The notes under the pieces: model-generated
Databases searched by the model: none
What the model was told of the DNA's origin: nothing
The model's input: only the letters and a program-made list of their open reading frames with translations
DNA from: Prochloron didemni P4-Papua_New_Guinea
Lineage (GTDB): Bacteria; Cyanobacteriota; Cyanobacteriia; Cyanobacteriales; Prochloraceae
Reading direction: 5' to 3'
DNA length: 35,626 bases
NCBI GenBank assembly: GCA_000252485.1
Contig: JH610772.1
Span: forward strand, 1-35,626
Position numbers and translations under genes: made by a program
In this document: positions 1-35,626 of the stretch, in pieces
Layout: the number at the start of each line of letters is the position of its first letter
How positions within the stretch are numbered: position 1 is the stretch's first letter

Positions 1-213
1 ATTTAGGGGAGGGGGTGTAACGAACATTTTCGTATTTGATATAAAAGGGGCTGTGAGTAAATTTGGAAACAGCCCAGAGGGCTATCCCACGGATTATTTG
101 TTGATAATCAAACATTGCTCTATCTGTAGCAAACATTTTTAGATTTGATTTTATTTAACAACACTACCTAGGCAAAAATAAAATCTTATTCCTAAATTTC
201 CCACTTCCCAAGT
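1..213. repeat. Intergenic repeat remnants at left edge
   Basis: No gene was recognised here. Positions 1-50 resemble the stretch near 9770-9808 (a TTAGGGGGA core followed by AACATT, TCGTATTT and ATATAA). Positions 61-94 contain AGCCCAGAGGGCTA followed by TCCCAC, the central part of the MITE family found complete at 33730-33864 and 18011-18168, without its terminal repeats. The rest is AT-rich and lies downstream of the pyrF stop codon. Confidence 0.5.
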
Positions 214-918
214 TTAACACAATCCAGCTAATTCCCCACAAACTTTTTCCCAAGCTTCTACAGGCTCAACAGCAGCAGTAATGGGACGACCTATGACCAA
301 ATAATCCGCTCCAGCTAATATTGCCTGACTGGGAGTCATCACCCGTCTTTGGTCACCTTGTACCGACCAACTAGGTCTAACTCCAGGACAAACCAACAAA
401 AAATCCTTCCCACAAATTTCTCTAAGTTGCCCCACTTCTTGAGGAGAACAAACAGCTCCATCTAAACCAGAATCCCGAGCTAAAAGTGCCATTTGCAACA
501 CGTATTCCGGCAACTCTAAAGGTATTTTGAGGTCGAAAGCTAATTCCCGAGAATTCAAACTTGTCAGCAAACTAATCCCCAGTAACTTAGGGGGATTAGT
601 TGCACTGGCAACAGCCTCAACTGCTGCTTTCAGAGCTATTCTACCGGCAGTAGCATGAATAGTTATTAAGTCAACTTGACGGGATAAAGCAGAACTACAA
701 GCACCAGCAACAGTATTAGGAATATCGTGAAACTTTAAATCCAGAAAAACCCGCTTTCCTCTTTCTTTCAGAATAGTGAGAATCTCCGGACCAACACTGA
801 CAAATAACTCCAAACCCACCTTCCACCAAAGTACTTGAGGTAGTTTATCTATCAGGGCGATCGCCTCTTCTCTTCCCGCTACATCTAAAGGAACAATAAT
901 TTTCTCTTCAACAGCCAT
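214..918 (-). CDS. pyrF: Orotidine 5'-phosphate decarboxylase
   Basis: PyrF decarboxylates OMP to UMP, the last step of de novo pyrimidine synthesis, as a cytosolic TIM-barrel dimer. The 234-residue product has the normal length. The hallmark [10 protein letters not shown] motif lies at residues 60-69, with the catalytic Asp60, Lys62 and Asp65. The N-terminal strand IIVPLD (7-12) and the C-terminal phosphate-binding segment VIGRPIT near 208-214 are also typical. The ATG start is followed directly by the conserved start of the family. Immediately upstream is a run of heptanucleotide repeats, so no clear Shine-Dalgarno sequence is visible. tyrS lies 168 bp upstream on the same strand; the repeat-filled gap makes an operon uncertain. 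Confidence 0.97.
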
Positions 919-924
919 TTTTTT

Positions 925-967
925 ACAATTTACAATTTACAATTAACAATTAACAATTAACAATTAA
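925..967. repeat. Heptanucleotide array (ACAATTT/ACAATTA)n
   Basis: About six head-to-tail 7-bp units, first ACAATTT then ACAATTA, just upstream of the pyrF start. On the minus strand the units read TTGTTAA or TTGTAAA-like. It belongs to the TTGTTNN family seen throughout this window. Confidence 0.85.
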
Positions 968-1027
968 GATTATTTTTATAACCCTATGTAGAAAAAAGTC
1001 GAGTATAAACTCAAAAATCTAAGTCTA

Positions 1028-1080
1028 CACCCCCCTTGTTAAGGGGGGATCAAGGGGGGATCGAACCAAGATTTAGGGGG
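1028..1080. repeat. CCCCCTTGTTAAGGGGG hairpin repeat
   Basis: A GC-rich inverted repeat, CCCCCCTTGTTAAGGGGGG, followed by a partial second copy (ATCAAGGGGGGATC) and GATTTAGGGGGATAGC. Related sequence occurs at 8276-8301 and 9752-9783. No T-run follows the stem on the minus strand downstream of tyrS, so I treat it as an interspersed repeat rather than a standard terminator. Confidence 0.6.
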
Positions 1081-1086
1081 ATAGCT

Positions 1087-2301
1087 CTACTCAACCAATC
1101 TCACAAACTTCTTCTTCCCCAAGCGAACAACCTTCCCATAAAGTTCCGTCGCACTTTCAAAACTCAAATCAGCATCGCTAACTTTCTCCCCTGCCAAACG
1201 AACCGCACCCCCTTTAATTTGGCGCTTTCCTTCCCCACTACTCTTACACAAACCGCTAACATTAAGAATATAAAACAACTTAGCAGGAAATTTCACTTCT
1301 GCCAAAGAATATTCGGGAACAGCTTCCGTATCTCCACCTGAGGTAATTACCAAATTAATAGCCGTTTCTTGAGCCTTTAAAGCAGCTTCCTTACCCCGAT
1401 ACTGACTGACAACTTCTAAAGCCAATTTCTTTTGCCGTTCTCTCGGATTTTCCGGCAATTCCTCGGGATTTAAATCCGTCAGCAACTCAAAATAATTATC
1501 TAAGATAGAATCAGGGGTTTTTTCTAACTTAGAATACATAGTTAAAGCATCTTCTTTCAGTCCCACGTAATTTCCCAAAGACTTCGACATCTTCTGTACT
1601 CCATCAGTTCCCAACAGAATGGGAACCAACAAACCAAACTGAGGTCTTTGACCGAAATAACGCTGCAAATCCCTACCTACAGCAATATTAAATTTCTGGT
1701 CCGTTCCTCCCAATTCTACATCGGCAGATACAGCCACAGAATCGTAACCTTGCATCAAAGGATAGAGAAACTCATGCAAATAAATAGGATTTTCTTGCTG
1801 GTAACGGAGAGCAAATCCTTCCTTCGCTAACATTTGTCCCACCGTCATCGTAGACAGTAAAGTGAGAATTTTGCTTAAATCCAAACCAGCCAACCACTCC
1901 GAATTGTAGCGAATTTCCAGCCGTCCGGGAGTATGAAAATCCAGAATCGGGCGCAACTGTTCCAAATAATCCTCTGCATTTTGCTTTACTTTATCTGGAG
2001 TGAGTTGAGACCGCACCTCCGATTTACCCGTGGGGTCGCCAATTTGAGCCGTAAAATCCCCGATAATTAAAACAGCAGTATGCCCCCCATCTTGAAAAGA
2101 GCGCAACTTGCGAAAAGCGATACTATGTCCCAAATGAATATCGGGAGCGGTAGGGTCAATACCCAACTTTACTCGCAAAGGACGATCTGTTTCCTTCAAC
2201 CTTTGAAGCAGATTTTCATCAGCATTTTCCGAATCTCGACTGTCAGGAAAAATTTCACTAGTTCCGCGATCGAGCCAATTTAAATTGATTCCATCCCTCA
2301 A
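1087..2301 (-). CDS. tyrS: Tyrosyl-tRNA synthetase
   Basis: This class I aminoacyl-tRNA synthetase charges tRNA-Tyr. The HIGH-type motif HLGH is at residues 56-59 and the exact KMSKS signature at 237-241, which places it in the subgroup with KMSKS rather than KFGKT. A C-terminal S4 RNA-binding domain (about 340-395) contains the [14 protein letters not shown] segment. Length is about 404 residues, normal for the family. Start choice: a GTG at 2308-2310 would extend the protein by three residues, but it overlaps the only strong ribosome-binding site (AGGAGG, minus-strand bases 2315-2310). A TTG at 2299-2301 lies 8 nt downstream of that site and is preferred. The gene is transcribed divergently from the first penicillin-binding protein. 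Confidence 0.95.
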
Positions 2302-2439
2302 ACACTCCACCTCCTATAACAGTTATAACTCATCCCTATTGTAAAGCAGATCGATTCCTCGAGCAGCAACAAGATAATATAAATAAGCACCGATTAATCT
2401 GCGCTTATTTACATTCTAAAGTGAGGAAAGAAAACCAAA

Positions 2440-4374
2440 GTGTCTTCTTCTACTATTCTCGAACCTACAAACCAGTCCCAACCCAACCCTTTCGTACCAG
2501 TGGTTCGGTTTTGTGCTGGAGTTGCCAAAGTAACTGGCGGAACCGTTTTAACTATTGGCATGATTGCCAGTGCTTTAGGTGCTGGTACTCTAGTGGGTTT
2601 AGCTATCAGTTTCCGCAATCTTCCGGATGTGCGCACCTTGAAAGGCTACATTCCCACAGAGACCAGTTATATTTATGACATTAAAGGCAAGCCTCTGGCA
2701 ACCATTCATGGAGAAGAACATCGGGAAGTAATAGACCTAAACCAGGTTTCACCCCACCTGAAGCGAGCTGTATTAGCCATTGAAGACAGCCATTTTTACC
2801 AACATAATGGCATTAACCTTTACAGCATCGGTCGCGCCATGGTGGCCAACTATCAACAAGGGGAAGTAGTAGAAGGCGCTTCAACTCTCAGCATGCAGCT
2901 AGCGAAAAACCTCTTTCTTACCCGCGCTCGAACCGTTCAACGCAAGCTAGCAGAAGCAGTACTAGCAATTAGATTAGAACAAGTATTTACTAAAGAAGAG
3001 ATTTTAGAGCTTTATTTCAATACTATCTATTGGGGTCACAATAATTATGGGGCTCAAACTGCTGCGGAAAGCTATTTTAATAAAGATGCTTCGGACCTAA
3101 CATTATCAGAAGCCGCCATGATGGCCGGATTGATTCAAGCTCCAGAAGGATACAGTCCTTTCAATGACTACAAAGCAACCAAAAAACGACAAAAACAAGT
3201 TCTCGATCGCATGAGCGATATAGGTTGGATTACTGCAGAAGAAGCAAAAGCTGCTTATGACGAACCCTTATTAATTGGCCAAAAGACTTCTTGGCAAAGT
3301 AGCAAACTACCATATATCACCGACGCAGTAATTGCCGAGTTAAAAGAACGTTTCGGTCCAGAATCCGTCAGTAAAGGGGGGATGCGGATTCAAACCACTG
3401 TAGACTACGACTTTCAAAAGTGGGCCGAGAAAAACGTCCAGGAATCCTACCGATATTATCTCAATCGAGGCTCGCTCCGTACTGCTCAAATTGCCCTAGC
3501 AGCAGTGGATCCTCGCACTCACTTTGTCAAAGCTTTAGTAGGCGGTGTGGATTACGAGAAAAGCCAATTTAACCGTGCTACCCAATCTCGCCGTCAGCCC
3601 GGATCTACCTTCAAGCCTTTCGTTTACTATACTGCCTTTGCTACGGGCAAATATACTCCTTATTCTATCATCAACGATAGTCCAGTAAGATTTCGGGATG
3701 GGGATATTTACTATCGACCTCAAAACTACGGCGGCGGCTATAGCGGACCTATGTCTATTCGCTCCGCACTAATTCAATCTAGTAATGTCCCTGCAGTGAA
3801 AATAGGGGTAAAAGTTGGATTGGACAAAGTAATTGACACCGTCCGTTCCTTGGGCATTAAAAATCCCATGCAGCCAGTACTATCTTTGCCTTTAGGTTCC
3901 GTTGACTTATCTCCTTTAGAGATGGCTGGAGCCTATGCTACCTTTGCCAATAATGGTTGGCACTCCGATGCCACCACCATGGTTCGAGTGACCGATAGTC
4001 GGGGCAATATTTTGCTGGACAATACCAAACCCCCCAAGTTAGTACTAGACCAGTGGTCGGTGGCCTCTCTCACTGGCATCATGCAAGGGGTAATTAATGG
4101 CGGTACAGGGAAACGAGCCTATATTGGTCGTCCCGCAGCAGGTAAGACCGGAACCACTGATAACGAGAAAGATGTTTGGTTTGTAGGCTATACTCCTCAA
4201 TTAGCCACAGCAGTTTGGGTTGGTAAAGATAATTACCAAAGTTTGGGTCGCGGTGTCACTGGAGGGGGACTAGCCGCTCCAATTTGGCGGCGCTTTATGC
4301 GGGGAGCCCTGAAGAATGAAAAGGTGCGGTATTTTCCTGGAACTTCTAAGTTCAAACGTCCCAAGGCTAAGTAA
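2440..4374 (+). CDS. Class A penicillin-binding protein, copy 1 (PBP1A family)
   Basis: A bifunctional peptidoglycan synthase of 644 residues, anchored in the inner membrane by one segment (about 30-57). The glycosyltransferase 51 domain (about 75-250) shows EDSHFYQHNG at 115-124 with catalytic Glu115, GASTLSMQ at 146-153 and RKLAE at 168-172. The transpeptidase domain (about 350-620) shows the SxxK motif STFK with nucleophile Ser389, SSN at 447-449 and KTGT at 569-572. All catalytic motifs are intact. The start is GTG with an upstream GTGAGGAAA stretch. The next gene downstream is a close paralogue in the same orientation. The C-terminus is short and basic (KFKRPKAK). Confidence 0.96.
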   Translation: MSSSTILEPTNQSQPNPFVPVVRFCAGVAKVTGGTVLTIGMIASALGAGTLVGLAISFRNLPDVRTLKGYIPTETSYIYDIKGKPLATIHGEEHREVIDLNQVSPHLKRAVLAIEDSHFYQHNGINLYSIGRAMVANYQQGEVVEGASTLSMQLAKNLFLTRARTVQRKLAEAVLAIRLEQVFTKEEILELYFNTIYWGHNNYGAQTAAESYFNKDASDLTLSEAAMMAGLIQAPEGYSPFNDYKATKKRQKQVLDRMSDIGWITAEEAKAAYDEPLLIGQKTSWQSSKLPYITDAVIAELKERFGPESVSKGGMRIQTTVDYDFQKWAEKNVQESYRYYLNRGSLRTAQIALAAVDPRTHFVKALVGGVDYEKSQFNRATQSRRQPGSTFKPFVYYTAFATGKYTPYSIINDSPVRFRDGDIYYRPQNYGGGYSGPMSIRSALIQSSNVPAVKIGVKVGLDKVIDTVRSLGIKNPMQPVLSLPLGSVDLSPLEMAGAYATFANNGWHSDATTMVRVTDSRGNILLDNTKPPKLVLDQWSVASLTGIMQGVINGGTGKRAYIGRPAAGKTGTTDNEKDVWFVGYTPQLATAVWVGKDNYQSLGRGVTGGGLAAPIWRRFMRGALKNEKVRYFPGTSKFKRPKAK

Positions 4375-4416
4375 AAATCTCGATGTTAGGGGCTTGCAGA
4401 CTTTAACTACATTGGC

Positions 4417-4500
4417 AGGACTTACGCAGAAACCGGGTTTCTGAACCAAAACTCTGGGTTTTGCCATTTTATCCTGGTGAGAAACCCGGTTTCTAGGTTT
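4417..4500. mobile_element. Partial AGGACTTACGC element
   Basis: Starts AGGACTTACGCAGAAACCGG and contains the internal inverted pair AGAAACCGGGTTTCT/AGAAACCCGGTTTCT. It matches the complete element at 6965-7065 but lacks the GCGTAAGTCCT right terminus. Non-coding, hence MITE-like. Confidence 0.65.
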
Positions 4501-4523
4501 ATAATTCCTAGTTATAAATAATT

Positions 4524-4598
4524 GTAGGTTGGGTTGAGCGATAGCGAAACCCAACACAACTTGGTGCTGTTGGGTTTCGTGACCTCAACCCAACCTAC
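4524..4598. repeat. 75-bp palindrome (GTAGGTTGGGTTGAG inverted repeat)
   Basis: GTAGGTTGGGTTGAG at the left is repeated in inverse at the right end, and an inner pair GAAACCCAACA/TGTTGGGTTTC closes around CAACTTGGTGC. GTTATAAA occurs on both outer flanks (from 4511 and from 4602). A half-copy lies at about 11937-11974 downstream of rplL. Non-coding hairpin element. Confidence 0.75.
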
Positions 4599-4610
4599 GA
4601 GTTATAAACT

Positions 4611-4675
4611 GCATCGTCTGTATCACCTTTGTCTAAAGCGTGCATGCGCATTTTTCTTATCAACCTCTTAATTGC
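4611..4675. repeat. Fragment of TTTGTACAAAGG repeat
   Basis: Degraded copy of the repeat seen at 23771-23884 and 6872-7091: ATCACCTTTGT, AAAGCGTGCATG.GCATTTTT and AACCTCTTAATTG align in order, but the central palindrome is damaged. Confidence 0.55.
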
Positions 4676-4899
4676 CTGCACGCTCGCGCTTGCCCTGAGC
4701 GTAGTCGAAGGGTAGCCGAAGTGTTCATTGCTCATTGCTATATTTTTTGCTTCTTTACATTTATTTACATATTTATTTCAATTTTCCCTTTGTTTTTTTA
4801 ATAAGTTAGTTAGACTTTATCCATCTAAGGTTGGCTCGTACAGCGTCCAGATACGAGTCCAGTTTTGCGATCCCATTTTCAAGTGAGGAAAAAGTTGCC

Positions 4900-6831
4900 G
4901 TGTCCTTTACTATAGTTCACAAACGACAAAAAGAAAACAAGTCATTGGCTCCCCTGGCTGAATATGCCCAGGGTATATTGGGTGTAGCCGGAGGAACCAT
5001 CCTCACCTTCGGCATGTTAGCCAGTTCGGTAGTAGCAGGCTCCCTAGTGGGTTTAGCTATGAGCATGCGGGATCTCCCCAACGTACAAGTGTTAAAAGGC
5101 TACGTTCCCCCAGAAACCAGCTATATCTACGATATCAAAGGTCGAGCCCTAGCCAGCATTCATGGGGAAGCACATCGAGAAGTAGTTGAACTGGACCAAA
5201 TCTCCCCCCAACTCAAATTAGCAGTATTAGCCATTGAAGACAGCCATTTCTATCAACATCATGGCATTAACCTCAATAGTATCGGTCGAGCTATAATAGT
5301 GAACCTGCAGCAAGGCCGAGTAGTAGAAGGGGCTTCCACCTTCAGCATGCAGCTAGCGAAAAACCTCTTTCTGAAACGCGATCGCACTTTTCATCGCAAG
5401 TTAGCCGAAGCAGTCCTAGCTGTGCGACTAGAACGAGCTTTTAGCAAAAAGGAGATTTTCCAGCTTTACCTCAATAATATCTATTGGGGTCACAACAATT
5501 ACGGAGTGCAAACTGCCGCTCAGAACTATTTCAATAAAGATGCTTCCGAGTTAAACTTAGCAGAAGCAGCCATGATGGCCGGACTGATCCAAGCTCCAGA
5601 ACAATACAGCCCTTTTATCAATTACAAAGAAACAAAACGGCGGCAGAAACTAGTCTTAGACCGCATGAGTGATTTAGGTTGGATTACCCCCAAGGAAGCA
5701 AAAGCCGCCTTGGAAGAACCCTTATTAATAGCCAGCAAACCCACTTCCTGGTCCGCCAGCAAAATCCCTTATATTAGCGATATAGTAGTCAGAGAGTTAA
5801 AACGACGTTTTGGTCCAGATGCTCTTCAGAAAGGGGGCATGCGGGTTCAAACCAGCATAGATTACGACTTCCAGCGCATGGCAGAAGAAACAGTGCGCCA
5901 AGGTTATAAAGATTATCTTCGCACTGCTCCACTGAAGAAAGCAGAGATTGCGCTAGCTGCAGTAGACCCTCGCACCCACTATATTAAAGCTCTAGTGGGG
6001 GGACTGGATTATCAGAAAAGTCAGTTCAACCGAGCCGTCCAATCTCGCCGTCAGCCCGGATCTTCTTTCAAACCCTTTGTTTATTATACCGCTTTTGCCA
6101 CCGGTAAATACACACCTTATTCTATCGTCAACGATACTCCCGTGCGCTATCGAGATGGCAGCGGTTACTATACCCCCAAAAACTACGGGGGCAGTTATGC
6201 AGGACCAATCTCCATTCGCTCCGCACTAATTCAATCCCGCAATGTCCCGGCAGTGAAAATGGGAGTAAAACTGGGATTGAAGAACGTAATTAAAACTGCT
6301 CGTAGCTTAGGAATCACGAGTCCCTTAGAACCAGTAATATCCTTGCCTTTAGGCGCTGTAGGAGTATCTCCTTTAGAAATGGCCGGGGCTTATGCTACCT
6401 TCGCCAATAATGGTTGGCATGCAGAACCAACCGCAATTATCCGAGTTAGCGATAGTCGCGGCAACATTTTATTGGATAATACCAAGCCCCCAGAGTTAGT
6501 TTTGGATCCATGGGCAGCAGCTTCTTTAACTAGCGTCTTGAAAGGAGTGATTGAGGGCGGTACGGGTAGTCGTGCTAATATCGGTCGTCCCGCTGCAGGT
6601 AAGACGGGAACCACTTCTTCCGAGCGAGATGTCTGGTTTGTGGGCTATACTCCCCAATTAGCCACAGCCGTCTGGATCGGCAGAGATGACTATGAGACCT
6701 TGGGTAAAGGTGTAACTGGGGGAGGATTTGCCGCTCCGATTTGGGGAAAGTTCATGAAGAAAGCACTAGAAAAAGAGCCAGTACAACACTTTCCTTCTGC
6801 CTCTAAGTTTGAAAAACCCAAAGCTAAATGA
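4900..6831 (+). CDS. Class A penicillin-binding protein, copy 2 (PBP1A family)
   Basis: Paralogue of the preceding gene, 643 residues from the chosen start. It has a membrane segment at about 28-56, a GT51 domain with EDSHFYQHHG starting at catalytic Glu113, GASTFSMQ at 144-151 and RKLAE at 166-170. The transpeptidase has SSFK with Ser388, SRN at 446-448 and KTGT at 568-571. All motifs are intact; the middle SxN residue differs from copy 1 (R for S). The frame is open back to a TTG at 4831, but the GTG at 4900 is preferred: both copies have AAGTGAGGAAA just upstream of a GTG, and the products are then 643 and 644 residues. The two proteins align almost without gaps, implying a local duplication. 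Confidence 0.95.
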   Translation: MSFTIVHKRQKENKSLAPLAEYAQGILGVAGGTILTFGMLASSVVAGSLVGLAMSMRDLPNVQVLKGYVPPETSYIYDIKGRALASIHGEAHREVVELDQISPQLKLAVLAIEDSHFYQHHGINLNSIGRAIIVNLQQGRVVEGASTFSMQLAKNLFLKRDRTFHRKLAEAVLAVRLERAFSKKEIFQLYLNNIYWGHNNYGVQTAAQNYFNKDASELNLAEAAMMAGLIQAPEQYSPFINYKETKRRQKLVLDRMSDLGWITPKEAKAALEEPLLIASKPTSWSASKIPYISDIVVRELKRRFGPDALQKGGMRVQTSIDYDFQRMAEETVRQGYKDYLRTAPLKKAEIALAAVDPRTHYIKALVGGLDYQKSQFNRAVQSRRQPGSSFKPFVYYTAFATGKYTPYSIVNDTPVRYRDGSGYYTPKNYGGSYAGPISIRSALIQSRNVPAVKMGVKLGLKNVIKTARSLGITSPLEPVISLPLGAVGVSPLEMAGAYATFANNGWHAEPTAIIRVSDSRGNILLDNTKPPELVLDPWAAASLTSVLKGVIEGGTGSRANIGRPAAGKTGTTSSERDVWFVGYTPQLATAVWIGRDDYETLGKGVTGGGFAAPIWGKFMKKALEKEPVQHFPSASKFEKPKAK

Positions 6832-6842
6832 CCAGTAATGAG

Positions 6843-6870
6843 CAATTAACAATTAACAATTAACAATTAA
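6843..6870. repeat. Heptanucleotide array (CAATTAA)4
   Basis: Four perfect CAATTAA units just after the stop codon of the second PBP gene; minus-strand unit TTAATTG. Same family as 20691-20784. Confidence 0.85.
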
Positions 6871-6871
6871 G

Positions 6872-7091
6872 AGGTTGATCAGAAAAATGCCCCTTTCGCT
6901 TTGTACAAAGGTGATGCAGCAGATGCAACACTTTTGTACAAAAAATGTTGCATGTAACGACACTAGGACTTACGCAGAAACCGGGTTTCTGAACTAAAAG
7001 TCTGGATTTTAGCCGTTTTATCCTGGCTCCAAACCCGGTTTCTAGGTTTGTTTGCGTAAGTCCTGGACACTTTAGGAGCGAAGCGCTATAG
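6872..7091. repeat. TTTGTACAAAGG repeat, interrupted copy
   Basis: The halves 6872-6964 and 7066-7091 together match, in reverse complement, the uninterrupted copy at 23771-23884: AAAAATGCCC, CGCTTTGTACAAAGGTGATG, CAGCAGATGCA, TTTGTACAAAAA, CATGTAA.GACACT and TTAGGAGCGAAGCGCTATAG. TTTGTACAAAGG and CCTTTGTACAAA form an imperfect palindrome around GATGCAGCAGATGC. Confidence 0.8.
6965..7065. mobile_element. 101-bp MITE-like element with GACACT target duplication
   Basis: Ends AGGACTTACGCA and TTGCGTAAGTCCT are inverted repeats. Inside is a second inverted pair (AGAAACCGGGTTTCT and AAACCCGGTTTCT). GACACT flanks it at 6959-6964 and 7066-7071, while the uninterrupted copy of the host repeat has GACACT once (reverse complement of 23790-23795). 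No coding capacity, so a transposase would have to act in trans. Confidence 0.8.
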
Positions 7092-7366
7092 TTATCAAAG
7101 CAAAAAAACTATTGCTATAGCACTACGCATTTAGGTATTGTCATTAATAAAGCCGGAAACCTAGTCCTAGCCTCTGAATGAATTTTGAATTTTGAATTTT
7201 GAATTGCCCGTAGCGCTATATAACTGGTCGCTGGTTACTGCTTCATCATCCCCTCACAAGGGCAAAAATTTTTTTTCTCGGATTAATGCAAATTAATCTC
7301 ATTTATCTGCTAGACTTGACGAAAGCCTCTGGCATATAGATAAACACCTTTGATTAAATTCTCAAA

Positions 7367-7615
7367 ATGAGCCCACTCAATTCAAACTCAAAAATAGAAG
7401 TAGCCCGAGGGGAACGCTGGTCTATCTATCACCGACTGCAGGAGCTGCAAATCCCTTGTGTCTGCGGGATAGGCAAGCCTTTAGAGGCAGAGATCGCCAG
7501 TCCTTTGTCTGCCCTCTTACTCTGGAGCGTCGTTCAGTCAGCCACAAAAAACCGTCAGGAGTTAGTCTCTTGGTTAAATCAATGCTGGCAGAGTAAGATT
7601 GATAATTATAAGTAA
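7367..7615 (+). CDS. Small conserved-type protein of unknown function
   Basis: An 82-residue soluble protein that I cannot assign to a function. It has two cysteines in IPCVCGIG (about 30-37), a hydrophobic helix PLSALLLWSVV (about 46-56) and a C-terminal RQELVSWLNQCW stretch. I think similar short proteins occur in cyanobacteria, but this is from memory. The ATG follows an AT-rich stretch with no evident ribosome-binding site. It ends 26 bp before the [2Fe-2S] protein gene on the same strand, so the two may be co-transcribed. Even coding character over its full length supports a real gene. Confidence 0.65.
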   Translation: MSPLNSNSKIEVARGERWSIYHRLQELQIPCVCGIGKPLEAEIASPLSALLLWSVVQSATKNRQELVSWLNQCWQSKIDNYK

Positions 7616-7641
7616 TATCTCGGAAAAGTAATTAATATATA

Positions 7642-8226
7642 ATGTCAAAACTGAAAACTCAAATTTCCCAATTCCATCTAGTGGGACAACTATCCGGGTT
7701 CGTTCTCAAAGACGGTTACAAGCTCAAGTATCTCAAAGTCAAAGTCTCAGAGTTGGAATATTGGCTCAAGTTCCCCAAAGAATTACTCCAACAAATAGCG
7801 CCCGACCTAACTCTCGGTTCTTGGCTGGAAATTAGGGGTACGAGAAAACTGAGTCAGAAAACAGGCAAAATGAAGCTAACAGCAGAAAAAGTGCAGTTGT
7901 TGACTGCGGCGGAAGATCTCTCAGCTTCCTTGTCCCTGCATCAACTGCCCGCTGCGAAGAAGAAAGCGATCGCTTCTCGTATTGTTGTCTGTCAAAAGTC
8001 TAGTTGTCGCAAGCGAGGAGCGGAAAACATCTGTCAGGCAATAGAAGAAGGTTTGCAAGCTTACAGTTTAGCTGATGAAGTGCGAGTTCAGCGCAGTGGT
8101 TGTTTGAAGCGATGCAAGAAAGGACCTAACTTAATAGTAATGCCCGGAGGAGTAAATTACGATCGCGTTACCCCCAAACAAATTCCCAGTTTGCTGCAAC
8201 GGCATTTTGCCCCGGTAAAAAGATAG
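7642..8226 (+). CDS. (2Fe-2S) ferredoxin domain protein, thioredoxin-like
   Basis: A 194-residue protein. The C-terminal half (about 110-190) has the thioredoxin-like [2Fe-2S] ferredoxin pattern: Cys117 and Cys122 (C-x4-C), then Cys154 and Cys158 (C-x3-C) in RSGCLKRCKKGPNLIV, followed by GGVNYDRV. These four cysteines are the expected cluster ligands, as in the small subunits of NADH dehydrogenase and formate dehydrogenase. The N-terminal 90 residues form a separate domain with a KLKYLKVKV strand and a GSWLEIRGTRKLSQKTGKMK segment, suggesting an OB-like fold. An electron-transfer role is inferred; the partner is unknown. The preceding small gene is 26 bp upstream. Confidence 0.85.
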   Translation: MSKLKTQISQFHLVGQLSGFVLKDGYKLKYLKVKVSELEYWLKFPKELLQQIAPDLTLGSWLEIRGTRKLSQKTGKMKLTAEKVQLLTAAEDLSASLSLHQLPAAKKKAIASRIVVCQKSSCRKRGAENICQAIEEGLQAYSLADEVRVQRSGCLKRCKKGPNLIVMPGGVNYDRVTPKQIPSLLQRHFAPVKR

Positions 8227-8275
8227 CATCAACGATTAATTAACAGCAAATGGCTAGATTGGATTTAAATTAACA

Positions 8276-8303
8276 GCCCCCCTTATTCTTATTAAGGGGG
8301 GAA
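8276..8303. repeat. CCCCCCTTATT/AATAAGGGGGG hairpin
   Basis: GC-rich inverted repeat between the convergent [2Fe-2S] gene and dps. It resembles the 1028-1062 repeat family. On the plus strand it is followed by A rather than T residues, so a standard intrinsic terminator is not supported, though it may still separate the convergent transcripts. Confidence 0.5.
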
Positions 8304-8355
8304 AAATAAAAAGGAAATGAGCAAGTCATATTTCGATTTAATCAATTCAGACTTA

Positions 8356-8904
8356 TTAACCTTGGTTCACAAAGCCCAAAGTCAAGCTGTCCTGCGCAAG
8401 CAAGTGATTGAGGTGATAAGCCCTCTCCTCAGTTTTCAGCAGGATCTGTTCATAAAGATAGCGAGTAGCGCGATCGCCTAAACTTTCAGCCTGTGCTGCT
8501 TGACGACGTACAAGCTGAATGATTTCTTGCTCTGCTGCCAAGTCGTGTTCCACCATGTTACGGGAATCATAAGCCCCATCAGCCTCTGGAGTAAAGCAGC
8601 ACAACTCAGCTAATTTAGCGAAACTGGCAGCGGGAATACCACCAAGTCCGTTCAACCGTTCTCCCAAGTCGTGGACGTGATCCTCTGCCTCTTCGTAATT
8701 TTCCTGGAAAATTTTGTGCAGAGAGTAAAATTCAGAGCCTTCAACCACAAAATGGTGCTTTTGGTACTGCAAGTATAAAGCTTGGAAGCTGGCCAGGGCA
8801 ATATTTAATCCCTCGCACACTGATGTGGTGACATTCTTATCCAAAAGAATTGGATTATCTGCTATTTCCTCAAAGGAGCGCAGAAGACCTTGTGCGGTAG
8901 ACAT
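8356..8904 (-). CDS. dpsA: Dps family ferritin, DpsA type
   Basis: A 182-residue DNA-protection/iron-storage protein of the dodecameric Dps family, which oxidises ferrous iron and stores it as ferric mineral. The diagnostic region is [18 protein letters not shown] (49-66) to HDLGER (78-83). Aligned without gaps to E. coli Dps as I recall it, His51, His63 and Glu82 are kept, but Asp67 is Gln67 and Asp78 is His78. The ferroxidase site would thus carry three histidines, as described for Thermosynechococcus DpsA and Nostoc Dps4. The C-terminal part ([20 protein letters not shown]) has family helices. feoA is divergent upstream, an iron-homeostasis neighbourhood. Confidence 0.93.
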
Positions 8905-9221
8905 AGTTCTTTTTTCTTTTCTCTAAAACAGTTTGTTTAATACTAACTTATTCTAGCATTTAATTTGAATAAAAAAGTAAATAGAAAAATTCTCAATAAT
9001 AATTAACTTTTATAAACAATTAATTTTAGAAAACACTTTGAATTACCCAGGCTCAAGCTATTGAAGAGACAGTTTCTAGAAATTAAACCAACTATTTAGT
9101 GCTATGCTTACCCAGAGCTTATTGAAAATAATTCTAATTTAGAGAAGAGAGAATGCTCCAAAATAACCACTCATACCAGATCCAATTAATTTCCCGCGAT
9201 AAACTAGAGGAGGAACAACAA
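8905..9221. promoter_or_regulatory. dps-feoA divergent intergenic region
   Basis: About 317 bp, very AT-rich, between two divergent iron-related genes. It must hold both promoters. I found no convincing Fur-box copy or clean -35/-10 pair. From 9153 the frame of feoA is already open, but the internal start is preferred. Confidence 0.4.
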
Positions 9222-9482
9222 ATGCCAGCAATTGCCACAACTTATCTCCGAGACATGCCTAGCAACACTATGGTCCGGATAGTAGGCTACGATAAAGCTT
9301 TTGGTGGCTATCGAGGAAAATTGCTTTCTATGGGTTTAACCCCAGGAACAAAATTTACTTTGATTAGGGTTGGCTTTGGTGGTGAACCAGTAGAGATTGA
9401 AATTGGAGGTATTAATTTAAAGCTTCGCAAACAAGAAGCTGATGCTCTTGTTATAGAAGAGCTGTGTTATGAAGATCAATAA
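9222..9482 (+). CDS. feoA: FeoA family ferrous iron transport protein
   Basis: An 86-residue SH3-like cytoplasmic protein of the FeoA family, normally a partner of the FeoB ferrous iron transporter. The domain spans nearly the whole protein: IVGYDKAFGGYRGKLLSMGL, then PGTKFTLIRVGF, EIEIGGINLKLRKQEADAL. Start choice: the frame is open to an ATG at 9153 that would add 23 residues, but AGAGGAGG at 9206-9213 lies 8 nt before the ATG at 9222 and the length then fits the family. No feoB follows; the next genes are the spmA/spmB pair after a 500-bp repeat-rich gap. dps is divergent upstream. Iron control is likely but no operator was identified. Confidence 0.88.
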   Translation: MPAIATTYLRDMPSNTMVRIVGYDKAFGGYRGKLLSMGLTPGTKFTLIRVGFGGEPVEIEIGGINLKLRKQEADALVIEELCYEDQ

Positions 9483-9981
9483 TTAAAATTATAATTACAA
9501 AAATCGCCGGTGCGTTACGAACGCACCCTACCCATGAATTTTGCTACTGACCACGGCGGTTGACAACAGCTTTTTCCCCTTGCAATCAAACTATATCGAT
9601 AGAGTCAAGAGCCAACCATGGACCACTTCACTCAAATCCCAGAAGTCTCCAGTTGTGACCAATACAGCGTATAGATTGAGGTTATTCCGTAGGTTTCCAA
9701 ACCGGGTTTCTTTCTAAAGTTTTAATGCTTAGTACACTCTATTCTTAAAGTCCCCCTTTGATAAGGGGGATTTAGGGGGATAGCAAACATTATCGTATTT
9801 CATATAATATTTTGCTCAATCTAGATTTTTGCCTTTGTCAAAGATTCATTCAATCTCATTAACAAAACTTAATACTAAATTCTTCTCATCTCTACCAAAC
9901 AACAACTATCATTTGGTGTTTGGTGGGCAGTGCCGCACCCTACCACTCAATTGTTTATTGCTCATTGTTAATTGTTCAAGC
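9483..9981. other. 499-bp repeat-rich gap between feoA and spmA
   Basis: No convincing gene. It contains a hairpin GGTGCGTTACGAACGCACC (9510-9528), a CCCCCTTTGATAAGGGGG repeat (about 9752-9769) followed by GATTTAGGGGGATAGC, a half AAACCGGGTTTC motif (9701-9712), a GGGCAGTGCCGCACCCTACC repeat (about 9926-9945) and a short TTGTTNN array (9957-9977). The minus-strand stretch 9580-9690 is protein-like over about 40 codons but has no start and may be a relic. Confidence 0.6.
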
Positions 9982-10698
9982 ATGCTTAATTACATTTGGT
10001 TTGGAATGATTGTAATCTCAGTAGTAGTTGCTATTGGAACTGATATTGCTACTTATATTGCCACTCGTACCGCTGCTGATATTGACACTAGTACCGCTGC
10101 TGATGAGATGATGAAAATTGATGCCGATGCGGTCACGGAAGCAGCCACTGAGATGATGAAAATCGATGCGGTTACAGAAGCGGCAATTCAATATGCAGAG
10201 ATAGCAGTGGAACTAGCCATTGGCTTAATTGGTATTATGGCACTATGGCTGGGAATTATGAAAATTGCCGATGAATCTGGCTTAGTGGATGTGATTGCCA
10301 AGGTGGTTCGACCTATTACTCTGAAACTATTCCCAGATGTTCCCCCAGACCATCCTGCCATTGGCTCTATAGTGTTGAATATGGCGGCTAACGTACTTGG
10401 ATTGGGTAATGCCGCAACCCCTCTAGGACTGAAAGCCATGCAGGAGTTGCAAGAACTGAACCCGGATAAAGACACTGCCACTAACGCCATGTGTACCTTT
10501 TTGGTAATTAATACTTCCAGCGTTCAATTAATTTTACCAGCTACCGTGATTGCTTTAATGGGAGCCAGTGCTTCCCAAATATTCTTGCCCACTATTTTAG
10601 CAACTTCCATGTCTACTATAGCTGGAGTTATTGCAGTAAAAACTCTACAAAATTGGAAAAAGTTTGAGTTGAAGCAAGAGGAGAAAATTGATGGTTGA
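9982..10698 (+). CDS. spmA: SpmA-like nucleoside-recognition (Gate) domain membrane protein
   Basis: A 238-residue integral membrane protein resembling Bacillus SpmA, matching it in GLIGIMALWLGIMKIADESGL, LFPDVPPDHPAIG and LGLGNAATPLGLKAM. These genes were named for spore maturation, but cyanobacteria do not sporulate, so the role here is unknown; the Gate fold suggests transport. Start choice: the frame is open to 9829, but that stretch is intergenic repeat DNA, and ATG 9982 (MLNYIWFGMI) matches the start of the family. Between the first membrane segment and the conserved part are about 50 residues with internal tandem repeats (residues 29-69), absent from the Bacillus protein. The last codons overlap spmB by 8 bp. 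Confidence 0.88.
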   Translation: MLNYIWFGMIVISVVVAIGTDIATYIATRTAADIDTSTAADEMMKIDADAVTEAATEMMKIDAVTEAAIQYAEIAVELAIGLIGIMALWLGIMKIADESGLVDVIAKVVRPITLKLFPDVPPDHPAIGSIVLNMAANVLGLGNAATPLGLKAMQELQELNPDKDTATNAMCTFLVINTSSVQLILPATVIALMGASASQIFLPTILATSMSTIAGVIAVKTLQNWKKFELKQEEKIDG

Positions 10699-11236
10699 AT
10701 CAGTAGTAGACGTTTTTAATACTAGCTCTAAATATATCATTCCTTTGCTTTTGGCTGGAATACCTTGCTACGGTCTATTTAAGAAGGTCAAGGTTTACGA
10801 AGTCTTTGTGGAAGGAGCTAAAGAAGGCTTTGATATTGCCATTAGAATTATTCCTTATTTAGTGGCTATTCTGGTGGCCATAGGAATGTTTCGTGCTTCC
10901 GGGGCTTTGGATCTGTTTATCGGTGCCCTATCTCCTGTTCTCAACTTAATTGGTTTTCCTTCAGAAAATCTCCTTCTCGCTATTATGCGTCCCCTTTCTG
11001 GAAGTGGTTCTTTTGGTTTATTGAGCGATTTAGTTGAACAATATGGTACGGATTCTCTCTTTGCTAAAATAGGAGCCACTATGTTTGGTTCTACGGAAAC
11101 AACTTTTTATATTCTCGCTGTTTACTTTGGCTCTGTGGGAATTAAAAAGGTTCGTCATTCTGTGGTTGCTGGTTTGATTGCCGATACTGTGGGAGTTTTT
11201 AGTGCGGTTTATATTTGTCGATTTTTGTTTGGATAA
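10691..11236 (+). CDS. spmB: SpmB-like nucleoside-recognition (Gate) domain membrane protein
   Basis: A 181-residue partner of the preceding protein, with several membrane helices and the typical SpmB features: IIPLLLAGIPCYGLFKKVKVYE, then FVEGAKEGF, IIPYLVAILVAIGMFRASGA and MRPLSGSGSFG, MFGSTETTFYILAVYFGSVG. The ATG at 10691 is preferred over a TTG at 10688; AGAGGAG lies about 8 nt upstream. The 8-bp overlap with spmA implies translational coupling and an obligate pair. Substrate unknown. Both proteins belong to the Gate superfamily that also supplies the membrane part of FeoB, and feoA is the next gene upstream of the pair. Confidence 0.9.
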   Translation: MVESVVDVFNTSSKYIIPLLLAGIPCYGLFKKVKVYEVFVEGAKEGFDIAIRIIPYLVAILVAIGMFRASGALDLFIGALSPVLNLIGFPSENLLLAIMRPLSGSGSFGLLSDLVEQYGTDSLFAKIGATMFGSTETTFYILAVYFGSVGIKKVRHSVVAGLIADTVGVFSAVYICRFLFG

Positions 11237-11348
11237 TTAGTTGTTAGTTGTTGGTTGTTGGTTGTTGGTTGTTGGTTGTTGGTTGTTGGTTGTTGGTTGT
11301 TTGTTGTTTGTTATTTGTTGTTGGTTGTTGGTTTTTGGTTTTTGGTTG
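11237..11348. repeat. Heptanucleotide array (TTGGTTG)n with variants
   Basis: Starts with TTAGTTG units and continues as TTGGTTG, drifting to TTTGTTG and TTTGGTT near 11300-11348. It begins directly after the spmB stop codon. Written as TTGTTNN, the variable dinucleotide is mainly GG, with AG and TG also present. Confidence 0.85.
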
Positions 11349-11452
11349 TATAATACCTATGGCGTAGGGCGCGGCACTGCCCACCACAACATCTATCGCT
11401 GTAGTCAAAAGCAGTATCAATATTCTTCTCTATCGATATAGTAGAGAGTGAA
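11331..11452. repeat. 122-bp direct repeat, copy 1
   Basis: Matches 11769-11890 with about two differences (CTGTAGTC against CTATAATC). It contains GTAGGGCGCGGCACTGCCCACC, split here as GTAGGGCGCGG and CACTGCCCACC, and a hairpin with a TATCGATA core. The near identity suggests a recent duplication. Confidence 0.85.
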
Positions 11453-11525
11453 GAATATTGCTTAGAGAAAACTTGGCTTCTCTATCGATATAGTAGAGAG
11501 TGAAGAATATTGCTTAGAGAAAACT
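11425..11525. repeat. Tandem 52-bp hairpin unit
   Basis: CTTCTCTATCGATATAGTAG and the following GAGAGTGAAGAATATTGC... occur at 11425-11473 and again at 11477-11525. Within the unit TCTCTA pairs with TAGAGA and, in the first copy, TATTCTTC with GAAGAATA. Confidence 0.8.
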
Positions 11526-11642
11526 ATCAACTATGCTATTTGTAGCAAACATTTTCGTAATTCATATTATACAAACAACCTAGTATCAAATCTAAAAAAG
11601 AATGCTACAGATATAGCAGGAAGGAAAATCATATTATTCAGC

Positions 11643-11711
11643 GAAGAAACCGGGTTTCTTTTATTATTTTAGGGTAAATTGTTCAAATTTGGGTCAGAAA
11701 CCCGGTTTCTA
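11643..11711. repeat. AGAAACCGGGTTTCT inverted pair
   Basis: Internal part of the 6965-7065 element: AGAAACCGGGTTTCT, about 40 bp, then AGAAACCCGGTTTCT. The outer AGGACTTACGC ends are missing. Confidence 0.6.
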
Positions 11712-11768
11712 ACCCCAAACGTTAGTCTAAATCCAGACTACCATTGGTTGTTGGTTGTTGGTTTGTTG

Positions 11769-11890
11769 GTTTTTGGTTTTTGGTTGTATAATACCTATGG
11801 CGTAGGGCGCGGCACTGCCCACCACAACATCTATCGCTATAATCAAAAGCAGTATCAATATTCTTCTCTATCGATATAGTAGAGAGTGAA
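11769..11890. repeat. 122-bp direct repeat, copy 2
   Basis: Second copy of 11331-11452, again preceded by a TTGGTTG array (about 11744-11768). The tandem 52-bp extension found after copy 1 is absent here. Confidence 0.85.
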
Positions 11891-12009
11891 TATTTCTCGT
11901 TAGAGCAAACTATTAACTATACCAAAGGCTTGTTTGTTGGGTTTCGTTACCTCAACCCAACCTACGATTTATAGGACTATCAACTATGCTATTTATAGTT
12001 TATTAAAGC

Positions 12010-12405
12010 TTACTTGACGCTAACCTTGGCCCCAGCATCTTCCAGCTTCTTCTTAACATCCTCAGCTTCATCCTTGGGAATAGCTTCTTTAATTGCCTTG
12101 GGTGCTGATTCTACCATTTCCTTAGCTTCCTTCAGACCCAAACCAGTAATTGCACGAACTACCTTCAGAATAGCAATCTTCTTGTCGCCGGGAACTTCCT
12201 CGAGAACCAGATCAAATTCAGTCTGCTCTTCCTTCTCTTCCTCAGCAGGAGCCCCAGCAACAGGAGCGCCAGCCATCATCACAGGACCAGCAGCAGCAGC
12301 AGCACTAACCCCAAATGTATCTTCAATTTGCTTCACTAACTCAGAAGCTTCTAACAGAGTAAGAGACTTGAGCTTTTCTAAAATTTCGTCAGTAGTTGCG
12401 GACAT
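12010..12405 (-). CDS. rplL: Ribosomal protein L7/L12
   Basis: The 131-residue multicopy protein of the ribosomal stalk that recruits translation factor GTPases. The N-terminal dimerisation domain (1-35) is followed by an Ala/Gly/Pro-rich hinge (about 36-60) and the C-terminal factor-binding domain with [20 protein letters not shown] and the [14 protein letters not shown] end. AAGGAGGA lies about 8 nt before the ATG, a strong ribosome-binding site fitting the high expression required. It is the last gene of the rplK-rplA-rplJ-rplL series, 73 bp after rplJ. Confidence 0.98.
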
Positions 12406-12478
12406 GGATTGATTCCTCCTTGGGAATTAATTGAAATTAATAAAGTAATCTTGAGTTGAGGATAATGGTGAGTGAGGA

Positions 12479-13042
12479 TTACTCCCCTTCCTCTTTGGCA
12501 GCAACTGCCCCCACAACGCGACCAAGAGAAGCGGGAACTTCGTTGATACCTCGCGCCAAAGATGTGGGAACTTCGTTGATACTCCGCGCCAGTTTTGTGG
12601 CAATGGAATTGAGCGACCCAGCAATTTGAGCAATCAGTTCTTCCTTAGAAGGTAAGTCCGCGATCGCCTTGACTTGCTGTTCGTTCAAAGCCTGACCCTG
12701 CATGACACCGCCACGAAATTCGCTTTTCTTGGTGTCTTTCAGGAATGACTGGTAAGCCCTTACTGCACCGCCAATGTCATCCTTGACTAGCAGAAAGGCA
12801 GAGGAACCTGACAGAAATTGGGCCATAGGCTGCCAGTTTTCATCTTCTTCTACTGCCAAGCGCATTAGGGTATTTTTGCTTACTTGACAAATAGCTCCTG
12901 TGGGACGAAGGCGATTGCGCAAATCGGTAATTTCGGCCACCGATAGCCCTTTATAGTCGATGACCACTGCTAGTTGAGACTCCCTCAACTGTTCTTTCAG
13001 CTTCGTCACCATGACTTCTTTCTCTTGCAAGCTTTTGCCCAT
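12479..13042 (-). CDS. rplJ: Ribosomal protein L10
   Basis: L10 anchors L7/L12 dimers to the ribosome through its C-terminal helix. The product is 187 residues. The N-terminal rRNA-binding domain includes VVIDYKGLSVAEITDLR (26-42) and SKNTLMRLA (55-63). The C-terminal helix is built from four 11-residue units: IAGSLNSIATK (140-150), LARSINEVPTS (151-161), LARGINEVPAS (162-172) and LGRVVGAVAAK (173-183). Units two and three are nearly identical in DNA (12527-12592), a recent 33-bp duplication. One such unit binds one L12 dimer, so eight L12 copies are predicted. The gene follows an L10 leader and is 73 bp upstream of rplL. Confidence 0.98.
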   Translation of the reverse strand: MGKSLQEKEVMVTKLKEQLRESQLAVVIDYKGLSVAEITDLRNRLRPTGAICQVSKNTLMRLAVEEDENWQPMAQFLSGSSAFLLVKDDIGGAVRAYQSFLKDTKKSEFRGGVMQGQALNEQQVKAIADLPSKEELIAQIAGSLNSIATKLARSINEVPTSLARGINEVPASLGRVVGAVAAKEEGE

Positions 13043-13070
13043 TTCTCTTCTAGAGATTAGTTTCCATAAA

Positions 13071-13098
13071 GAAAAACCCCGAACATTTTGCCGGGGTC
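13071..13098 (-). terminator. Attenuator-type terminator before rplJ
   Basis: On the minus strand CCCCG, a 10-nt loop, CGGGG and TTTTTC lie about 30 nt before the rplJ start. The stem and T-run are those of an intrinsic terminator. It ends the L10 leader, where L10 binding could favour termination. Confidence 0.75.
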
Positions 13099-13205
13099 AC
13101 TGTTTACTGCTGTAATACAACCGAGACTGCATTGCAGGGGAAGTTGCACTATAGAAGTATAGCCTTAACCTCGGCAGGAAATTAAGCTGTTAGCACCTGC
13201 TGTCT
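13071..13205 (-). ncRNA. Ribosomal protein L10 leader
   Basis: A structured mRNA leader between rplA and rplJ. The minus-strand sequence includes the family-typical CCTGCCGAGGTTAAGGC core (13162-13178), a purine-rich stretch, and a terminator-like hairpin just before the gene. L10, or the L10-(L12)n complex, binds such leaders to repress rplJ-rplL. Boundaries are approximate; no covariance search was run. Confidence 0.8.
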
Positions 13206-13206
13206 T

Positions 13207-13262
13207 TGGTTGTTGGTTGTTAGTCGTTAGTTGTTAGTTGTTAGTTATTTGTTGTTAGTTGT
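13207..13262. repeat. Heptanucleotide array (TTAGTTG)n in rplA-rplJ spacer
   Basis: TTGGTTG followed by several TTAGTTG units and TTTGTTG, between the rplA stop and the L10 leader. It lies inside a ribosomal-protein transcription unit. Confidence 0.8.
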
Positions 13263-13322
13263 CCATCTATTATAGAGCGATAATCAAAAATTGACAACCA
13301 AAAATTAATCACAAAAAAGAAA

Positions 13323-14039
13323 TTATCCTTCTTCAGTCAACTTCAAATCTCGCAAAACCCCAACATCCACCTGGATGGAAGGGCCCATAGAAGCGGATAC
13401 ATAGACGCTACGCCAGTAGCGACCTTTTGCCCCCGAAGGACGGTTGCGATCAATAGTCTCCTGCAATGCTTTTAAATTTATCAGCAAGTCGTCGGCGCTG
13501 AAAGAAGCTTTGCCGAACTGAACGTGAACTATCCCCGTTCTGTCAGCCCGAAATTCCTGTTTGCCCCCTTTAAATTCCGTGATCGCCCCTGGCAGATCCG
13601 CCGTCACCGTTCCACCTTTGGGAGAAGGCATCATCCCTTTCGGACCCAGCAAACGTCCCAATTTTGCTACTTTAGGCATCATATCCGGCGTAGCAATCAC
13701 CAAGTCGAAATCCATCCTGCCTTTTTGGATTTCTTCTATTAGTTCTTCCGAACCAAATACATCGGCTCCTGCGTCGCTTGCCTCTTGTACTTTTGCCCCT
13801 CGGGCAATTACTGCTACTCTGACGGTTTGACCCGTTCCTTTGGGTAAACTCACTGTCGTCCGCAACTGCTGATCCGTATATTTCGGGTCAATTCCCAAAC
13901 GAATGTGAGCTTCTGCCGTTTCATCAAATTTAGCTGTGGCGGTTTCTTTGAGCAGTTGCAGGGCATCTATTGGCTCGTAGGCTCTGTCTTCTACTTTTGC
14001 CGCTGCCTGTTTCAGCCGACGGGATAATTTTTTAGTCAT
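13323..14039 (-). CDS. rplA: Ribosomal protein L1
   Basis: A 238-residue large-subunit protein of the L1 stalk, usually also a translational repressor of its own operon. Typical segments include [42 protein letters not shown] and the C-terminal [15 protein letters not shown]. The frame is open 19 codons further, but the ATG at 14039 follows AAGGAG with good spacing and gives the family N-terminus [10 protein letters not shown]. rplK lies 74 bp upstream and the L10 leader region follows. Confidence 0.97.
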
Positions 14040-14113
14040 TTCTTTCTCCTTGGGTCCATAGCGAAGCAACTGAATGCCTCTCCCCAGTTTTTTCATCTAT
14101 TATTGTGATTGGT

Positions 14114-14539
14114 TTAATCCTGAACAGCCACACCCATATTGCGAGCAGTTCCGGCTACGATTTTCATTGCTGCCTCAAGATCGTTAGCATTGAGGTCTGG
14201 CATTTTCGTCTGGGCAATTTCCTCCAGTTGAGCAGAAGTAATTGTCCCAACCGTATTTTTATTGGGTTCGCTGGAACCCTTATCTATTCCTGCCGCTTTG
14301 CGGATCAGCACTGATGCTGGCGGAGTTTTGAGGATAAAGGTAAAACTCCTGTCTTCATAGACAGAAATTTCTACCGGAATTACCATCCCTGCTTGGTTAG
14401 CAGTACGGGCATTGTATTCTTTACAAAACGCCATGATATTGACACCGTGCTGACCCAAGGCTGGTCCCACTGGGGGAGCTGGGTTGGCTTTACCAGCAGG
14501 CAGCGCCAATTTAATCAGTGCTACGACTTTCTTGGCCAT
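14114..14539 (-). CDS. rplK: Ribosomal protein L11
   Basis: A 141-residue protein of the GTPase-associated centre. The N-terminal [20 protein letters not shown], then [20 protein letters not shown] and the C-terminal rRNA-binding domain ending RNMGVAVQD are textbook L11. Its ATG overlaps the nusG stop codon by one base (TAATG), indicating translational coupling. Confidence 0.98.
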
Positions 14540-15126
14540 TAACTTTGTTTCTCAATTTGATTGAATTCTAATTCTACAGGGGTATCCCGCCCAAAAATGG
14601 ATAACAGTGCTTTTAATTTGCTTCTTTCTGGGAAAACTTCCACCACTTCCCCTTCAAAATCCTTAAAGGGACCGGAGAGAACCAAGATTTTGTCTCCCAC
14701 TTGCAGTTCGATTTTGACTGCTACCTCTTCTGCTTCTGCTTGTTTGAAGATTCGCTCTATTTCCGAACCGCTTAGAGGTAATGGTTTGACGTGGCCCCTT
14801 CCCATGCCATAACGCGGTTTTTGTTCTGCGCCTACGAAATTGATTATGTTTGGCGTACTCTTAACTACCTGCCAAGCGTCGTCATCCATAATCATTTGGA
14901 TCAGGATGTAGCCGGGAAAAACCTTTTCTTGTCCGTGTTGCCGGGAGCCATCTTTACGGATTTTGACGGTGGGAGATTGGGGAATTTGTACCTGCAAGAT
15001 GCGATCGGCCACATCTAGAGTGTGAATCCGCTGTTCCAGATTAGCTTTGACCCGCTTTTCGCAGCCAGATGCTACCTGAACCGCGTACCAGCGAGGTTTT
15101 TCTCCGTGTTCTTGTTCTTCTGACAT
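14539..15126 (-). CDS. nusG: Transcription termination/antitermination factor NusG
   Basis: A 195-residue NusG that binds RNA polymerase through its NGN domain ([20 protein letters not shown], about 12-31) and contacts Rho or ribosomes through its KOW domain (about 140-175, [19 protein letters not shown]). The frame is open to a TTG at 15171 inside secE; the ATG at 15126 is preferred because it gives the usual short acidic leader [10 protein letters not shown]. No strong Shine-Dalgarno sequence is seen, which fits a start coupled to the secE stop 18 nt away. Confidence 0.96.
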
Positions 15127-15146
15127 TTCATTTGCAGCAAAACTAG

Positions 15147-15383
15147 TCAAAATACTTGTCCCGCTCCCCAAGAAAAGAATTTATCCACCAAAGATATGAT
15201 TGTTGCCACGAGAATTACCATTAAGATAACTGCCGCTGACTCACTGAATAATTGCTGGCGAGATGGCCAAACAACTTTATCCAGTTCTTCTTTGGTTTCC
15301 TGGGCGAACTTAGCAGCGTTGAACCCATCGCTTTTGTTTTTGGTCTCGGTGCTTTCTTTTTTGGCTACTTCTTTTTTGGCCAC
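15147..15383 (-). CDS. secE: Preprotein translocase subunit SecE
   Basis: A small single-span membrane subunit of the SecYEG channel. From the preferred GTG it is 78 residues, the usual cyanobacterial size. The charged N-terminus (AKKEVAKKESTETKNK) is followed by the conserved amphipathic helix FAQETKEELDKVVWPSRQQL and a C-terminal membrane helix (about 49-68). Start choice: an ATG at 15443 would add 20 atypical residues, while AGAGGAG stands 5 nt before the GTG at 15383. nusG follows in the classical order. Confidence 0.93.
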   Translation of the reverse strand: MAKKEVAKKESTETKNKSDGFNAAKFAQETKEELDKVVWPSRQQLFSESAAVILMVILVATIISLVDKFFSWGAGQVF

Positions 15384-15455
15384 CTCAGCTCCTCTTTCCC
15401 TACGGCAGTTTTCTATTATAACATGTTTTTCATTAAGAATCACAATTATTATTTA

Positions 15456-15528
15456 CGCGCTCTAGAGGACTCGAACCCCTGACATCTGGTTTTGGAGACC
15501 AGCGTTCTACCAACTGAACTAAGAGCGC
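15456..15528 (-). tRNA. trnW: tRNA-Trp (anticodon CCA)
   Basis: A 73-nt cloverleaf on the minus strand. The acceptor pairs GCGCTCT with AGAGCGC, with discriminator G. The D arm contains AGTTCAGTTGGTAGAA, the anticodon loop TCTCCAAAA has CCA, and the T arm contains GGGGTTCGAGTCC. CCA is not encoded. It precedes secE, the usual cyanobacterial position. Confidence 0.97.
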
Positions 15529-15584
15529 ACTTTTGTCAATTAACAATTAGCAATAATCAATTATCAATTTATATCTAATCGATT

Positions 15585-15620
15585 CTGTCCAATTATAACC
15601 TAGTTTCCATTATAGCGCAA
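15585..15620 (-). promoter_or_regulatory. Candidate promoter for trnW-secE-nusG
   Basis: On the minus strand TTGCGC (15615-15620) and TATAAT (15592-15597) are separated by 17 bp, about 57 bp upstream of the tRNA. The -10 box is perfect and the -35 box moderate. The TTGCGC is also the end of an inverted repeat (15615-15640) downstream of rplS. Confidence 0.5.
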
Positions 15621-15654
15621 GTTGGATTTTTTGCTTGCGCTGATGAATGGGATT

Positions 15655-16017
15655 TTAGATAGGGCGATCGAACCGCTGCTTGATCCGAGTTGCCTTGCCA
15701 ACGCGATCGCGCAAGTAATAAAGCTTGGCTCTTTTCACTTTACCACGACGTACCACTTTGATTCCCGCTACGATAGGGGAATGGAGCAAAAACACTCTTT
15801 CTACCCCTACACCCTGGAAAATCCTGCGCACGGTAATGGTTTCGTTAATTCCCCCATTGCGCATGGCGATGACAGTGCCTTCATAAGGTTGGACTCTTTC
15901 TTTATTTCCTTCTTTAATCCGCACTCCCACTTTAACTGTATCGCCTACGTAGATTTTCGGCAAGTCTTGTTTTAAGTGTTCCTCTTCGATGGAGCGAATA
16001 ATTGCTTCTACATTCAT
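15655..16017 (-). CDS. rplS: Ribosomal protein L19
   Basis: A 120-residue large-subunit protein at the 30S-50S interface. The sequence shows the L19 pattern: [41 protein letters not shown] and [25 protein letters not shown]. It is followed on the same strand by trnW and secE; a stem-loop and a promoter candidate suggest separate transcription from these. Confidence 0.97.
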
Positions 16018-16172
16018 TGCTCTTTCCCCTTATTTAGTCACAATTCTCCATTCTAACATATTTCGCTATGGGTATTGAGCTTGCCAGTTTTGTGACAGGC
16101 AATACAATTTCCGGTAGGGTGCGGCACTGCCCACCACTATCCGGGATGAAAAAGCCTTGGAACATTAACCCC

Positions 16173-17939
16173 TTAGAACTTAAAGGTAGTGCGCACCGCC
16201 CCTACAACAATGGTATCGTTATTTTCATTGTGTTCTGGATTGAGAAGGACGTAAAAACCTGGGGTAACGTATATATTCTTGTTGACTTTATATTTATAGA
16301 GAGCTTCGATCAGGAATGAGGTATCTTGATCTTCTCGACTTGAAGCATCATTTGCAGTTACTTTGGGGGGCATGCCAAATATAAGTCCTCCTACGTTTCC
16401 TTCTCCACCTAGATCTGGGAAAGCAACGTTGATTGACCAGTTTATGATTGTGGCACTGGGATCCTTTGGCGCATCAGTTATTTGACCATCTAGATTAGCA
16501 TTTGCCAACCCAAACCAACCACCAATATTAACACTCTCACTTGCTTTCCAGTTTCCAGCTATGCCAAAGCGATCTGATGAAGTGGCTACAGAAGTTTCTG
16601 TTGCTAAATTGATAAAAGGTTCTTTAGCAAATGCGCTACCTGCACTACCAGAAATATTAACCTGTCCATTTGGTTGATAGCTGTGCAAATAGGTGAAAGC
16701 TAAATCTATATCTTCTGTTGGGGCGTAGTCTAGCTGGAGCCCAGCACTATAACCGCCAGAGAAGAATCCGCTTGATTCACCGGGGTCAGAAGCCAAACCA
16801 TCATCTGCTAAATAGAGGGCAGATACTTTAAACTTGTCGTCAATTTTGTAATTAACCCCAACCCCAGCACCTTCGGAACCACGATATACCAATGGATTCC
16901 GTCGTCCAAATCGAGATAGTGCCCCCGTATCGCTGCTGGCTAAATAGGGATTTAAGACATTCAAAACATTATCAATGTCCAGTCCATTTGCTCCTACATG
17001 AATGCGGGTTTTATCTCCTACCGGGAAACGATACCACAAATCATCCAGTTCAACATTGTTTCCTCCCCCTGCGTCGTGACCCAAGCGAGCCATCTCCGTA
17101 CCTGTAGCGCTGCTTAAATTTACAAAGCTTCCTGCTTGGAGGCGGGTGCGGAGTAGATCCTTTCCAGTGAAGCTAGTCTGGAAATTTAAACGAACGCGAT
17201 CGCTGAAAGTGAGATTATCATCGAGATTAGCACCTATGGCAGGAGAACCACTTGCAACAGCTTGACGCTCTCCAAAAGCCCCAGCTGCGGTAAATAGGAC
17301 TGAGGCTTTTAATTTAGTAGTAGTAGAAAACTGTTGGTCTTCCAGCACTTCTACCCTTCTTTCCCCCTCATCTACCTGCGCGTCCAGAACTGCTAATTCT
17401 GCCTCAAACTCATCTACTAATCTTTGGATCTGTCTTAATTGTCCTGGATCTAGACCAATTCCCACACCATCTCCTCTCTCATCGCCAGTGAGTAGCCTAT
17501 CCTGAATCAACCTTTCTATAGATGTAATACATTTGTTGAGGGCAGCAGCAAATTGATAGCGGTTCAATCTCAGTTCTCCCCGGAAGGTTCTATCTTCAAA
17601 GCCGCTAACACACTGATATCTTTCGATTAAGTTTCTGATTGCCTCAAATGCCCAGTGATTGGGGTCCACGTCTCGCAACTGAAAGGCGCTATTTACTTGC
17701 GCCATGGGATCTTTTTCATCATCGGGAGTTTCTAAGGCATCTAATGCTTCAATTTCCCCGTATTGGTCGATTAGGTCTAAGAGTTGGCTATTAGATGAGC
17801 CTGTTTCAGCAGATGGGATTGCTGGGGGAAAATTGCTCTCTTCTATGGTCTGAGCTACTATTGGGGCTTGAGCCACTAAGATGGAAGCGCCGATAACTGC
17901 TGGAGTTGTTTTCCATAATTGCCAGAATAATTTGGTCAT
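16173..17939 (-). CDS. Outer-membrane porin, SLH + OprB-type barrel, copy A
   Basis: A 588-residue cyanobacterial porin of the SomA/SomB or 'iron uptake porin' group. A signal peptide (1-30, ending near APIVAQT) is followed by a variable acidic region, an SLH domain (about 83-145, LRDVDPNHWAFEAIRNLIERY and GFEDRTFRG) that holds peptidoglycan or its polymer, a short coiled coil (about 170-200), and a beta barrel to the end. It ends in Phe (VRTTFKF), as outer-membrane barrels usually do. Diffusion of small solutes or inorganic ions is inferred; specificity is unknown. The start has GAGGAGA upstream. A paralogue lies immediately upstream in the same orientation. Confidence 0.92.
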   Translation of the reverse strand: MTKLFWQLWKTTPAVIGASILVAQAPIVAQTIEESNFPPAIPSAETGSSNSQLLDLIDQYGEIEALDALETPDDEKDPMAQVNSAFQLRDVDPNHWAFEAIRNLIERYQCVSGFEDRTFRGELRLNRYQFAAALNKCITSIERLIQDRLLTGDERGDGVGIGLDPGQLRQIQRLVDEFEAELAVLDAQVDEGERRVEVLEDQQFSTTTKLKASVLFTAAGAFGERQAVASGSPAIGANLDDNLTFSDRVRLNFQTSFTGKDLLRTRLQAGSFVNLSSATGTEMARLGHDAGGGNNVELDDLWYRFPVGDKTRIHVGANGLDIDNVLNVLNPYLASSDTGALSRFGRRNPLVYRGSEGAGVGVNYKIDDKFKVSALYLADDGLASDPGESSGFFSGGYSAGLQLDYAPTEDIDLAFTYLHSYQPNGQVNISGSAGSAFAKEPFINLATETSVATSSDRFGIAGNWKASESVNIGGWFGLANANLDGQITDAPKDPSATIINWSINVAFPDLGGEGNVGGLIFGMPPKVTANDASSREDQDTSFLIEALYKYKVNKNIYVTPGFYVLLNPEHNENNDTIVVGAVRTTFKF

Positions 17940-18375
17940 CTTAATTTCTCCTCACACTAAGACTTAGATCGAGAATCGTTTAATCTCTAGTTATTTTATT
18001 CTATTCCTCTGGGTGCGGGCAAAAACAGTTGGATTTTAAATTTTCAATAGTAGGGTGCGTGCCGACACCACACCACACTACTTACCCGCGATTGGGAGGC
18101 AGCCCAGAGGGCTACCCCACGTTGATAAATACATATTCAACCCCAAACAACTACTTTTGGCCACACCCATTCCTCCAGCCCTGTTGATCAGGAACCGAGC
18201 CCTGCTGTTCTATCCTAATGGAAACTGTTGCTTATTTTATCACCTAGATTAGAAAAATTGGGTCGAGTAGGATGACTCAACCCAATTTTCTCAATTAACC
18301 AGCGATAGATGGTGTGGTGGGCAGTGCCGCACCCTACTGAAAAACTCTATCAACTGAGCACACCCAAAAATCCTT
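17940..18375. other. 436-bp spacer between porin genes with a MITE
   Basis: No gene. The MITE copy at 18011-18168 fills the middle, and a GGGCAGTGCCGCACCCTACT repeat lies at about 18318-18337. Whether copy A has its own promoter is unclear; I saw no convincing -35/-10 pair. Confidence 0.6.
18011..18168. mobile_element. 158-bp MITE, GGGTGYGG family
   Basis: Begins GGGTGCGGGCAAAAACAGTT and ends with AACTACTTTTGGCCACACCC, which are imperfect inverted repeats. Interior parts match 33730-33864, with about 23 extra bp (18050-18075 carry a GTAGGGTGCG-type insertion). Flanks ATTCCTCT (18003-18010) and ATTCCTCC (18169-18176) look like a degraded target duplication. Confidence 0.8.
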
Positions 18376-19998
18376 TTAGAACTTGAAGGTAGTTCTTATT
18401 GCTCCTACTACGATCGAATCGTTATCCTCATCGTTTTCTGGGTTGAGAATCACGTATGCACCAGGAGTGATGTAGATATTCTTGTTCACTTTGTATTTGT
18501 AGAGCGCTTCGATGTGGAAGGATGTGTTTGGATCTTCCAGGGAACTATCATCATGACTAGTCAACTTAGGAGGCATGCCGAAGATGAGACCGCCTACGTT
18601 ACCTTCGCCACCCAAATCTGGAAAAGCTAGATTGACAGACCAGGTGGTTATAGTAGCGCTATTGTCATTTTTTGCGTCTGTGGCATTTGCTAAACCGAAC
18701 CAACCACCGATATTGAAGCGATCGCTCACTTTGAAATTGGTGTTTACACCAAAGCGATTTGCTTCCGTACCTACGTCACCAAAAGGTCTTCTTGAATTTC
18801 CGCTGGTAGTGCTTCCCGATATATTTACATCAGTGTCCCCATTGACTGTACCAGTTTCGTAGGTGCGAAGGTAAGTTAAACTTAGATCCCACTTATCAGT
18901 TGGTTTGATGTCTAACTGAACTCCTGCGCTATAAGTACCGTTAAACAATCCTTCTCCGTCAGCAGGATCGGAAGCATCAGAGTTAGAAAGATAGAGAGCG
19001 GAGAGTTTGAATTGCTTGCTAAATTTATGCTGAATTGCTGCACCAGCTCCCCCTGGAGCGCGATATACCAAGGGATTTCGTCGTCCAAATCGAGATAGTG
19101 CCCCTGTATCGCTGCTGGCTAAGTAGGGATTTAAGACATTCAGAACATTATCCATGTCCAGTGCATTTGCTCCTACGTGAATGCGAGTTTTATCCCCAAC
19201 TGGGAAACGATACCACAAATCATTTACTTTAATATCGTTTCCTCCTCCTGCGTCGTGACCCAAACGAGTCGTATTGGTGCCGCCGAACCTTTCAAAGTTT
19301 CCAGCTTGCAGCCTCGTGCGGAGTAGATCTTTTCCAGTGAAGCTAGTCTGGAAGTTTAAACGAACGCGATCGGCTAAAATAATTTGATCATCAACTGTTG
19401 CACCTGGATCGCCACCGGAAGCGCCAGCCAAAGTAAAGAGTACTGAGGCTTTTAACTTAGTAGTAGTAGAAAACTGATGGTCTTCCAGGAAATCCACCCG
19501 TTCTTCCAAGTCATCTACCCGACTTCCCAGCACTGCTAATTCTGCTTCAAACTCAGATACTAGCCGTTGAATCCGACTGAGATCACCACGATCAATAACA
19601 GGACGACGACTTGGGCGACTGCTGTTTTCGTTGCTAGCAGCAATCAAACGTTCGATAGCTTGGATACAATCACTCAAAGTTACGGCAAATTCATAGCGAG
19701 TTACGGGATTATTGCCTCGGTAAGTCCCGTCCTCATAGCCGCGAATACAGCCATAACGTTCAATCAATTTCTTTAGTGCGTCATGGGCCCAATGTCCGGG
19801 AGAAACATCCCGCAACTGGTTGACATTGGTGACTTGACCCAGTTCCTCTTCGTAGCGGTTTAGCTGTTCTAAGAGTTGGCTGTTGGAACTTGCTGTTTCG
19901 CCCTCCTTGGGCATTGCTTGGGCCCCAGCAGAGCTATAAGCCATTAGGAATAAGGCTCCTAATAGGGCTGGGGATGTTTTTAACAATTTTGAGAACAT
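18376..19998 (-). CDS. Outer-membrane porin, SLH + OprB-type barrel, copy B
   Basis: A 540-residue paralogue of the downstream porin. The signal peptide (1-27) ends near SSAGAQA. The SLH domain (about 57-120) contains LRDVSPGHWAHDALKKLIERYGCIRGYEDGTYRG, given here in parts as LRDVSPGHWAHDAL and GYEDGTYRG. A coiled-coil linker and an OprB-type barrel follow, ending IRTTFKF with terminal Phe. Long blocks are identical to copy A, including RFPVGDKTRIHVGAN and PYLASSDTGALSRFGRRNP. The ATG at 19998 is preferred over an in-frame GTG at 20010 because that GTG is part of the ribosome-binding sequence GTGAGGAAA. A good promoter lies 42 bp upstream. Confidence 0.92.
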   Translation of the reverse strand: MFSKLLKTSPALLGALFLMAYSSAGAQAMPKEGETASSNSQLLEQLNRYEEELGQVTNVNQLRDVSPGHWAHDALKKLIERYGCIRGYEDGTYRGNNPVTRYEFAVTLSDCIQAIERLIAASNENSSRPSRRPVIDRGDLSRIQRLVSEFEAELAVLGSRVDDLEERVDFLEDHQFSTTTKLKASVLFTLAGASGGDPGATVDDQIILADRVRLNFQTSFTGKDLLRTRLQAGNFERFGGTNTTRLGHDAGGGNDIKVNDLWYRFPVGDKTRIHVGANALDMDNVLNVLNPYLASSDTGALSRFGRRNPLVYRAPGGAGAAIQHKFSKQFKLSALYLSNSDASDPADGEGLFNGTYSAGVQLDIKPTDKWDLSLTYLRTYETGTVNGDTDVNISGSTTSGNSRRPFGDVGTEANRFGVNTNFKVSDRFNIGGWFGLANATDAKNDNSATITTWSVNLAFPDLGGEGNVGGLIFGMPPKLTSHDDSSLEDPNTSFHIEALYKYKVNKNIYITPGAYVILNPENDEDNDSIVVGAIRTTFKF

Positions 19999-20039
19999 TT
20001 TTTTCCTCACACTTTAATGGCGACAGTTATTTTGTCAAC

Positions 20040-20077
20040 CTTGGGCAATTATAAAGAGAAAGGGCAGTTTTAGTCAA
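20040..20077 (-). promoter_or_regulatory. Promoter for porin copy B
   Basis: On the minus strand TTGACT (20072-20077) and TATAAT (20048-20053) are 18 bp apart. The predicted transcript would begin near 20040, giving a leader of about 42 nt. This is the best sigma-70-type match I found in the window. Confidence 0.65.
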
Positions 20078-20111
20078 CAAGGCATGATATTTCTCAACAA
20101 TTCTTAATCTT

Positions 20112-20130
20112 ATTGACAAAATTAGTCAAT
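20112..20130. promoter_or_regulatory. Palindrome upstream of porin promoter
   Basis: ATTGAC-AAAATTA-GTCAAT, a perfect 6-bp inverted repeat with 7-bp spacer, 35 bp upstream of the -35 box. Two more GTCAA motifs lie at about 20033-20037 and 20073-20077. It could be an operator; the regulator is unknown. Confidence 0.4.
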
Positions 20131-20376
20131 TGTGCTATCATTACCCCTCTTGTTCTTGTCTCCTCATGAAGCCAAAGTAAATCTATCTATTGTGATGTGG
20201 ATGCTCCATGTCTATTCAATCTACCCCTATAGATTAACTAAACTGTGTCTTGACTAGCTTAAGATTTTTGCGTTATTAATAGGTAATAGAAAGGTAATTG
20301 TTTGGTTAAATTAAAATGAAAATATAGGCTTTCTTGGTCGTGAGGTACGTATATATATACTTTTTAAACACACTCT

Positions 20377-20455
20377 TAGGCAGCCCAGAGGGCTACCCCA
20401 CGATTGACTTTCTACATATTCAGCCGGAAACAACTATTTTCTTTTGACCACACCC
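20377..20455. mobile_element. Truncated MITE, GGGTGYGG family
   Basis: Carries the shared core TAGGCAGCCCAGAGGGCTAC and the right end TTTTGACCACACCC, but the left terminal repeat is absent. Third member of the family in this window. Confidence 0.65.
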
Positions 20456-20690
20456 TACCTAATTAGGATTTACACAAATATAGCAGTTGACAGTTGATAG
20501 TTGACAGTTGATAGCTAATACAGCACAGCAGCGGTTGCTAATCCGTGTAGCAATCGTTCTAATATTGCTATATAGGGCTTCGCGCTATAATTGTTTGGTT
20601 AAATTACTACCCCCTATTTTTCAAGGATAATGGATTTTTGTTTCCAGAATTGGCTTTTAAAAAAAGCTATAATACGTAAAAGCTTTCCAG

Positions 20691-20784
20691 AATTGTTAAT
20701 TGTTAATTGTTAATTGTTAATTGTTAATTGTTAATTGTTAATTGTTAATTGTTAATTGTTAATTGTTAATTGTTAATTGTTAAT
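20691..20784. repeat. Heptanucleotide array (TTAATTG)13
   Basis: Thirteen or so perfect, uninterrupted TTAATTG units (94 bp), the longest array here. It starts exactly at the 3' end of phoU: the phoU TAA stop (complement of 20780-20782) is made from the first repeat unit. The perfection suggests recent expansion. Confidence 0.95.
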
Positions 20785-21427
20785 CTCTATGCCCATTGAC
20801 AATATAAGAAACTCTTTGAGCAATATTAGTGGCATGGTCTGCCATTCTTTCCAAATCTCTGATGGCTAGGGCTAAGAGTAAAATCGGTTCCACAGCCCCT
20901 TGGATATTTCGCTGCTGGGCCAAAGTTTGATAGATTTTAGTATAGGCATTATCTACTTCATCATCTAAATGCTTGATGGTTTCTCCTGCCGTTCCATCTA
21001 ATTCCCCTAAGGCTTTGAGACTTTTTCTCAACATTCCCTGAGCGAAGTCTGACATTTCTTCTATTTCTTTCATACAGGGATGGGGGGGGTAATTAAATAG
21101 CTTGACTGCCATCTCGGTCAAGTTTTGAGCGTAATCCCCAATCCTCTCTAAGTCTCGCACTAACTGCATGTAGGCGCTCAAAATGCGCAATTCTTTGGCT
21201 ACAGGTGCTTGAAGTGTAAGGATAGTGGCGCATTCTTCTTCGATTTGACGATAATATTGGTCAATACGCTTCTCTCGGGATTGGAATTCCTGGGCTAGTT
21301 CCAGTTTACCAGCAAATAAGCATTGATGAGAAAGGCGAAAGGAGTCTTCCACTAAGGCTCCCATGCGCAAAACATCTTGCTTTAATCGCCGTAGACACTT
21401 CTGAAAGTAAGTTGTTCGCTCTAGCAT
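20780..21427 (-). CDS. phoU: Phosphate signalling protein PhoU
   Basis: A 215-residue, all-helical PhoU with two repeats of a three-helix bundle. Metal-binding ERIGDYAQN (about 95-103) and ERMADHATN (about 193-201) are the hallmark motifs of the two halves. PhoU links the Pst transporter with the sensor kinase and keeps the Pho regulon off when phosphate is adequate. The gene is the last of sphR-sphS-phoU, all on the minus strand. A 160-bp gap separates it from sphS. The stop codon lies in a heptanucleotide array. Confidence 0.96.
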   Translation of the reverse strand: MLERTTYFQKCLRRLKQDVLRMGALVEDSFRLSHQCLFAGKLELAQEFQSREKRIDQYYRQIEEECATILTLQAPVAKELRILSAYMQLVRDLERIGDYAQNLTEMAVKLFNYPPHPCMKEIEEMSDFAQGMLRKSLKALGELDGTAGETIKHLDDEVDNAYTKIYQTLAQQRNIQGAVEPILLLALAIRDLERMADHATNIAQRVSYIVNGHRD

Positions 21428-21588
21428 TATATCAGGGAATAGGGAATAGAAAAAAGAAAATAATCAAGCTCTTATATCAAGTGATAGCAAAGAAAAGTTA
21501 ACTATTGATTAATGTTGATTGAGAAATGGAATAAACTATAAGTCTCGCCCAAAGACCCAAAGGAAAGAGAAAGATATTATTGATATAA

Positions 21589-22863
21589 TTATTCTAGAGG
21601 AAGAACAATTTTTAGCCATGCACCGCCAGTTTCAGGATGATTTTGAGCAGTAATAGAGCCCCCATGAGCTTTGATAATTTGTTGGACGATGGCCAGTCCT
21701 AAACCGCTGCCTCCATCGCGGGGTAATGTTTCTGGGTGGCTCAAGTCAGACGATTGTCTGGTTCTGGAGGGATCTCCTCGATAAAGGCGCTGGAAGATAT
21801 GGGGTAGGTCCGCAGCTGCAAAGCCAGAGCCAGAATCGATAATATTAATGGTCAGTTCTCCTGTTTTGGGTCTATCAGTTTCTACTTCCACCCGAATCTT
21901 GCCTCTGACAGGACTGTGTTTGATGCTATTATCCAGTAAGTTTAGCAATACTTGGGTGAGGCGATCGCGGTCTGCTTCCAGTTCTACACATTCATGCCCA
22001 AAATAATTTAGCTCTACTTCTTTTTGCTGGGCTAGGGGCTGAAGGGTTTCCCAGGCGGAAAAAATTAATTCTTCTATTTTAATAGACTGATACTGAAGCT
22101 GTTCTTGGGGATTTTCTTGCAGGCGACTGATGTCCAACCAGTTTTGTACCAGTTCGATCAGGCGCTGGGTTTCTTTTAACATCCGCTCTACCCAACTGCG
22201 TTCTGGATTTTGCAGGCGAGATTGCAAAGTTTCGGCTACTAGAGAGATAGAGGTTAGGGGAGTTCTCAGTTCGTGAGCGAGATAGGCTTTGGCGCGATGG
22301 CGGGATTGGGACAGTTCCACTAAAGGTTGCTGGTTCTCCAGAAAAACTCCTACTTCTTGCTGGGGGAGAGGAAAACAAGTGGCTTTTAAGAGGAGGGGTG
22401 TGCGCTTGCCATTGGTTTTGGGAGAGTAAAATTGCCATTCTATTACTTGGGTTTGTTGGGATTTGCGAGTTCGTTCGATGGCGCGATCGAGTTCGTAGGA
22501 CAGAACGAACTCTAGGAGTAAGCGCACTGTTCCCGATCGCCAACTGTCCATAGTTAACAGTTCTCGCGCCTTTTGATTGCACCAGATCAGTTGGTTGTCT
22601 TCATCTAGGAGCAAATAGCCAATGGGTGCTATTTCTAGAATCTGCTGCCAGGTTTGCAATTGTAATTGCAATTGTTCCCTGGTTTGAAAGATTCGGGAAA
22701 CCTCTCGCCGCACTAGAGATAGTACTGGCAAAGATGCTAATTCTGCGGTCTCATCAGACAAAAAATCTAGCATTCCCCTTAATTGGCGATCGGTCTGGTA
22801 CTGTTTCCAGAAGAAAAAACCAACTCCCAAGGATAGCCCCAGGATAAATTGGATGAAAGGCAT
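21589..22863 (-). CDS. sphS: Phosphate-sensing histidine kinase SphS (PhoR type)
   Basis: A 424-residue sensor kinase. A single N-terminal hydrophobic segment (1-18) should tether it to the membrane; a PAS-like domain spans about 70-180; the HisKA motif AYLAHELRTPLTS has phospho-acceptor His197; the ATPase domain shows NLLDN (308-312), DSGSGF (343-348) and GGSGLGLA (384-391). It is expected to phosphorylate SphR under phosphate limitation, as known for cyanobacterial SphS. The start ATG has no Shine-Dalgarno sequence; the upstream 48 bp are heptanucleotide repeats, so expression may depend on readthrough and ribosomes arriving from sphR. Confidence 0.93.
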   Translation of the reverse strand: MPFIQFILGLSLGVGFFFWKQYQTDRQLRGMLDFLSDETAELASLPVLSLVRREVSRIFQTREQLQLQLQTWQQILEIAPIGYLLLDEDNQLIWCNQKARELLTMDSWRSGTVRLLLEFVLSYELDRAIERTRKSQQTQVIEWQFYSPKTNGKRTPLLLKATCFPLPQQEVGVFLENQQPLVELSQSRHRAKAYLAHELRTPLTSISLVAETLQSRLQNPERSWVERMLKETQRLIELVQNWLDISRLQENPQEQLQYQSIKIEELIFSAWETLQPLAQQKEVELNYFGHECVELEADRDRLTQVLLNLLDNSIKHSPVRGKIRVEVETDRPKTGELTINIIDSGSGFAAADLPHIFQRLYRGDPSRTRQSSDLSHPETLPRDGGSGLGLAIVQQIIKAHGGSITAQNHPETGGAWLKIVLPLE

Positions 22864-22911
22864 TGGTTGTTTGTTATTTGTTTATTTGTTGTTTGTTATT
22901 TGTTTTTTGTT
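22864..22911. repeat. Heptanucleotide array between sphR and sphS
   Basis: TTGGTTG, TTTGTTA, TTTGTTT, TTTGTTG and similar units, partly irregular. It abuts the sphS start codon and occupies the position where a ribosome-binding site is expected. Confidence 0.75.
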
Positions 22912-22940
22912 CTCCTTTTAATGGCAATGACTAGACAAAT

Positions 22941-23696
22941 CTAGCCAAAACGATAACCAAAGCCTCGCACTGTAATCAGGTATTCTGGCTGAGAAGGGTC
23001 TCGCTCTAATTTTTCCCGCAACCAACGAATGTGGACATCTACAGTTTTGGTATCCCCCAAGAAATCAGCTCCCCAAACCTGTTGGATTAATTGCTCTCGA
23101 GACCAAACTCGACGAGGATAACTCATGAATAAGTCTAGTAAACGAAATTCTTTCGGGGAAAGATTGACTTCTTCTCCTCGAACTACTACCCGACACTCTT
23201 CCGGAAAGAGAATTACTTCTTGATACTCTCTTACGGAAGATTGTGGTAAAGAACTGAAGCGCTGGCGGCGGAGTAACGCGCGACAGCGAGCAACCAATTC
23301 TCGCATGCTAAAAGGTTTGGTGAGGTAATCGTCTGCTCCTACTTCTAAACCCAGAACTCGGTCCGTTTCGCTACCTTTGGCACTGAGAATTAAAATAGGG
23401 ATAATATTGCCTTGATAGCGCAGTAAACGACACACATCTAAACCGTTAACCTGGGGTAGCATTAGGTCCAAAACAATTAGTTCTAAGGGCTTGTGGTTCC
23501 CAGAGGATTCCGCATTTTGCAGCAATGTTAATGCTGCCCGTCCATCTGTAGCGGTAATGACTTCATAACCTTCCTCTTCTAAGGCTAAGACAATCATATC
23601 CCGAATTAAATCTTCATCTTCCACTACGAGAATGCGAGTGGTTCGGGTTAATTCCCTCTGGGAAGGACTCTGAGGTAGCAAGTCAAGCGTCGGCAT
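22941..23696 (-). CDS. sphR: Phosphate response regulator SphR (PhoB type)
   Basis: A 251-residue OmpR/PhoB-class regulator. The receiver domain (about 20-135) has acidic pocket EDED (26-29), phospho-acceptor Asp77 in VLDLMLP and Lys127 in TKPF. The winged-helix DNA-binding domain (about 158-250) includes LSPKEFRLLDLFM, TVDVHIRWLREKLE and the wing VRGFGYRFG. It activates phosphate-scavenging genes in cyanobacteria by binding Pho boxes. First gene of sphR-sphS-phoU; sphS starts 77 bp downstream. I saw no convincing Pho box immediately upstream. Confidence 0.94.
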   Translation of the reverse strand: MPTLDLLPQSPSQRELTRTTRILVVEDEDLIRDMIVLALEEEGYEVITATDGRAALTLLQNAESSGNHKPLELIVLDLMLPQVNGLDVCRLLRYQGNIIPILILSAKGSETDRVLGLEVGADDYLTKPFSMRELVARCRALLRRQRFSSLPQSSVREYQEVILFPEECRVVVRGEEVNLSPKEFRLLDLFMSYPRRVWSREQLIQQVWGADFLGDTKTVDVHIRWLREKLERDPSQPEYLITVRGFGYRFG

Positions 23697-23770
23697 AAAA
23701 CCCTTGATAGTAAAGTTCTCTATGCCAATTTATACACCAAAATACCAGTTTTACGAGGTGTGTTTAAAAC

Positions 23771-23884
23771 TATAGCGCTTCGCTCCTAAAGTGTCATTAC
23801 ATGCTACATTTTTGTACAAAGGTGCTGCATCTGCTGCATCACCTTTGTACAAAGCGTGCATGGGCATTTTTTTGCTCTTCTTCT
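23771..23884. repeat. TTTGTACAAAGG repeat, uninterrupted copy
   Basis: CTATAGCGCTTCGCTCCTAA, then GTGTCATTACATGCTAC, then the palindrome TTTGTACAAAGG...CCTTTGTACAAA, and a TGCATGGGCATTTTT end. In reverse complement it matches 6872-7091 without the inserted 101-bp element; the empty site is AGTGTC at 23790-23795. Confidence 0.8.
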
Positions 23885-23921
23885 TAATTGTTCATTGTTA
23901 ATTGTTCATTGCTCATTGCTA
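23884..23921. repeat. Heptanucleotide array (TTAATTG/TTCATTG)
   Basis: TTAATTG, TTCATTG, TTAATTG, TTCATTG and CTCATTG units just downstream of the response-regulator stop codon. Confidence 0.75.
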
Positions 23922-23925
23922 TAAC

Positions 23926-25152
23926 TCAGAGGGTTGGAGCGTCTTCTTCAACTACATCAGGCAATAAAAACTTCTTGATGGTATATAATACTTGCTCCGT
24001 TTTAATCGGTTTAGTTAAAAAGTCAGAAGCTCCCACTACTTTAGCTCGAACTCGGTCTACAAAACCATCTTTACCAGTTAGCATCACAATAGGGATTTTT
24101 TTAAACTTGGAAACCCGCCGCAACTGGCTGCACATTTCATAGCCATTGACAATAGACATGGTAACATCCAAGAAAATAAAATCGGGATTGTTTGCTATAA
24201 TGGTTTGCACAGCTCGTAAATCTTCCTGAATGCCGATGAAGCGATAACCAGCCTTAGTGAGAATATACTCCATCTGCTTGCAAATTCGCATGCTATCATC
24301 AATACAGGCAATCAGAGGTTGGTAGGTAGCAAAAATTGACTGTTGTTTGGCTGCTGTTTTAGATTCTTGCAGTGAGTTAATAGGTTGTTCCTTGGTTCCT
24401 AATGTTGGTAAATCTGGAATCTCCACTAACTCTAAATAATCTTGACGAATATAAGTAGCAAGAGAACAAGTCAAACGTAATAAGTTTTGATTGAGTTTAA
24501 CTGCAAAGTCTCTTAAAGTTCGTTTTCCGTTGGCCAGCTTTACTAATTTAGTATAAGTTTTTTGAGAAATATTTGCTTCTAACCCCTGGCTATCTTTTAA
24601 AATGGGAGCAAGATTGGGTGACCAGCTATCCAACCCATGCTTACTCCAAGCTAACCAAGCATTACTCGTTTGAGCAAGAATTTGTTCTACTGGGATTAAA
24701 GTAACAGAAACTTTTAAACCACATTCCCATAAAAAAGCAGCAGAAGCCTGTTTAGGAGTATATTCTAGTGCTTCTGTTATTTCCTGCTGGACTATATCAA
24801 ATAAAGCCTCAGCTATCTTACTCCTAATTAGAGCCGTCACCTTATCCCCCATAATCATGCCTCTTTGTAGTATAACTGTCAGTAAATAATAGTTTTGGCA
24901 CTCAAATTTTTCTGCTTTGCGCACGGTTAAGTGACTCCAATCCACCTCGGAGCAGTATTGAGTTAAATGTCTTTGCCAAGAACGATGGGGATGACAACCA
25001 CCTTCTGACCAAACCAGCCTACCGAGACAAAGATAAAGTCGCCACTCTTTATTTGTGGCGGGAGACTTCACGTCAATACGTCCTGTAAATCGCTTTTGTT
25101 GTAGTGAAAGCAGTTGTTTGGCTAATAAGTTTTTTGGAGCATTCATAAACAC
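23926..25152 (-). CDS. PatA-like response regulator (PATAN-type N-terminus + REC)
   Basis: A 408-residue protein. The N-terminal part (about 5-240) resembles the PATAN/DUF4388 module of cyanobacterial PatA, PixG and PilG-type regulators (LLSLQQKRFTGRIDV, LYLCLGRLVWSEGG, HPHRSWQRHL). The C-terminal CheY-like receiver (about 278-397) has acidic pair Asp285-Asp286, phospho-acceptor Asp329 in FIFLDVTMSIVNGYE and Lys381 in TKPI. Relatives act in phototaxis through type IV pili or in heterocyst patterning, but usually sit with CheW- and CheA-like genes; this one stands alone beside sphR. The start is GTG at 25152, with ATG at 25146 as alternative; no clear ribosome-binding site distinguishes them. 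Confidence 0.88.
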   Translation of the reverse strand: MFMNAPKNLLAKQLLSLQQKRFTGRIDVKSPATNKEWRLYLCLGRLVWSEGGCHPHRSWQRHLTQYCSEVDWSHLTVRKAEKFECQNYYLLTVILQRGMIMGDKVTALIRSKIAEALFDIVQQEITEALEYTPKQASAAFLWECGLKVSVTLIPVEQILAQTSNAWLAWSKHGLDSWSPNLAPILKDSQGLEANISQKTYTKLVKLANGKRTLRDFAVKLNQNLLRLTCSLATYIRQDYLELVEIPDLPTLGTKEQPINSLQESKTAAKQQSIFATYQPLIACIDDSMRICKQMEYILTKAGYRFIGIQEDLRAVQTIIANNPDFIFLDVTMSIVNGYEMCSQLRRVSKFKKIPIVMLTGKDGFVDRVRAKVVGASDFLTKPIKTEQVLYTIKKFLLPDVVEEDAPTL

Positions 25153-25453
25153 ATCGCGGCAACATGTTCGCCGTCATCAAATAAGTGGCGGATATTCATT
25201 CGTAATTCAAGTAAATTTAGGTTTAATGTTTGTAGAAAGTATTTGCCTGCTAGTTTCTAAATAACTTTATGGGAAAAATTGCCTCAATCATGTGTTAATC
25301 CCCAAAGGGATCAGGATAAATGAGACAAAATCGTTTTTCTTGTAGGGACGAGGAAACCTCGCCCAACCTTGACCTAATCAATGAACAAGGAACAATTATT
25401 AATTAACAATGTTGGGTTTTGTCTTTAGCTAGAAAATAATCAAGTTTCAAGGG
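25153..25453. other. 301-bp intergenic region
   Basis: No gene seen. It has a short inverted repeat in TAGGGACGAGGAAACCTCGCC (25342-25362; stem CGAGG/CCTCG) and a few degenerate AATTAACAAT units at about 25391-25410, and otherwise unremarkable AT-rich DNA. Confidence 0.5.
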
Positions 25454-25630
25454 TTACTCTTCTTCCTCCTCCTCTTCTTTAGTTGGATAAACAAAACTAT
25501 TGGAACGTCCGGTCAGAACTGATTTCCCTAAGGAGAGGGCGAATGAGGCTTGTTTTTCAGCTTTCTTGTTCCAATGGGCTTTGCGGTGATTGCGTTTTGA
25601 TTTGGAAGTTTTCTTCTTGGGGACAGCCAT
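25454..25630 (-). CDS. rpmF: Ribosomal protein L32
   Basis: A 58-residue protein starting [20 protein letters not shown], the standard cyanobacterial/plastid L32 start, then [20 protein letters not shown]. The cysteine zinc ribbon of some L32 proteins is absent, as usual in this lineage. The tail is seven consecutive glutamates. The frame is open 49 codons further upstream, but MAVPKKK at 25630 is unambiguous as the start. Confidence 0.95.
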
Positions 25631-25780
25631 GATGCTCGAACAAAAGTTGACAACCTTTCTATTGTTACATACTTTCACGACAAAGGTTAATCGGGAAAGA
25701 AGTCCGATCCGCGTCTCTTTTAGGAATGGGGGTACAGTTGAATGAGGGCACCGCTGTGGGCCCTTACTAGATATCAAATA

Positions 25781-25814
25781 TTGTTTATTGTTTATTGTTT
25801 ATTGTTCATTGTTA
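25781..25814. repeat. Heptanucleotide array (TTTATTG)n overlapping a gene end
   Basis: Three TTTATTG units followed by TTCATTG, TTA. The array crosses the stop codon of the GntR-type gene: the last five residues YNNEQ and the TAA stop are read from repeat units. Confidence 0.85.
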
Positions 25815-26782
25815 TAACCCAAACCCAATTTTCTTTTAAGGAGGTTGATGGAGTTTTCGCCAATATAATTTTCGCTTTCAATTAGTTGGGGTCTACGAAT
25901 TAGGTTATCTGAAGCAGCTCTCATTGCTTCTTTGACGAGAGGGTAACTAGCGCGATCGCAGATAATTGTATGAGCTGCGCGGACTAAAGCTTTCAATTTA
26001 TAAGTATTGCGAGCTTGGGCCGTTATTACCAGTATATCTTCTCCTCGCAGACTGCGAACAATAATTTCTGCGACTCCTAAAATACCGAAGCTGAGACTGA
26101 CTAAACCCAAACAACTGTTGGGTGGTAACTTTTTAATAATAGCTAATTCTTGCTTATAATCCCTAATGTCAATGGGAATCACTGGTACGGATTTAGGAGA
26201 GGCGATGGCTTCTGCTTCTTGGAGAAAATAACAACTGGTTACTACTGTAGCAGAATTGCTTTCTTCTAGTACTCTATCTAATTGCTCTAAGGAAACCAAT
26301 TGCACGGGAATGCCTAAATGTTCTTCTACTTCTGCTACTATTAATTCTCCTGCCCCCAGATCTCGTTCGGAAACCGTTACTAAGACTTTGGCGCTACAGC
26401 GCAAGCGCCAGTCAATTTCTGCTAGCAATAATTCTCGTGCCTGGGTTAAAGTACATCCGAGAGACAACAAATCATCTAGACTCTTTTGCACTAAGAAATC
26501 TGCTTCTGTAATTGAGGGTCGGGGTATTCTACTTTCTCTTTCTCTTGCTTTAACATAGATTCCAGAACCAGCTTGAGATTCTACCAGTCCGCTAGCTTCT
26601 AATTGTTGATAAATTTTATTAATAGTATTGCGGTGTAAACCGGTCATGGCTCCTAATTGCCTGGTGGAAGGTAAGCGATGACCGGGAGGATATTGACGGG
26701 AGGCAATGGCAAATTTAATTTGGTCGAAGATTTGTTTTGAGGCTGGAATTTCACTGTCTGTTTTGATTTGATATTGTAGCAT
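25799..26782 (-). CDS. GntR family transcriptional regulator
   Basis: A 327-residue DNA-binding protein. The N-terminal winged helix (about 8-77) has the GntR signature PGHRLPSTRQLGAMTGLHRN and TINKIYQQLEASGLV, ending in GSGIYVK. The long C-terminal half does not look like an aminotransferase (MocR) or FadR effector domain; it has several alpha/beta segments such as VLVTVSERDLGAGE and GLVSLSFGILGVAEIIV, possibly a periplasmic-binding-like or ligand-sensing fold. Synechocystis Sll1961, a GntR-type regulator reported to affect photosystem stoichiometry, could be a relative, but I could not compare sequences. The C-terminal codons lie in a heptanucleotide repeat. Confidence 0.88.
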   Translation of the reverse strand: MLQYQIKTDSEIPASKQIFDQIKFAIASRQYPPGHRLPSTRQLGAMTGLHRNTINKIYQQLEASGLVESQAGSGIYVKARERESRIPRPSITEADFLVQKSLDDLLSLGCTLTQARELLLAEIDWRLRCSAKVLVTVSERDLGAGELIVAEVEEHLGIPVQLVSLEQLDRVLEESNSATVVTSCYFLQEAEAIASPKSVPVIPIDIRDYKQELAIIKKLPPNSCLGLVSLSFGILGVAEIIVRSLRGEDILVITAQARNTYKLKALVRAAHTIICDRASYPLVKEAMRAASDNLIRRPQLIESENYIGENSINLLKRKLGLGYNNEQ

Positions 26783-26848
26783 ATTTGTTATTTGAACCGC
26801 AGATAAACGCAGATGAACACAGATAAATATAGATATTTTAGATATTTT

Positions 26849-26879
26849 TGTTAGTTGGTTGTTGGTTATTGGTTATTGG
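26849..26879. repeat. Heptanucleotide array (TTGGTTA)n
   Basis: TTAGTTG, GTTGTTG, GTTATTG, GTTATTG-type units between the divergent GntR and dienelactone hydrolase genes. It lies in the shared promoter region. Confidence 0.7.
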
Positions 26880-26938
26880 GTAAATTGTATTGGAATTAGT
26901 CTAAAATCGATTGTAGCTGTTAAAGTAAGATAAAGAAG

Positions 26939-27670
26939 ATGATTAAAACGGAAAAGGTGGTAGTTCGCAATGGAGATTTAGCCATTGACAGTTATTTGGC
27001 TATTCCAGAAGGAAAGGAAACTTTTCCAGGGGTAGTGGTAATTCAGGAAATTTTTGGGGTGAATTCTCACATTCGCGACGTGACGGAAAGATTTGCTAAA
27101 CTGGGTTATGCTGCCATCGCTCCCGCTATTTATCAGCGCCAAGCTCCTGGTTTTGAAGTAGGATACGAGCCGGAAGATATTAAAATTGGCAAGGTTTACA
27201 AGAGTCAAACTAAAGCAGAAGAACTGTTAGGAGACGTTCAAGGAGCGATTAACTATCTCTACAGTTTACCTCAAGTAGACTCGACGGGGGTGGGTTGTAT
27301 CGGCTTTTGTTTTGGGGGTCATGTTGCTTATTTAGCGGCTACTCTGGATGATGTTACTGCTACCGCTTCTTTCTACGGGGCAGGTATTACTAATTGGTGT
27401 CCTGGTGACGGTTCTCCCACTATTACTCGCACGGCAGCTATTAAAGGTAGTTTATCTGCTTTCTTTGGTTTGGAAGATGGGAGCATTCCCGTGGAACAAG
27501 TAGATGAAATTGAAAGGGAACTGACTCAGCAAGGTATTGACCACCGAGTATTTCGCTATGAGGGAGCGGACCACGGCTTTTTCTGCGATTGCCGCTCGAG
27601 CTACAATCAGAAGGCAGCGTTCCATGCTTGGCAACAAGTGCTAGAGTTATTTGGTGAAAAGCTCAAATAA
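26939..27670 (+). CDS. Dienelactone hydrolase family protein
   Basis: A 243-residue cytosolic alpha/beta hydrolase. Nucleophile Cys124 sits in GFCFGGH (122-128), the acid is probably Asp180 in GLEDGSIP, and the base is His212 in GADHGF; Glu37 in QEIFG matches the residue that interacts with the cysteine in the family. The complete Cys-Asp-His arrangement separates it from serine esterases. The natural substrate in cyanobacteria is unknown; dienelactone itself is unlikely. It is divergent from the GntR-type regulator, which might control it, and is followed 59 bp later by the S1-domain gene. Confidence 0.93.
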   Translation: MIKTEKVVVRNGDLAIDSYLAIPEGKETFPGVVVIQEIFGVNSHIRDVTERFAKLGYAAIAPAIYQRQAPGFEVGYEPEDIKIGKVYKSQTKAEELLGDVQGAINYLYSLPQVDSTGVGCIGFCFGGHVAYLAATLDDVTATASFYGAGITNWCPGDGSPTITRTAAIKGSLSAFFGLEDGSIPVEQVDEIERELTQQGIDHRVFRYEGADHGFFCDCRSSYNQKAAFHAWQQVLELFGEKLK

Positions 27671-27729
27671 TCAGTTATTGGTTCTTTGTTGCTTTCCCAG
27701 CCAAATAGCTTGAAATTGCATGCAGACCA

Positions 27730-28626
27730 ATGGGACTTTACGATGATTTTGCCAAGGGGCTCGAAGAACACGACTACCAGTTTGAGAAAGGTCAGGTAGT
27801 GCGGGGAAAAGTGGTGGAATATGACACTGGAGGAGTGTATGTGGATATTGGCGCTAAGTCCCCTGGTTTCGTTCCTGCGGCGGAGGTGGCTTTAAAGAGG
27901 ACAGGGGAACTAGCGGAAATGTTGCCATTACAAGAGGAAATGGAATTTCTCATTATCAGCAACCAAAATGCAGAAGGTCAAATGACTCTTTCTCGCCGCC
28001 AGTTGGAAATGAAGCAAATTTGGGATAAACTGGCGGAAATGGCAGCAGAGAGTCACTCGGTACAAATAGAAGTGACGGGAACTAATAAGGGGGGTATTGT
28101 TGGCAATGTAGAAGGGTTAAAAGGTTTTATCCCGCGATCGCATTTAGTGGAAGCCAACAACCTGGACTCTCTGGTAGGGGAAACCCTCACAGCAACTTTT
28201 TTGGAAGTAGACCGGGAACGGAATAAGTTAGTTTTGTCCCAACGTCAAGCAGTTCGGGCAGCGGCGATGGCTAAAATAAAAGTAGGAGAGTTGGCAGAAG
28301 GAACGGTGGCGAGTATTAAGCCTTACGGACTGTTTGTGGATTTAGGTCGAGTTACCGGTTTGCTCCATATTAGACAAGTCAGCAATGGGAGAGTGGAGTC
28401 CCTGGAGGCTATGTTTAAAGTTGGCCAGCAAATTAAAGTGATGGTGATGGAGATAGACGAGTATAAAAATCGCATTTCTCTCTCCACGAAGATATTAGAA
28501 AGCTATCCGGGGGAAATTCTAGAACATCTGGATACTGTGATGGCGAATGCGGAGGAACGAGCAGAACTGGCGAAAGAAAATATGTCTAATCAACCGAATC
28601 TACCGAAACCCAAGATTCAATCGTAG
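27730..28626 (+). CDS. S1-domain RNA-binding protein (short ribosomal S1 homologue)
   Basis: A 298-residue protein with three S1 OB-fold repeats at about 18-90, 104-172 and 187-258 (GQVVRGKVVEYDTGGVYVDIG, listed here as GQVVRGKVVEY and GVYVDIG; HSVQIEVTGTNKGGIVGNVE; GTVASIKPYGLFVDLG). E. coli S1 has six repeats. Cyanobacteria generally carry two short S1 genes; this one resembles the nbp1/rps1b type rather than the main ribosomal S1, but that assignment is tentative. It binds mRNA in the cytosol. The basic, asparagine-rich tail follows the third repeat. Confidence 0.9.
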   Translation: MGLYDDFAKGLEEHDYQFEKGQVVRGKVVEYDTGGVYVDIGAKSPGFVPAAEVALKRTGELAEMLPLQEEMEFLIISNQNAEGQMTLSRRQLEMKQIWDKLAEMAAESHSVQIEVTGTNKGGIVGNVEGLKGFIPRSHLVEANNLDSLVGETLTATFLEVDRERNKLVLSQRQAVRAAAMAKIKVGELAEGTVASIKPYGLFVDLGRVTGLLHIRQVSNGRVESLEAMFKVGQQIKVMVMEIDEYKNRISLSTKILESYPGEILEHLDTVMANAEERAELAKENMSNQPNLPKPKIQS

Positions 28627-28862
28627 TACTGAGAGTTAAATTACCTGTAGCAAACAACTTAGGTCAATCAATGCGCGACTCTTTGAGATTGAGAATCTAG
28701 GCGGTTGATATCACCAAAAAACTCAGGCGATCTCAAAGAGATCCGCGAAGCGGTGCGCGGAGATTGTAAAATGAAAGCGATCGCTCTAACTAAAATAGGG
28801 CGTTTTCAAATGATTCGTAAAACCTAATCGGAATGTGGGATCTACATGTTCCAATCTTTCTG

Positions 28863-29216
28863 TCAATTTTCGGATTCATATTTAGAAATAATGGTTTGGA
28901 TATCATCTGCTGTGATGTCAGCTTGTTGAGATTTTGAGTAAATCGTTAGTAAGATAATCGCTTTGGCTGTTTTGACATAGTAAATGAGTCTATAACCCCC
29001 ACTTTTTCCCTTTTGAATATCGCTATTTCTTACCCGTAACTTAAAAACTTCATAACCAATTTTCGGAATGCGATCTCCGAGTATTTCCCCTTGTTGAAGT
29101 TGTTGAATGACTGGTTGAATATCGTTGCCAATGTTGAGATATTGTTTTGCTAGTTTGTGTAGATTGCGTTGGAATCTTGGTGTTGCTTCGACTTGAATCA
29201 ATGGTAGTTCAGACAT
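28863..29216 (-). CDS. RelE/ParE superfamily toxin
   Basis: A 117-residue toxin of a type II pair. TPRFQRNLHKLAKQYLNIGNDI gives the N-terminal helices (shown as TPRFQRNLHKLAKQY), followed by the beta-sheet core VFKLRVRNSD and GKSGGYRLIYYVKTAKAIILL, ending YSKSQQADITADDI. These match RelE/HigB-like mRNA interferases. The ATG at 29216 is preferred over a TTG at 29225; it overlaps the antitoxin stop in ATGTCTGA, giving translational coupling. Activity on mRNA is inferred from the family. Confidence 0.87.
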   Translation of the reverse strand: MSELPLIQVEATPRFQRNLHKLAKQYLNIGNDIQPVIQQLQQGEILGDRIPKIGYEVFKLRVRNSDIQKGKSGGYRLIYYVKTAKAIILLTIYSKSQQADITADDIQTIISKYESEN

Positions 29217-29466
29217 TTTGCTCAATTCCTTCCCAAAGTTGAGAAACGGGAATTGTTTGTTCAGTCATGGCTTCATGCCAAGCTTGACGAAAATCGTTGA
29301 GTATTTCTTCTCTAGAAGAGATTAACTCATCGTCTTCGCCAATATCAACTGTTTTTGGAATAAGAACAATAACCTCTACACGACTATTTTCCGTTATATT
29401 TAATGGCCGATCTAAAGACAAGCTTCCCTGTTCATCAACGGTTGCCATTAATTTTATTGCTTTCAT
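29209..29466 (-). CDS. Antitoxin of the RelE/ParE-type pair
   Basis: An 85-residue protein directly upstream of the toxin. The N-terminus IKLMATVDEQGSLSLDRPL with VEVIVLIP suggests an AbrB/SpoVT-like beta DNA-binding start, and the C-terminal half (ILNDFRQAWHEAMTEQTIPV, WEGIEQ) is helical and suitable for toxin binding. Antitoxins of this sort usually also repress their own promoter. The 8-bp overlap with the toxin gene supports the role. No other antitoxin family was recognised. Confidence 0.82.
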   Translation of the reverse strand: MKAIKLMATVDEQGSLSLDRPLNITENSRVEVIVLIPKTVDIGEDDELISSREEILNDFRQAWHEAMTEQTIPVSQLWEGIEQNV

Positions 29467-29652
29467 TGAGATGTTAATTTTTAAATTACATTCTCTAATT
29501 ATAGCTTGACGATTTTCTTTTTTTCCGTGTCATGCGATCGCTTTTTTGATGACTTCTTTTTCCGATAGAGCGATCGCCAGATAAATCAACAGGCTAAAAC
29601 AGTTACAAGTTAGGTTGCAAAAGGGTTCTGCTCACGAAACATGGATTATTTG

Positions 29653-30399
29653 CTAAATAAACTGTTTAACAACATAAGCTGTGGGACAAGGATAATCTAG
29701 AGCTTGAATTTGGATGTTCTTTTCCTCGAAAAACCGATCTGCTCCTTGTGCTTCCGACCATTGATGATAAGCATATTCATCAAATACCACCATCCCGCCA
29801 ATGGATACTCGATCCCAAAATGCATTTAAAGCGTGGTAGGTTGGGTTCTCTAAGTCCAGATCTAGATACAAGCAAGAAATTTTCAAACCCGGTCTTTTAG
29901 CAACAAACTCCGGAGCTGTTTGAGAAATATCACCTGAAATCAAATCGTAACTCTTCTCGTCAAAACCCCCATTAACGATCAGGTCTTGGACAAATCTTTC
30001 TGCTCCTTCTTCATGTTTGTAACCTCTGACCTCAAAAAGACCTTGCATGGAAGCCCGATCTTGTCCCGATAAAGAATTAAGCAAAGATTCCGTGTCAAAA
30101 TAGTCAAAGCCGATCGCTTTCTTCAAGGAGTTAGGAGCGAGAATCTTTTTAAGCTTCAGCCAAGTTAACATTCCGCTTCCTCGATAGACTCCTGCTTCTA
30201 CAATATCACCAGGTACGTTGATAATCTTGTTGAAGATTAAAGTTCTCGCGGTTAACTTGGCAAGTATTTTAGTGTCATCGCTAAAAATAAATTTTTCAAA
30301 AGCATCATAAATTTCGCTTTGTTGTTTAGTTCTAGTCTCTAAAGGGATGGATTGATTCAATTGGGATGATGGTTCGACTTGAGATTGAGCGTCATTCAT
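29653..30399 (-). CDS. TylF/macrocin O-methyltransferase-like protein
   Basis: A 248-residue SAM-dependent methyltransferase. The SAM-binding segment GDIVEAGVYRGSG is at 64-76; YLDLDLENPTYHALNAFWDR (179-198) and GGMVVFDEYAYHQW (201-214) match TylF-family metal ligands, with candidate Asp180, Asp182 and Asp207. TylF-type enzymes methylate sugar hydroxyls in antibiotics and surface glycans; here a sugar on a polysaccharide is the likely acceptor, inferred from the neighbouring sugar-phosphate genes. It is the last gene of the right-hand cluster, 78 bp after the HAD gene on the same strand. Confidence 0.85.
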   Translation of the reverse strand: MNDAQSQVEPSSQLNQSIPLETRTKQQSEIYDAFEKFIFSDDTKILAKLTARTLIFNKIINVPGDIVEAGVYRGSGMLTWLKLKKILAPNSLKKAIGFDYFDTESLLNSLSGQDRASMQGLFEVRGYKHEEGAERFVQDLIVNGGFDEKSYDLISGDISQTAPEFVAKRPGLKISCLYLDLDLENPTYHALNAFWDRVSIGGMVVFDEYAYHQWSEAQGADRFFEEKNIQIQALDYPCPTAYVVKQFI

Positions 30400-30477
30400 G
30401 AAAGTTTTTACCTATTTTTTGTTTAATGTGAAATTCTTGAATTTAACCTTTTTTGAGATAGATCTAGCTGCAGAATT

Positions 30478-30852
30478 TTAGAGATTGGAATCTTTGATAA
30501 CCTTAAGAGAATCCAATCCTTCATTCCTCAACAAATTGACGGCGTAACTGGTGAGAAGTCCGGAAGGCTTTTTATCGTTGATACAGATTCGTTCTCCGGT
30601 AGGTACGCCAAAAACTGCCATATTGTAGCGAAGTCCGGAGTTTGTTAGCAAAGCTAAAGTTGATTCGCGCATTTCTTCTTTGCGAGCGGTGAGCAAGATG
30701 ATAAAATCTTCTTCAGATATTAGCTCCCAAAACTCTTTAGCTCCGGGGAGTAACTTATCTCCATCTTGCTTGTAGCCATTATGCTCCAGGATCACCCCAT
30801 CAAGATCGATCAACCAGGTTTTGGGTAAATTGCTGAGAATTAGCTCTGTCAT
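30478..30852 (-). CDS. Small HAD-superfamily phosphatase
   Basis: A 124-residue HAD-type hydrolase without a large cap. Motif I is LIDLDGVI with Asp16 and Asp18, motif II is LLTAR with Thr55, and a late INDKKPSG segment (91-98) provides the acidic metal-binding Asp93. Such minimal HADs resemble those in capsule loci and the KdsC/GmhB group by size, but belong to neither by sequence as far as I can tell. The ATG at 30852 overlaps the stop of the upstream gene as ATGA, so the two proteins are translationally coupled and probably act in the same pathway. Confidence 0.82.
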   Translation of the reverse strand: MTELILSNLPKTWLIDLDGVILEHNGYKQDGDKLLPGAKEFWELISEEDFIILLTARKEEMRESTLALLTNSGLRYNMAVFGVPTGERICINDKKPSGLLTSYAVNLLRNEGLDSLKVIKDSNL

Positions 30853-32369
30853 GATAATGCTTTCTCCAACCACAACAGTCCATTATAGAAACTCGCTAAA
30901 ATTGAATCGTAATCGTCTTTGACATATCCAGATAAAGACAGCCAAATGAGTGCGTGTAGCAGACGAATCCCGGACATTTCATCTGGTTCGCGTTCTACAA
31001 ACATAGCTTCCAAATCTTGCCAACCATTGCTTTCTATCTGGAGATCCACTCGTTCTCCGGTAATTTTGAGCTGAAAGCAGCGACGATTAAACGGATCGTA
31101 GTCTCCAACAACGGAATAGTAGAGTTTTGCCCAATCGTACATGGGATCGCCGTAGAGCAGACTGGAACCAAAATAGCCTCGCGGATCGATTAACCAAGCT
31201 TGGTTTTGAGGGTCAACGAGCATGTTGGAAAAAGTGGGATCTCCATGAATTAACATGAACCGATCTACTTGGATCTCAGAAACCAGTTCCCAGAGTAAGT
31301 TCTGATATTGGGAATGAAAAGGATTGCGACAGAGAAAACCGTTTATTTCAATTGTGGGTTGATGGAAATTGGGAATCAGTGGAGCAACGCTGTTGACGCG
31401 ATCGCGGGTTTTCTGAAGGTAAACTTCTTCTAGCACTTTTGGATCGGCAGGTTTGACATCGCAATTATGAAGCCGATCTAGAAGCTGAAAAATGTCTCTG
31501 AGGATCTCCTCTTTTTGTTTTAAATCTATCTCCAACTCAAAGGGATGTACCCCCTCCAGGCGAGAGATGGTCATGGGATTGTCAGCAATCAAACTGGGTA
31601 AGCGATCGAACCCAAACGAATGAACCGTCCGATACCAATTTAGCTCCCGATCAATTAATTTCTGAAATTCTTGAACTCTTGCTTTTTTGATAACTCGTTC
31701 TGCCACAATTTCTACCGAGTTAAAGAAGCGACTGACGAGACTATTTTTTTGATACTCAGCTACGTTGTCCAGAGTTCCTAATTCGTAGGTGTCATCTAAG
31801 AACAACTCCTCAAACTTAATGGGTTGTTGAGAGAACCACCTGACGCATTCCCCTTCAGAAGGAATAGCTTGTAAAATAGATTTATTCGGAAAAACAAAAA
31901 AACCTGCTATTCCCCTTTCGTTGGAAGCTTCTTCTACACAAACTCCTGCTGAATTGTAAGACCAGCGACATTTAAAAGAACGACTCAGTCCGATCCAGTT
32001 TTTGTCATCAATTTCCCAGTCGGGAACTCGTTCCAACAGCAAATCGCACCAACTTAAGACAAAAGGAGTCTCTTCAGGAATGTAAGCCAATGCTTGGTCT
32101 ATCCCTGATATGGTTCCCTTTGTTTTTGCTTGAATTAACTGAACTGGAACTTGGGGAGGAAAAACTTCTAGGTATTTTGCTAAGACTTCATAGAGGTAAT
32201 CTCCAATAACTAGAAAGTTGGCAGAGGGAAAGCGATCGAATAAATGGTTTAATAAAGGTTGACCGCCAACAGAAAGCAAACACTTGGGTTTATTCCAGGT
32301 AAAATGCTTCAATCGACTTCCTTTCCCCCCTGCTTGAGCAATTACCCAGGGAATTTCACTTAGTTTCAT
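30849..32369 (-). CDS. Fused sugar nucleotidyltransferase and APH-type kinase
   Basis: A 506-residue two-domain enzyme. Residues 1-210 are a nucleotidyltransferase: AQAGGKGSRL (11-20), NKPKCLL (26-32) and SWCDLLL (106-112). Residues 230-500 are an aminoglycoside-phosphotransferase/choline-kinase-like kinase: HGDPTFSN (375-382) is the catalytic HxDxxxxN loop and IDPRG (394-398) supplies the metal Asp395; DPMYDWAKL follows. The fusion implies consecutive phosphorylation and nucleotide activation of one metabolite. Choline (LicA/LicC-like) is possible, but the adjacent KpsF-type isomerase and HAD phosphatase favour a sugar. The ATG at 32369 is preferred to the adjacent TTG. Confidence 0.82.
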   Translation of the reverse strand: MKLSEIPWVIAQAGGKGSRLKHFTWNKPKCLLSVGGQPLLNHLFDRFPSANFLVIGDYLYEVLAKYLEVFPPQVPVQLIQAKTKGTISGIDQALAYIPEETPFVLSWCDLLLERVPDWEIDDKNWIGLSRSFKCRWSYNSAGVCVEEASNERGIAGFFVFPNKSILQAIPSEGECVRWFSQQPIKFEELFLDDTYELGTLDNVAEYQKNSLVSRFFNSVEIVAERVIKKARVQEFQKLIDRELNWYRTVHSFGFDRLPSLIADNPMTISRLEGVHPFELEIDLKQKEEILRDIFQLLDRLHNCDVKPADPKVLEEVYLQKTRDRVNSVAPLIPNFHQPTIEINGFLCRNPFHSQYQNLLWELVSEIQVDRFMLIHGDPTFSNMLVDPQNQAWLIDPRGYFGSSLLYGDPMYDWAKLYYSVVGDYDPFNRRCFQLKITGERVDLQIESNGWQDLEAMFVEREPDEMSGIRLLHALIWLSLSGYVKDDYDSILASFYNGLLWLEKALS

Positions 32370-32372
32370 CAA

Positions 32373-32673
32373 TCAAGTCCCATAATTTCAACACAATTAA
32401 CAATTAACAATTAACAATTAATACCAAATCCGCTTTAGAGAGTAGAGGAAAAACTAGCCTGTAACCCAGACATTGTCTGGAACTTTTTAACCCGAATTTG
32501 GTAGAACAACTAGTAGTATATAGCGTTTCTTAGACTCATGAGGTACATTTATAATACCAGCTTATGAACGTGTTTAGTATTCAGTGAGAGCAACCGCTAG
32601 GTTGCTGTATAACTATCAACTGTCCACTATCAACTGTCAACTGCTATATTTATTTTTTTAGTTCACTATTTTT
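32373..32673. other. 301-bp gap between nucleotidyltransferase and kpsF-type genes
   Basis: No gene. A heptanucleotide array (32394-32421) is followed by AT-rich DNA, a small hairpin GCAACCGCTAGGTTGC (32588-32603) and a run of ACTATCAACTGTC units (32611-32643). The gap could hold a promoter, so single-operon transcription of the cluster is not certain. Confidence 0.5.
32394..32421. repeat. Heptanucleotide array (CAATTAA)4
   Basis: Four CAATTAA units a short distance upstream of the nucleotidyltransferase-kinase start. Same unit as at 6843-6870. Confidence 0.85.
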
Positions 32674-33636
32674 TCAACCAGAAACAGAAGCAAGCTGATT
32701 CACATGGACAATTCCCACTGGAATTTTATCTTCTACCACGAAAACATTGGGAACCATCTTTTCTTTAAAGAATTTTATTAGCTCTGACATGGTTAGATCC
32801 GAAGAAATGGAGAAAGGGGAAGGGGTCATATATTCGCTAACTGGTTCTTCTAAAGAGACTTGAGATTCCAAACATCGACGGAGATCTCCATCGGTAAAAA
32901 TGCCCATATACTGATTTCTTTTATTAAGAATACCTACGCATCCCAAGCTTTTTGAATTCATTTCAATAATAGCATCTTTGATGGAAGTTTCCAAACCAAT
33001 TAATGGCATTCGATTCCCCGTATACATGAAATTTTTCACAGGAACCAGTAGAGTTCCTAAATTACCTCCGGGATGGAATTTCTTAAAATCATCAGCGGTA
33101 AAACCTTTTAATGACATTACAGCCACCACCAGCCCATCCCCAATGGCAAGTTGGCAGGTAGTTGAGGTTGTGGGAGCTAAACCGTTAATACAGGCTTCAG
33201 GAACATCGGGAATTTGCAACACCACATCTGCAAAATGAGCGAGGGAACTGGATCGGTTTTTCGTAACCAAAATAACTGGTATTTTTTGCTGGGAGGCATA
33301 TTGTACTATATCTAATAGTTCGGATGTCTGACCTGAAGCTGAGAGTACTATCAGTAGATCTCTGGTATCTAGTATCCCTAAATCTCCATGACTTGCTTCG
33401 GTGGGATGAACGAAAACGGAAGGCATTCCTGTAGAGGTAAACGAAGCAGCAATCTTTTGAGCAATGTATCCGCTTTTACCCACTCCAGAAATCACAACTT
33501 TTCCCTTACAGTCTCGAATTATCAAGACAGCTTGAGACCAAGATTCGTCGATAGTTTTTCTCAATTCTGAGAGTGCTTGAGACTCTTTCTCGATTATTTG
33601 GTCAATTTGTAATTGGATATCTTTATGACTTAACAT
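32674..33636 (-). CDS. kpsF: KpsF/KdsD-type sugar-phosphate isomerase (SIS + 2 CBS)
   Basis: A 320-residue protein matching arabinose-5-phosphate isomerases, which interconvert ribulose-5-phosphate and arabinose-5-phosphate. The SIS domain (about 35-175) has GVGKSG (51-56), HPTEASHGDLG (77-87), LSASGQTSELL (98-108) and FHPGGNLG (187-194), with conserved histidines at 77, 83 and 188. Two CBS domains (about 203-260 and 270-318) complete the standard architecture. In other bacteria the product feeds KDO synthesis; no KdsA or KdsB is visible here. Its neighbours are a kinase-nucleotidyltransferase fusion and a phosphatase, which suggests a different use. No strong Shine-Dalgarno sequence. Confidence 0.9.
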   Translation of the reverse strand: MLSHKDIQLQIDQIIEKESQALSELRKTIDESWSQAVLIIRDCKGKVVISGVGKSGYIAQKIAASFTSTGMPSVFVHPTEASHGDLGILDTRDLLIVLSASGQTSELLDIVQYASQQKIPVILVTKNRSSSLAHFADVVLQIPDVPEACINGLAPTTSTTCQLAIGDGLVVAVMSLKGFTADDFKKFHPGGNLGTLLVPVKNFMYTGNRMPLIGLETSIKDAIIEMNSKSLGCVGILNKRNQYMGIFTDGDLRRCLESQVSLEEPVSEYMTPSPFSISSDLTMSELIKFFKEKMVPNVFVVEDKIPVGIVHVNQLASVSG

Positions 33637-33729
33637 TTCAAGTTTTACCCATTTTTTATTGCTCGTGAAAAGCTACAATCACTATCATATCCTTATTTTG
33701 TTAAAAGCTTGAATCGAGGGGTCAACAAA

Positions 33730-33864
33730 GGGTGCGGTCAAAAACAGTTGAATTTTATATTCTCAATAGTCGTGGCTTACCCGCGATTGGTAGGCAGCCC
33801 AGAGGGCTACCCCACGATTGATAAATAGATATTCAGCCCCAAACAACTACTTTTGACCACACCC
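33730..33864. mobile_element. 135-bp MITE with perfect 9-bp target duplication
   Basis: Terminal inverted repeats GGGTGCGGTCAAAAACAGTT at the left and, inverted, GGGTGTGGTCAAAAGTAGTT at the right. GTCAACAAA directly flanks both sides (33721-33729 and 33865-33873). The interior includes TAGGCAGCCCAGAGGGCTAC, itself a hairpin. No coding capacity. The right target copy ends one base before the stop codon of the TPR gene. Confidence 0.92.
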
Positions 33865-33874
33865 GTCAACAAAT

Positions 33875-35626
33875 CTAAAATAACTCAACAATCCGCTCTA
33901 TTTGTTCTTGATTTGGTAGATTATCGACGGATACAAAATATAAATTAAAGTTGTCATTGATAATACTTCCGTCAATCACTGCTTTTCCTGGTATCTTGCC
34001 AAAACAATTATCATGTGCCTTTGTTGGCTGGATGCACAGTTTAGTAACTTGAGGACTTGCAAAAGCAATTAGGTCGCACAAACCGCTTCTAATACCAGCA
34101 AACGCTCCGCAAAGTTCTACGAACGGGATCACCTCATCCAGTGGAAGATCTACCATTTTCACGTATTGCCGATAGCGAGCTTCAACAATTCTTAACAAAT
34201 AGCTCAGTTTGTTTTCTCCTTGCTTTGTATTAATTACTGGAGTCACATTCCTCTCAACTAGCTGATTAATAATTTTTTGCCAGAATGGAATCAGTTTTGC
34301 ATTGCTTCCTGTTAATGAATTCATATAATTAGAATGAGGTGCTATGAGTATTGCCTTTCCTCTAGACAGATGGAGATTTTCAAACTTATCCATCGCATTG
34401 GTCAAAGACCTCTTCTCTATGGCCGGTTTACCCATTGTATCCTCGTTCAACTCTATATTGATTCCCAAACTAGCTGCTATGCCCCGTTCGTAAATAGATT
34501 TATCCGTAATGTAAGTCAATCCCTGCTTTTGAGAATCGTTGTTCATCATTCTGGGTATTCCTGGCATTACAGGTAGTTCACCGAGAGAAACTCGATCCTC
34601 TTTGATTAACCTTTCAATTTCCTGCTGTGTTTCCCCATCGATTGAAAAATGGCTTGCCACATACTGGGGTACGATAGGGTCTAAAAACAGGGGAGCTTGA
34701 GTTATTGGGGAGTAGCTATCAGGATAAAAAACAATTGCTTTTTTGCCGTGTTGAATGCACAATGGCTTTATAAGTGCTAACTGCTTGCAAGTGTCTCCCA
34801 CATTAATGTTATGCATGTATAAAATTAGATATTGTTTATAGTCTATATTTCTTTTTCCTAAAATTTCTCTTTTAATGAATTCAATAGTTTGAGAGCTTTG
34901 GATAATTGATTTTATTTCTCGATCTGTCGGTTCTTCTTTATCCGATAAATCACTCTTATAAATGCATTCTATGATATTGACTTTATCATTCAATAGATTT
35001 GATTTTCGGTAGTATGAAATTGCGCCATTCCAATCTTTTCTTTTTTCCAGAATTTTTCCCATGTCCGATAAAGCCATTGCATTTTCTGGCTCTAAATCCA
35101 AAGCTTTTTTCACATAAACTTCTGCTTTTTTGAACTGATTTAATTTTCTGGCCACAATAGAAATATTGAGAAGAATTTGGATGTCACCAGAATTATTTCG
35201 AGCGAAATTTTCTAAAATTTCTAGAGCATTCTCAAGATATTTCCTTGGAATTATATATTTAGAACTTAAATAAAAATGTTCTATGAGAATATGATTTGGC
35301 TCTTTGTTTAAGATTTGCTGGAGACGTTCAAAAGCCTCCTCAATATAACCTAGTTGTATGAGTTGGCGGTAATGATGGGCATGTTCTGGAGCTAATTCGA
35401 TGGCTTTTTTATACGCAGTAACAGCTTCTTCCAAGTTTCCTTGCTGATGGTGAGTCGCGCCCAAACAACTATAAATACCTGGATGTTTTGGTTCCAAGTT
35501 TTTTGCAGTTTCGTAGGCGGCAAGTGCTTCATCTAGTTTTTTTTGTTTTTTAAGGCATCTCCCAGATGTTTGTGAACTGGGAAAGAGTTTTTGACATTTA
35601 GTTCGATGGCTTTTCGGTAGGCTGCG
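33875..35626 (-). CDS. TPR protein with glycosyltransferase-like C-terminus; partial, frameshifted
   Basis: The gene enters from the right edge, so its start is missing. Tetratricopeptide repeats (NLEEAVTAYKKAIELAPEHA, KAEVYVKKALDLEPENAMAL, WNGAISYYRKS) are followed by a domain of about 340 residues. Its second half (GKAILIAPHSNYMNSLTGS, FAGIRSGLCDLIAFA) recalls GT-B glycosyltransferases such as the heptosyltransferase (GT9) family, tentatively. The 540-residue frame opens at a TTG (35497), but TPR coding continues to the right edge in another frame (AYRKAIELNVKNSFPVHKHLGDAL). The frames meet at an A8 run (T8 at 35537-35544); one extra A would join them. Sequencing error, slippage or inactivation are all possible. 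Confidence 0.75.
   Translation of the reverse strand, partial: RSLPKSHRTKCQKLFPSSQTSGRCLKKQKKLDEALAAYETAKNLEPKHPGIYSCLGATHHQQGNLEEAVTAYKKAIELAPEHAHHYRQLIQLGYIEEAFERLQQILNKEPNHILIEHFYLSSKYIIPRKYLENALEILENFARNNSGDIQILLNISIVARKLNQFKKAEVYVKKALDLEPENAMALSDMGKILEKRKDWNGAISYYRKSNLLNDKVNIIECIYKSDLSDKEEPTDREIKSIIQSSQTIEFIKREILGKRNIDYKQYLILYMHNINVGDTCKQLALIKPLCIQHGKKAIVFYPDSYSPITQAPLFLDPIVPQYVASHFSIDGETQQEIERLIKEDRVSLGELPVMPGIPRMMNNDSQKQGLTYITDKSIYERGIAASLGINIELNEDTMGKPAIEKRSLTNAMDKFENLHLSRGKAILIAPHSNYMNSLTGSNAKLIPFWQKIINQLVERNVTPVINTKQGENKLSYLLRIVEARYRQYVKMVDLPLDEVIPFVELCGAFAGIRSGLCDLIAFASPQVTKLCIQPTKAHDNCFGKIPGKAVIDGSIINDNFNLYFVSVDNLPNQEQIERIVELF

Follow-up and report, generated by a model that had tools for sequence, protein, structure and literature searches.

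A conserved cyanobacterial gene cassette predicted to make nucleotide-activated D-arabinose

Here, we describe a cassette of three genes in Prochloron didemni that probably supplies a surface glycan with nucleotide-activated D-arabinose. Gene sets related to it are present in gut bacteria and in phages whose DNA is arabinose-coated. The window analyzed, 35,626 nucleotides, is one whole contig (C307) of a cyanobacterial assembly that is 98.8% complete. On its minus strand, the cassette encodes in this order a KpsF-type isomerase, a fusion of a nucleotidyltransferase with an APH-fold kinase, and a minimal HAD phosphatase, with genes for a TPR/glycosyltransferase (GT)-like protein and a TylF methyltransferase alongside. 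The arabinose reading is based on gene content, conserved linkage, catalytic residues, the host's lack of KDO synthesis and homology to an arabinose module of phages. From these, we infer each enzymatic activity as well as the step order, nucleotide, anomer, ring form and acceptor; the identity of the pentose and of the nucleotide cannot be fixed from sequence alone.

In the proposed pathway, the SIS-CBS protein would convert ribulose-5-phosphate (Ru5P) to arabinose-5-phosphate (A5P), the HAD protein and the APH-fold kinase would shift the phosphate from C5 to C1, and the nucleotidyltransferase half of the fusion would couple arabinose-1-phosphate to a nucleotide, giving NDP-D-arabinose. The nearby GT-B-like transferase is the probable user of this product, to which the TylF enzyme may add a methyl group. 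The shift could proceed by dephosphorylation first, from A5P through arabinose to arabinose-1-phosphate, or through arabinose-1,5-bisphosphate. Because the known APH-fold anomeric kinases (AmgK, NahK and methylthioribose kinase) use sugars that lack a distal phosphate, the phosphatase-first order would be at least as likely as the other. It would also be favored because the MupP-AmgK-MurU pathway works phosphatase-first (PMC5371407), and on this comparison we slightly prefer it. The series from pentose-5-phosphate to NDP-pentose suggested by the sequence-only reading is largely supported, while its 1,5-bisphosphate order is only one of two possibilities.

All five ORFs that had been read on one strand were recovered at their positions on the minus strand in an ORF check of 29653-35626 (Table 1). 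The TylF gene follows the HAD gene, and the TPR/GT-like gene lies upstream of the isomerase gene. The start of the HAD gene overlaps the stop of the fusion gene in TCATGA, so that the ATGA coupling proposed earlier is borne out. The isomerase and fusion genes are separated by 304 bases in the window. The host has a second copy of the cassette on another contig (fusion 82%, SIS 84% and HAD 79% identical), in which this distance is 1.7 kb with an opposite-strand ORF in between. Because of these gaps and the intervening ORF, a strict one-operon organization was rejected; the SIS-fusion linkage is a neighborhood rather than a strict operon. Scans for promoters and terminators gave nothing above chance. 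The gene set itself is not a chance assembly because many genomes have sets that closely resemble it.

Table 1. Features of the cassette and its neighbors in the window
Feature	Position	Strand	Basis
TylF-type methyltransferase, accessory	29653..30399	-	PF05711 1e-10
Minimal HAD phosphatase (predicted), 124 aa from ATG 30852, ATGA-coupled to the fusion	30478..30852	-	HAD motifs, weak HAD matches, TCATGA
Nucleotidyltransferase-APH-kinase fusion, 506 aa from the likely start ATG 32369	30849..32369	-	Pfam NTP_transf_3 and APH; motifs
APH-fold kinase domain, residues 205-506 (approximate)	30852..31757	-	PF01636
Nucleotidyltransferase domain, residues 1-200 (approximate)	31770..32369	-	Pfam NTP_transf_3, motifs, solved relatives
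KpsF/GutQ-type SIS-CBS isomerase, predicted D-arabinose-5-phosphate isomerase, 320 aa	32674..33636	-	TIGR00393, active-site residues
TPR protein with GT-B-like C-terminal part, candidate transferase	33875..35626, cut by contig end	-	TPR families

Several features of the proteins fit these predicted roles. First, the isomerase matches the Pfam SIS (PF01380, 1.5e-25) and CBS (2.8e-14) models and scores 287.5 bits against TIGR00393 (kpsF; cut-off 203.7) versus only 25.6 bits against the GmhA model (cut-off 209). The active-site residues of KdsD, which we take to be K59, H88, E111, E152 and H193 and whose positions were mapped by alignment through the PDB, correspond to K54, H83, E106, E147 and H188 in the window isomerase. 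In an alignment, they are also kept in the linked SIS proteins of other loci, the E152 position being alignment-dependent in the Firmicutes proteins. These results agree with the earlier assignment to the arabinose-5-phosphate class, the activity being predicted. Second, the two-domain fusion reported earlier is real, with Pfam matches to NTP_transf_3 (1e-9, residues 14-111) and APH (3.5e-9, residues 225-426). PF01636 was matched in five of six fusion members, and the motifs QAGGKG.RL...T.NKPK, W.DL, HGD.TFSN and IDPRGYFG are invariant among the cyanobacterial and Firmicute fusions. The nearest solved relatives of the nucleotidyltransferase domain are RfbF, an HddC-like enzyme and LicC; against the PDB, neither phmmer with the fusion nor a profile search with the kinase domain gave a useful match. 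Third, the HAD protein has family matches below the Pfam cut-offs, and the weak HAD-model matches in all members together with the invariant motifs DxDG, T and ND uphold its description as a minimal HAD phosphatase. The AlphaFold models of the fusion (pLDDT 55) and of the HAD protein (pLDDT 60.5) were too poor to use.

The two neighboring genes were also named correctly. The TylF gene, identified by its family match, adjoins the cassette in G376 and on a Planktothrix plasmid as well (81-84% identity) and is absent from the host's second cassette copy. In the TPR/GT-like protein, TPR families were matched, and its GT-like part had no significant solved relative, the best being the heptosyltransferase TibC at E 0.21. 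Relatives found with a profile that includes its C-terminal part occur in 31 cassette loci, and this recurring GT-B-like family is a candidate for the transferase.

In the phylum sample of 386 genomes, 41 match the fusion profile at E 1e-20. In G125, G133, G259 and G437, the match is a distant one confined to the kinase part; with these four dropped, 37 carriers remain, two of which are fragmentary or split (G290 and G136). A single family with 2-Mb genomes, f47, accounts for nearly all of the carriers. In addition, five Firmicutes carry the fusion at about 43% identity. The HAD gene is close by in 39 of 42 further fusion loci; in three Firmicutes it is not beside the fusion, being elsewhere in the genome in two and not found in the genome of the third, a MAG. 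SIS is linked to 15 of 43 fusions, either upstream and with CBS domains, downstream of HAD, or as a single domain between fusion and HAD; because the layout differs between lineages, repeated recruitment of SIS is suggested. At the locus of the Planktothrix plasmid copy, no SIS was found. The conserved linkage on which the sequence-only reading depended is kept across phyla and in phages. Relatives on plasmids of Proteobacteria (E. coli, Citrobacter and Legionella), which combine HAD with a related kinase, were left out of the argument because the 25-34% identity covers only part of the protein and because their N-terminal domain is degenerate in E. coli and Citrobacter.

In one fusion clade (nine rows, support 100/100), SIS is replaced by a class-I phosphomannose-isomerase (PMI)-like protein and a second ribulose-phosphate 3-epimerase (Rpe). 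Both genes lie directly after HAD in eight of the nine loci; in the ninth, the contig ends too soon. Each of the eight genomes has two Rpe genes, compared to one in the other f47 genomes tested. The linked Rpe and PMI-like proteins score below the equivalog cut-offs, and their functions given here are predicted ones. This replacement would again point to a pentulose-5-phosphate, and, by analogy with the conversion of fructose-6-phosphate to mannose-6-phosphate, the obvious series would be Ru5P to xylulose-5-phosphate to lyxose-5-phosphate. We tentatively suggest, as a possible though doubtful generalization, that the fusion-HAD core may be a general activator of aldopentose-5-phosphates in which the isomerase picks the sugar, SIS leading to NDP-D-arabinose and the PMI-like clade to another NDP-pentose, probably NDP-D-lyxose. 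No solved carbohydrate structure contains lyxofuranose (PMC11127046), and our search of open-licence papers found no route to NDP-lyxose.

Judging from the same clade, substrates of the fusion family may include other aldose phosphates, and one relative of the nucleotidyltransferase is an HddC-like heptose enzyme. The cassette might, accordingly, activate another aldose, either a different pentose or a heptose made from sedoheptulose-7-phosphate, with a SIS protein that has drifted from A5P. We consider this improbable for the window, in which SIS lies above the KpsF cut-off and scores little against GmhA, the KdsD active-site residues are kept, and the phage homologues accompany arabinosylated DNA. 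There is still less room for a LicC/LicA-like route, in which choline, ethanolamine or another alcohol would be activated and the isomerase would be incidental. Both domain folds are found in LicC and LicA, LicC is among the relatives of the nucleotidyltransferase, and one of the Firmicute copies has a LicD-family gene nearby. However, no model of the choline-kinase families matched the fusion, and the phosphatase is nearly constant beside it. Choline or ethanolamine is an unlikely substrate because dedicated pentose-phosphate isomerases and epimerases adjoin the fusion, recurring in several layouts, and the route as a whole is very hard to sustain.

The preferred reading, D-arabinose activation, assigns A5P to the cassette, and the distribution of KDO synthesis is in line with this. 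The window had been noted to contain neither KdsA nor KdsB. This extends to the genome: KdsA (best 125 bits, cut-off 314) and KdsB (22 bits, cut-off 155) are absent from it, and because the host has neither, its isomerase cannot serve KDO. Moreover, the host's only two KpsF genes are the two cassette copies. Among the oxygenic cyanobacteria in the phylum sample, KpsF is present in 34 genomes and KdsA in 32, with both in 31; KpsF occurs without KdsA in three (G000, G376 and G317), and these coincide exactly with the oxygenic genomes that carry the fusion. SIS is linked at all nine loci from KDO-less hosts versus six of the 33 from KDO-making f47 hosts (Fisher p 1e-5, with lineages that are not independent and with the KDO status of the Firmicutes taken from KdsB alone). 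Several of the KDO-making f47 genomes with a linked SIS also keep a separate KDO-type KpsF, and the KDO-type and linked proteins fall in separate clades. The pattern of linkage is naturally explained if a host whose KDO synthesis already supplies A5P can do without an isomerase beside the fusion. Most characterized KpsF/KdsD enzymes serve KDO, and the CBS pair suggests regulation; nevertheless, a KpsF protein working in KDO synthesis or A5P regulation, separately from the fusion, is scarcely credible in a host without this synthesis, whose only KpsF copies both adjoin fusions, and given that the SIS-fusion linkage recurs in Firmicutes and phages.

Relatives of the fusion are present in 352 phage records, mostly from T4-like phages, and are nearly full length in 344. 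The window fusion aligns with that of an Enterobacter T4-like phage at 28% identity over 97% (E 5e-37), and the window and phage SIS proteins are homologous with a probability of 99.7%. In RB69, the order SIS (p055), fusion (p053/052), HAD (p051) is that of the window; the fusion is split in the RB69 record by a sequencing error (PMC6024577). Across about 350 phages, the main genera have equal counts of the fusion and the p051-type HAD, and 272 records include SIS. The RB69 and window HAD proteins gave no significant alignment in hhalign (E 0.12 and 0.003). The phage set closest to that of the window is the SIS-fusion-HAD set of cyanophage S-SRM01, which lies inside a glycan cluster (fusion 37% and HAD 51% identity to the window's). 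RB69 DNA contains arabinose (PMC6024577, PMC13390438), the modification later being assigned as 5-arabinosyl-deoxycytidine (PMC13390438). By homology, the phage genes would tie the module to arabinose.

The RB69 thymidylate-synthase-like protein, putative arabinosyltransferase and thymidylate kinase had no relatives in any cellular cassette locus examined. Because these DNA-modification partners are absent there, a glycan is the probable destination of the cellular cassette's product. For the same reason, and with glycan-type and methyltransferase genes as its neighbors, host DNA arabinosylation or a phage remnant is a most unlikely explanation of the cassette, despite the homology and the order shared with RB69.

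The pathway, which the sequence-only reading took to be possibly unassigned, is not wholly so. Thomas et al. proposed in 2018 that the RB69 homologues make UDP-arabinose, noting distant bacterial relatives, among them a Butyrivibrio protein that joins the same fusion to a SIS domain (PMC6024577), and the cellular cassette would be a variant of that theme. As of June 2026, the full phage pathway was described as uncharacterized and the arabinose precursor as unclear (PMC13390438), and a 2024 paper listing prokaryotic D-arabinose sources names no bacterial NDP-arabinose route (PMC11301363). In the open-licence literature, we found no description of the cellular cassette across phyla, of the KDO complementarity or of the epimerase/PMI-like variant. 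If correct, the arabinose reading would provide a direct bacterial nucleotide-sugar route to D-arabinose, the described pentofuranose routes using PRPP and lipid carriers (PMC11127046). Such a route would also account for the retention of an arabinose-5-phosphate isomerase in bacteria without KDO and give a lead to the chemistry by which phage DNA becomes arabinosylated.

The cassette resembles several known systems. It shares with the GmhA-HddA-GmhB-HddC pathway to GDP-heptose the logic of isomerase, C1 kinase, HAD phosphatase and nucleotidyltransferase; however, the window isomerase is KpsF-type rather than GmhA, and its kinase is APH-fold, whereas HddA is a GHMP kinase. The anomeric kinase AmgK does have the APH fold. 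In the MupP-AmgK-MurU pathway of UDP-MurNAc recycling, a HAD phosphatase, an anomeric kinase and a nucleotidyltransferase act in that order (PMC5371407). By contrast, the sugar is a different one, and the window nucleotidyltransferase is not of the MurU family (only 22.1 bits, cut-off 250). The fused kinase-pyrophosphorylase of trypanosomatids belongs to another family than the window fusion. Nevertheless, their route from Ru5P through A5P and D-arabinose to GDP-D-arabinose likewise has kinase and pyrophosphorylase (arabino/fucokinase-pyrophosphorylase) in one chain, and differs in that the proposed isomerase is GFAT and that the phosphatase is unidentified there (PMC11301363). The PRPP/polyprenyl-phosphate pentofuranose systems also bring pentoses, including arabinose, into bacterial glycans but use PRPP and polyprenyl-linked donors and no NDP-pentose (PMC11127046). 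Finally, the RB69-type module of Mosigvirus and other T4-like phages has the order SIS, nucleotidyltransferase-APH fusion, HAD, with homologous fusion and SIS, and, like the cassette, is proposed to supply activated arabinose (PMC6024577). It differs from the window in a HAD of another type, which is probably only analogous, and in the CBS domains of the window SIS, and it feeds DNA modification with a thymidylate-synthase-like enzyme that is absent near the cellular cassettes.

In eight loci of the f47 family of 2-Mb genomes (L094-L099, L101 and L102), whose fusions belong to one clade, the place of the SIS isomerase is taken by a protein resembling phosphomannose isomerase, together with a second ribulose-phosphate 3-epimerase. 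In a Lachnospiraceae MAG (L034), the cassette has upstream of it an Rpe-like gene and a gene for a protein resembling IspD/ribitol-phosphate cytidylyltransferase.

Three proteobacterial capsule-type loci (L064-L066) carry a HAD and a kinase. The N-terminal domain of the kinase is degenerate in the E. coli and Citrobacter loci, and those of E. coli and Legionella include a separate nucleotidyltransferase. Among 5426 E. coli genomes, 4 carry the E. coli kinase gene on plasmids. Two further f47 genomes (L103 and L104) encode distant fusion-like proteins (24-25%); the HAD adjoining that of L104 is closer in kind to the Legionella/E. coli plasmid type than to that of the window.

Within the window, PhoU, the histidine kinase and the response regulator near the porins constitute a Pho-type set, and the RelE/ParE-like toxin gene beside the cassette and its short partner are probably a toxin-antitoxin pair.

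Coordinates of features in the window and at related loci
Feature	Location	Positions	Strand
Two SLH-OprB porins, close to PhoU, histidine kinase and response regulator	Window	16173-23696	minus
RelE/ParE-like toxin gene and short partner upstream of it	Window	28863-29466	minus
Rpe-like and cytidylyltransferase-like genes	L034	7026-8543	
Capsule-type locus	L065, E. coli plasmid	6006-10441	
Cluster with copies of the fusion, HAD and TylF genes	L063, Planktothrix agardhii NIES-204 plasmid	1-19518	

The Planktothrix plasmid cluster also contains genes annotated as amidinotransferase, sulfotransferase, carbamoyltransferase, sterol-desaturase-like and dioxygenase, and by these annotations it is reminiscent of guanidinium natural-product clusters.
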